NCBI RefSeq assembly: GCF_965638725.1
Contig: NC_134949.1
Location: forward strand, 54,774,151-54,838,150
Length of the DNA stretch: 64,000 nt
Reading direction: 5' to 3'
DNA from: Aptenodytes patagonicus
Taxonomy: Eukaryota; Chordata; Aves; Sphenisciformes; Spheniscidae
Of this stretch, positions 1 through 64,000 are shown in pieces. The notes under the pieces are model-generated. The model ran no database searches and was not told the DNA's origin. It was given only the letters and a program-made list of their open reading frames with translations. Made by a program: the position numbers and the translations under genes. Within the stretch, counting starts at the first letter, position 1. Each line of letters begins with the position of its first letter.

Positions 1-781
1 GAGGGGAGAAGTGGGCTTCAAATCTGTACAAGGTAACGTGGGAGAGAAAATGAGTGAATGGTTTTTGTTTGCTTTGAATAGAACAGAAAAGAATGAGCTC
101 AAAATGGGGCAGAGATTATCTTGTTGAAACCCTAGGAAAGTCAATGGAATATATTACACGGGGTGGGCTTTGGCCAACAAAATAGACAAGTACCTGTCAG
201 GAATTCATGTTTCATTTCTTACCATTTAGAAGCAATGCTTCCTCCTTGATTCCATTCTCTGACTGAAAATCTTAAATTATGGGTGTTGGTGAAGGAGTCA
301 AAATCTAATGCATATTTCTGGTAGTGTGGTTTTTCATGTTTTGTTTTGCCCTATGCTTACCCTGAGGCGTGACTGTCCTGTCTGAATAATGTATCAGATG
401 GAAACCTTTTCAGGCTACATCTGCTGTAGACTTGAGTAATTTGAAGTATACTTTGGTCTTGTATATGAATGCTCATGTCTTACGTCAGTGCACGAACTGC
501 ACTGGTTTAGCTGGAAATCAATGTAAGTGATTATTTTGATTTGCCTCAGCCTTTAAACAAGACTGTGGTGACTAGAAAGGTCGGATTAAGTGCATTTGTG
601 AGCTTCTCCTAGCGTATTTGAGATTCTTTTGTTCCTAGATGAATCTGTTAACTCTAACTACTTGCTCTGTTGGGTGGTGAAAGTAGTTATTAGTGTGTTC
701 ATAACACAGAGCAAATATTCCTAGAACCCATGTGGTGGCATGAATGGAAGTGTGAGCCCTGTTCTTCTTGCTGTGTTTCAG
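1..781 (+). other. WDR91 intron (partial), no gene seen
   Basis: AT-rich sequence ending in the acceptor CTGTGTTTCAG at 771-781, immediately before the first recognisable WDR91 exon. I see no further exon, RNA gene or repeat in it. The preceding WDR91 exon must lie left of the window. Confidence 0.7.
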
Positions 782-3700
782 ACTGGCCGCAATGACAAGG
801 CGCAGGAGTTTTTCCTCAAGCAGGCCTCCGAGCTCCAGAACCAGGCGGAGTGGAAGGATTGGTTTGTCCTGCCCTTCCTCCCTGCCCCAGACTCCAACCC
901 CACCTTTGCCACCTATTTCTCGCGCCAGTGGGCAGATACGTTTATTGTGTCTCTGCACAACTTCCTGAGTGTCTTATTTCAGTGCATGCATATCCTTTTT
1001 TGCAACTAATAGTTCAATCTCCCTTGCCCTGGTGTTATGCTTACTATTAACAGTGGTGCCAAGAATATAGTATTACAGAACTTGCTGCTTTCAGGTGATT
1101 GTTTAGAGCCAAGACTTAATAGGAAGCTGGTGTTTACCAGAGGATGTTGGAATAGTTATTGTTCAATTATCTGATGATATATTATATTCCCTGGGCACAA
1201 ACAATTGTGGTTGTTGCTAATGCTGAACTCATCCCTATGCTAGCGACTAGAAATCGTGTGCACATCTTGTTCTGAAATGCTTTTCCTCTTTGCTTGGCAT
1301 AGTACAAACCAGGCATGCAACCTTGGGTCATAGTCCATGACTGAACTAGCATCTCCTGTTAGACCCTTCTCTGGGTCATATGTTCACAACATTGTCTAGT
1401 GACGGCTCACTATAATAGGGCAGTTCAATGTTGGCAGAAATAACGGCTTTTGTCCCACACTGCCGAGTTCTGACCTTGTTTGTTTGCTGATGGGCAGGTT
1501 TACACTGCAGCTGGAATATAGCTCATCTTGAACTGTTTCTTCAATGTACACTAATGCAGTAACATAACCTGTCTTGTCTTCCACTTCTGACATATAAAAA
1601 GGAAGAATCTAAAAATTGTTGCAAAGCCTAAGTGAAATAGTTTGTGTAACAGTAAAGTACAAAGAAAGTAGAAAGTTGGCTTAGGTAACTAAGCTGTTAC
1701 TAGTCTTCTTGGCCTTGCACCTAATTCTTGCTAGTAGTATGGACTGGGCAGCTCTGCTGTCTTACAGGCAAATGGCTGGTATGAAGTGCTGGCTTTTAGA
1801 ATTAAGCCAGGTGCACACAAGTTCTTGCCGTCGTTTTCTTTAACATTCCTCACCAGTTCCAGTCATTTTGAACTTTGAAGCTGAATGTCTCAGGAGCAGT
1901 CTCATACAAGAAGAAAATGAATCGTTGCGGCATAAGGTCAGAACTGAAGTCACTCTTTAGTTGCTGACTGTATGAGGCTGTGAGTTTTGTAAAATTGGTT
2001 CCATTCGAGAAAGTTGTAACTGTTCAGTGCAGTGATTCCAAGGCAGATTCTTCTATCAGTCCTTTGTTATTTTGGTTTATCTTTCAACTGTCTCCAGCAT
2101 CTTAGGGTTGTGATCATAGTGTGAAATGTCTGTTTAGGGTATTACTGTCCCTCCGCTGGAGGTGAGTGTCCCTCTCCCTGTGCTATCTGACGGGGGCTGG
2201 ATACTGTGCAAACTCCTTTCCTGCTACACTGCAAAGTCAAGACAAGCTGAAACTAGTGGCAGGTTAAGTGTGTATATGGCTGACTTTGCATGGAAACTTG
2301 TGAATAGTATTCAGTCACTTCCAGATTTTAGCTGATGGAGCAATAGGAAAGTGAAATAACTTCTGGCAAAGAGGCAGAAACCGTTACTTCTGAAATGGCC
2401 ACTTCACCATAGTTGAAGTGCACTTAAAACAATTTAGATGAACTAATGGAAACATTGTGAATGTCTGTTCCCCAACTCTAGACCTTACAGTAAACTGTAA
2501 GAAGGGCTGACTGATTCAGACAAAATGTCGCCCAGCCCCATGTCTTGCTTTTGACAGTATCATCAGCAGATGCTTAGAGGGAGGGTGTAAGAATGTAACA
2601 CACAGGTTGGTCCTTTCCCAGTATAATTTCCTATTAGAGACATTAGGTAAATCTACAGTTTAAGAACTTTCTAAACTATAGATCACATGTGGATGATCAC
2701 GTACAAGTGGGAAGCCTTATTCATGTAAGCAGGACTTTAGTTTCACTTCCTCAAATATACCAAGTAAAACCCCTCTATGAATACTTCAGTAAATTAAGTT
2801 TTGTGCTTTACCTCCTGTGTTACAAAACATTATGTTGTATGTTGTGCTTCATGCTTCAACTGTTTTGGTAGCTGATCAACACTGTTCATTTGTCCTAAAA
2901 ATGCTGAAGTAAAATAGAATAATTAATTTCAAAAAGGAGGCTTTTTTTGCAAAAGAAAAGCAAGGTTTGTCACTGTGTACTGTATGGAGTCAGTGGATCA
3001 GGCAAACTTTGACAGGAGGGTTCTGCAAAGATAGTCAGTGAATAGGGACAGCAGGATAAGGTATGTTTTGAAATAGAGCTCTTTTTCCTCCAATTTTGTA
3101 TTCTGTACTTCTAGTCAAATTAAAGCTGTTCTTTGTGGTATGTTGACTGCATAAGTGTTGTCTGGCAAATAGGCAGAGGTAAAAACTAGACTTTCCTTTT
3201 TGGAGAACTGCTCAGGTCAGAAAAGGAAGCAGCTACCTATAGAATACAGATTTAAATAAAAAATGTGTGAATAAATATTGAATTCGATGCTAGTTGAAAT
3301 TAAGTAGTGATTCTGATTTCACTGTTGAAACAATGCAAATACATGAATAGCAAGCTGGATTTCTAAAGCTCCTTTTTCTTGTAATTTCTTTCCTTAAATA
3401 CTATGATAAAAGGAAGAAGAAAAATTATATCTGAAAAAAACAAATGTACGGAAACAGAAAAGCCTGAGGAACTCTTCATGTGAACAAGAGTCACAGGCAT
3501 AAACCACATCCGTCACAGAAAACTGCATCCCGAGGTTCCTCTCTGCTAAGGGGGAAAAAGAAAAATGTCTCTTTCTCCATAATGTGGAGATAAATCTCAC
3601 TGTCATGCTTGGGAGGGAGCTGGGCAGGGTGTGGAGCTGGATTTCAGGGTGACCTGATGGTGTTGGCCTCAATGCACCCTGCTAGCTCACCAAACCCTTG

Positions 3701-6700
3701 TCTGTGGGAAGAAGATTACCTTCTAGGCTCAGTGCCCATAGATAGCTACTGCCAGTCACATGCATTGCCCTGGCCTTGAACTGCCTGCATGGAGTGGCTG
3801 ATCAGCTTTGCCCTGGCTGGCTCTTATTTCCTAGGACCATTAATGTCCCTACAGCAACAGCCCAAGGAGAGGAGTGAAGGGGTTTGAGTAGGCTCCAGTT
3901 TCATGTGTGTAAAGTACTGATTGTTGTGACTACTTGGACTAATGTGGTGCTCAGCCAGTCAGAGCAACTTTCTTCCCTCCCCACCCTTCTAGGGCTGTTG
4001 AAATAAAAGGAGTAAACAACTTCAGCAAGTGGGAAGGAGGTGAATCTCAGTGACCCTCTGTTTACTTGGCTCTCTTCTCTCCTTGTAGCTGTTTGCTTTG
4101 CAGGCCGAATCCTCCCGCGTGAAGAAAGAGGAACTGGAGGTGGAACGAGCAGTTGTGCATCACAAGTTGCCTGCATATGTGGCCAACATGGATCGGCTAG
4201 GGGACTCTGAGCTGTGAGTGCCTGCAGGGGAGGAACTGGGGACAGGCTCTGCTGCTTTTATTGGGTCAGGGAGGCTCCTGGAGGGTCATTTCCTTGTTCC
4301 ATGCCCTGGGAATCAATGCAGAAAGACATCCAGGCAGAAATTCTGGTGACCTAAGTGGGTTTAATGGGGGAATTCATGATGGGCATCTCTCCTGCCATTT
4401 GGGAGAGAGATTCTTGCCAATCGGTGAGAGCCCAAGCACCCATGGAAGTGATTCTGCTCTGCTTTCAGCATTATACCAAGGTGTTCTGGGCAACCAGGGC
4501 ACTGGTAGCACTGCAATACTCTGCAGTATTGCTCAAATGAAGTGGATTGTCTCTTGACTCCTATTTTCTTTAGTGCCTGCGGTGCAGTAGGTGAGTGCCC
4601 TGTGTTGTTTTGTAGACACTGTTACTGTATGACCCAAAGGGGTCACTGTTACACAGACATGCTTTCTTGCTTTTGCAAAGTCAAGGGAAAAGGAGTTTTT
4701 CTTCTGCGAGGCTGTTATGCACAGAATTCCCCATAAACCTGCTGCAGTTAAAGTGTGTTTTATGGCTACATCTATTGTATTCCTATCTGTGGAAATTAGG
4801 CAACATACACGGTGATACACCTTGTTTAATTGTTATTTAAATTCTTATTTTTCCCCCAGTACACAGTCATGCAAAGCAAGTCTGTATGTTTGAATTCATT
4901 GTGTTACTGAGATTTATTTTTTTTTCCTTGCTTTAAAAGGATCTGAAAGCAAACGTAGCTTATCCACAAGGTATTAATAACACTGCTGGAGCTTTGACTC
5001 ATATGTGCTTCTTTCACTTCTGTTCAGACAGGATGGGGATTGATCAGATTATGCTGCTGATAATGACAAATGAAGTTGTAGCAGAGACCACAGACAAAGT
5101 CATTGTTTTAGTCTAAAAGTTGTGTGATTAAATAGACTTAAGTCTCTCGTGAACTATCTTGATAACTACTCTGCACAGGACAGAGTTTGATCTGAGACTC
5201 TTTTTGTTTAACTACTCAGTGTGGAAAGCCCTGATGTTCATCTGCACACATGGGGGAGAGGGACGTGAGGGATGAGAACTTATTCCCATATTCATTTTTG
5301 TCCGTTTGTATTAGAAAAACTTGCCTTAGAAGTGGCATTTCTTGTGTGTGCAACTTGTCTCTTAGTCTGGGGGCCAATTCTGGTTGCTTTTTCCATGTCT
5401 CTGCTCAACCCAAAGCCCAACTTCGGTAAAACAGTTCCTTCCTAGAAGGCAGGATAGACAGTGAAAGTGATTGTATTCCCCTTTGTCTGGGTGCTGCTCT
5501 GCTCTCTGAAGAAGCTCTAGCAGAGTGAGGTCAGACAGTTAAATTCTGGGAAGCAGCTGCTGCTCTTGGCTTGTGGGCTGAGAAGGGAGGTGTGTGTGTA
5601 ATAGAAATGGACCTAAACTCTCTTATTTTCTTTGGGTCCAATTTTTGAGATATTGAGGGCCTGTGCTTTAAAATTGCTGAACATGAGTTGCTGAATATTT
5701 AAGGGTGTTCAGTGAAACACTGGATACTGAATGCCTCTCAAAGTAGGTCTGTTTTATGCCTTGAATTGGGGATCCTGGCTGAACAGGTTCTTCGGAAATC
5801 TGGATTCCCCTGCCTTTCCGTTAGGGTCTTTCTAAACTAATCAGATGGAGTGGAAGGAGTTCGAGGTGGCCCTACAGGGGATTCAGGAACAGCTGGGCCC
5901 ACTGTCTCAGTGGCATCTCTGAGAAGTGAGCTTTGGTTACAGGAATTATAATGATGTGCTCCAGGCACTAACAGGATGTTTTAAAACAGCTTTTTAATGC
6001 ATAGTGGTCCATCGTCTTGGAAGGGAACATCTGTCCTCCAGTGGTTCAAACAGCTGGCACTTTGCTTGTTGGGTGGTCTTTGATCAGGTTGTCTGGCTAC
6101 ACTTTTATATTTTGTTTGGTGGTTTTTTTTGTTTTTTTTTTTTTTTAATTAGTGCTATGACCTGCAGCCAGAGGAGTACTGCACATTCTCTTCAGTCCCG
6201 GGGAGGCTTTCTGTCCTCTTTTCTCTCCCAAAGTAAAAAGGGCCCTTCCAGACCAGCCCATCCAACTGGGGCTTCTCCAACGCAGACTGGCAGTATGCTG
6301 CTAGGGAAGAAGGAACCAACAAATCACCAGGTGATTCTCAACTGTTTGCTGAAAGATGCTCAGTATCCAAGGAGTTAACTTGTGGCACAGCACTGCTCCA
6401 AGCTTTTGCTTCCACCTGAAAAAATAAAATGTCCTTTCCTTCCTTGCAAGGGTATGCTGGGCCTGAATGCAGCACAACAACAGCTGCTGTTGTCTGGGGG
6501 CTTGTGGAGCCCTTGCAGGTGCTTGGTTTCTTTGCCTCCTGTTTTGCTCTTTGTTCTACAGCCTAGCACAAGTGTAACTTTGCCAAATCATTTCTCTGCC
6601 TTCCAGAGTGCCAAAGGAAAAGAAGGAACAGTGAGCTGTAAGGACGGGAAGAGCCACTTCAGTGGATTAGTAGCAGGCGAATCAAGTTCCCTGCAGCAGC

Positions 6701-9700
6701 GGCAGAAGCGCTTGCAAGAGCATGGGAAGGAAAGGAAGGAGCTGCTGTCAAAAGGGACCTTCCAGGTACTGGGCAACACTGCAAGGCTGGGAAGCGGAGG
6801 GCTGCTATTTCTGTAGTTTGTTGTGCTTGGTGGTAAAACAAGTGCAAGTGTTCCCGTTAAGCTTCTGAATTGCTACTCAGATCTAACTGTATCAAAGGTT
6901 AATCTCTGTAGTTAATCAACTCCTTCCACACTTGGTTTATTTCTGTGTCCCTGAAAGGGAATCGGTACTGACATTTCAAATGGAAGAAGAGTTGTCTTTT
7001 GTCATGATCTTTTCAACAGCCTGGTCCTGGGGAGGGTATGTTTCATCCACCTTAATGGTTATGTTCAAATATCTTGTTATATTCCCCATTCCTTAGTGGC
7101 AATGGGCTTGGCTCACCCATCCTACCCAAGTGAGTTCTCTCCTGTGGGTTCTTATGCTGCTTTGTGCAGGCTCTGTGTGGGACAGATAAAAATTGATAGA
7201 AAGTTTTCCTGGATAGGAGTGGAAATATCCTTCATAGCAATGTTTGCTTTTTGGAGTTTTTTGCACTGTACATTGCAGTTTTGCCCTGGGGGTGTGTCCT
7301 GCTTTCTAATCTAATGAAATAATAAAACTGTGTCCTGGATTTTAACCACTGAAGGTCAGCGGGCTACTTCTGTTCACCTGTGTATTGTCTGGCTTTCAGC
7401 AGCCATGTGGTCAAAGGATACAGAGCACAGGAGGAATGATGGCAGCATCTCAGCCATGTTTATTTTGGCTGTATGAGATGCTCTGCCTTGGGGGAGAGAC
7501 AGTGCTGAGGGACTGTTGCCTATCAGTCTGTATTTGTGGCTGTTCTGCGTGGGGGAGTGCTGCTTTAGAGAGGAGATGTTACTCCACCACTGAGCATTCA
7601 AGGCTATGAGAGAACTTTTTTCTTCATGGCTCGTCTAAAACATTTTAATTAAACGTTGGTCAGAAAATTGCAAAGCCCAGTTTCCCATTAAGTATCCTTT
7701 GACTTTCCTTTTTCTGTGATGTTAAGGCACTGTTTTCCAGGCCTTGTAAAAGTTGCTTAGGGTGCTCTAGGGGAAGCTGATACTATTTAGCTTTCTGTTG
7801 TTCTCAACACATGTGAGCAAAAAGGAAACTGAAAGGCGGCACTGTTTCTTTCACATGAGTGTCATTCATTGGTTGTTATCTCCCCACATTAACTAACATA
7901 GAGAGAGGCATTCTTGGATTTATTTCCCAATCTTTTCCAGCTTTGTGATTTTCAGATTATTTGATTATGCAGCGTTTGACCTGTTGCTCAAGATGTGAAA
8001 GCTACTATAAATAAGGCAAGGATTTGTTAGGGAACAGGGATTCAAAACCATCAATACCAATACCATTTTGGGGCATTTCATCTTCAGAGAATGGTTTACC
8101 AAAGGAATGCTTGCAGATGCTTTACTGGCTTATGTGCTGTATCTGCTTCTTGTTCAGCTTCTGGTGGCAAGGGAAGATTAAGCTGCTTTGAAACACTTCT
8201 GTGTGCTGCAGTGCAGATCTTGTCTCATTCAGATACCTTCACCTCCTAAAACTCCATTTATTCTGTTTGCCCTGTCAAATTGGGTTTTAAGCTTTTGGAC
8301 TCGTGTTGACTCTACCATTGTCATTAGTCAGTTGGCTGCAGTGGTTGACCCAGTGTGCACAGACTAAATCTCTGGCAGACAAGGATAATCAATCCACTGG
8401 GGCTCACCATCCAACAAGAATTTTTGTGCAGGTTTACTGATCTGCATATTATACAGACTTAACATATTGCTGAATGCAGGAATTCCTTGAAATATGTTGA
8501 TTTGCTTGTGAATCTGTGCTCTAATGGGATCAAAATGGGCCTCTGTATCAGCTGAGGTATGCCAAACAGATATGTTGTAGTTCCTTTAATTCTTACAGGA
8601 AAGTGTATGGCTGGGCATGTGGAGGGGGGATATAAGGGACTCTACAACCAAGGAGGCCATATTAAATGGTGCAATTGTGCAACACGCTATCCTTGTGCTC
8701 AGAAAGGTCCCTGGCAGAAGTGGTGTTGAGTTGACAATGCTTCTGTTTCAGTGCAGCTTCTTGTTTTTTTCTCCCAGCAGGCTGGGGTGGCTGAAGAGCT
8801 TGATCTGGAGCTGCTGCTTCCTTGTATTTCACACAGGATTTCTTCCTTCAGGGCCAAAGTGCTGAGAAGAAAACAGATATTAGCACAGCTGAGACAGAGC
8901 CATGCTCAGAGCTGCATGCTGAGCAAGCAGAGACTTCAATCAAAATGCCTACCAGCAGTGCAGAGGCTGTGGGGGTCCGGCAGGAGCAGCCTTTCATTGT
9001 CCTGAGCCAGGAGGAGTATGGGGAGCACCACTCATCCATCATGTACTGCAGGTAATGGACTGGCAGAAGAGGGCTTTCTCGTAGAAGCCTCTGTAGAGAA
9101 GCAGCTGCGTCTGGCCTCTTCCTCCCAGCCTCTATTCTGTCCAGCACATTGTGCATGTACTCTCGGTTGTAGGGCCGTCAAGTTGGTGTGACTGAAAATA
9201 GTCTGTAGCTTGTGCAGTGAGAATGGATAGATTGTTGTGATTGGGAGATGCCAGCCAGGAGGAAACTCCCTGGGAAAGTAGGATGGTATTGCTTAAGGGC
9301 ATTATGCTTTGCATGTGGAGCTTGGTGTACTTCATTGTGCCATTTACTGTGGACTGAACAGGAAGTGGTGCAAGGAAGTTGTGATTCCTGCAGAAGGAAT
9401 TGGTGTTTGGCCAGGAGAGCAAGGATTACTGGGGTATCTAGTCACATCTAAGAACTCTAGGGAGAAAAATATCCGATCAGTTTCCTTCTGCACATAGGGT
9501 TGATTGTTCTGGACGGAGGGTGGCCAGCTTGGATGTGGACGGGGTCATCAAAGTCTGGTCTTTTAACCCCATAATGCAAACTAAAGCTTCATCCATTTCC
9601 AAATCTCCGTTGCTGTCTCTGGAATGGGCGACCAAGCGTGATCGGCTGGTGAGTAGTCTGCACGTGGAGGCTCGAGAGTCACAGCAGGTGATCTGGGGCT

Positions 9701-12700
9701 GTGTTGCTATGTGTGCACATTAACTTCTAGACAGCTGCGTTGTGGATAAGATCAGGGCAACAGTTAGTTTCCACTTTAGTGGGACATGGGGAACTGAAGC
9801 CTGTAGGGTCTAAGAAAAACTAGAGTGGGGAGTGTGCTCTGTGTATTGAGCAAGGAATTCATCACTGGTTGCCCTGAGACAGAAGTTCCCAAGCTGCAGT
9901 GTGGGTACAGCTGCACGATAGAAGTAGCTCCTTTAAGAGAAGTACCTCTCTCCAGGCAGAGCAGGCAGCCACTTGTAAAGGCAGGCAGAGGCAACCTGGT
10001 ACAACAGCCCATGGGAACTCTGCAGCAGTGAGCTGTGGAGCTTTACTCACACCCTGAGCCAAAAGCAGAGAGGGGAGAGCAGGGGTGTGGTGTTGGCATT
10101 CTGCTTGTGCAGGTGTGAAAAGGGCTCCATAGCCAGTTTTATACTGGTGCCTTATGAGTTGGGGGTTGGTGTGTGCCTAAGGAGCTCGGGGCTTGTTTAA
10201 ATACCATGACAGTTTAAATGTTTCCTATAGGACTTTAGTTCTGTTACTAGAGAGGAGCCTTAAGTTATATGCATTCTTCTGAGTCCTAGAACTGTTGCTG
10301 GTGTTTCCTGCCCTCCCTTGGTGAAGAGACAGGGCTGTGTGGGAAGGCAGGCCTGCAACTGAGGGAATATTGTTCACATTCTGGCACTGACGATGTGTTA
10401 CTGCTACCCCCAAAATGCCACCTGTGAAGAGCTGGTGCTACAGCTTGTCTCTTTCTTTTCTTTTGCTCTTAGAAAGGAAGTTGTCCATGCAGTAGTTCTG
10501 ATGTTTCTTCTGCTTTGTGGAGTTTATTTCCTGCTTGCTGACAGAAAGATTCTTCTTTCTGAAATATATGGGGATTCAGCAGCAAATCAGGCTCTGAAGT
10601 GAGAAGGATCTGGCCTGCTTAATTTTCTTTGATAATGCATCCCTCCATGGTTCTACTTTTGATTTAAATTGTAGCACCACTGATAAAGCATGTGTTAGCC
10701 CTTCTGAATGATTTCATTCTCCCCCAGGTGAAAGGAGGTGGCTTCTACTTGGTTTTCTCTTAAACATAGATTGTTAATTCTGTGTTACTCTTTCCTTGCT
10801 CCCCTAGATATTGAGACTCCACATATGTGTTGCATCCTATAATGTTGAGCCATACTCTAGAAAGTGGCTTTTACTCTGCCTTGGTGCCTATCAGATCTTT
10901 TTCTCACTGGAAAGCAGTGCTTTTACTCTGACTTCTGTGGTTCTGGGGTAGTCCTACTCAGCGTGATATGCACAGAAAGACAAGATGTACCCTAATGGAG
11001 TGATGTTTAATCCGAATGCATAAGTAGAAAAGAATTTACTCTCTGGTGTTGGTGGTTGTTGGACAGCATCATTGTACTCACTCACACTCCTTCCATCTCC
11101 TCGTTGCTGGTTTCAAGCTATTGCTTGGCAGTGGGGTCGGGACAGTTCGTCTTTATGACACAGAAGCAAAGAAGAATCTCTGTGAAATCAGCATTGATGA
11201 AGATATGCCCAGGTAACTCTGGAATACTGATTTTTATATATAAATATAAATGCTGTTGTGTTTGACTGTGAAAAGGTGGGTGAAGTCTCAATGTTCCTGC
11301 TGCTTTCCTGCAACTGCAGGACTATCTAGCCTTCATCCAGAGGGCAGTCCCTGTCTGAGCAGTATAAAACTGCTCAGATAAACGGGAGACACTCAAAATC
11401 TGTCTAAGCACACGAATCCTGCCCTCCTTTACAGTGCACCCTGTCTTGCAGGGTCTTAATGGGAGAGCTCATAGTCAAGTGTTGTGCTTGAGGCAGCTGC
11501 TGGAGAGAGGCAATTCAGACTGTTTGCTGTGTTTCAGGATCCTCTCGCTTGCCTGCAGCCCAAGTGGTGCCTCCTTTGTCTGTTCTGCGGCAGCCCAGAG
11601 CCCCATCTCCCACATGGACTTCTCAGCAGTCAGCTCCGGGGGCAAAAGCATGAACCAAGTTCCTGGGAAGCTGCTACTGTGGGACACTAAAACGATGAAG
11701 CAGCAGGTACTTGCTGGGTTTCTTTCCTTTCTCAGTCTGCTTGCTGAGAATGAGTATCTTCTGTTTCAATGTGTAGGAGCCCTCTTTCTAAATTATGCTG
11801 ACTTTCTTTTCAATACCCTTCTTTTTCCCCCTTCCTCCTTTCCCCTCTATCACAAGCAGGATAAAAATGAATAGTGTAAGTAGCTGCTGGGTTTGGGTGG
11901 GGTTTTTCTGTTGGGGTGTTGGGTTTTTTTGAAGGATTTTTCAAAATACTCCATAGCCTTGTTTCTATCCTGCCCACACAGTTTGTGATTGGAAATGTCC
12001 CAAGTGGACTGAATGATGCTTTGCTCAGGCTTTCTCCAGTTGAGCTATATTGAAGGGTTTTCTTTGCTGTTATTTCCCCTGCTCTCCCTGTTTTTAAGTG
12101 AAGTGCTTCTTTCAGAGGTTTCATCTCATGTCGTCTTCTCCATTGTTTTGATTTAGATAGGTCAGATTCTGGCAGGGAATCCTCATCCCATCCCTTGCAT
12201 TTGCCCTTAAGAAATGCTGTCCCTAATGTGTATGAGAAAGCAACATACTCAAGTTAATGCCTGTCAGAAGCTGGTTTTGCAGCCTTGAGGCCATGGCCAA
12301 GAAAGCTGTGGCTTGGCTGAGGTGAATTGTTGGTTTAGTGTCACAGTAAAATGCAGCTGCCAACCTTGAAGTCTGTAGTCATGTGAGGTGTAGGGCTCCA
12401 AACTGGAGGAGTTCTTGCTACTAGGTACCATCTTTCCTCCCTCCTCTGGAGATCAGCTCCTCAGCACCCCCAACTCCATTTCTCTGCATTAATGCAGACT
12501 TTCCCTTCCAGCTGCAGTTCTCCCTGGAGCCTGAGCCCATTGCTATTAACTGCACAGCCTTCAACCACAACGGCAACCTGCTGGTCACTGGGGCTGCAGA
12601 TGGGATTGTACGTCTCTTTGGTATGTTGAAATTGGGCAGTGAGGTGGCCCCTCAGTGCCCGCAACTGGCTGCCTCTAGCACCTTTCTTCTGTCAGCAGGG

Positions 12701-15650
12701 AGGTAGCTGTGGGACATGCCTGAACACCAAGGTGGAAGCTATTTTCTCTCCTCAGCAATAGCTCTCAGGAGTGAATTGGCATAAACGTTCTCTGGGGGAC
12801 ATTGGCTGGAGACCCTGGTAGTGCGGTTGGATTTGTTGTTTCCCTCCTGCTGAAGAGCAGAGTTAACTTGACCTTGAGGCATGCAGTCTTGGCTGTGCCA
12901 TATAGCAGTACCACTGCCAGAGGCTGAGTCTTGAGGAAGGGAATTAATATGTGACCTTCCAGTTGAAGGCAATGGCTTCACATCAGTCCTTCTTCCCTGA
13001 GCAATTTCTGTTTCTCAGGTTTTGTCCTCTTCACCCTGTCCTTGTGATAAAGGCAGTTTGGGCCTCCCTCTTCTGTGAATGAGGGATCTGCTTCTGGCCC
13101 GGGTGCTGAGCTGTAGGCTGCAGTCCCAGGTCTGTGGGAGGACAGAGCTGGCAGCAGCTATGGGGGTGGACAGGTTAGCAAGGGGAGGAGTAGAAGAAAG
13201 GCGGCAGTGGGGCTTAGATGCAGAATGCCTGCAGTTGACAGTGAGCATGTGAGCAGCCCTGTAAAGCTGGAGGAAGAGGTGACTAGTTACAGGCAATGAT
13301 TTTTGTGGCCATTGTAAAAGCCACATGCTGGAGAATAAGCACAGGGTGCTGGGATTGGATTGAGCTCCCCCAGGCTGGCTTAGAGGGCTGGGACAGACCT
13401 TATGAATGTAAAGGGCCTCTCTCTCTTCACCTCAGCTCTGTGCAAGTACAAGGAGTGTTCAGTACTGGTTCTCCCCTCAGATATGCAGCAGCACGAGTGC
13501 GCCATGAGCTGGAAGGCACATGATGGGGAAGTCTACTCCGTTGAGTTCAGCTATGATGAGAACACAGTCTACAGCATAGGCGAGGATGGCAAGGTAGGCT
13601 CTGGGTGACCTTCTACTGGTCAGTTGGCAGTGAGATCCCTTCTGGAGTCTTCTCCATATGGTGGGGATAGTAGTAAAAATACCCTCAGAATCTGGAGGAT
13701 CTGCAGGCTGCTAACTGTAATCTTAGGTGTGCAGCACCATCCTGCTGCATGCAGTCTCTGCAGAGAGAGTGGCTGGAAAGCATATTAACAGCTGGAGCTG
13801 TCTTGGACCTTTGTCTGCAAATCCTGCTATTGGTGACATTCCCTTCCTAGGGAATCCATGTGAAGATGACCTTTCTGGGCCTCTGACGTCACCACATTTG
13901 AAATCTGGGATTCACCAGGGAGCAGATCCTTGATCACTTCGCATAAATTTCTTTGTCAGCAGCTCCCTGTTGCTTATAATAAAGGTTTCAATTTCTGCAG
14001 TTCCACAGTCTTCAGCAGTAGAGGTGTGGCTCAGGGAGGGAGACTGCCTGAAGGTGTGGGTCCTTGGCTGATGAGAGTTAAGTGAATTCCCACCACGATC
14101 CTGCACGCAATGTGGAAGGACACATAGGCAGCAGTGCTCATGGAAGGTAGGGCATATGTTTGCCTGGATAGTAGGCACTCCTACAGCCTTTGCAGCCTGT
14201 GTTTTATAAATATAGCCACTTAGATATAGATGTCAAAATGCCATCTTCTGTTTGTGAGGAATAGCCACTTCGCTTAAAAACGATGAATGGCCCCTCTACT
14301 TTCATCCCAGTGAATTTAACTATGGGCTTTTGTCATCTCTTTTTGTTATTCTAGTTTATTCAGTGGAATATTCACAGAAGTGGCTTGAAGGTGTCTGAGT
14401 ATGATCTTCCCAGCGAAGCTACTGGTCCTTTCGTTCTGTCTGGGTACAGTGGCTACAAGCAAGTCCAATTCCCACGAGGAAGGCTTTTTGCTTTTGACTC
14501 TGAGGGCAACTATATGTTGACGTGTTCTTCTACTGGGGGAGTCATTTTTAAGGTAAGGCTGAGAAGTGATGGGAAGTACTCTTACGCATCCATACAAGCT
14601 CTTGTTATTACAAGGCTGCAACAGCAGCCACTGGAAGTTCTGAAGCAGCACCTAGCCATCCCTGCTCTGTGAAAGCTGCTGCTCAGTTTCATACAGTGTG
14701 CATTTTAGCAGTATGTGGTGTTTAGCAAGTGTTTGAACCCTCTGTGTTTGGCCCTCTGTATGTAGCTAGAGTATGTGTGCTCCTTGTTCTTAAAGCTTAG
14801 CTGCAGCAGTTTTCCTCAGTGCCCAAGTGCCTAGGACAAAGTTTTAATTTCTTTTTAATATACTGATGCACGCCAGTTCAATGCAAAATGTGTGATTGTT
14901 GACTGATGCTCATCTTTAATCTGCCTTGTGTGCTTGCTGATGTTATGCTAGTCTCAGCCTGATTCTCTCCTCTTACTGTGTACTGAAATGAAGTGAAGGG
15001 TAAGGCTGAATGGTTCCAAGTACCCAACAAGTTCCAAGTGCAGCAGTAACAAGCAGTTACTGATTGCATGCCCCTTGCCTGCCTCCTCTTGAGTTAATAC
15101 CCATCAGTATAAGCCATTGCAAGGCAGATTAGATGCAATTTTTTACTTTGTATCTGGCGCATTCAGAGCACCCACACTAACATGAGCTATAGCTTAGGCT
15201 TACGCACTCCTCATCAGTGTGTGCTCTTAGCCTGCTTTGTTCAATTACTGCAGCTCAGCTGATGTCGGAAGCTGAGCTGCTTGAGAACATATGCTTCTGT
15301 CATGAGACTGGAAATTTGCTTCCTCATGTGTGCTACATACATCTCAACATCTCTCTGATTTTCTGCTTAATTTTGTATGCTGATAGGGATATGGAGTCTG
15401 TAGCAGGCTTTGGCTTCTCCTGTGGGTGCACTGCCCCCACTGCAGAAACTTGCTTCCTTAAAATCTTATGCTTTCCTTCTTTTAGTTAAATGGTGAGGAA
15501 AAGGTTCTGGAGAGCTGCCTTTCCCTGGGAGGACACCGAGCTCCTGTTGTCACAGTGGATTGGAGCACAGCCATGGACTGCGGGACCTGCCTCACTGCCT
15601 CTATGGATGGGAAGATTAAATTAACAACCTTACTGGCTCAAAAGTCTTAA
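782..15650 (+). CDS. WDR91: WDR91, WD repeat-containing protein 91 (3' part of gene, 13 exons)
   Basis: I recognise the translated exons as WDR91, an endosomal protein that with WDR81 restrains Rab7/PI3K activity in early-to-late endosome conversion (family knowledge). Exons: 782-989, 1854-1936, 4089-4213, 6153-6330, 6607-6765, 8852-9051, 9498-9648, 11118-11212, 11538-11706, 12512-12620, 13481-13593, 14355-14552, 15486-15650 (TAA 15648-15650). All phases join without a stop, giving about 584 codons. The first exon starts in phase 0 with [14 protein letters not shown], so the protein's N-terminus lies left of the window. Exons 2-3 encode the coiled-coil-like stretch, exons 4-6 the Ser/Lys-rich linker, and exons 7-13 the C-terminal WD40 propeller ([74 protein letters not shown]). 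All introns have GT-AG ends except 990-1853 (AT-AC). The gene looks intact and single copy, convergent with the array to its right. Confidence 0.96.
990..1853 (+). other. WDR91: U12-type (minor spliceosome) AT-AC intron in WDR91
   Basis: The exon ends TGCATGC at 989. The intron begins ATATCCTTTTTT, the consensus U12 AT-AC donor. It ends TTTTCTTTAACATTCCTCAC at 1834-1853, which contains a near-consensus U12 branch site (TTCTTTAAC, likely branch A at 1843, 10 nt from the acceptor) and an AC terminus. Joining C|CA restores a proline codon, giving FQCM-P-VPVIL, the expected WDR91 sequence. No GT donor or AG acceptor gives this frame and protein. An AG at 1855-1856 would delete residues and needs a non-canonical GC donor. 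Confidence 0.93.
4214..6152 (+). other. WDR91 intron with poly-T tract, no gene seen
   Basis: Largest gap between the early exons. It has a GTGAGT donor at 4214 and an acceptor TTTTTTAATTAG at 6141-6152 behind a long T run (about 6122-6146). No coding exon in frame with WDR91, RNA gene or recognisable LINE end was found. Reading frames at 4261-4820 lack splice signals or homology. Confidence 0.5.
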
Positions 15651-17329
15651 CCTGGACAGTGCTGAAGGGAAAGAGCAACAGACTTGACAAAAACAGTGCT
15701 AACTCCACAGGAACAAACTGCATGGGAGAGAAGACAAACCACAGTCCCTCTTCTCATTGTAGCTTTTGCCTCTTGACAAACGTTAAATACATTTGCCAAA
15801 CCACTGTGCAATAGAATGCCGGTATGGGACCGGATCAGTGGGAGCACTGAAAAGTAAGTCTCCACTGACCCATTGTGGCAGCTGGACTCACTCTGTTAGG
15901 GAGTCTTGGGTAGCACATTGCTAGAAGGCTGCTGGGATCACATCAGGGGTTCTGCAGAAGGTCGTGAGGCTGGAGGAGGCATGCATGAGGCACCACAGTG
16001 CATGCTGATAAAATAGCTTAAACTGGAAAGGCCGGTGCGAAACCAGAGTATTCTTTTGGTATAACATTTGTTGTTGTGCTTTTTTGGGTTTTTTTTGTTT
16101 GTTTTTTTCCATAAAACCAAAATATTCCCTTGCACTTGATTTCTGTGCTCTCTTCAGCTGTTGCTGCAAAACATGGAGGGTGGCTGGGGCAGTGATGTGC
16201 CAAGAAAGTCTCCTGCATGGAGAAAAGACCTTTGTGCTTTCAGCAGGTGCTTCCAGCACTGACACCCACACACTGAGGGGAACCAGTGCAAGACATCCAG
16301 GAACAAAAATAGTTGTGTTCGTTCGGAGGTATTGTGTTCCCTTGCGATATCTGCTACCAACTAGAGGAGAGATCCCGAGTCAGACTTTTTGAAATGCTCG
16401 TGCTGGAGTTCAGAAGCTACATCATGCCTAGCAGCTACCTGATGGCAGATAGGAGGAGGGAGGGCCAGAAACAGTCTGGTCCTGTATAGTGCTCTCTGTC
16501 ACTGGAGCTGTCTCTCCCCCTGCACCCTGCCAACATCAGGGCAAGTGCTGTGCTCAGGTATTGCATAGTCTTTGGACTGCTAAGCAGCCAGATTTCATCT
16601 GCTTACACATCACCACGGAGCTTACTGCTGCTTCTGTCCTTGGCCTTTATTGGGAGTTTACAGTACTGTTCCTTGGCAGAGCTCTCATTCTCAATTATAT
16701 GACGAACGGGTCCAATTTACTGTTTGAAGATAGCTTTGGTATTTTCCAAAGGAAGGCCATTTTGGTTTTAGAGCCTGGACATCTGTTAACATTCACCAGT
16801 GTGAAGGGTGATTGCCCGGAGAGGAGGTGGAACATTATTTCAGTCTGGTTTTGCCAAGTGTGCTTTGGCATATTTGTGAAGAGTGGCTTGTCAAACTTGT
16901 AATGCCTAGCTAGCTATCGCCTTGCGTTTGAAGAGATGGGGACCGGGCCAGGTGGGCCTCCATAGTCAGCAGCTTCCACTGCTGCCTAGCCGGACCTGAA
17001 GCATGATGGTGGTTCTCCACTTCCAGGTCTCGAACTGGGGGTTGGAAATCAAGATTTGCTTGGCTAACTCTACGGCTGTTCTTCACTGGTGGCATCATGC
17101 TTCAGAACATGACTTGATGTCTGAGAAGGTTGTTGCCACCCTTGTGCCTGGAGATGTTGGATGCAGTCTGCAGTTCTTTTGTCTGTTGCATGTGGCCCAA
17201 GGAAGACTACAGTTACAGCTGAGGTCAGACTTGGGCAAAAGGCTCATTAAGCAGGCAGGAGGTCTAGCCGAATCAAACTGGGCCTGCAGCGTGAAATTTC
17301 CAGATCACTGGGGACATTTGTGCCTTGAA
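15651..17329 (+). other. WDR91 3' UTR and convergent intergenic region
   Basis: This follows the WDR91 stop codon. I found no canonical AATAAA. A U-rich stretch followed by CATAAA at 16110-16115 is the best candidate poly(A) signal, and it is weak. Reading frames here are short, on both strands, and match nothing I recognise. This region precedes the array, whose genes run toward WDR91 on the opposite strand, so the two transcription units are tail to tail. Confidence 0.5.
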
Positions 17330-17476
17330 AGCACAGCCTCATCGAGGCTGGAAGGGGCTGCATCTCGTCCGTCCCTGCCCTGCTGAAAGCAGGGTCAGCC
17401 AGGGCAGGTCGCACAGGGCCATGACCAGTTTGGAGCATCTCCAAGCATGGAGACTCCACCACCTCTCTGTGGCCTA
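17330..17476 (-). mobile_element. CR1-like LINE 3' fragment (diverged), broken at the array edge
   Basis: The sequence around GAGGCTGGAAGGGGCTGCAT and CTGCTGAAAGCAGGGTCAGC, then a GGAGACTCCACCACCTCTCTG block, resembles the reverse complement of avian CR1 3' regions. Matching continues only after about 510 bp of unrelated GC-rich DNA, with CACCCTCACGAGAGAAAAGG and the TTCCAGCTTGTGCCCACTTC block at about 17994-18075. The array border (17545) falls inside that interruption. Subfamily cannot be assigned by eye. Confidence 0.55.
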
Positions 17477-17544
17477 AATAAGCCACCAGCAGGCTGAGCT
17501 GGGGCCTCCAGCCCCACCCCAGGTCCCTGGGGCCTCCAGCCCAT

Positions 17545-17990
17545 GGGCCCGAGGCCTACTGAGGCATAGACAGAGGCCTCCAGGCCCTGCCTGAGCTCTG
17601 TCATGGTGTCCCTGTCTCCAGCTCTGTCTCAGCTGTGCCTGGCCACAGACCGCGCTGCTCCAGACCCCAGCGCGCAGGCTGCCTTCCCAGCCTGCCCTTG
17701 GCCTCCCTGTGGTCCTGCCTGGCCCGTCACTGGGCTGCATCTGACCCTGCTCGCCACCACTGGGCCTGAACCCCAACCCGGCCTGGCCTGACTTCCTGGC
17801 TTGCCCTCAGAGCTGCCGCCTCACCAGGCACTTGTTCGTTCCTCTGGGTTCTCAGCTGCCCCGGGTGCCCGCCCTGCTCCCCTCGTTCGCGTAGGCTGAG
17901 GCCAGCAGGGCAGGGCCCAGCCGTGGGACGCCCTTTGGCTCCCTGTCCCCGAGGAAGCAGCGTGCCTGCGCTGCTCCCTGACACCGGTCT
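17545..17990. repeat. GC-rich low-complexity block at the left border of each unit
   Basis: C- and G-rich, CCTGCCTGG-like sequence of unknown origin that opens every unit (also about 34660-35105 and 48566-49011). It interrupts a CR1-like element and contains the array breakpoint. Frames across it are compositional and no protein similarity is apparent. Confidence 0.5.
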
Positions 17991-18473
17991 CTCGCCACCC
18001 TCACGAGAGAAAAGGTTTTTCCTTAGGTTGAGGTGGGATTCCCCCTGTTCCAGCTTGTGCCCACTTCTTCACACCTTTCCCCTCGGCAGGCTACAAATCC
18101 ATCGGATCCCCGTGGGATCTGCAAAGCTTCCACGGCTACCAGAAGCTCGCCCACCACCTTCTGCCCAGACCGCCAGGAGGATTGCTCTACGGAGGCAGGA
18201 AGAGTCTGGTAGCTGATTATTAGCAGTAGCTCAGCGCTAGTCCCTGATCTGAGCACAGTCATGGTTCACGCCTCCCCAGAGGAAAAGGACACGGATGCGC
18301 GCTCCCTCTCGGAGACGTCTGCAGGACTGATTTTCATTCAGAGCAAGGGCAGAGAGAGACGTGCTAACTGCCTGCATAGGAAGAGAGCCTGAGAGAGCCT
18401 TCAGCACTAGGCCTCTCCTCATCCAAACCCGCTAGGTCCGAAGCGCTCCAGTTGTGCAGCAAAACTAAGGCAC

Positions 18474-18673
18474 GTACTAGATGACGCAGTTTATTAAGTA
18501 CCAAGCTGCAACAGAACACTTGGAATTAGATGCAGGGTAGCGGCTGCACAAGGTGGAAGGCAAAGGTTTCCAGGCTTCATTCATCTCCCTGTGAGCACTC
18601 TGTTTTCTGGCACTGGCACTTCCTCTGCTCCAGCATCTTCTCATCGCTAACCGTGTTGGAGGTTCAGCTGTGA
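18474..18673 (-). other. 3' terminal exon and poly(A) signal, array gene copy 1
   Basis: A good acceptor (CTGCCCTTCCACAG) precedes 18673 on the minus strand. A canonical AATAAA follows at 18495-18490, with cleavage expected some 10-30 nt further. Phase 0 reading gives eight codons and then TAG (SQLNLQHG). This is where the transcript should end. The protein frame probably stops earlier, at 19067, which would leave this exon untranslated. The exact cleavage position is estimated. Confidence 0.6.
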
Positions 18674-19066
18674 CTGTGGAAGGGCAGGAAAAGAAAAGGC
18701 TGTGTGTTAGTTTTACAGCAGGCTGGGCCAAAGGCGGCGCTGGAAGGTGGGTCCTGGAAGCACAGCACTAACGCGCAGATCCAGATACCGAAAACCAAAC
18801 ACTCAAACGTGTCGACAACAAACTTACAGCCTTTGGGCTACAGACGCACGTGGAAAATTGCGTTACATGGACATAGGGATCAACTTCTTGCGGTTTTTGC
18901 CTTATTTCTTGGCCAGCTCTTTCTCCCGTCTCTCTTTTAGACTGCTGTAGTTGGCTGTGACCCACCATGCTAGTCTCCCAACGGCTTCTGGGGTTAAGCC
19001 CTGGTTCTGCCCTGGTTCTTCCCGAGTCCCACGCGGAGTGGACAACTGTTCTCGCAGGTCCTGGTT

Positions 19067-22000
19067 TTATCTTGCCCGCTGCATGCGTTTTTTTGACTGC
19101 ATCTCCAGCTGTTGGGAAATGTCACCAACTTGTAGGCAGCAAAACAAAAGGAACTCAAAGAGAGAGCTCTCAAGTTACCCACTTCTGTGGCAATCCGTAA
19201 GGTGGGGGTCCGTCGAGACTGCATTCGTCACCTGCTGACAGAGTATTAAAATGTATTAAAATCTTGATGTACGGTGACCAGCTCCGCTTCTTCTCGCTCG
19301 GGGCCCCTGGGACCGCGTCCTGGTCGGTGAGGCCATTGAGCTCAGCAGCCCTGCTGGGACTCCTGGCTCATGGTTTTTACCCATCACGGTAACTACCTCC
19401 GTGTTCATCACCATCATCACCATCTACTGCTACAGCAGCAGCAGGAGCCTCGAGAGAAGTCAATCAATTGCAAAATACAGCCAACAGATAATTAGCAACA
19501 CGGAAAAAAAGTATAGGAAAAGAATCGTACGGGTTCCAGCAGAAAAAAATAATCACCTCAAATCCACCAAACAAACCAGAGCTCACCTTTCTTCTTTGTT
19601 TACCAACTTCGTTGGCCACCTCAGAACAGCTGTTCTCCATCTCCCCCCGGGAACTGAGCTGGGACTCTCTCTTTCTCCCCGCATATGCCATCAGCTTTGT
19701 CCGAAGTCCCTCCAGAAGCATCTTCAACCTGCACAGCAAATTAGTAAGGGAAGCGTGAAGCGAAGCAACGGTCGGCCTTTTTCACGTACTCTTATGTAAG
19801 CAGCACAGCCGTGGCGTGCTTCATCTGTAACATGCTCGACAGGCCAAGAATTGCTGACAACAGCCAGCCCTCCAGTGCCACACGTCACTTGGAGGGCCCA
19901 AAGTTTACCTGAACGGAGGAAGACGAGACTTCCTTCCCTCCCTCCCAGAACTGCCGGCAGCCTGCATTTGCAAGGCCTTTTGCAGCTTTTTAAAACCATA
20001 GGCTCAAGCACAGAAGCCCCTTGCAAGATGGAATGCGAGACTTGAATTTGCTCACAAACGGTTATGTACATGCTTTTACGTTAGAGTTCAGTAAAGCTTG
20101 ACTTCTACACAACGTGATATTTCTTTAAAGCACTAAAAAGCCATGCCTGGTACATTCTTCCTCCAGTGCGACGTTCCTTCCCCGCATTTCGTCCAGAAGC
20201 GCTTCTGATCGGCATTTCATCTTGGCCAGCTTCTTCACTTCCTTGCTTTCACTCCCACGCTTTCCAAATAGAAAAGATACATCACACGCAGAGCACAGGA
20301 ACGGGATGCATATGCAGCACGTGCAGACAGTGTTCTCCACAAAGAAGATAACACGGATCTCCCAGGTCCAGTCTCCTCTCGCAGCTCTCAACCACAGACC
20401 TCTCTCCAGTCCACAGCACACGGCCTACCCATCCAAGGAATCGTGCCGATGAGCGCAAGTGCCCCGCATATTGTCCACCAAGCAGATTCAAAACGCAGTA
20501 GCACCAGGGGAATGAGGAAACGTATAGACTTTTCCCCTGAGGGTGCCCTGCCCAAAAACCTGGGGGGTTCCCCACAGCCCACCGGATCTTTTCATAAATT
20601 ACCTGCCCACAAGAAATTCAAAGACTAAAACCAGTCATTCCCGGAAGCCGTTCATATACCTGCCAATGTTGGTGTTCCTTTGCAGTCCGTGTTGTCTGAA
20701 AGCCAGTTATCAAGTCCTCCAGGCCCTTACGAGCCTACAGCAGCATTAAAAGAAGAAAAAAGAAGTCACGCTAGGACTTTCCCGACCGAAGGTCACACCT
20801 CACGGCCTTTCTTCTTCTCTTGGCAGCATCAGTACAACGCAGTGTTTGCCTGCCCCGCAACGCCACCCGAGCACACAAAATACTGCCTATGGAGGTGTCG
20901 TTCCCTTACTAGTTGCGGATTTTCATCTTTGGAGGTCTCCTCGTTGCATTATGGACCCACACCTTCTGGACAAGGAATCCATAATCACTAAAACGGGAAG
21001 GTGACCAGAGTACAGGCAACTGAAGAAGTCCTGTCACAGTCTGACGATGCCAGTCAGGCCTCCAGGATGAGGCGCTCGGCACCACTAGAGCCCAAGGAAA
21101 GTCCGCAACCGAGGGTACCAAATCCCTCTACTGCGTGACTGTCTGAAGTGCTGCCTGAGGTCTCAACCTCACGACTGGTCTAAAGCAGAAAATACTTAAG
21201 CCAGTGCATTACTGTCAACTCCTTAACAAAGACGGCGTTAAGTAGGACTTGCTATGGTCTCATGGGACAACTCGCAAAGCCAGAAAGCTGGGGAGTGGGC
21301 CAGCAGGACTTCCAGAGCAGCCTATAGTCAGTAGAACAGAGGAACTGATCTCTCCTAGAGGCTCTCCAGGAAAACCTCATCTTAAAATTTCCCCACGTGA
21401 ATACGGAACTAGGCTCTGTAGCTCATGAAAAGGGAAGGCTCTGACTAGCTTACTGAGGCAGAGGCTTGCAGGACTTTCTCAAGGGCTTCAATGGTCTTGG
21501 CTTGTTGCTGGGCTGTGGCTTCCAGCCTGGCCTTTCCCACTTGGAGCCTGAAAAAGAAGTACAGGCCTTACCGCAGAAGTCCACAAGAGCACAAATCCCA
21601 AAAGAAGAGTGTGAAAGAGCCCCATCTAAAACAAGAGCACCTTTGGAAATCGTGTATTACTGTCTTGCTGGGATGCAAGAAGACAGTCCTGTTGTTTTCA
21701 CACAATCGCAGAAAGCGGAGCCTTGCTCCACTGTGTTACTTCCTTACCGTTGCATGCGTTCTTTCAGCTCTGGGATAGCCGCAGTTCGAGAAGACGTGAC
21801 CAGAAGGCCCTGCATTTTCCTGGAAGTTGTTAGTTCCCTCTTTTTATTCTTTATGGCGTTCTTCAGGGACTCGGCATAACACTCAGTCTGGGTACGCCGT
21901 TCTTTCAATTCCTGCAGCTGTCAAACCACAAGAAGAATCCCCAGTAGTCAGCTTAGGTTTGATAAAAAGGAGTGGACTGCTTTGACTCTCACGTCGACTC

Positions 22001-25000
22001 TCAAAACCCATGTTACTTCTTCATCTTTTATACTGGCCCCTCTCCTACGTCTACACTGATTTCCTACAGCGTTTCCTAAACGCTGCCACAACACTCCTCC
22101 TCCTCTCTCAAGGACTCTGAACACTCTTTGTAGCCCCTTGTTGGCTGCTCCAACACGGTTAGAAGCTCCTCCTGCTCCTACAGTGACTTTGCAACTCCAT
22201 AACAATGATGATGTGACGAGGGAATACAAAAAAGCACCAGCGCAACACTCCAGTGTGCCTACTCTTTCTCCGTCAGCACACGCTCCGCTTTGCCAAACCC
22301 AAGAGAAGCAGCACATACACGTGCTCCGTGAAACTTGAGAAATAGCTTTTTGAAAGGAATACACACACCCTTCTCCAATTAAGGACAAAGTGGCTTCACG
22401 GTTAGCGACCTTTCTAATCGTAGGCGCCAGGCTTATAAAACAAGGCGAGTCACTTACCTGTCACTCATCTACTCCTGTTGCAAAGTTGCCTAGTGTACTA
22501 AGACCACCTTAGCGCAGCCCTCCACTGTTAACTTCAAGCGGTGCAAACAGGCAGGCACCAAAGGCAGCAGTGCTGTTCCCTCCCAGCCCCCTCGTCACAG
22601 CTAGCCGCACCCTGAACCACCCCGGGTTACAGAAAACGCCCAAGAAAGGGATCAGTTCCCCGCTCTGGTTTGCTACAACAGAGGCCTGGGCCCCTGCCAA
22701 GAGACAAGAGACAGGCTTTCTCCATACCTTAGCTTTAGACCTGTCCAGTTCCTTCTGCAACTGCAGTTTCTGTTCCTGCAGGTCCCTGCTGTAGCGCTTC
22801 TTAGCTTCAAGTGAAGCTTCTGCCAGGGAGTTCTTTTTGAGAGCGTCGGCAAGCCCCTGCTGCAGCTGCCTGACCCACCTCTAAAGAAACAGTGTTCCAT
22901 GAGCATGGAGACATCAGTAAGAAGATGACAACATGAGAGATGCTTTTACTCATGGGATTATATCATTAGATCGGTCTGCAGGGTGGCCAGCAGGTCGAGG
23001 GAGGTGATTCCTCCCTTCTACTCCGCTCTCGTGAGACCCCACCTGGAGTACTGCATCCAGCTCTGGGGTCCGCAGCACAAGGAAGACATGGACTTGTTAG
23101 AGCGGGTCCAGAGGAGGGCCACAAAAATGATCAGAGGGCTGAAAGACCTCTCCCATGAAGAAAGGCTGAGAGAGCTGGGGTTGTTCAGCCTGGGGAAGAG
23201 GAGGCTCTGGGGAGACCTTATTGCAGCCTTCCAATATAGAAAGGCGGAGAGAGACTTTTTACCAAGGCCTGTAGCGGTAGGACAAGGGGCAACGGTTTTA
23301 AACTACAAGAGGGTAGACTTAGATTGGACATAAGGAAGACATTTTTTGCAGCAAGGGTGGTGGGACGCTGGACCAGGTTGCCCAGAGAAGTTGTGGATGC
23401 CCCATCCCTGGAAGTGTTCAAAGTCAGGTTGGACGGGGCTTTGAGCAACCTGATCTAGTGGAAGATGTCCCTGCCCATGGCAGGGGGTTGGGCGAGAAGA
23501 CCTTTAAAGGACCCTTCCAGCCCAAACCATTCCATGCTTCTATGACTCAGTGAATTCAAAGATAAGAGATTTTGGCCGCCACCAGCAGGCAGCTGCAGGC
23601 ATCTTTCTCAGCTGCGCACATCCAAACTATCGGCAGCTCTTCATGAGACTTTCCCCTTCCTAATACAGAGAAAAGGCTTAAGCATTCTTCTCCTTGGAAC
23701 ACAGGCTGAGAGTCTGCGCACGTGCTTTTTTCCAACCCACTGTGTTCCCTCTTTATGCAGACCTTCTGCTTCACAACGGGAAGAAAATGAGGTCGGAAAT
23801 ATGCTTCAGGTCCAGATTCAATAACCTCCTCTCAGCAGCACTCCAAAATGAACTCGGCAGCAAGAACAGCTCTCCGTACACTGACAGGTTCTATTTACAG
23901 ATATCTGCATCAGCCTCTATTAGAGTCACCTGTCTGTCGCCTTGACAATCTGCTTGAGTTGAAGCATCCTTCTTTAGCTGATGCTCTTCTCTCCCCAGTG
24001 CAGTAACCTGAGCGAGCGAGAACACAGACAGACAGTCAGACAGTGGGGAAAGGAATCCCCAGCAACACTGCAGCATGACACTGCATTTCAGCACCGGGGC
24101 TACAGAAGCGGGACTTCTGCATTACCTCCGGAAGAGAAAGCACCTCATTCTCAGAAGAGGAGTCAAAATCTTCCAGTTGTTCTGCTCCTCCCACTGGCAA
24201 GACACCTATGAAGGAGGCAAGAAGCGCGATGCTGCTGTGAGTGCTTATTTCCCTCTGCTTTTCCCCATCTGCTTCACTGCAGAGAAGCTTACAGAGGTAA
24301 CCATTTAGTCCGTCAGGAAATTACCATTGCCGCGCACCTCTGCAACGGACTGCACGCACGCTCCGTGTCTGTCTGCAGCTGGAAGCAGCACGCCGGCCGG
24401 CCCTTTCCTTGGACCTTCAGAATCCGTCTGCGTAATTTAAAAGACATGCGTGAGAACTGGCACAGACTCCTTCTCGACCCGTTTCCGCGCACAAAGCTCC
24501 CGCTTCAGCCAACACGCGTAACGTGGTAACAGGTGACGGGCAGAACGAAAAGGGCAAACGCAGGCAGCGTGTTAGGCATCTCTGTTGAGCAGGGCTTTCA
24601 AAAGGGGCCGAAGTACACCTGCCCAAGATAGAGAGGCCCTAGGCAGAAGCAGCTACGCATCTAGACTGTAGGCCCTGCGGGCGACCAGTTGACACTGACT
24701 GGATCCGGAGACGGGAGCTGTGTGGTGGAAAACCAGCAATCCCCACAGCGCCAGCCTTCTAGATATCAGAGGATTGTAACCGTTGGGAAGCTTTACCGCT
24801 TCAGTCCTGTACTAGAAATCCAGCTCCAAAGCCAGCTGCTAGGAGACCCGGGTCATTAGCTTGACCTCACCTCCTCCCAGTCCTAACTGAAGAGCTTGCC
24901 TGCAGCAGCGGCCTGTCAAGGTCCCAGTTACGAGCGTGTGGCGGAAGCAGCAGCAGCAGCAGAGGGAAACGAGCCCAGAAGCAAGCGAGCCCAGTGGGGC

Positions 25001-28000
25001 CCCACTGCCTCCTTCAGAGAAGGGGAAGAGTGGCTGGAAAGCTGCCCAGCGGAAAAGGACCTGGGGGCGTTGGTCGACAGCCGGCTGAATATGAGCAGCA
25101 GTGTGCCCAGGTGGCCAAGGCGGCCAATAGCATCCTGGCTTGGATCAGAAATAGCGTGGCCAGCTGGACTAGGGAAGCGATTGTCCCTTTGTACTTGGCA
25201 CTGGTGAGGCCGCACCTCGACTACCGTGTTTGCTTTTTGGGCCCCTCACTGCAAGAAAGACATTGAGGTGCTGGAGCGCGTCCAAAGAAGAGCAAGGAAG
25301 CTGGTGAAGGGTCTAGAGAACAGGTCCTATGAGGAGCGGCTGAGGGAACTGGGGCTTGTTTAGTCTGGAGGAAAGGAGGCTGAGGGCACACCTTATCGCT
25401 CTCTACAACTACCTGAAAGGAGGTTGTAGCGAGGTGGGTGTCGGTCTCTTTTCCCAAGTAGCAAGTGATAGGACAATTGGAAACAGCCTCAGGTTGGGCC
25501 AGGGGAGGTTTGGGTTGGATATTAGGCAAGATTTCTTCACTGAAAGGGTTGTCAAGCACTGGAACAGGCTGCCCAGGGAAGTGGTTGAGTCACCATCCCC
25601 GGAGGCTTTTAGAAGATGAGTATACGTGGCGCTTAGGGACACGGTTTAGGGCTGGACTCGGCAGTGTTAGGTGTACGGTTGCACTCGATGATCTTAAGGG
25701 TCTTTTCTGACCTAAACGATTCTATGATTCTACCTCAGAATCAAAAGGGGAGTCATCATCTTCCTCTTGTTCTGCTCCTCCCACTGGCAAGACACCTATG
25801 AAGGAGGCAAGAAGCGCGATGCTGCTGTGAGTGCTTATTTCACTCTGCTTTTCCCCATCTGCTTCACTGCAGAGAAGCTTACAGAGGTAACCATTTAGTC
25901 CGTCAGGAAATTACCATTGCCGCGCGCCTCTGCAACGGACTGCACGCACGCTCCGTGTCTGTCTGCAGCTGGAAGCAGCACGCCGGCCGGCCCTTTCCTT
26001 GGACCTTCAGAATCCGTCTGCGTAATTTAAAAGACATGCGTGAGAACTGGCACAGACTCCTTCTCGACCCGTTTCCGCGCACAAAGCTCCCGCTTCAGCC
26101 AACACGCGTAACGTGGTAACAGGTGACGGGCAGAACGAAAAGGGCAAACGCAGGCAGCGTGTTAGGCATCTCTGTTGAGCAGGGCTTTCAAAAGGGGCCG
26201 AAGTACACCTGCCCAAGATAGAGAGGCCCTAGGCAGAAGCAGCTACGCATCTAGACTGTAGGCCCTGCGGGCGACCAGTTGACACTGACTGGATCCGGAG
26301 ACGGGAGCTGTGTGGTGGAAAACCAGCAATCCCCACAGCGCCAGCCTTCTAGATATCAGAGGATTGTAACCGTTGGGAAGCTTTACCGCTTCAGTCCTGT
26401 ACTAGAAATCCAGCTCCAAAGCCAGCTGCTAGGAGACCCGGGTCATTAGCTTGACCTCACCTCCTCCCAGTCCTAACTGAAGAGCTTGCCTGCAGCAGCG
26501 GCCTGTCAAGGTCCCAGTTACGAGCGTGTGGCAGAAGCAGCAGCAGCAGCAGAGGGAAACGAGCCCAGAAGCAAGCGAGCCCAGTGGGGCCCCACTGCCT
26601 CCTTCAGAGAAGGGGAAGAGTGGCTGGAAAGCTGCCCAGCGGAAAAGGACCTGGGGGCGTTGGTCGACAGCCGGCTGAATATGAGCAGCAGTGTGCCCAG
26701 GTGGCCAAGGCAGCCAATAGCATCCTGGCTTGGATCAGAAATAGCGTGGCCAGCTGGACTAGGGAAGCGATTGTCCCTTTGTACTTGGCACTGGTGAGGC
26801 CGCACCTCGACTACCGTGTTTGCTTTTTGGGCCCCTCACTGCAAGAAAGACATTGAGGTGCTGGAGCGCGTCCAAAGAAGAGCAAGGAAGCTGGTGAAGG
26901 GTCTAGAGAACAGGTCCTATGAGGAGCGGTTGAGGGAACTGGGGCTTGTTTAGTCTGGAGGAAAGGAGGCTGAGGGCACACCTTATCGCTCTCTACAACT
27001 ACCTGAAAGGAGGTTGTAGCGAGGTGGGTGTCGGTCTCTTTTCCCAAGTAGCAAGTGATAGGACAATTGGAAACAGCCTCAGGTTGGGCCAGGGGAGGTT
27101 TGGGTTGGATATTAGGCAAGATTTCTTCACTGAAAGGGTTGTCAAGCACTGGAACAGGCTGCCCAGGGAAGTGGTTGAGTCACCATCCCCGGAGGCTTTT
27201 AGAAGATGAGTATACGTGGCGCTTAGGGACACGGTTTAGGGCTGGACTCGGCAGTGTTAGGTGTACGGTTGCACTCGATGATCTTAAGGGTCTTTTCTGA
27301 CCTAAACGATTCTATGATTCTACCTCAGAATCAAAAGGGGAGTCATCATCTTCCTCTTGTTCTGCTCCTCCCACTGGCAAGACACCTATGAAGGAGGCAA
27401 GAAGCGCGATGCTGCTGTGAGTGCTTATTTCCCTCTGCTTTTCCCCATCTGCTTCACTGCAGAGAAGCTTACAGAGGTAACCATTTAGTCCGTCAGGAAA
27501 TTACCATTGCCGCGCGCCTCTGCAACGGACTGCACGCACGCTCCGTGTCTGTCTGCAGCTGGAAGCAGCACGCCGGCCGGCCCTTTCCTTGGACCTTCAG
27601 AATCCGTCTGCGTAATTTAAAAGACATGCGTGAGAACTGGCACAGACTCCTTCTCGACCCGTTTCCGCGCACAAAGCTCCCGCTTCAGCCAACACGCGTA
27701 ACGTGGTAACAGGTGACGGGCAGAACGAAAAGGGCAAACGCAGGCAGCGTGTTAGGCATCTCTGTTGAGCAGGGCTTTCAAAAGGGGCCGAAGTACACCT
27801 GCCCAAGATAGAGAGGCCCTAGGCAGAAGCAGCTACGCATCTAGACTGTAGGCCCTGCGGGCGACCAGTTGACACTGACTGGATCCGGAGACGGGAGCTG
27901 TGTGGTGGAAAACCAGCAATCCCCACAGCGCCAGCCTTCTAGATATCAGAGGATTGTAACCGTTGGGAAGCTTTACCGCTTCAGTCCTGTACTAGAAATC

Positions 28001-29405
28001 CAGCTCCAAAGCCAGCTGCTAGGAGACCCGGGTCATTAGCTTGACCTCACCTCCTCCCAGTCCTAACTGAAGAGCTTGCCTGCAGCAGCGGCCTGTCAAG
28101 GTCCCAGTTACGAGCGTGTGGCGGAAGCAGCAGCAGCAGCAGAGGGAAACGAGCCCAGAAGCAAGCGAGCCCAGTGGGGCCCCACTGCCTCCTTCAGAGA
28201 AGGGGAAGAGTGGCTGGAAAGCTGCCCAGCGGAAAAGGACCTGGGGGCGTTGGTCGACAGCCGGCTGAATATGAGCAGCAGTGTGCCCAGGTGGCCAAGG
28301 CGGCCAATAGCATCCTGGCTTGGATCAGAAATAGCGTGGCCAGCTGGACTAGGGAAGCGATTGTCCCTTTGTACTTGGCACTGGTGAGGCCGCACCTCGA
28401 CTACCGTGTTTGCTTTTTGGGCCCCTCACTGCAAGAAAGACATTGAGGTGCTGGAGCGCGTCCAAAGAAGAGCAAGGAAGCTGGTGAAGGGTCTAGAGAA
28501 CAGGTCCTATGAGGAGCGGCTGAGGGAACTGGGGCTTGTTTAGTCTGGAGGAAAGGAGGCTGAGGGCACACCTTATCGCTCTCTACAACTACCTGAAAGG
28601 AGGTTGTAGCGAGGTGGGTGTCGGTCTCTTTTCCCAAGTAGCAAGTGATAGGACAATTGGAAACAGCCTCAGGTTGGGCCAGGGGAGGTTTGGGTTGGAT
28701 ATTAGGCAAGATTTCTTCACTGAAAGGGTTGTCAAGCACTGGAACAGGCTGCCCAGGGAAGTGGTTGAGTCACCATCCCCGGAGGCTTTTAGAAGATGAG
28801 TATACGTGGCGCTTAGGGACACGGTTTAGGGCTGGACTCGGCAGTGTTAGGTGTACGGTTGCACTCGATGATCTTAAGGGTCTTTTCTGACCTAAACGAT
28901 TCTATGATTCTACCTCAGAATCAAAAGGGGAGTCATCATCTTCCTCTTGTTCTGCTCCTGCTGCTGGCAGGACACCTACGAAGGAGGCAAGAAGCGCGAT
29001 GCTGCTGTGAGTGCTTATTTCCCTCTGCTTCTCCCCAGCCCTCAAGCCCTGCGTCCCGTCGACGGGTTATCGTTCTCCTACAGGCCCTAGTGATTTGTCC
29101 TCGTCACCTCCTCCACGGTGGCGGATCGTACCTGCTCCGGTCATTGCAGGTGCGCCCAAGGGAACGTCAGCAGTTGTCCCAGAGCAAGAGCTGTCAAGTA
29201 CTGCTGGGCCTTCTGTGCTTCCTGCAGAACATTCACCCGTCCTTTCACAGTTCACAAATTCCTCCCATTGGTTATAAATACTATATAGAGAAAGGAAGGA
29301 AATGCATTCAGTAAAAATACCTCCACACTTGCATACACTCTCTACTGGAAGAGCAACAGCCATTCATGAGCCATCCTCCCCATATTCATAGCCAGCTGGT
29401 AAAGG

Positions 29406-29440
<35 letters not shown>

Positions 29441-32400
29441 ACAGAGCTTACTGCACTGCTAGAGTAGTGGAGACTGAAATACTCACTACAGGCATGTTCA
29501 CGCTACAGGTGCCTATTCTTGTCTATGGAGTAACTCAGCCCTGCTGGCTACAGTCTCATCTGAAAACCCCCGCTCCGTTTTGAGGGCCAGTGAGATTAAC
29601 AAGACCCCTGGCAGACTGACATCTAACTACAAGGCTTCTACCTCAGCGGGATGCTATACTAATGCTGTAGCAACTCTTCACATCAAGCCGGGGTAACGTC
29701 TCCTCAAGCCCAGTCCTGACTTTGAAGGGCTTCAGAAATTCCCATGGTTAGTCTGAGGACCTGGGAGTTTAGAGAGCTCCTAAGTGGGATATCGAGAGGC
29801 CAAGAAAGATTGCGGTTGCATTCCAAGCACACCAGGGGTTAAGTACATTGCATAGTGTTATCTTCTAACAACCCTGGCAGAGGGTCAGCTGGGGCTCCGG
29901 AGAGAGACCACTTTCAGGTTTGCTTCATAAGCAGAACTAAAAACCAAACAAAAAGCCCCAAACAAACAAGAAAAGAAAATATTAAAAACGCGCTCCAGAC
30001 CAAGGCTGCGCTGCAAAATGGTGCATTAGCGCAACATTGATACTGTGCCAGCAGCCGGGAGGGAAGGAATGAACGTGTTGTTTTGGTAGAGCAATCCTCA
30101 AACGTGCTTTATTCCTAAAGGGGTTTTTACTCCACAGTTTACCCAGGCACCCTTCTCTCCTGCTTCCCATTGGTACAGGCTGACAGGGGGGGCAGGGGGA
30201 GAAGAAATGAAGTCGAGATGCAGTGACAAGAGGTCACGGGCAGTTGTTTATGGCTAGACAAGGCATGCTCGTAGGCATAATGCAGTTCATTCACCCATCA
30301 CTAGGCTACTATTTCCTTCAGCCTAGCTGTTAAGCACACATAGCCACCTTAGCGAAGGAACGGCCAGGGGTGCAAAGCTACCCACGAGAGGAGGAAAACC
30401 GCTGAAGAGTTTAACTCGGGGGATATCAGTTAGATCCCCTCTGCAACAAAAGGCAGGTAGTTGCTAGTCAGTTGAGTTGAGTGGAGCTTGGCAGCACACA
30501 GGTGGATTCTCGGAGAGAACCGTGGGGGGAAGTTTCCCTCAACTTCCAAATCCACTCTCGACACAGAAGGAGATGCATCAGAAGACGTCACTGGGCCCAG
30601 CTTCAGCAAAGGACTCAACGCCTCATTAAACCCCGGTGATGTTACCAAAAAGGGCCGTACTCAGCACGGACGTTCTGAGAACGCAGCTGCTCTAACGAGG
30701 ACGTAAAACACTTACTCAGCATATCCAGACAGTCTGGCATAAGAGAGAGCTGTCCTGCCAAACTCGTCTTCATGAGAAAGTTCAGCACCATGCCGAAGAA
30801 GAAGTCGTATTACATTCACATCCCCAGCAGCAACAGCAACCATAAGAGTGGTCCTAAAGCATCCAAGAGATGATAGGAAATACATCAGCTTCTGCGGACA
30901 TTGCATTGCCATTACTTCAGTCCCTCTTTGCTCCCCAAACAATTCATTTCCCCTCTCCTACAGGCAGAGTGAAAGCACAGCCAAACACGTGGAAGCGTCG
31001 GAGAATTGAGGCTGGCAGGACCTCAGGAGGTCTCCAGGCCAACCACCTGCCCAGAGCAGACTCGGGGGGTGGGGGCGCACGCGTGTGTGCACACGCACGC
31101 GTGTGTGTGGCACCACAGCCAACGCTTTCTTGCAGTCCTCGGTGCAGAAATCGTCCCCTGAGGTAAGAGAGCAGCCGAGTGGGGGTGTGCTGTCACAAGT
31201 CACGCGGTAGGAGCTCCTTCCGAGCAGCTCCTGGTTCTTTTTCAAAGCTCGTTCCTATGGCTGCCATCAATCCAACTTGAACAATGCTAAGGAGTCCCAC
31301 GCGCACTTTTGAGAAACCCTTCACCTTTTATGCCTATCTCGAGCATGCACGTCAGCTCCTTTTTGAAGAAGGAACTCGACCATCTCTTCACAGTGCTCGG
31401 TGATCGCAACAGCAAGCGGAGTGTATCCCATCTGAAAGGAGAAATCACCTCCCTTACAATAACACAGAAAAGTCAAGCAAGTTGTGGGAAGAGGAGCCTT
31501 ACCCAAAGTCCACGCTTACCTTATTCTGAGCATCAATATGGGCATTGTGCTCAAGTAACAGCTCCACTAGAGATTTGCTAGGAATGGCGGCAGCCAGGTG
31601 AAGGGCAGTGTTGCCGCCAGCACCTCTGAGGTCAGGGTTGGCACCGTGTTCCAGCAGAATAGCCACACAGTCTTTGTGCTGGTGCTCTACTGCCTGGAAA
31701 GAAGACACAAAGGAGGAATAACTTCCAACATCTACGTTTCTCTCTGTCAGAACTCCCGCGTCTTCCCAACACTGGCAAGTACGAGCGTCTTCAAAGATTA
31801 GGCAACATATGCCCCTTCCCCGCTGACTACAAGGTACCTGTTTCTACGCAGGCCTATGTGAAGAATCATGCAAGGTGTGTATCGCTCAGTGCATAATCGA
31901 TAAGCCCAAGGTACAACAGCATAACGTATTCCATGTACCTTCATCAGCGGCGATTTCTTAGAATTGTCACGAGGGTTTAGCTGGCACTTCTTTCCTGCTA
32001 GAAATCGAACGACATCTGCATGGCCGTTCGCACAAGCAAGATGCAGAGGCGTCCTAGAAATTAAATATATTCAGTTAACACAGACAGACAGCTGAAGACA
32101 TCGTTTCAGGCTGTGGTACGCGCCACATAGGGCCACAAGCCTCAACTGGCAAAAAACAAGCCGAAAGCAAGTGTCCTCGTTCCAGAGCCGGTGGCGGGAG
32201 CTGCACACCCAAAGCCTGGGGCTGGCTAGGAAAAATCCCCAACGCATCCGCTGAGTCAGGAGGCATTTCCTCGGCTGTGTCAATGAACCTGCACAGACAG
32301 ACTCCTGTGCCCAGGCACTGGTCCCTGCCTCCAGCAGGACTGCCCAGCCACCCAGCACAGCAAAGGAGACCGCGTCTTGGCAGCCTGGAGTCTATGGAGG

Positions 32401-33067
32401 CTACGTAAGTCTACAGAGACTGCGGAGTCTGCGTAAGCCCCTGGGTTTTCCCCCGATCAGTCCCGTGCCAGACATGTCGCAGAGACATAGGGGATGGGAT
32501 TTCTAACGGCAACGGGAAGGCTGTGCCGTGTCTGTCCGCAAATCCATGCCCTGCTCAAGCAAGCCGCTCGGTCTGGCAAGGGGAAAGGAGCCGTCTCTGC
32601 TTGGACGAAGGCCTGCTGAGCTCCACAGAAGATTCACTACAGGGACCAGGCTGGCAGGGCAGAGCAGGGCAGGGCAGAGCGGAGCGGAGCGGAGCGGAGC
32701 ATCCGCCGCCTCCTGTCTCAGCTTGGGTCAGGCCTCCGCTAAGGCCAGCGCTGTGGAGCCGGCCCTGCTCCTAGGGCGCTTGCGACCGTGCCGGGCTTTG
32801 CCGGCTCTTCCAGCCAGGGTGGGTGGAGGCTTTGCTACGGGCACTGCCCGCCCCTTACTGCTTCTGCGCGTTCCGCCCGTTGACGCGGAATCTCTTCCGC
32901 CACCAGCGCCGCTGCAGCCGGGCCAGGTCACCGCTGGCGGCCGCGCTGTGCAGCCCGCCCCAGCCCTCCTCCCGGAGCTCGGAGGCCCCGGCGGCGCCGG
33001 GCGCGGGAGCGCTGCCGGACGGCGGCCGCTCCCGCACCCTCCCGAGGAGTCCGATGAGCCTCTGCAT
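19067..33067 (-). CDS. ANKRD26-like ankyrin/coiled-coil protein, array copy 1 (three 55-aa repeats)
   Basis: Exons in transcription order: 33067-32859, 32053-31939, 31693-31520, 31431-31325, 30853-30716, 29280-29132, 28975-28914, 27607-27505, 27385-27324, 26017-25915, 25795-25734, 24427-24325, 24205-24126, 24007-23930, 22880-22728, 21917-21748, 21547-21454, 20695-20660, 20259-20147, 19728-19587, 19108-19067 (TAA 19069-19067). Phases agree throughout, giving 764 residues. Residues 25-248 are ankyrin repeats ([78 protein letters not shown]). Residues 248-297 are a linker and 298-489 are acidic repeats with [10 protein letters not shown]. Residues 516-654 are coiled coil ([40 protein letters not shown]). 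This order is typical of ANKRD26/CCDC144 proteins. The ankyrin-to-coil exons are well supported. The last four exons are weaker: one needs a GC donor (CAG|GCATGG at 20147). The shared TAA may mark a pseudogene. Confidence 0.82.
22977..23547 (+). mobile_element. Second CR1 LINE 3' fragment (unit 1 intron)
   Basis: A different CR1 subfamily from the module element. It has a longer intact reading frame ([60 protein letters not shown]) and a 3' end CCATTCCATGCTTCTATGAC. It lies antisense within the intron between exons 24007-23930 and 22880-22728. No intact ORF2, so it is a dead 5'-truncated copy. Confidence 0.93.
24175..25764. repeat. 1,590-bp intragenic module, unit 1 copy 1
   Basis: Direct repeat of 1,590 bp. 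On the minus strand it holds a 62-nt exon (25795-25734, shared across the module border) and a 103-nt exon (24427-24325), with a + strand CR1 between them. This copy's 103-nt exon has GTG where the others have GCG (Ala to Val) near 24337. A CAG run lies at about 24945-24962. Confidence 0.93.
25015..25731 (+). mobile_element. CR1 LINE 3' fragment inside module (unit 1 copy 1)
   Basis: Translates, with frameshifts, to the C-terminal end of CR1 ORF2 ([47 protein letters not shown]). It ends with the CR1 terminal repeat GATTCTATGATTCT at 25718-25731. It is 5' truncated, as usual for CR1, and is antisense to the host gene. Its 3' end directly abuts the splice donor of the 62-nt exon. Confidence 0.92.
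25765..27354. repeat. 1,590-bp intragenic module, unit 1 copy 2
   Basis: Second direct repeat with exons 27385-27324 (62 nt, across the border) and 26017-25915 (103 nt). Private differences include GGCAGAAGCAG at 26530, AAGGCAGCC at 26707 and GAGCGGTTGAGG at 26924, all in non-exon DNA. Confidence 0.93.
26605..27321 (+). mobile_element. CR1 LINE 3' fragment inside module (unit 1 copy 2)
   Basis: Same insertion as at 25015, copied with the module, with the same truncation point and terminal repeat. It is a product of module amplification and not an independent insertion. Confidence 0.91.
27355..28944. repeat. 1,590-bp intragenic module, unit 1 copy 3
   Basis: Third direct repeat, nearest the ankyrin exons. 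Exon 27607-27505 (103 nt) is followed upstream by the CR1. At its border is the first acidic exon 28975-28914, which differs from the inner copies (VLPAAG in place of VLPVGG), so it is the original non-repeated flank. Confidence 0.92.
28195..28911 (+). mobile_element. CR1 LINE 3' fragment inside module (unit 1 copy 3)
   Basis: Same CR1 insertion carried by module copy 3. The terminal repeat ends at 28911, next to the donor of exon 28975-28914. Confidence 0.91.
29408..29437. repeat. (CA)n microsatellite, unit 1
   Basis: Dinucleotide run of about 14 repeats in the intron between exons 30853-30716 and 29280-29132. The unit 2 copy is similar and the unit 3 copy is four bases shorter. Confidence 0.95.
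31074..31110. repeat. Alternating purine-pyrimidine tract (GCGCACGCGTGTGTGC type), unit 1
   Basis: About 36 bp of nearly perfect alternating purine/pyrimidine with ACGCGT palindromes, in the intron between exons 31431-31325 and 30853-30716. Copies lie near 45005-45041 and 60501-60537. Such sequence favours Z-DNA (established chemistry); a role is not shown. Confidence 0.85.
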
Positions 33068-33850
33068 GCTGCGGCGGGGACAAGGGCACGGCCCGCCCCG
33101 GGGCTAGCAGCCGCAGGAGGCGCCCGGCGGGCTCTGCCGAGCCGCGGGCGGGGAGAGGGCGAGAAGAGCCGAGAGCCGAGCCCCGAGCGGCGGCCGCGGC
33201 TCGCAGCCCCCGACGCTCCCAGCCAGAGACGCGCTGCCGGTCCCGCCGCGGCGGCGACAGCACTGAGCGGCGGCGCCTGCAGGGGGCGGCCTAACTCTCG
33301 GGGCGTCACAGGGGGCGCGACGGGGGGGCGTCACAGGGGGCGGGGTGACGCCGGCCCGTCGCGAGCGGGCTCTGCCTCCGCCGTCGGGGCGCCCCCGGGG
33401 CGGGGGCCGGCTGGCCGGAAAATGCCTCTGAAGATGTGCCGTTTGCACAGCTGCTGTTCAAGAGCCCTATTTGCTCCCGTGTTAGAATGTTGACGGATGC
33501 GTCCCTCTGTGCGTCGGGCGAGGTTCTGGAGTAAAATACGGCAGCGGTGGCCACGGACGGGGCTGCTGACAAACCGTCGAACGCGCACCAAAGCTTCGCC
33601 CTGTCCCGCCTCTCCCCCGGGGCGGGGGCCGGGTGGCCGGCGGCTGCGGCAGTGGCCGAAGCGGCCCTCGCCTCACCCGCTCCGCGTTTCCCCTCAGCGC
33701 GTGGCCGCGGAGCCTGGGGATGCGGGTCCCCAAAAGCAGAGCCGGAGGCGGCCAGCACCTGGCTCGGGCGGGCGCGGACCTCGGGCGGTCTCTCGCCTGG
33801 CTCTCGCTGTCACTCGCAGTGACACCCCCTCGGGGCTAGTGTGAACGTAC
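32600..33850 (-). promoter_or_regulatory. CpG-island promoter and exon 1 of array gene copy 1
   Basis: Strongly GC- and CpG-rich block covering exon 1 (33067-32859) and about 800 bp upstream. GC boxes of the GGGGCGGGG type occur near 33398-33410 and 33615-33625. There is no TATA box near the start. A pentanucleotide run (GGAGC/GAGCG) lies at about 32677-32700 in intron 1. A 25-bp direct duplication containing GCGTCACAGGGGGCG occurs at about 33302-33350. This is typical of a broadly expressed vertebrate promoter (inference). Confidence 0.75.
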
Positions 33851-34294
33851 ATCGTGCTGGCATGAGGCGCGCGTTCGCGTGGCCAGGTTTCCTCCAGCGT
33901 GCTCTTCTGCAAGGCTGCTCAGCTCCTGCGACCCAGCGGAAGATGTGCACCAGCTCCTCTGTACACGGTGCCAGGCACGTGAAGCACGTGACCCCTGCCC
34001 AGAAACCGAGGGGGCAGAAGAGGGCCAGAAGGACACGAAGGAAAGAGCTGGGGAGCTGCAGCCCTGCTCCATGGGCTAAACTGCTGGCAGGCCACCCTGG
34101 GGACCACACCTGATCCTGCTGGTTGTCTCCTTTTTGCCGGCGCGTTAGGGTAGAAACCCAAAGTCATTTGCTTCATATCGGCCACAGGTGAAAGCACCTT
34201 GCTTATGCTGACACCAACACCCGAATTAGCCCCACTGGGAAATTTCAAGTCAGGACGGTAAAAGCTCTGCAGAGGAAACCACAGGCATTCCTCT
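33851..34294. other. Spacer between promoter and border relic, unit 1
   Basis: About 440 bp upstream of the array gene's promoter, repeated at 47757-48200 and 63278-63721. Short frames on both strands match nothing I know. A CACGTG (E-box type) occurs twice near 33976-33991. No exon was identified. Confidence 0.5.
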
Positions 34295-34659
34295 TCACTG
34301 TTTCAGGGAAGGCTCTGACTCGCTTCCTGAGGCGGAGGCTTGCAGGTCTTTCTCAAGGGCTTCAATGGTCTTGGCTTGTTGCTGGGCTGTGGCTTCCAGC
34401 CTGGCCCTTCCCACTTGGAGCCTGAAAAAGAAGTACAGGCCTTACCGCAGAAGTCCACAAGAGCACAAATCCCAAAAGAAGAGTGTGAAAGAACCCCATC
34501 TAAAACAAGAGCACCTTTGGAAATCGTGTATTACTGTCTTGCTGGGATGCAAGAAGACAGTCCTGTTGTTTTCACACAATCGCAGAAAGCGGAGCCTTGC
34601 TCCACTGTGTTACTTCCTTACCGTTGCACGCGTTCTTCCAGCTCTGGGATAGCCGCAGG
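34295..34659 (-). pseudogene. Fragment of a diverged ANKRD26-like paralog at the unit 1/2 border
   Basis: 34295-34421 and 34622-34659 match the coiled-coil exons at 21547-21454 and 21917-21748, and the intron between them matches too. It differs at roughly ten positions over 350 bp, more than the units differ from each other. The splice donor GTAAGC is changed to GGAAGC, so the frame reads on to a TGA at 34297-34295. The upstream exon is cut off at GATAGCCGCAG, where the next unit begins. It is therefore a relic of a different paralog left at the duplication breakpoint, not a working exon pair. Confidence 0.8.
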
Positions 34660-35588
34660 GCCCAGGAGGCCCACTGAGGCATAGACAGAGGCCTCCAGGC
34701 CCTGCCTGAGCTCTGTCATGGTGTCCCTGTCTCCAGCTCTGTCTCAGCTGTGCCTGGCCACAGACCGCGCTGCTCCAGACCCCAGCGCGCAGGCTGCCTT
34801 CCCAGCCTGCCCTTGGCCTCCCTGTGGTCCTGCCTGGCCCGTCACTGGGCTGCATCTGACCCTGCTCGCCACCACTGGGCCTGAACCCCAACCCGGCCTG
34901 GCCTGACTTCCTGGCTTGCCCTCAGAGCTGCCGCCTCACCAGGCACTTGTTCGTTCCTCTGGGTTCTCAGCTGCCCCGGGTGCCCGCCCTGCTCCCCTCG
35001 TTCGCGTAGGCTGAGGCCAGCAGGGCAGGGCCCAGCCGTGGGACGCCCTTTGGCTCCCTGTCCCCGAGGAAGCAGCGTGCCTGCGCTGCTCCCTGACACC
35101 GGTCTCTCGCCACCCTCACGAGAGAAAAGGTTTTTCCTTAGGTTGAGGTGGGATTCCCCCTGTTCCAGCTTGTGCCCACTTCTTCACACCTTTCCCCTCG
35201 GCAGGCTACAAATCCATCGGATCCCCGTGGGATCTGCAAAGCTTCCACGGCTACCAGAAGCTCGCCCACCACCTTCTGCCCAGACCGCCAGGAGGATTGC
35301 TCTACGGAGGCAGGAAGAGTCTGGTAGCTGATTATTAGCAGTAGCTCAGCGCTAGTCCCTGATCTGAGCACAGTCATGGTTCACGCCTCCCCAGAGGAAA
35401 AGGACACGGATGCGCGCTCCCTCTCGGAGACGTCTGCAGGACTGATTTTCATTCAGAGCAAGGGCAGAGAGAGACGTGCTAACTGCCTGCATAGGAAGAG
35501 AGCCTGAGAGAGCCTTCAGCACTAGGCCTCTCCTCATCCAAACCCGCTAGGTCCGAAGCGCTCCAGTTGTGCAGCAAAACTAAGGCAC

Positions 35589-35788
35589 GTACTAGATGAC
35601 GCAGTTTATTAAGTACCAAGCTGCAACAGAACACTTGGAATTAGATGCAGGGTAGCGGCTGCACAAGGTGGAAGGCAAAGGTTTCCAGGCTTCATTCATC
35701 TCCCTGTGAGCACTCTGTTTTCTGGCACTGGCACTTCCTCTGCTCCAGCATCTTCTCATCGCTAACCGTGTTGGAGGTTCAGCTGTGA
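35589..35788 (-). other. 3' terminal exon and poly(A) signal, array gene copy 2
   Basis: Same exon as at 18474-18673, with AATAAA at 35610-35605. It lies about 2.5 kb to the right of copy 1's exon 1, so the genes follow one another head to tail with short intergenic spacers. Confidence 0.6.
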
Positions 35789-36181
35789 CTGTGGAAGGGC
35801 AGGAAAAGAAAAGGCTGTGTGTTAGTTTTACAGCAGGCTGGGCCAAAGGCGGTGCTGGAAGGTGGGTCCTGGAAGCACAGCACTAACGCGCAGATCCAGA
35901 TACTGAAAACCAAACACTCAAACGTGTCGACAACAAACTTACAGCCTTTGGGCTACAGACGCACGTGGAAAATTGCGTTACATGGACATAGGGATCAACT
36001 TCTTGCGGTTTTTGCCTTATTTCTTGGTCAGCTCTTTCTCCCGTCTCTCTTTTAGACTGCTGTAGTTGGCTGTGACCCACCATGCTAGTCTCCCAACGGC
36101 TTCTGGGGTTAAGCCCTGGTTCTGCCCTGGTTCTTCCCGAGTCCCACGCGGAGTGGACAACTGTTCTCGCAGGTCCTGGTT

Positions 36182-39100
36182 TTATCTTGCCCGCTGCATG
36201 CGTTTTTTTGACTGCATCTCCAGCTGTTGGGAAATGTCACCAACTTGTAGGCAGCAAAACAAAAGGAACTCAAAGAGAGAGCTCTCAAGTTACCCACTTC
36301 TGTGGCAATCCGTAAGGTGGGGGTCCGTCGAGACTGCATTCGTCACCTGCTGACAGAGTATTAAAATGTATTAAAATCTTGATGTACGGTGACCAGCTCC
36401 GCTTCTTCTCGCTCGGGGCCCCTGGGACCGCGTCCTGGTCGGTGAGGCCATTGAGCTCAGCAGCCCTGCTGGGACTCCTGGCTCATGGTTTTTACCCATC
36501 ACGGTAACTACCTCCGTGTTCATCACCATCATCACCATCTACTGCTACAGCAGCAGCAGGAGCCTCGAGAGAAGTCAATCAATTGCAAAATACAGCCAAC
36601 AGATAATTAGCAACACGGAAAAAAAGTATAGGAAAAGAATCGTACGGGTTCCAGCAGAAAAAAATAATCACCTCAAATCCACCAAACAAACCAGAGCTCA
36701 CCTTTCTTCTTTGTTTACCAACTTCGTTGGCCACCTCAGAACAGCTGTTCTCCATCTCCCCCCGGGAACTGAGCTGGGACTCTCTCTTTCTCCCCGCATA
36801 TGCCATCAGCTTTGTCCGAAGTCCCTCCAGAAGCATCTTCAACCTGCACAGCAAATTAGTAAGGGAAGCGTGAAGCGAAGCAACGGTCGGCCTTTTTCAC
36901 GTACTCTTATGTAAGCGGCACAGCCGTGGCGTGCTTCATCTGTAACATGCTCGACAGGCCAAGAATTGCTGACAACAGCCAGCCCTCCAGTGCCACACGT
37001 CACTTGGAGGGCCCAAAGTTTACCTGAACGGAGGAAGACGAGACTTCCTTCCCTCCCTCCCAGAACTGCCGGCAGCCTGCATTTGCAAGGCCTTTTGCAG
37101 CTTTTTAAAACCATAGGCTCAAGCACAGAAGCCCCTTGCAAGATGGAATGCGAGACTTGAATTTGCTCACAAACGGTTATGTACATGCTTTTACGTTAGA
37201 GTTCAGTAAAGCTTGACTTCTACACAACGTGATATTTCTTTAAAGCACTAAAAAGCCATGCCTGGTACATTCTTCCTCCAGTGCGACGTTCCTTCCCCGC
37301 ATTTCGTCCAGAAGCGCTTCTGATCGGCATTTCATCTTGGCCAGCTTCTTCACTTCCTTGCTTTCACTCCCACGCTTTCCAAATAGAAAAGATACATCAC
37401 ACGCAGAGCACAGGAACGGGATGCATATGCAGCACGTGCAGACAGTGTTCTCCACAAAGAAGATAACACGGATCTCCCAGGTCCAGTCTCCTCTCGCAGC
37501 TCTCAACCACAGACCTCTCTCCAGTCCACAGCACACGGCCTACCCATCCAAGGAATCGTGCCGATGAGCGCAAGTGCCCCGCATATTGTCCACCAAGCAG
37601 ATTCAAAACGCAGTAGCACCAGGGGAATGAGGAAACGTATAGACTTTTCCCCTGAGGGTGCCCTGCCCAAAAACCTGGGGGGTTCCCCACAGCCCACCGG
37701 ATCTTTTCATAAATTACCTGCCCACAAGAAATTCAAAGACTAAAACCAGTCATTCCCGGAAGCCGTTCATATACCTGCCAATGTTGGTGTTCCTTTGCAG
37801 TCCGTGTTGTCTGAAAGCCAGTTATCAAGTCCTCCAGGCCCTTACGAGCCTACAGCAGCATTAAAAGAAGAAAAAAGAAGTCACGCTAGGACTTTCCCGA
37901 CCGAAGGTCACACCTCACGGCCTTTCTTCTTCTCTTGGCAGCATCAGTACAACGCAGTGTTTGCCTGCCCCGCAACGCCACCCGAGCACACAAAATACTG
38001 CCTATGGAGGTGTCGTTCCCTTACTAGTTGCGGATTTTCATCTTTGGAGGTCTCCTCGTTGCATTATGGACCCACACCTTCTGGACAAGGAATCCATAAT
38101 CACTAAAACGGGAAGGTGACCAGAGTACAGGCAACTGAGGAAGTCCTGTCACAGTCTGACGATGCCAGTCAGGCCTCCAGGATGAGGCGCTCGGCACCAC
38201 TAGAGCCCAAGGAAAGTCCGCAACCGAGGGTACCAAATCCCTCTACTGCGTGACTGTCTGAAGTGCTGCCTGAGGTCTCAACCTCACGACTGGTCTAAAG
38301 CAGAAAATACTTAAGCCAGTGCATTACTGTCAACTCCTTAACAAAGACGGCGTTAAGTAGGACTTGCTATGGTCTCATGGGACAACTCGCAAAGCCAGAA
38401 AGCTGGGGAGTGGGCCAGCAGGACTTCCAGAGCAGCCTATAGTCAGTAGAACAGAGGAACTGATCTCTCCTAGAGGCTCTCCAGGAAAACCTCATCTTAA
38501 AATTTCCCCACGTGAATACGGAACTAGGCTCTGTAGCTCATGAAAAGGGAAGGCTCTGACTAGCTTACTGAGGCAGAGGCTTGCAGGACTTTCTCAAGGG
38601 CTTCAATGGTCTTGGCTTGTTGCTGGGCTGTGGCTTCCAGCCTGGCCTTTCCCACTTGGAGCCTGAAAAAGAAGTACAGGCCTTACCGCAGAAGTCCACA
38701 AGAGCACAAATCCCAAAAGAAGAGTGTGAAAGAACCCCATCTAAAACAAGAGCACCTTTGGAAATCGTGTATTACTGTCTTGCTGGGATGCAAGAAGACA
38801 GTCCTGTTGTTTTCACACAATCGCAGAAAGCGGAGCCTTGCTCCACTGTGTTACTTCCTTACCGTTGCATGCGTTCTTTCAGCTCTGGGATAGCCGCAGT
38901 TCGAGAAGACGTGACCAGAAGGCCCTGCATTTTCCTGGAAGTTGTTAGTTCCCTCTTTTTATTCTTTATGGCGTTCTTCAGGGACTCGGCATAACACTCA
39001 GTCTGGGTACGCCGTTCTTTCAATTCCTGCAGCTGTCAAACCACAAGAAGAATCCCCAGTAGTCAGCTTAGGTTTGATAAAAAGGAGTGGACTGCTTTGA

Positions 39101-42100
39101 CTCTCACGTCGACTCTCAAAACCCATGTTACTTCTTCATCTTTTATACTGGCCCCTCTCCTACGTCTACACTGATTTCCTACAGCGTTTCCTAAACGCTG
39201 CCACAACACTCCTCCTCCTCTCTCAAGGACTCTGAACACTCTTTGTAGCCCCTTGTTGGCTGCTCCAACACGGTTAGAAGCTCCTCCTGCTCCTACAGTG
39301 ACTTTGCAACTCCATAACAATGATGATGTGACGAGGGAATACAAAAAAGCACCAGCGCAACACTCCAGTGTGCCTACTCTTTCTCCGTCAGCACACGCTC
39401 CGCTTTGCCAAACCCAAGAGAAGCAGCACATACACGTGCTCCGTGAAACTTGAGAAATAGCTTTTTGAAAGGAATACACACACCCTTCTCCAATTAAGGA
39501 CAAAGTGGCTTCACGGTTAGCGACCTTTCTAATCGTAGGCGCCAGGCTTATAAAACAAGGCGAGTCACTTACCTGTCACTCATCTACTCCTGTTGCAAAG
39601 TTGCCTAGTGTACTAAGACCACCTTAGCGCAGCCCTCCACTGTTAACTTCAAGCGGTGCAAACAGGCAGGCACCAAAGGCAGCAGTGCTGTTCCCTCCCA
39701 GCCCCCTCGTCACAGCTAGCCGCACCCTGAACCACCCCGGGTTACAGAAAACGCCCAAGAAAGGGATCAGTTCCCCGCTCTGGTTTGCTACAACAGAGGC
39801 CTGGGCCCCTGCCAAGAGACAAGAGACAGGCTTTCTCCATACCTTAGCTTTAGACCTGTCCAGTTCCTTCTGCAACTGCAGTTTCTGTTCCTGCAGGTCC
39901 CTGCTGTAGCGCTTCTTAGCTTCAAGTGAAGCTTCTGCCAGGGAGTTCTTTTTGAGAGCGTCGGCAAGCCCCTGCTGCAGCTGCCTGACCCACCTCTAAA
40001 GAAACAGTGTTCCATGAGCATGGAGACATCAGTAAGAAGATGACAACATGAGAGATGCTTTTACTCATGGGATTATATCATTAGATCGGTCTGCAGGGTG
40101 GCCAGCAGGTCGAGGGAGGTGATTCCTCCCTTCTACTCCGCTCTCGTGAGACCCCACCTGGAGTACTGCATCCAGCTCTGGGGTCCGCAGCACAAGGAAG
40201 ACATGGACTTGTTAGAGCGGGTCCAGAGGAGGGCCACAAAAATGATCAGAGGGCTGAAAGACCTCTCCCATGAAGAAAGGCTGAGAGAGCTGGGGTTGTT
40301 CAGCCTGGGGAAGAGGAGGCTCTGGGGAGACCTTATTGCAGCCTTCCAATATAGAAAGGCGGAGAGAGACTTTTTACCAAGGCCTGTAGCGGTAGGACAA
40401 GGGGCAACGGTTTTAAACTACAAGAGGGTAGACTTAGATTGGACATAAGGAAGACATTTTTTGCAGCAAGGGTGGTGGGACGCTGGACCAGGTTGCCCAG
40501 AGAAGTTGTGGATGCCCCATCCCTGGAAGTGTTCAAAGTCAGGTTGGACGGGGCTTTGAGCAACCTGATCTAGTGGAAGATGTCCCTGCCCACGGCAGGG
40601 GGTTGGGCGAGATGACCTTTAAAGGACCCTTCCAGCCCAAACCATTCCATGCTTCTATGACTCAGTGAATTCAAAGATAAGAGATTTTGGCCGCCACCAG
40701 CAGGCAGCTGCAGGCATCTTTCTCAGCTGCGCACATCCAAACTATCGGCAGCTCTTCATGAGACTTTCCCCTTCCTAATACAGAGAAAAGGCTTAAGCAT
40801 TCTTCTCCTTGGAACACAGGCTGAGAGTCTGCGCACGTGCTTTTTTCCAACCCACTGTGTTCCCTCTTTATGCAGACCTTCTGCTTCACAACGGGAAGAA
40901 AATGAGGTCGGAAATACGCTTCAGGTCCAGATTCAATAACCTCCTCTCAGCAGCACTCCAAAATGAACTCGGCAGCAAGAACAGCTCTCCGTACACTGAC
41001 AGGTTCTATTTACAGATATCTGCATCAGCCTCTATTAGAGTCACCTGTCTGTCGCCTTGACAATCTGCTTGAGTTGAAGCATCCTTCTTTAGCTGATGCT
41101 CTTCTCTCCCCAGTGCAGTAACCTGAGCGAGCTAGAACACAGACAGACAGTCAGACAGTGGGGAAAGGAATCCCCAGCAACACTGCAGCATGACACTGCA
41201 TTTCAGCACCAGGGCTACAGATGCGGGACTTCTGCATTACCTCCGGAAGAGAAAGCACCTCATTCTCAGAAGAGGAGTCAAAATCTTCCAGTTGTTCTGC
41301 TCCTCCCACTGGCAAGACACCTATGAAGGAGGCAAGAAGCGCGATGCTGCTGTGAGTGCTTATTTCCCTCTGCTTTTCCCCATCTGCTTCACTGCAGAGA
41401 AGCTTACAGAGGTAACCATTTAGTCCGTCAGGAAATTACCATTGCCGCGCGCCTCTGCAACGGACTGCACGCACGCTCCGTGTCTGTCTGCAGCTGGAAG
41501 CAGCACGCCGGCCGGCCCTTTCCTTGGACCTTCAGAATCCGTCTGCGTAATTTAAAAGACATGCGTGAGAACTGGCACAGACTCCTTCTCGACCCGTTTC
41601 CGCGCACAAAGCTCCCGCTTCAGCCAACACGCGTAACGTGGTAACAGGTGACGGGCAGAACGGAAAGGGCAAACGCAGGCAGCGTGTTAGGCATCTCTGT
41701 TGAGCAGGGCTTTCAAAAGGGGCCGAAGTACACCTGCCCAAGATAGAGAGGCCCTAGGCAGAAGCAGCTACGCATCTAGACTGTAGGCCCTGCGGGCGAC
41801 CAGTTGACACTGACTGGATCCGGAGACGGGAGCTGTGTGGTGGAAAACCAGCAATCCCCACAGCGCCAGCCTTCTAGATATCAGAGGATTGTAACCGTTG
41901 GGAAGCTTTACCGCTTCAGTCCTGTACTAGAAATCCAGCTCCAAAGCCAGCTGCTAGGAGACCCGGGTCATTAGCTTGACCTCACCTCCTCCCAGTCCTA
42001 ACTGAAGAGCTTGCCTGCAGCAGCGGCCTGTCAAGGTCCCAGTTACGAGCGTGTGGCGGAAGCAGCAGCAGCAGAGGGAAACGAGCCCAGAAGCAAGCGA

Positions 42101-43337
42101 GCCCAGTGGGGCCCCACTGCCTCCTTCAGAGAAGGGGAAGAGTGGCTGGAAAGCTGCCCAGCGGAAAAGGACCTGGGGGCGTTGGTCGACAGCCGGCTGA
42201 ATATGAGCAGCAGTGTGCCCAGGTGGCCAAGGCGGCCAATAGCATCCTGGCTTGGATCAGAAATAGCGTGGCCAGCTGGACTAGGGAAGCGATTGTCCCT
42301 TTGTACTTGGCACTGGTGAGGCCGCACCTCGACTACCGTGTTTGCTTTTTGGGCCCCTCACTGCAAGAAAGACATTGAGGTGCTGGAGCGCGTCCAAAGA
42401 AGAGCAAGGAAGCTGGTGAAGGGTCTAGACAACAGGTCCTATGAGGAGCGGCTGAGGGAACTGGGGCTTGTTTAGTCTGGAGGAAAGGAGGCTGAGGGCA
42501 CACCTTATCGCTCTCTACAACTACCTGAAAGGAGGTTGTAGCGAGGTGGGTGTCGGTCTCTTTTCCCAAGTAGCAAGTGATAGGACAATTGGAAACAGCC
42601 TCAGGTTGGGCCAGGGGAGGTTTGGGTTGGATATTAGGCAAGATTTCTTCACTGAAAGGGTTGTCAAGCACTGGAACAGGCTGCCCAGGGAAGTGGTTGA
42701 GTCACCATCCCCGGAGGCTTTTAGAAGATGAGTATACGTGGCGCTTAGGGACACGGTTTAGGGCTGGACTCGGCAGTGTTAGGTGTACGGTTGCACTCGA
42801 TGATCTTAAGGGTCTTTTCTGACCTAAACGATTCTATGATTCTACCTCAGAATCAAAAGGGGAGTCATCATCTTCCTCTTGTTCTGCTCCTGCTGCTGGC
42901 AGGACACCTACGAAGGAGGCAAGAAGCGCGATGCTGCTGTGAGTGCTTATTTCCCTCTGCTTCTCCCCAGCCCTCAAGCCCTGCGTCCCGTCGACGGGTT
43001 ATCGTTCTCCTACAGGCCCTAGTGATTTGTCCTCGTCACCTCCTCCACGGTGGCGGATCGTACCTGCTCCGGTCATTGCAGGTGCGCCCAAGGGAACGTC
43101 AGCAGTTGTCCCAGAGCAAGAGCTGTCAAGTACTGCTGGGCCTTCTGTGCTTCCTGCAGAACATTCACCCGTCCTTTCACAGTTCACAAATTCCTCCCAT
43201 TGGTTATAAATACTATATAGAGAAAGGAAGGAAATGCATTCAGTAAAAATACCTCCACACTTGCATACACTCTCTACTGGAAGAGCAACAGCCATTCATG
43301 AGCCATCCTCCCCATATTCATAGCCAGCTGGTAAAGG

Positions 43338-43372
<35 letters not shown>

Positions 43373-46300
43373 ACAGAGCTTACTGCACTGCTAGAGTAGT
43401 GGAGACTGAAATACTCACTACAGGCATGTTCACGCTACAGGTGCCTATTCTTGTCTATGGAGTAACTCAGCCCTGCTGGCTACAGTCTCATCTGAAAACC
43501 CCCGCTCCGTTTTGAGGGCCAGTGAGATTAACAAGACCCCTGGCAGACTGACATCTAACTACAAGGCTTCTACCTCAGCGGGATGCTATACTAATGCTGT
43601 AGCAACTCTTCACATCAAGCCGGGGTAACGTCTCCTCAAGCCCAGTCCTGACTTTGAAGGGCTTCAGAAATTCCCATGGTTAGTCTGAGGACCTGGGAGT
43701 TTAGAGAGCTCCTAAGTGGGATATCGAGAGGCCAAGAAAGATTGCGGTTGCATTCCAAGCACACCAGGGGTTAAGTACATTGCATAGTGTTATCTTCTAA
43801 CAACCCTGGCAGAGGGTCAGCTGGGGCTCCGGAGAGAGACCACTTTCAGGTTTGCTTCATAAGCAGAACTAAAAACCAAACAAAAAGCCCCAAACAAACA
43901 AGAAAAGAAAATATTAAAAACGCGCTCCAGACCAAGGCTGCGCTGCAAAATGGTGCATTAGCGCAACATTGATACTGTGCCAGCAGCCGGGAGGGAAGGA
44001 ATGAACGTGTTGTTTTGGTAGAGCAATCCTCAAACGTGCTTTATTCCTAAAGGGGTTTTTACTCCACAGTTTACCCAGGCACCCTTCTCTCCTGCTTCCC
44101 ATTGGTACAGGCTGACGGGGGGGCAGGGGGAGAAGAAATGAAGTCGAGATGCAGTGACAAGAGGTCACGGGCAGTTGTTTATGGCTAGACAAGGCATGCT
44201 CGTAGGCATAATGCAGTTCATTCACCCATCACTAGGCTACTATTTCCTTCAGCCTAGCTGTTAAGCACACATAGCCACCTTAGCGAAGGAACGGCCAGGG
44301 GTGCAAAGCTACCCACGAGAGGAGGAAAACCGCTGAAGAGTTTAACTCGGGGGATATCAGTTAGATCCCCTCTGCAACAAAAGGCAGGTAGTTGCTAGTC
44401 AGTTGAGTTGAGTGGAGCTTGGCAGCACACAGGTGGATTCTCGGAGAGAACCGTGGGGGGAAGTTTCCCTCAACTTCCAAATCCACTCTCGACACAGAAG
44501 GAGATGCATCAGAAGACGTCACTGGGCCCAGCTTCAGCAAAGGACTCAACGCCTCATTAAACCCCGGTGATGTTACCAAAAAGGGCCGTACTCAGCACGG
44601 ACGTTCTGAGAACGCAGCTGCTCTAACGAGGACGTAAAACACTTACTCAGCATATCCAGACAGTCTGGCATAAGAGAGAGCTGTCCTGCCAAACTCGTCT
44701 TCATGAGAAAGTTCAGCACCATGCCGAAGAAGAAGTCGTATTACATTCACATCCCCAGCAGCAACAGCAACCATAAGAGTGGTCCTAAAGCATCCAAGAG
44801 ATGATAGGAAATACATCAGCTTCTGCGGACATTGCATTGCCATTACTTCAGTCCCTCTTTGCTCCCCAAACAATTCATTTCCCCTCTCCTACAGGCAGAG
44901 TGAAAGCACAGCCAAACACGTGGAAGCGTCGGAGAATTGAGGCTGGCAGGACCTCAGGAGGTCTCCAGGCCAACCACCTGCCCAGAGCAGACTCGGGGGG
45001 TGGGGGCGCACGCGTGTGTGCACACGCACGCGTGTGTGTGGCACCACAGCCAACGCTTTCTTGCAGTCCTCAGTGCAGAAATCGTCCCCTGAGGTAAGAG
45101 AGCAGCCGAGTGGGGGTGTGCTGTCACAAGTCACGCGGTAGGAGCTCCTTCCGAGCAGCTCCTGGTTCTTTTTCAAAGCTCGTTCCTATGGCTGCCATCA
45201 ATCCAACTTGAACAATGCTAAGGAGTCCCACGCGCACTTTTGAGAAACCCTTCACCTTTTATGCCTATCTCGAGCATGCACGTCAGCTCCTTTTTGAAGA
45301 AGGAACTCGACCATCTCTTCACAGTGCTCGGTGATCGCAACAGCAAGCGGAGTGTATCCCATCTGAAAGGAGAAATCACCTCCCTTACAATAACACAGAA
45401 AAGTCAAGCAAGTTGTGGGAAGAGGAGCCTTACCCAAAGTCCACGCTTACCTTATTCTGAGCATCAATATGGGCATTGTGCTCAAGTAACAGCTCCACTA
45501 GAGATTTGCTAGGAATGGCGGCAGCCAGGTGAAGGGCAGTGTTGCCGCCAGCACCTCTGAGGTCAGGGTTGGCACCGTGTTCCAGCAGAATAGCCACACA
45601 GTCTTTGTGCTGGTGCTCTACTGCCTGGAAAGAAGACACAAAGGAGGAATAACTTCCAACATCTACGTTTCTCTCTGTCAGAACTCCCGCGTCTTCCCAA
45701 CACTGGCAAGTACGAGCGTCTTCAAAGATTAGGCAACATATGCCCCTTCCCCGCTGACTACAAGGTACCTGTTTCTACGCAGGCCTATGTGAAGAATCAT
45801 GCAAGGTGTGTATCGCTCAGTGCATAATCGATAAGCCCAAGGTACAACAGCATAATGTATTCCATGTACCTTCATCAGCGGCGATTTCTTAGAATTGTCA
45901 CGAGGGTTTAGCTGGCACTTCTTTCCTGCTAGAAATCGAACGACATCTGCATGGCCGTTCGCACAAGCAAGATGCAGAGGCGTCCTAGAAATTAAATATA
46001 TTCAGTTAACACAGACAGACAGCTGAAGACATCGTTTCAGGCTGTGGTACGCGCCACATAGGGCCACAAGCCTCAACTGGCAAAAAACAAGCCGAAAGCA
46101 AGTGTCCTCGTTCCAGAGCCGGTGGCGGGAGCTGCACACCCAAAGCCTGGGGCTGGCTAGGAAAAATCCCCAACGCATCCGCTGAGTCAGGAGGCATTTC
46201 CTCGGCTGTGTCAATGAACCTGCACAGACAGACTCCTGTGCCCAGGCACTGGTCCCTGCCTCCAGCAGGACTGCCCAGCCACCCAGCACAGCAAAGGAGA

Positions 46301-46998
46301 CCGCGTCTTGGCAGCCTGGAGTCTATGGAGGCTACGTAAGTCTACAGAGACTGCGGAGTCTGCGTAAGCCCCTGGGTTTTCCCCCGATCAGTCCCGTGCC
46401 AGACATGTCGCAGAGACATAGGGGATGGGATTTCTAACAGCAACGGGAAGGCTGTGCCGTGTCTGTCCGCAAATCCATGCCCTGCTCAAGCAAGCCGCTC
46501 GGTCTGGCAAGGGGAAAGGAGCCGTCTCTGCTTGGACGAAGGCCTGCTGAGCTCCACAGAAGATTCACTACAGGGACCAGGCTGGCAGGGCAGAGCAGGG
46601 CAGGGCAGAGCGGAGCGGAGCGGAGCGGAGCATCCGCCGCCTCCTGTCTCAGCTTGGGTCAGGCCTCCGCTAAGGCCAGCGCTGTGGAGCCGGCCCTGCT
46701 CCTAGGGCGCTTGCGACCGTGCCGGGCTTTGCCGGCTCTTCCAGCCAGGGTGGGTGGAGGCTTTGCTACGGGCACTGCCCGCCCCTTACTGCTTCTGCGC
46801 GTTCCGCCCGTTGACGCGGAATCTCTTCCGCCACCAGCGCCGCTGCAGCCGGGCCAGGTCACCGCTGGCGGCCGCGCTGTGCAGCCCGCCCCAGCCCTCC
46901 TCCCGGAGCTCGGAGGCCCCGGCGGCGCCGGGCGCGGGAGCGCTGCCGGACGGCGGCCGCTCCCGCACCCTCCCGAGGAGTCCGATGAGCCTCTGCAT
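36182..46998 (-). CDS. ANKRD26-like ankyrin/coiled-coil protein, array copy 2 (one 55-aa repeat)
   Basis: Exons: 46998-46790, 45984-45870, 45624-45451, 45362-45256, 44784-44647, 43212-43064, 42907-42846, 41542-41440, 41320-41241, 41122-41045, 39995-39843, 39032-38863, 38662-38569, 37810-37775, 37374-37262, 36843-36702, 36223-36182. The predicted length is 654 residues, exactly 110 fewer than copy 1, because two modules (two 62-nt plus 103-nt exon pairs) are absent. The ankyrin exons translate identically to copy 1 as far as I compared. The acidic segment keeps one [20 protein letters not shown] exon and the terminal variant exon ([20 protein letters not shown]). The same in-frame TAA ends the frame, and splice sites are unchanged. 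It could be the functional minimal form or a pseudogene; sequence alone does not decide. Confidence 0.8.
40092..40662 (+). mobile_element. Second CR1 LINE 3' fragment (unit 2 intron)
   Basis: Unit 2 copy of the intronic CR1 at 22977, with CCCACGGCAG and GAGATGACC variants near its 3' end. Confidence 0.92.
41290..42876. repeat. Intragenic module, unit 2 (single copy, 1,587 bp)
   Basis: The only module in unit 2, one CAG triplet shorter near 42060. Exons: 42907-42846 at its right border and 41542-41440. Shares TCTAGACAAC (42425) with the distal module of unit 3 and not with any unit 1 module. Confidence 0.92.
42130..42843 (+). mobile_element. CR1 LINE 3' fragment inside module (unit 2)
   Basis: Orthologous copy in the single unit 2 module, ending in the same ATTCTATGATTCT repeat at 42831-42843 next to exon 42907-42846. 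Confidence 0.91.
43340..43369. repeat. (CA)n microsatellite, unit 2
   Basis: Same locus as at 29408, apparently the same length. Confidence 0.93.
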
Positions 46999-47756
46999 GC
47001 TGCGGCGGGGACAAGGGCACGGCCCGCCCCGGGGCTAGCAGCCGCAGGAGGCGCCCGGCGGGCTCTGCCGAGCCGCGGGCGGGGAGAGGGCGAGAAGAGC
47101 CGAGAGCCGAGCCCCGAGCGGCGGCCGCGGCTCGCAGCCCCCGACGCTCCCAGCCAGAGACGCGCTGCCGGTCCCGCCGCGGCGGCGACAGCACTGAGCG
47201 GCGGCGCCTGCAGGGGGCGGCCTAACTCTCGGGGCGTCACAGGGGGCGGGGTGACGCCGGCCCGTCGCGAGCGGGCTCTGCCTCCGCCGTCGGGGCGCCC
47301 CCGGGGCGGGGGCCGGCTGGCCGGAAAATGCCTCTGAAGATGTGCCGTTTGCACAGCTGCTGTTCAAGAGCCCTATTTGCTCCCGTGTTAGAATGTTGAC
47401 GGATGCGTCCCTCTGTGCGTCGGGCGAGGTTCTGGAGTAAAATACGGCAGCGGTGGCCACGGACGGGGCTGCTGACAAACCGTCGAACGCGCACCAAAGC
47501 TTCGCCCTGTCCCGCCTCTCCCCCGGGGCGGGGGCCGGGTGGCCGGCGGCTGCGGCAGTGGCCGAAGCGGCCCTCGCCTCACCCGCTCCGCGTTTCCCCT
47601 CAGCGCGTGGCCGCGGAGCCTGGGGATGCGGGTCCCCAAAAGCAGAGCCGGAGGCGGCCAGCACCTGGCTCGGGCGGGCGCGGACCTCGGGCGGTCTCTC
47701 GCCTGGCTCTCGCTGTCACTCGCAGTGACACCCCCTCGGGGCTAGTGTGAACGTAC
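46531..47756 (-). promoter_or_regulatory. CpG-island promoter and exon 1 of array gene copy 2
   Basis: Same island with exon 1 at 46998-46790. It has one copy of the 25-bp GCGTCACAGGGGGCG element, where units 1 and 3 have two. Confidence 0.75.
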
Positions 47757-48200
47757 ATCGTGCTGGCATGAGGCGCGCGTTCGCGTGGCCAGGTTTCCTC
47801 CAGCGTGCTCTTCTGCAAGGCTGCTCAGCTCCTGCGACCCAGCGGAAGATGTGCACCAGCTCCTCTGTACACGGTGCCAGGCACGTGAAGCACGTGACCC
47901 CTGCCCAGAAACCGAGGGGGCAGAAGAGGGCCAGAAGGACACGAAGGAAAGAGCTGGGGAGCTGCAGCCCTGCTCCATGGGCTAAACTGCTGGCAGGCCA
48001 CCCTGGGGACCACACCTGATCCTGCTGGTTGTCTCCTTTTTGCCGGCGCGTTAGGGTAGAAACCCAAAGTCATTTGCTTCATATCGGCCACAGGTGAAAG
48101 CACCTTGCTTATGCTGACACCAACACCCGAATTAGCCCCACTGGGAAATTTCAAGTCAGGACGGTAAAAGCTCTGCAGAGGAAACCACAGGCATTCCTCT

Positions 48201-48565
48201 TCACTGTTTCAGGGAAGGCTCTGACTCGCTTCCTGAGGCGGAGGCTTGCAGGTCTTTCTCAAGGGCTTCAATGGTCTTGGCTTGTTGCTGGGCTGTGGCT
48301 TCCAGCCTGGCCCTTCCCACTTGGAGCCTGAAAAAGAAGTACAGGCCTTACCGCAGAAGTCCACAAGAGCACAAATCCCAAAAGAAGAGTGTGAAAGAAC
48401 CCCATCTAAAACAAGAGCACCTTTGGAAATCGTGTATTACTGTCTTGCTGGGATGCAAGAAGACAGTCCTGTTGTTTTCACACAATCGCAGAAAGCGGAG
48501 CCTTGCTCCACTGTGTTACTTCCTTACCGTTGCACGCGTTCTTCCAGCTCTGGGATAGCCGCAGG
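48201..48565 (-). pseudogene. Fragment of a diverged ANKRD26-like paralog at the unit 2/3 border
   Basis: Same relic and same breakpoint as at 34295-34659, with the same lost donor. Its identity at both borders shows that the junction existed before the last amplification. Confidence 0.8.
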
Positions 48566-49494
48566 GCCCAGGAGGCCCACTGAGGCATAGACAGAGGCCT
48601 CCAGGCCCTGCCTGAGCTCTGTCATGGTGTCCCTGTCTCCAGCTCTGTCTCAGCTGTGCCTGGCCACAGACCGCGCTGCTCCAGACCCCAGCGCGCAGGC
48701 TGCCTTCCCAGCCTGCCCTTGGCCTCCCTGTGGTCCTGCCTGGCCCGTCACTGGGCTGCATCTGACCCTGCTCGCCACCACTGGGCCTGAACCCCAACCC
48801 GGCCTGGCCTGACTTCCTGGCTTGCCCTCAGAGCTGCCGCCTCACCAGGCACTTGTTCGTTCCTCTGGGTTCTCAGCTGCCCCGGGTGCCCGCCCTGCTC
48901 CCCTCGTTCGCGTAGGCTGAGGCCAGCAGGGCAGGGCCCAGCCGTGGGACGCCCTTTGGCTCCCTGTCCCCGAGGAAGCAGCGTGCCTGCGCTGCTCCCT
49001 GACACCGGTCTCTCGCCACCCTCACGAGAGAAAAGGTTTTTCCTTAGGTTGAGGTGGGATTCCCCCTGTTCCAGCTTGTGCCCACTTCTTCACACCTTTC
49101 CCCTCGGCAGGCTACAAATCCATCGGATCCCCGTGGGATCTGCAAAGCTTCCACGGCTACCAGAAGCTCGCCCACCACCTTCTGCCCAGACCGCCAGGAG
49201 GATTGCTCTACGGAGGCAGGAAGAGTCTGGTAGCTGATTATTAGCAGTAGCTCAGCGCTAGTCCCTGATCTGAGCACAGTCATGGTTCACGCCTCCCCAG
49301 AGGAAAAGGACACGGATGCGCGCTCCCTCTCGGAGACGTCTGCAGGACTGATTTTCATTCAGAGCAAGGGCAGAGAGAGACGTGCTAACTGCCTGCATAG
49401 GAAGAGAGCCTGAGAGAGCCTTCAGCACTAGGCCTCTCCTCATCCAAACCCGCTAGGTCCGAAGCGCTCCAGTTGTGCAGCAAAACTAAGGCAC

Positions 49495-49694
49495 GTACTA
49501 GATGACGCAGTTTATTAAGTACCAAGCTGCAACAGAACACTTGGAATTAGATGCAGGGTAGCGGCTGCACAAGGTGGAAGGCAAAGGTTTCCAGGCTTCA
49601 TTCATCTCCCTGTGAGCACTCTGTTTTCTGGCACTGGCACTTCCTCTGCTCCAGCATCTTCTCATCGCTAACCGTGTTGGAGGTTCAGCTGTGA
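49495..49694 (-). other. 3' terminal exon and poly(A) signal, array gene copy 3
   Basis: Same exon and acceptor as in copies 1 and 2, with AATAAA at 49516-49511. Confidence 0.6.
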
Positions 49695-50087
49695 CTGTGG
49701 AAGGGCAGGAAAAGAAAAGGCTGTGTGTTAGTTTTACAGCAGGCTGGGCCAAAGGCGGCGCTGGAAGGTGGGTCCTGGAAGCACAGCACTAACGCGCAGA
49801 TCCAGATACTGAAAACCAAACACTCAAACGTGTCGACAACAAACTTACAGCCTTTGGGCTACAGACGCACGTGGAAAATTGCGTTACATGGACATAGGGA
49901 TCAACTTCTTGCGGTTTTTGCCTTATTTCTTGGCCAGCTCTTTCTCCCGTCTCTCTTTTAGACTGCTGTAGTTGGCTGTGACCCACCATGCTAGTCTCCC
50001 AACGGCTTCTGGGGTTAAGCCCTGGTTCTGCCCTGGTTCTTCCCGAGTCCCACGCGGAGTGGACAACTGTTCTCGCAGGTCCTGGTT

Positions 50088-53000
50088 TTATCTTGCCCGC
50101 TGCATGCGTTTTTTTGACTGCATCTCCAGCTGTTGGGAAATGTCACCAACTTGTAGGCAGCAAAACAAAAGGAACTCAAAGAGAGAGCTCTCAAGTTACC
50201 CACTTCTGTGGCAATCCGTAAGGTGGGGGTCCGTCGAGACTGCATTCGTCACCTGCTGACAGAGTATTAAAATGTATTAAAATCTTGATGTACGGTGACC
50301 AGCTCCGCTTCTTCTCGCTCGGGGCCCCTGGGACCGCGTCCTGGTCGGTGAGGCCATTGAGCTCAGCAGCCCTGCTGGGACTCCTGGCTCATGGTTTTTA
50401 CCCATCACGGTAACTACCTCCGTGTTCATCACCATCATCACCATCTACTGCTACAGCAGCAGCAGGAGCCTCGAGAGAAGTCAATCAATTGCAAAATACA
50501 GCCAACAGATAATTAGCAACACGGAAAAAAAGTATAGGAAAAGAATCGTACGGGTTCCAGCAGAAAAAAATAATCACCTCAAATCCACCAAACAAACCAG
50601 AGCTCACCTTTCTTCTTTGTTTACCAACTTCGTTGGCCACCTCAGAACAGCTGTTCTCCATCTCCCCCCGGGAACTGAGCTGGGACTCTCTCTTTCTCCC
50701 CGCATATGCCATCAGCTTTGTCCGAAGTCCCTCCAGAAGCATCTTCAACCTGCACAGCAAATTAGTAAGGGAAGCGTGAGGCGAAGCAACGGTCGGCCTT
50801 TTTCACGTACTCTTATGTAAGCGGCACAGCCGTGGCGTGCTTCATCTGTAACATGCTCGACAGGCCAAGAATTGCTGACAACAGCCAGCCCTCCAGTGCC
50901 ACACGTCACTTGGAGGGCCCAAAGTTTACCTGAACGGAGGAAGACGAGACTTCCTTCCCTCCCTCCCAGAACTGCCGGCAGCCTGCATTTGCAAGGCCTT
51001 TTGCAGCTTTTTAAAACCATAGGCTCAAGCACAGAAGCCCCTTGCAAGATGGAATGCGAGACTTGAATTTGCTCACAAACGGTTATGTACATGCTTTTAC
51101 GTTAGAGTTCAGTAAAGCTTGACTTCTACACAACGTGATATTTCTTTAAAGCACTAAAAAGCCATGCCTGGTACATTCTTCCTCCAGTGCGACGTTCCTT
51201 CCCCGCATTTCGTCCAGAAGCGCTTCTGATCGGCATTTCATCTTGGCCAGCTTCTTCACTTCCTTGCTTTCACTCCCACGCTTTCCAAATAGAAAAGATA
51301 CATCACACGCAGAGCACAGGAACGGGATGCATATGCAGCACGTGCAGACAGTGTTCTCCACAAAGAAGATAACACGGATCTCCCAGGTCCAGTCTCCTCT
51401 CGCAGCTCTCAACCACAGACCTCTCTCCAGTCCACAGCACACGGCCTACCCATCCAAGGAATCGTGCCGATGAGCGCAAGTGCCCCGCATATTGTCCACC
51501 AAGCAGATTCAAAACGCAGTAGCACCAGGGGAATGAGGAAACGTATAGACTTTTCCCCTGAGGGTGCCCTGCCCAAAAACCTGGGGGGTTCCCCACAGCC
51601 CACCGGATCTTTTCATAAATTACCTGCCCACAAGAAATTCAAAGACTAAAACCAGTCATTCCCGGAAGCCGTTCATATACCTGCCAATGTTGGTGTTCCT
51701 TTGCAGTCCGTGTTGTCTGAAAGCCAGTTATCAAGTCCTCCAGGCCCTTACGAGCCTACAGCAGCATTAAAAGAAGAAAAAAGAAGTCACGCTAGGACTT
51801 TCCCGACCGAAGGTCACACCTCACGGCCTTTCTTCTTCTCTTGGCAGCATCAGTACAACGCAGTGTTTGCCTGCCCCGCAACGCCACCCGAGCACACAAA
51901 ATACTGCCTATGGAGGTGTCGTTCCCTTACTAGTTGCGGATTTTCATCTTTGGAGGTCTCCTCGTTGCATTATGGACCCACACCTTCTGGACAAGGAATC
52001 CATAATCACTAAAACGGGAAGGTGACCAGAGTACAGGCAACTGAAGAAGTCCTGTCACAGTCTGACGATGCCAGTCAGGCCTCCAGGATGAGGCGCTCGG
52101 CACCACTAGAGCCCAAGGAAAGTCCGCAACCGAGGGTACCAAATCCCTCTACTGCGTGACTGTCTGAAGTGCTGCCTGAGGTCTCAACCTCACGACTGGT
52201 CTAAAGCAGAAAATACTTAAGCCAGTGCATTACTGTCAACTCCTTAACAAAGACGGCGTTAAGTAGGACTTGCTATGGTCTCATGGGACAACTCGCAAAG
52301 CCAGAAAGCTGGGGAGTGGGCCAGCAGGACTTCCAGAGCAGCCTATAGTCAGTAGAACAGAGGAACTGATCTCTCCTAGAGGCTCTCCAGGAAAACCTCA
52401 TCTTAAAATTTCCCCACGTGAATACGGAACTAGGCTCTGTAGCTCATGAAAAGGGAAGGCTCTGACTAGCTTACTGAGGCAGAGGCTTGCAGGACTTTCT
52501 CAAGGGCTTCAATGGTCTTGGCTTGTTGCTGGGCTGTGGCTTCCAGCCTGGCCTTTCCCACTTGGAGCCTGAAAAAGAAGTACAGGCCTTACCGCAGAAG
52601 TCCACAAGAGCACAAATCCCAAAAGAAGAGTGTGAAAGAGCCCCATCTAAAACAAGAGCACCTTTGGAAATCGTGTATTACTGTCTTGCTGGGATGCAAG
52701 AAGACAGTCCTGTTGTTTTCACACAATCGCAGAAAGCGGAGCCTTGCTCCACTGTGTTACTTCCTTACCGTTGCATGCGTTCTTTCAGCTCTGGGATAGC
52801 CGCAGTTCGAGAAGACGTGACCAGAAGGCCCTGCATTTTCCTGGAAGTTGTTAGTTCCCTCTTTTTATTCTTTATGGCGTTCTTCAGGGACTCGGCATAA
52901 CACTCAGTCTGGGTACGCCGTTCTTTCAATTCCTGCAGCTGTCAAACCACAAGAAGAATCCCCAGTAGTCAGCTTAGGTTTGATAAAAAGGAGTGGACTG

Positions 53001-56000
53001 CTTTGACTCTCACGTCGACTCTCAAAACCCATGTTACTTCTTCATCTTTTATACTGGCCCCTCTCCTACGTCTACACTGATTTCCTACAGCGTTTCCTAA
53101 ACGCTGCCACAACACTCCTCCTCCTCTCTCAAGGACTCTGAACACTCTTTGTAGCCCCTTGTTGGCTGCTCCAACACGGTTAGAAGCTCCTCCTGCTCCT
53201 ACAGTGACTTTGCAACTCCATAACAATGATGATGTGACGAGGGAATACAAAAAAGCACCAGCGCAACACTCCAGTGTGCCTACTCTTTCTCCGTCAGCAC
53301 ACGCTCCGCTTTGCCAAACCCAAGAGAAGCAGCACATACACGTGCTCCGTGAAACTTGAGAAATAGCTTTTTGAAAGGAATACACACACCCTTCTCCAAT
53401 TAAGGACAAAGTGGCTTCACGGTTAGCGACCTTTCTAATCGTAGGCGCCAGGCTTATAAAACAAGGCGAGTCACTTACCTGTCACTCATCTACTCCTGTT
53501 GCAAAGTTGCCTAGTGTACTAAGACCACCTTAGCGCAGCCCTCCACTGTTAACTTCAAGCGGTGCAAACAGGCAGGCACCAAAGGCAGCAGTGCTGTTCC
53601 CTCCCAGCCCCCTCGTCACAGCTAGCCGCACCCTGAACCACCCCGGGTTACAGAAAACGCCCAAGAAAGGGATCAGTTCCCCGCTCTGGTTTGCTACAAC
53701 AGAGGCCTGGGCCCCTGCCAAGAGACAAGAGACAGGCTTTCTCCATACCTTAGCTTTAGACCTGTCCAGTTCCTTCTGCAACTGCAGTTTCTGTTCCTGC
53801 AGGTCCCTGCTGTAGCGCTTCTTAGCTTCAAGTGAAGCTTCTGCCAGGGAGTTCTTTTTGAGAGCGTCGGCAAGCCCCTGCTGCAGCTGCCTGACCCACC
53901 TCTAAAGAAACAGTGTTCCATGAGCATGGAGACATCAGTAAGAAGATGACAACATGAGAGATGCTTTTACTCATGGGATTATATCATTAGATCGGTCTGC
54001 AGGGTGGCCAGCAGGTCGAGGGAGGTGATTCCTCCCTTCTACTCCGCTCTCGTGAGACCCCACCTGGAGTACTGCATCCAGCTCTGGGGTCCGCAGCACA
54101 AGGAAGACATGGACTTGTTAGAGCGGGTCCAGAGGAGGGCCACAAAAATGATCAGAGGGCTGAAAGACCTCTCCCATGAAGAAAGGCTGAGAGAGCTGGG
54201 GTTGTTCAGCCTGGGGAAGAGGAGGCTCTGGGGAGACCTTATTGCAGCCTTCCAATATAGAAAGGCGGAGAGAGACTTTTTACCAAGGCCTGTAGCGGTA
54301 GGACAAGGGGCAACGGTTTTAAACTACAAGAGGGTAGACTTAGATTGGACATAAGGAAGACATTTTTTGCAGCAAGGGTGGTGGGACGCTGGACCAGGTT
54401 GCCCAGAGAAGTTGTGGATGCCCCATCCCTGGAAGTGTTCAAAGTCAGGTTGGACGGGGCTTTGAGCAACCTGATCTAGTGGAAGATGTCCCTGCCCACG
54501 GCAGGGGGTTGGGCGAGAAGACCTTTAAAGGACCCTTCCAGCCCAAACCATTCCATGCTTCTATGACTCAGTGAATTCAAAGATAAGAGATTTTGGCCGC
54601 CACCAGCAGGCAGCTGCAGGCATCTTTCTCAGCTGCGCACATCCAAACTATCGGCAGCTCTTCATGAGACTTTCCCCTTCCTAATACAGAGAAAAGGCTT
54701 AAGCATTCTTCTCCTTGGAACACAGGCTGAGAGTCTGCGCACGTGCTTTTTTCCAACCCACTGTGTTCCCTCTTTATGCAGACCTTCTGCTTCACAACGG
54801 GAAGAAAATGAGGTCGGAAATACGCTTCAGGTCCAGATTCAATAACCTCCTCTCAGCAGCACTCCAAAATGAACTCGGCAGCAAGAACAGCTCTCCGTAC
54901 ACTGACAGGTTCTATTTACAGATATCTGCATCAGCCTCTATTAGAGTCACCTGTCTGTCGCCTTGACAATCTGCTTGAGTTGAAGCATCCTTCTTTAGCT
55001 GATGCTCTTCTCTCCCCAGTGCAGTAACCTGAGCGAGCTAGAACACAGACAGACAGTCAGACAGTGGGGAAAGGAATCCCCAGCAACACTGCAGCATGAC
55101 ACTGCATTTCAGCACCAGGGCTACAGATGCGGGACTTCTGCATTACCTCCGGAAGAGAAAGCACCTCATTCTCAGAAGAGGAGTCAAAATCTTCCAGTTG
55201 TTCTGCTCCTCCCACTGGCAAGACACCTATGAAGGAGGCAAGAAGCGCGATGCTGCTGTGAGTGCTTATTTCACTCTGCTTTTCCCCATCTGCTTCACTG
55301 CAGAGAAGCTTACAAAGGTAACCATTTAGTCCGTCAGGAAATTACCATTGCCGCGCGCCTCTGCAACGGACTGCACGCACGCTCCGTGTCTGTCTGCAGC
55401 TGGAAGCAGCACGCCGGCCGGCCCTTTCCTTGGACCTTCAGAATCCGTCTGCGTAATTTAAAAGACATGCGTGAGAACTGGCACAGACTCCTTCTCGACC
55501 CGTTTCCGCGCACAAAGCTCCCGCTTCAGCCAACACGCGTAACGTGGTAACAGGTGACGGGCAGAACGAAAAGGGCAAACGCAGGCAGCGTGTTAGGCAT
55601 CTCTGTTGAGCAGGGCTTTCAAAAGGGGCCGAAGTACACCTGCCCAAGATAGAGAGGCCCTAGGCAGAAGCAGCTACGCATCTAGACTGTAGGCCCTGCG
55701 GGCGACCAGTTGACACTGACTGGATCCGGAGACGGGAGCTGTGTGGTGGAAAACCAGCAATCCCCACAGCGCCAGCCTTCTAGATATCAGAGGATTGTAA
55801 CCGTTGGGAAGCTTTACCGCTTCAGTCCTGTACTAGAAATCCAGCTCCAAAGCCAGCTGCTAGGAGACCCGGGTCATTAGCTTGACCTCACCTCCTCCCA
55901 GTCCTAACTGAAGAGCTTGCCTGCAGCAGCGGCCTGTCAAGGTCCCAGTTACGAGCGTGTGGCGGAAGCAGCAGCAGCAGCAGAGGGAAACGAGCCCAGA

Positions 56001-59000
56001 AGCAAGCGAGCCCAGTGGGGCCCCACTGCCTCCTTCAGAGAAGGGGAAGAGTGGCTGGAAAGCTGCCCAGCGGAAAAGGACCTGGGGGCGTTGGTCGACA
56101 GCCGGCTGAATATGAGCAGCAGTGTGCCCAGGTGGCCAAGGCGGCCAATAGCATCCTGGCTTGGATCAGAAATAGCGTGGCCAGCTGGACTAGGGAAGCG
56201 ATTGTCCCTTTGTACTTGGCACTGGTGAGGCCGCACCTCGACTACCGTGTTTGCTTTTTGGGCCCCTCACTGCAAGAAAGACATTGAGGTGCTGGAGCGC
56301 GTCCAAAGAAGAGCAAGGAAGCTGGTGAAGGGTCTAGAGAACAGGTCCTATGAGGAGCGGCTGAGGGAACTGGGGCTTGTTTAGTCTGGAGGAAAGGAGG
56401 CTGAGGGCACACCTTATCGCTCTCTACAACTACCTGAAAGGAGGTTGTAGCGAGGTGGGTGTCGGTCTCTTTTCCCAAGTAGCAAGTGATAGGACAATTG
56501 GAAACAGCCTCAGGTTGGGCCAGGGGAGGTTTGGGTTGGATATTAGGCAAGATTTCTTCACTGAAAGGGTTGTCAAGCACTGGAACAGGCTGCCCAGGGA
56601 AGTGGTTGAGTCACCATGCCCGGAGGCTTTTAGAAGATGAGTATACGTGGCGCTTAGGGACACGGTTTAGGGCTGGACTCGGCAGTGTTAGGTGTACGGT
56701 TGCACTCGATGATGTTAAGGGTCTTTTCTGACCTAAACGATTCTATGATTCTACCTCAGAATCAAAAGGGGAGTCATCATCTTCCTCTTGTTCTGCTCCT
56801 CCCACTGGCAAGACACCTATGAAGGAGGCAAGAAGCGCGATGCTGCTGTGAGTGCTTATTTCCCTCTGCTTTTCCCCATCTGCTTCACTGCAGAGAAGCT
56901 TACAGAGGTAACCATTTAGTCCGTCAGGAAATTACCATTGCCGCGCGCCTCTGCAACGGACTGCACGCACGCTCCGTGTCTGTCTGCAGCTGGAAGCAGC
57001 ACGCCGGCCGGCCCTTTCCTTGGACCTTCAGAATCCGTCTGCGTAATTTAAAAGACATGCGTGAGAACTGGCACAGACTCCTTCTCGACCCGTTTCCGCG
57101 CACAAAGCTCCCGCTTCAGCCAACACGCGTAACGTGGTAACAGGTGACGGGCAGAACGAAAAGGGCAAACGCAGGCAGCGTGTTAGGCATCTCTGTTGAG
57201 CAGGGCTTTCAAAAGGGGCCGAAGTACACCTGCCCAAGATAGAGAGGCCCTAGGCAGAAGCAGCTACGCATCTAGACTGTAGGCCCTGCGGGCGACCAGT
57301 TGACACTGACTGGATCCGGAGACGGGAGCTGTGTGGTGGAAAACCAGCAATCCCCACAGCGCCAGCCTTCTAGATATCAGAGGATTGTAACCGTTGGGAA
57401 GCTTTACCGCTTCAGTCCTGTACTAGAAATCCAGCTCCAAAGCCAGCTGCTAGGAGACCCGGGTCATTAGCTTGACCTCACCTCCTCCCAGTCCTAACTG
57501 AAGAGCTTGCCTGCAGCAGCGGCCTGTCAAGGTCCCAGTTACGAGCGTGTGGCGGAAGCAGCAGCAGCAGCAGAGGGAAACGAGCCCAGAAGCAAGCGAG
57601 CCCAGTGGGGCCCCACTGCCTCCTTCAGAGAAGGGGAAGAGTGGCTGGAAAGCTGCCCAGCGGAAAAGGACCTGGGGGCGTTGGTCGACAGCCGGCTGAA
57701 TATGAGCAGCAGTGTGCCCAGGTGGCCAAGGCGGCCAATAGCATCCTGGCTTGGATCAGAAATAGCGTGGCCAGCTGGACTAGGGAAGCGATTGTCCCTT
57801 TGTACTTGGCACTGGTGAGGCCGCACCTCGACTACCGTGTTTGCTTTTTGGGCCCCTCACTGCAAGAAAGACATTGAGGTGCTGGAGCGCGTCCAAAGAA
57901 GAGCAAGGAAGCTGGTGAAGGGTCTAGACAACAGGTCCTATGAGGAGCGGCTGAGGGAACTGGGGCTTGTTTAGTCTGGAGGAAAGGAGGCTGAGGGCAC
58001 ACCTTATCGCTCTCTACAACTACCTGAAAGGAGGTTGTAGCGAGGTGGGTGTCGGTCTCTTTTCCCAAGTAGCAAGTGATAGGACAATTGGAAACAGCCT
58101 CAGGTTGGGCCAGGGGAGGTTTGGGTTGGATATTAGGCAAGATTTCTTCACTGAAAGGGTTGTCAAGCACTGGAACAGGCTGCCCAGGGAAGTGGTTGAG
58201 TCACCATCCCCGGAGGCTTTTAGAAGATGAGTATACGTGGCGCTTAGGGACACGGTTTAGGGCTGGACTCGGCAGTGTTAGGTGTACGGTTGCACTCGAT
58301 GATCTTAAGGGTCTTTTCTGACCTAAACGATTCTATGATTCTACCTCAGAATCAAAAGGGGAGTCATCATCTTCCTCTTGTTCTGCTCCTGCTGCTGGCA
58401 GGACACCTACGAAGGAGGCAAGAAGCGCGATGCTGCTGTGAGTGCTTATTTCCCTCTGCTTCTCCCCAGCCCTCAAGCCCTGCGTCCCGTCGACGGGTTA
58501 TCGTTCTCCTACAGGCCCTAGTGATTTGTCCTCGTCACCTCCTCCACGGTGGCGGATCGTACCTGCTCCGGTCATTGCAGGTGCGCCCAAGGGAACGTCA
58601 GCAGTTGTCCCAGAGCAAGAGCTGTCAAGTACTGCTGGGCCTTCTGTGCTTCCTGCAGAACATTCACCCGTCCTTTCACAGTTCACAAATTCCTCCCATT
58701 GGTTATAAATACTATATAGAGAAAGGAAGGAAATGCATTCAGTAAAAATACCTCCACACTTGCATACACTCTCTACTGGAAGAGCAACAGCCATTCATGA
58801 GCCATCCTCCCCATATTCATAGCCAGCTGGTAAAGGGTAACACACACACACACACACACACACAGAGACAGAGCTTACTGCACTGCTAGAGTAGTGGAGA
58901 CTGAAATACTCACTACAGGCATGTTCACGCTACAGGTGCCTATTCTTGTCTATGGAGTAACTCAGCCCTGCTGGCTACAGTCTCATCTGAAAACCCCCGC

Positions 59001-62000
59001 TCCGTTTTGAGGGCCAGTGAGATTAACAAGACCCCTGGCAGACTGACATCTAACTACAAGGCTTCTACCTCAGCGGGATGCTATACTAATGCTGTAGCAA
59101 CTCTTCACATCAAGCCGGGGTAACGTCTCCTCAAGCCCAGTCCTGACTTTGAAGGGCTTCAGAAATTCCCATGGTTAGTCTGAGGACCTGGGAGTTTAGA
59201 GAGCTCCTAAGTGGGATATCGAGAGGCCAAGAAAGATTGCGGTTGCATTCCAAGCACACCAGGGGTTAAGTACATTGCATAGTGTTATCTTCTAACAACC
59301 CTGGCAGAGGGTCAGCTGGGGCTCCGGAGAGAGACCACTTTCAGGTTTGCTTCATAAGCAGAACTAAAAACCAAACAAAAAGCCCCAAACAAACAAGAAA
59401 AGAAAATATTAAAAACGCGCTCCAGACCAAGGCTGCGCTGCAAAATGGTGCATTAGCGCAACATTGATACTGTGCCAGCAGCCGGGAGGGAAGGAATGAA
59501 CGTGTTGTTTTGGTAGAGCAATCCTCAAACGTGCTTTATTCCTAAAGGGGTTTTTACTCCACAGTTTACCCAGGCACCCTTCTCTCCTGCTTCCCATTGG
59601 TACAGGCTGACAGGGGGGGCAGGGGGAGAAGAAATGAAGTCGAGATGCAGTGACAAGAGGTCACGGGCAGTTGTTTATGGCTAGACAAGGCATGCTCGTA
59701 GGCATAATGCAGTTCATTCACCCATCACTAGGCTACTATTTCCTTCAGCCTAGCTGTTAAGCACACATAGCCACCTTAGCGAAGGAACGGCCAGGGGTGC
59801 AAAGCTACCCACGAGAGGAGGAAAACCGCTGAAGAGTTTAACTCGGGGGATATCAGTTAGATCCCCTCTGCAACAAAAGGCAGGTAGTTGCTAGTCAGTT
59901 GAGTTGAGTGGAGCTTGGCAGCACACAGGTGGATTCTCGGAGAGAACCGTGGGGGGAAGTTTCCCTCAACTTCCAAATCCACTCTCGACACAGAAGGAGA
60001 TGCATCAGAAGACGTCACTGGGCCCAGCTTCAGCAAAGGACTCAACGCCTCATTAAACCCCGGTGATGTTACCAAAAAGGGCCGTACTCAGCACGGACGT
60101 TCTGAGAACGCAGCTGCTCTAACGAGGACGTAAAACACTTACTCAGCATATCCAGACAGTCTGGCATAAGAGAGAGCTGTCCTGCCAAACTCGTCTTCAT
60201 GAGAAAGTTCAGCACCATGCCGAAGAAGAAGTCGTATTACATTCACATCCCCAGCAGCAACAGCAACCATAAGAGTGGTCCTAAAGCATCCAAGAGATGA
60301 TAGGAAATACATCAGCTTCTGCGGACATTGCATTGCCATTACTTCAGTCCCTCTTTGCTCCCCAAACAATTCATTTCCCCTCTCCTACAGGCAGAGTGAA
60401 AGCACAGCCAAACACGTGGAAGCGTCGGAGAATTGAGGCTGGCAGGACCTCAGGAGGTCTCCAGGCCAACCACCTGCCCAGAGCAGACTCGGGGGGTGGG
60501 GGCGCACGCGTGTGTGCACACGCACGCGTGTGTGTGGCACCACAGCCAACGCTTTCTTGCAGTCCTCGGTGCAGAAATCGTCCCCTGAGGTAAGAGAGCA
60601 GCCGAGTGGGGGTGTGCTGTCACAAGTCACGCGGTAGGAGCTCCTTCCGAGCAGCTCCTGGTTCTTTTTCAAAGCTCGTTCCTATGGCTGCCATCAATCC
60701 AACTTGAACAATGCTAAGGAGTCCCACGCGCACTTTTGAGAAACCCTTCACCTTTTATGCCTATCTCGAGCATGCACGTCAGCTCCTTTTTGAAGAAGGA
60801 ACTCGACCATCTCTTCACAGTGCTCGGTGATCGCAACAGCAAGCGGAGTGTATCCCATCTGAAAGGAGAAATCACCTCCCTTACAATAACACAGAAAAGT
60901 CAAGCAAGTTGTGGGAAGAGGAGCCTTACCCAAAGTCCACGCTTACCTTATTCTGAGCATCAATATGGGCATTGTGCTCAAGTAACAGCTCCACTAGAGA
61001 TTTGCTAGGAATGGCGGCAGCCAGGTGAAGGGCAGTGTTGCCGCCAGCACCTCTGAGGTCAGGGTTGGCACCGTGTTCCAGCAGAATAGCCACACAGTCT
61101 TTGTGCTGGTGCTCTACTGCCTGGAAAGAAGACACAAAGGAGGAATAACTTCCAACATCTACGTTTCTCTCTGTCAGAACTCCCGCGTCTTCCCAACACT
61201 GGCAAGTACGAGCGTCTTCAAAGATTAGGCAACATATGCCCCTTCCCCGCTGACTACAAGGTACCTGTTTCTACGCAGGCCTATGTGAAGAATCATGCAA
61301 GGTGTGTATCGCTCAGTGCATAATCGATAAGCCCAAGGTACAACAGCATAACGTATTCCATGTACCTTCATCAGCGGCGATTTCTTAGAATTGTCACGAG
61401 GGTTTAGCTGGCACTTCTTTCCTGCTAGAAATCGAACGACATCTGCATGGCCGTTCGCACAAGCAAGATGCAGAGGCGTCCTAGAAATTAAATATATTCA
61501 GTTAACACAGACAGACAGCTGAAGACATCGTTTCAGGCTGTGGTACGCGCCACATAGGGCCACAAGCCTCAACTGGCAAAAAACAAGCCGAAAGCAAGTG
61601 TCCTCGTTCCAGAGCCGGTGGCGGGAGCTGCACACCCAAAGCCTGGGGCTGGCTAGGAAAAATCCCCAACGCATCCGCTGAGTCAGGAGGCATTTCCTCG
61701 GCTGTGTCAATGAACCTGCACAGACAGACTCCTGTGCCCAGGCACTGGTCCCTGCCTCCAGCAGGACTGCCCAGCCACCCAGCACAGCAAAGGAGACCGC
61801 GTCTTGGCAGCCTGGAGTCTATGGAGGCTACGTAAGTCTACAGAGACTGCGGAGTCTGCGTAAGCCCCTGGGTTTTCCCCCGATCAGTCCCGTGCCAGAC
61901 ATGTCGCAGAGACATAGGGGATGGGATTTCTAACAGCAACGGGAAGGCTGTGCCGTGTCTGTCCGCAAATCCATGCCCTGCTCAAGCAAGCCGCTCGGTC

Positions 62001-62494
62001 TGGCAAGGGGAAAGGAGCCGTCTCTGCTTGGACGAAGGCCTGCTGAGCTCCACAGAAGATTCACTACAGGGACCAGGCTGGCAGGGCAGAGCAGGGCAGG
62101 GCAGAGCGGAGCGGAGCGGAGCGGAGCATCCGCCGCCTCCTGTCTCAGCTTGGGTCAGGCCTCCGCTAAGGCCAGCGCTGTGGAGCCGGCCCTGCTCCTA
62201 GGGCGCTTGCGACCGTGCCGGGCTTTGCCGGCTCTTCCAGCCAGGGTGGGTGGAGGCTTTGCTACGGGCACTGCCCGCCCCTTACTGCTTCTGCGCGTTC
62301 CGCCCGTTGACGCGGAATCTCTTCCGCCACCAGCGCCGCTGCAGCCGGGCCAGGTCACCGCTGGCGGCCGCGCTGTGCAGCCCGCCCCAGCCCTCCTCCC
62401 GGAGCTCGGAGGCCCCGGCGGCGCCGGGCGCGGGAGCGCTGCCGGACGGCGGCCGCTCCCGCACCCTCCCGAGGAGTCCGATGAGCCTCTGCAT
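50088..62494 (-). CDS. ANKRD26-like ankyrin/coiled-coil protein, array copy 3 (two 55-aa repeats)
   Basis: Exons: 62494-62286, 61480-61366, 61120-60947, 60858-60752, 60280-60143, 58711-58563, 58406-58345, 57038-56936, 56816-56755, 55448-55346, 55226-55147, 55028-54951, 53901-53749, 52938-52769, 52568-52475, 51716-51681, 51280-51168, 50749-50608, 50129-50088. The predicted length is 709 residues, intermediate between copies 1 and 2 by one 55-residue repeat each way. Ankyrin, linker and coiled-coil exons and all splice dinucleotides match the other copies. The terminal TAA is shared. Confidence is lower for the last four exons, as in copy 1. Confidence 0.8.
53998..54568 (+). mobile_element. Second CR1 LINE 3' fragment (unit 3 intron)
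   Basis: Unit 3 copy of the same insertion. It combines the CCCACGG variant of unit 2 with the GAGAAGACC variant of unit 1, so it is mosaic between the two. Confidence 0.92.
55196..56785. repeat. 1,590-bp intragenic module, unit 3 copy 1
   Basis: Exons 56816-56755 (62 nt, at the right border) and 55448-55346 (103 nt). Private changes inside its CR1 are CACCATGCCCGG at 56613 and GATGTTAAGG at 56710. Confidence 0.92.
56036..56752 (+). mobile_element. CR1 LINE 3' fragment inside module (unit 3 copy 1)
   Basis: Same CR1 copied with the module, carrying two private point differences near its 3' end (56613 and 56710 regions). Confidence 0.91.
56786..58375. repeat. 1,590-bp intragenic module, unit 3 copy 2
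   Basis: Exons 58406-58345 (right border, VLPAAG type) and 57038-56936. Carries the TCTAGACAAC variant also found in the unit 2 module. Confidence 0.92.
57626..58342 (+). mobile_element. CR1 LINE 3' fragment inside module (unit 3 copy 2)
   Basis: Same CR1 in the distal module of unit 3. It ends directly beside the donor of exon 58406-58345. Confidence 0.91.
58839..58864. repeat. (CA)n microsatellite, unit 3
   Basis: Same locus, two repeats shorter. This accounts for the 4-bp change in offset between units. Confidence 0.93.
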
Positions 62495-63277
62495 GCTGCG
62501 GCGGGGACAAGGGCACGGCCCGCCCCGGGGCTAGCAGCCGCAGGAGGCGCCCGGCGGGCTCTGCCGAGCCGCGGGCGGGGAGAGGGCGAGAAGAGCCGAG
62601 AGCCGAGCCCCGAGCGGCGGCCGCGGCTCGCAGCCCCCGACGCTCCCAGCCAGAGACGCGCTGCCGGTCCCGCCGCGGCGGCGACAGCACTGAGCGGCGG
62701 CGCCTGCAGGGGGCGGCCTAACTCTCGGGGCGTCACAGGGGGCGCGACGGGGGGGCGTCACAGGGGGCGGGGTGACGCCGGCCCGTCGCGAGCGGGCTCT
62801 GCCTCCGCCGTCGGGGCGCCCCCGGGGCGGGGGCCGGCTGGCCGGAAAATGCCTCTGAAGATGTGCCGTTTGCACAGCTGCTGTTCAAGAGCCCTATTTG
62901 CTCCCGTGTTAGAATGTTGACGGATGCGTCCCTCTGTGCGTCGGGCGAGGTTCTGGAGTAAAATACGGCAGCGGTGGCCACGGACGGGGCTGCTGACAAA
63001 CCGTCGAACGCGCACCAAAGCTTCGCCCTGTCCCGCCTCTCCCCCGGGGCGGGGGCCGGGTGGCCGGCGGCTGCGGCAGTGGCCGAAGCGGCCCTCGCCT
63101 CACCCGCTCCGCGTTTCCCCTCAGCGCGTGGCCGCGGAGCCTGGGGATGCGGGTCCCCAAAAGCAGAGCCGGAGGCGGCCAGCACCTGGCTCGGGCGGGC
63201 GCGGACCTCGGGCGGTCTCTCGCCTGGCTCTCGCTGTCACTCGCAGTGACACCCCCTCGGGGCTAGTGTGAACGTAC
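62027..63277 (-). promoter_or_regulatory. CpG-island promoter and exon 1 of array gene copy 3
   Basis: Same island with exon 1 at 62494-62286. It has the duplicated 25-bp element, as in unit 1. Confidence 0.75.
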
Positions 63278-63721
63278 ATCGTGCTGGCATGAGGCGCGCG
63301 TTCGCGTGGCCAGGTTTCCTCCAGCGTGCTCTTCTGCAAGGCTGCTCAGCTCCTGCGACCCAGCGGAAGATGTGCACCAGCTCCTCTGTACACGGTGCCA
63401 GGCACGTGAAGCACGTGACCCCTGCCCAGAAACCGAGGGGGCAGAAGAGGGCCAGAAGGACACGAAGGAAAGAGCTGGGGAGCTGCAGCCCTGCTCCATG
63501 GGCTAAACTGCTGGCAGGCCACCCTGGGGACCACACCTGATCCTGCTGGTTGTCTCCTTTTTGCCGGCGCGTTAGGGTAGAAACCCAAAGTCATTTGCTT
63601 CATATCGGCCACAGGTGAAAGCACCTTGCTTATGCTGACACCAACACCCGAATTAGCCCCACTGGGAAATTTCAAGTCAGGACGGTAAAAGCTCTGCAGA
63701 GGAAACCACAGGCATTCCTCT

Positions 63722-64000
63722 TCACTGTTTCAGGGAAGGCTCTGACTCGCTTCCTGAGGCGGAGGCTTGCAGGTCTTTCTCAAGGGCTTCAATGGTCTTG
63801 GCTTGTTGCTGGGCTGTGGCTTCCAGCCTGGCCCTTCCCACTTGGAGCCTGAAAAAGAAGTACAGGCCTTACCGCAGAAGTCCACAAGAGCACAAATCCC
63901 AAAAGAAGAGTGTGAAAGAACCCCATCTAAAACAAGAGCACCTTTGGAAATCGTGTATTACTGTCTTGCTGGGATGCAAGAAGACAGTCCTGTTGTTTTC
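63722..64000 (-). pseudogene. Paralog fragment at the end of unit 3 (cut by the window)
   Basis: Start of the same border relic, including the GGAAGC donor change. The junction itself would lie about 86 bp beyond the window. Confidence 0.75.

Follow-up and report, generated by a model that had tools for sequence, protein, structure and literature searches.

How can a coding segment gain or lose whole pairs of exons while the reading frame is kept, and by what event would the first additional pair have arisen? The question is raised by a locus of the king penguin (Aptenodytes patagonicus), of which we analysed one stretch of 64,000 nucleotides, referred to here as the window. Comparison of the window with itself uncovered three near-identical tandem gene copies on the minus strand, the matched parts of which lie approximately 13.9, 15.5 and 17.1 kb apart; the spacing varies because the number of modules varies (Table 1). 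The module repeats inside the gene copies showed 98.6-99.3% identity over at least 1.7 kb in the same comparison, which argues that they did not arise by chance. The module measures 1,590 bp in five of the six cases and 1,587 bp in gene copy 2, where a 3-bp intronic gap is found. Each gene copy starts with exons E1 to E6 (209, 115, 174, 107, 138 and 149 nt), which are followed by n pairs of a 62-nt and a 103-nt exon, then by an 80-nt exon and the coiled-coil exons, n being 3, 1 and 2 in gene copies 1, 2 and 3, respectively. From E1 to the second coiled-coil exon, the exon phases agree across all three gene copies.

Table 1. Positions of the gene copies, their array exons and other repeated features in the window.
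Feature	Position	Strand	Remark
Gene copy 1, 3 modules	18647..33067	-	First modelled ATG to the stop after SQLNLQHG (C-terminus of king-penguin model P0124)
Gene copy 2, 1 module	35762..46998	-	Fits annotated LOC143155616
Gene copy 3, 2 modules	49668..62494	-	
Copy 1, 62-nt exon E62.1, first in array	28914..28975	-	
Copy 1, 103-nt exon, module 1	27505..27607	-	
Copy 1, 62-nt chimeric exon E62.2	27324..27385	-	First 10 residues 80-nt-exon-like, next 11 E62.1-like
Copy 1, 103-nt exon, module 2	25915..26017	-	
Copy 1, 62-nt chimeric exon E62.3	25734..25795	-	
Copy 1, 103-nt exon, module 3	24325..24427	-	Single A to V change, AEVRGN
Copy 1, terminal 80-nt exon E80	24126..24205	-	GAG/GT at position 62, where E62 ends
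Copy 2, 62-nt exon E62.1	42846..42907	-	
Copy 2, 103-nt exon	41440..41542	-	
Copy 2, terminal 80-nt exon	41241..41320	-	
Copy 3, 62-nt exon E62.1	58345..58406	-	
Copy 3, 103-nt exon, module 1	56936..57038	-	
Copy 3, 62-nt chimeric exon E62.2	56755..56816	-	
Copy 3, 103-nt exon, module 2	55346..55448	-	
Copy 3, terminal 80-nt exon	55147..55226	-	
LINE remnant in module intron (module 3 of copy 1)	25153..25733	+	Tail abuts the splice donor of the 62-nt exon
354-bp segment copies	21431-21784, 34305-34658, 38546-38899, 48211-48564, 52452-52805, 63732-64000		

The 62-nt exon is entered in phase 1 and left in phase 0, and the 103-nt exon is entered in phase 0 and left in phase 1, with AG/GT borders in all six modules. 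Together they comprise 165 nt, or 55 codons, and are frame-neutral as a pair, neither exon being so alone. Since phase 1 is both the exit phase of E6 and the entry phase of the 80-nt exon, any number of pairs, even zero, keeps the frame. The preliminary description had given the exon lengths, their phases and the joint 55 codons correctly to the base in all six modules, we recovered its module counts of 3, 1 and 2, and the interval that it had singled out, 24126..28975, covers in copy 1 exactly the first 62-nt exon, the terminal 80-nt exon and everything in between. One correction is that the array closes with an 80-nt exon homologous to the 62-nt exon. Proteins of about 764, 654 and 709 residues had been predicted for the three copies; the steps of 55 and 110 residues between them are firm, but the absolute lengths were not reproduced, that of copy 2 because the annotated model that fits it is already 795 aa long and partial. 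Only copy 1 has lost an AG acceptor ahead of the first coiled-coil exon (24017-24018; AG to CG, the other two copies having A). A CAG in frame, located 9 nt further downstream, could take over its role, so the idea that copy 1 is broken was set aside.

The self-comparison also detected a 354-bp segment carrying a coiled-coil exon. Every gene contains a duplicate of this segment, and a further one lies where one gene copy meets the next; the latter kind has a stop of its own and is possibly a relic. A truncated copy 1, as the boundary segments might suggest, was rejected, since the stop used in the P0124 model precedes those segments. The array is adjoined by exons of a WD-repeat gene on the plus strand (9442-14669), which judging from its sequence may be WDR91; the WD40 matches are weak, below the cut-off and in pieces. 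An Rfam search at the gathering threshold gave no matches.

The origin of the added modules can be read from the 62-nt exons. Exon E62.1 and the 80-nt exon are 88% alike over 114 bp. At the sites where these two differ, E62.2 of copy 1 carries the 80-nt-exon base at every site up to index 77 and the E62.1 base at every site from index 91 on, with a single parental switch inside a 13-nt identical tract, AGGAGCAGAACAA. In the alignment, the other two added 62-nt exons (E62.3 of copy 1 and E62.2 of copy 3) look the same as E62.2 of copy 1. Judged by sequence, each added 62-nt exon is a chimera that combines part of the terminal 80-nt exon with part of the first 62-nt one, the apparent mark of unequal crossing-over within an exon; template switching between the outer exons of a one-module gene would leave an identical scar. 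The module intron also contains a LINE remnant, presumably CR1-like, which was recognised by its similarity to a second element of the window over 25153-25399 and 25501-25603 and was read by eye for the remainder. The 80-nt exon has GAG/GT at position 62 in all three gene copies, and in E62 the LINE tail directly follows GAG/GT, so insertion of the LINE may have shortened the exon by 18 nt (6 codons) and fixed the GAG/GT donor.

The starting point was most likely a one-module gene consisting, like copy 2, of a 62-nt exon, the LINE, a 103-nt exon and an 80-nt exon. The two outer exons, being homologous, would have crossed over unequally within the 13-nt tract, in a direction that we infer, and so created a chimeric 62-nt exon together with a second module. 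Later exchange among the 1.59-kb modules and among the gene copies of about 14 kb would then have given arrays of 1 to 4 units, and similar arrays would have been formed separately, or homogenised, in several bird families. Each module would insert a frame-neutral exon pair encoding 55 residues, acidic and presumably disordered, into the stretch that connects the ankyrin domain to the coiled coil.

Two other accounts of the locus bear on this scheme. The modules could have come from recombination between LINE copies or from replication slippage rather than from crossing-over between exons, and a LINE remnant is indeed contained in the module. However, the boundary of the module lies within an exon, and it is in the 13-nt tract that 80-nt-exon sequence gives way to that of the first 62-nt exon, which renders such an origin improbable. 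The other account holds that there are not three real genes, some of the apparent copies being uncollapsed alleles or products of faulty assembly. Outside the modules, the gene copies differ at 16 of 10,128 aligned ungapped sites (15, 9 and 8 in the pairwise comparisons), a level that alleles could show. Against this, every copy has its own substitutions (8, 7 and 1 private to the respective copies) and its own module number, and another protein of the king penguin contains four units, beginning with a different one. We regard the allelic explanation as unlikely; if it held, the difference in modules would itself be an allelic length polymorphism. Returning to three genes grown by crossing-over between exons, any two modules are separated by between 1 and 10 substitutions over approximately 1,590 bp, of which 4 are chimera sites in comparisons of the first module with later ones. 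We infer from these few differences that the duplications of both the gene copies and the modules are recent, and length differences between individuals are likely as a consequence. Exonic constraint among the gene copies was not significant, with 1 variable site in 2,333 exonic and 15 in 7,795 other sites (Fisher p = 0.088).

The exon order was compared with annotated proteins by using the 495-residue spliced model of copy 2 as a query, which retrieved 1,777 proteins at E <= 1e-5 among 7,990 scored candidates; the best 120 were listed. The best match, king-penguin LOC143155616, is identical over the entire query, has the exon order E6-62-103-80, and has a last residue that fits copy 2 and neither copy 1 nor copy 3. 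Its annotation joins the 62- and 103-nt exons as predicted, and includes one unit. This protein, together with the multi-unit proteins of other birds, bears out the proposal that the exon pair is repeated in frame. Another king-penguin protein, LOC143159165, has four units, the first of which (GVLPAGGAEQ) occurs in none of the three window copies, and so its gene presumably lies elsewhere. The N-terminus of LOC143159165 matches a stretch inside the 3' gene part of the window, and is apparently an exon that was joined in error from a neighbouring copy.

Protein searches, three in all, together yielded 132 proteins, a set biased towards what the queries found. The unit profile applied to them had as its input 42 units, drawn from at most 14 of these same proteins, which match it by construction. 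Eight palaeognath, 12 fowl or waterfowl, 2 dog and 2 other proteins (sturgeon and one more) were set aside before counting; among the remaining 108, at least one full unit was detected in 81 and at least two in 62. The highest numbers of full units were 12 in P0123 (manakin), 10 in P0121 (barn owl) and P0125 (manakin), and 7 in P0122 (Calonectris) and P0130 (manakin), and many birds seem to have built such arrays. The profile found no full unit in the palaeognath (0/8), fowl or waterfowl (0/12) and dog (0/2) proteins of this query-biased set, so absence outside Neoaves is only a lead; one of the two other proteins did contain a full unit. Partial matches were seen in 9 of the 20 palaeognath and fowl or waterfowl proteins, that in kiwi P0062 falling over its SPWDSE stretch. 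One scan of viral contigs for DNA of relatives gave 11 pattern matches and no relative. Units are spaced by 54 or 55 aa in many proteins and by 51-62 aa or irregularly in others. In manakin P0123 and P0125, some units contain runs that resemble intron read-through in gene models, and another unit type has 62 residues. Six Accipiter gentilis proteins (P0006, P0007, P0008, P0010, P0011 and P0012), isoforms X36-X47 of 858 residues each, differ in their combinations of units, which would fit either alternative use of exon pairs or mis-mapped reads. These observations suggest that gene models of such arrays call for caution.

A tree of units was constructed from 88 of 139 extracted units over 55 columns; many of its forks are unresolved, and near-copies ease clustering. 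Buteo, Accipiter, Pseudopipra, Pipra, Corapipo, Caloenas, Lathamus, Cyanistes, Poecile and Taeniopygia were left out. In this 88-unit tree, all 11 multi-row groups, defined at family or genus level, made up one side of a branch, with starred SH-aLRT support in 8, and group membership changed 11 times on the tree, the lowest number possible, whereas shuffles averaged 58. On this alignment, units group by bird family in the set that was treed. Among genera with at least two units, the nearest neighbour of a unit belonged to the same genus for 86 of 135 units. This was so for all 41 units of the penguin, shearwater, owls, stork and cormorant, but for none of the 16 units of two tits and the zebra finch and none of the 9 units of two manakins; the contrast argues that some arrays are young or homogenised and others old and diverged. 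Units of the shearwater (Calonectris, P0122) are arranged as dimers, with a lag-2 identity of 1.00 in three of five comparisons and lag-1 values of 0.79-0.93, whereas those of Morphnus form trimers (lag 3, 0.96-1.00 in 3/3; lag 1, 0.72-0.80). The shift-2 and shift-3 test was run on 10 proteins, of which P0121 and P0124 gave no units to the pattern used. Among the eight usable proteins, clear higher-order repeats were detected in two (P0122 and P0057) and in part in P0123; no clear higher-order arrangement was seen in the six other than P0122 and P0057, and the six units of P0130 are identical.

The gene had been linked to proteins of the ANKRD26/CCDC144 type, and the domain matches agree with this. 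The 495-aa model of copy 2 contains five stretches of PF00023 ankyrin repeats (E 1.1e-35) and a PF14915 CCDC144C match of 57.9 bits against a cut-off of 35; the latter match scored 57.4 bits in P0124. A Pfam search of both sequences gave no match over the units, and reported neither Olduvai nor kringle. P0124 also had NCBIfam matches, with scores that fall far short of the cut-offs; these reflect similarity of its ankyrin and coiled-coil parts. The repeat core had been likened to an SPWDSE-type motif. The penguin motif is SPFDSE, and SPWDSE occurs in snowy owl P0018, in manakins and, by a pattern check, in 3 of 14 further relatives, including kiwi and falcon; the same check found none in the other 11, both dog proteins included, so that a link to mammals is conjectural. 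The acidic character was borne out, as one 55-residue unit has 12 D+E and 4 K+R; the same unit has four [ST]xx[DE] sites of the casein-kinase-2 type. In an AlphaFold2 model of the four-unit P0124 (37 aligned sequences), the ankyrin part has pLDDT values of about 87-98, residues 229-530 are nearly all below 50, and long helices begin at 532. The mean pLDDT of 59 and pTM of 0.43 mean that the relative placement of the domains is not readable. As the linker proposal required, the units are thus predicted to be disordered between a confident ankyrin part and long helices, and the repeat segment may be a variable, adjustable acidic spacer.

Whether the exons are used at all, and whether the spacer matters, are separate issues. 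The 103-nt exon and the repeated 62-nt exons might be skipped or never spliced, the array being an intronic repeat whose annotation echoes gene prediction. The splice signals are weak: with a rough matrix, the 103-nt exon was not singled out, coming 4th among 94 open candidates with lengths of 40-250 nt and compatible phases, and the donor of the 62-nt exon scored poorly. Annotated models also have doubtful parts, such as the intron-like runs in manakin proteins. The 103-nt exon stands despite its score because its peptide occurs in annotated proteins of many birds. Moreover, a unit of approximately 55 aa is found in frame across many families, with conserved residues common to 139 units, which untranslated sequence would not be expected to retain; translation is favoured, and we give an unspliced array little credence. 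A translated repeat might still be functionless, its length drifting because disordered in-frame spacers are tolerated. The wide variation of unit number between proteins and the lack of significant constraint within the window are in line with this, but different families preserve the frame and portions of the acidic core, and we put the functionless repeat at somewhat under an even chance. Taken together, we conclude with considerable confidence that the array is an intragenic tandem repeat of an exon pair in a bird gene of the ANKRD26/POTE/CCDC144 kind, which grew by crossing-over between its outer exons and then by exchange among modules and genes; its exons would be spliced in vivo, and their product would act as a spacer.

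In the abstract openings of open-licence PMC literature, no account of the bird repeat was found; PMC13431229 contains neither 'ANKRD' nor 'ankyrin', and ANKRD26 is mentioned for quail expression only in the part of PMC4587967 seen. A coding repeat of variable number nested in a tandem gene array had been called unusual, which is overstated as to kind, since LPA KIV-2 and NBPF are precedents. The LPA unit encodes a kringle, which is folded, in a secreted protein, whereas the penguin unit is a spacer predicted to be disordered; the human coding repeats of LPA and NBPF have been tied to blood lipids and brain evolution. LPA KIV-2 is described as a block of 5.6 kb containing a 160-bp and a 182-bp exon, of which an allele carries between 1 and more than 40 copies (PMC6314250). 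It resembles the penguin module as a two-exon block in tandem, although variation in LPA is known between alleles and our penguin counts come from one assembly. NBPF/Olduvai (DUF1220) is described as having two-exon tandem units of about 1.6 kb in three-unit higher-order repeats (PMC9584774). The likeness lies in the two exons per unit of about 1.6 kb and in the Morphnus trimers and Calonectris dimers; the difference is that the two penguin sequences gave no Olduvai Pfam match. Closer by domains is ANKRD26, which has ankyrin repeats and then a coiled coil, as does the penguin gene in a comparison by domains alone; it differs in that P0124 has no PF12001 match at E up to 0.1, such a match being present in some goose and duck relatives. 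Human ANKRD26 is reported at centriole distal appendages, where it recruits PIDD1 (PMC11984956). The primate POTE genes, ankyrin and coiled-coil genes derived from ANKRD26, share intragenic exon duplication with the penguin gene, exons 6-9 having been duplicated in the great-ape ancestor, but the part of the POTE description seen contains no open-ended exon-pair array (PMC7073761).

As in those exon-block systems, the penguin pair is frame-neutral only jointly, and its number differs among near-identical copies (3, 1 and 2, with 4 in the further king-penguin protein). Because the bird array resides in a protein family different from LPA and NBPF, it is a separate instance of a known sort of repeat; new here are the chimeric added exons, the grouping of units by family with higher-order repeats, and the predicted disordered segment. 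One could tentatively envisage a Neoavian counterpart of NBPF/Olduvai, in which a hypermutable exon pair was repeatedly amplified in groups including hawks, owls, shearwaters, manakins and penguins, individuals within a species vary, by 55-residue steps, in the acidic disordered tether that links the ankyrin and coiled-coil parts, the choice of exon pairs in splicing adds a second layer, and length is under selection. LPA and NBPF are each a single system, while the bird family lets birth, homogenisation and higher-order structure be studied in many instances, in arrays that span 1 to about 12 full units, some of them very young, and the founding crossover of the penguin array is still legible to 13 bases.
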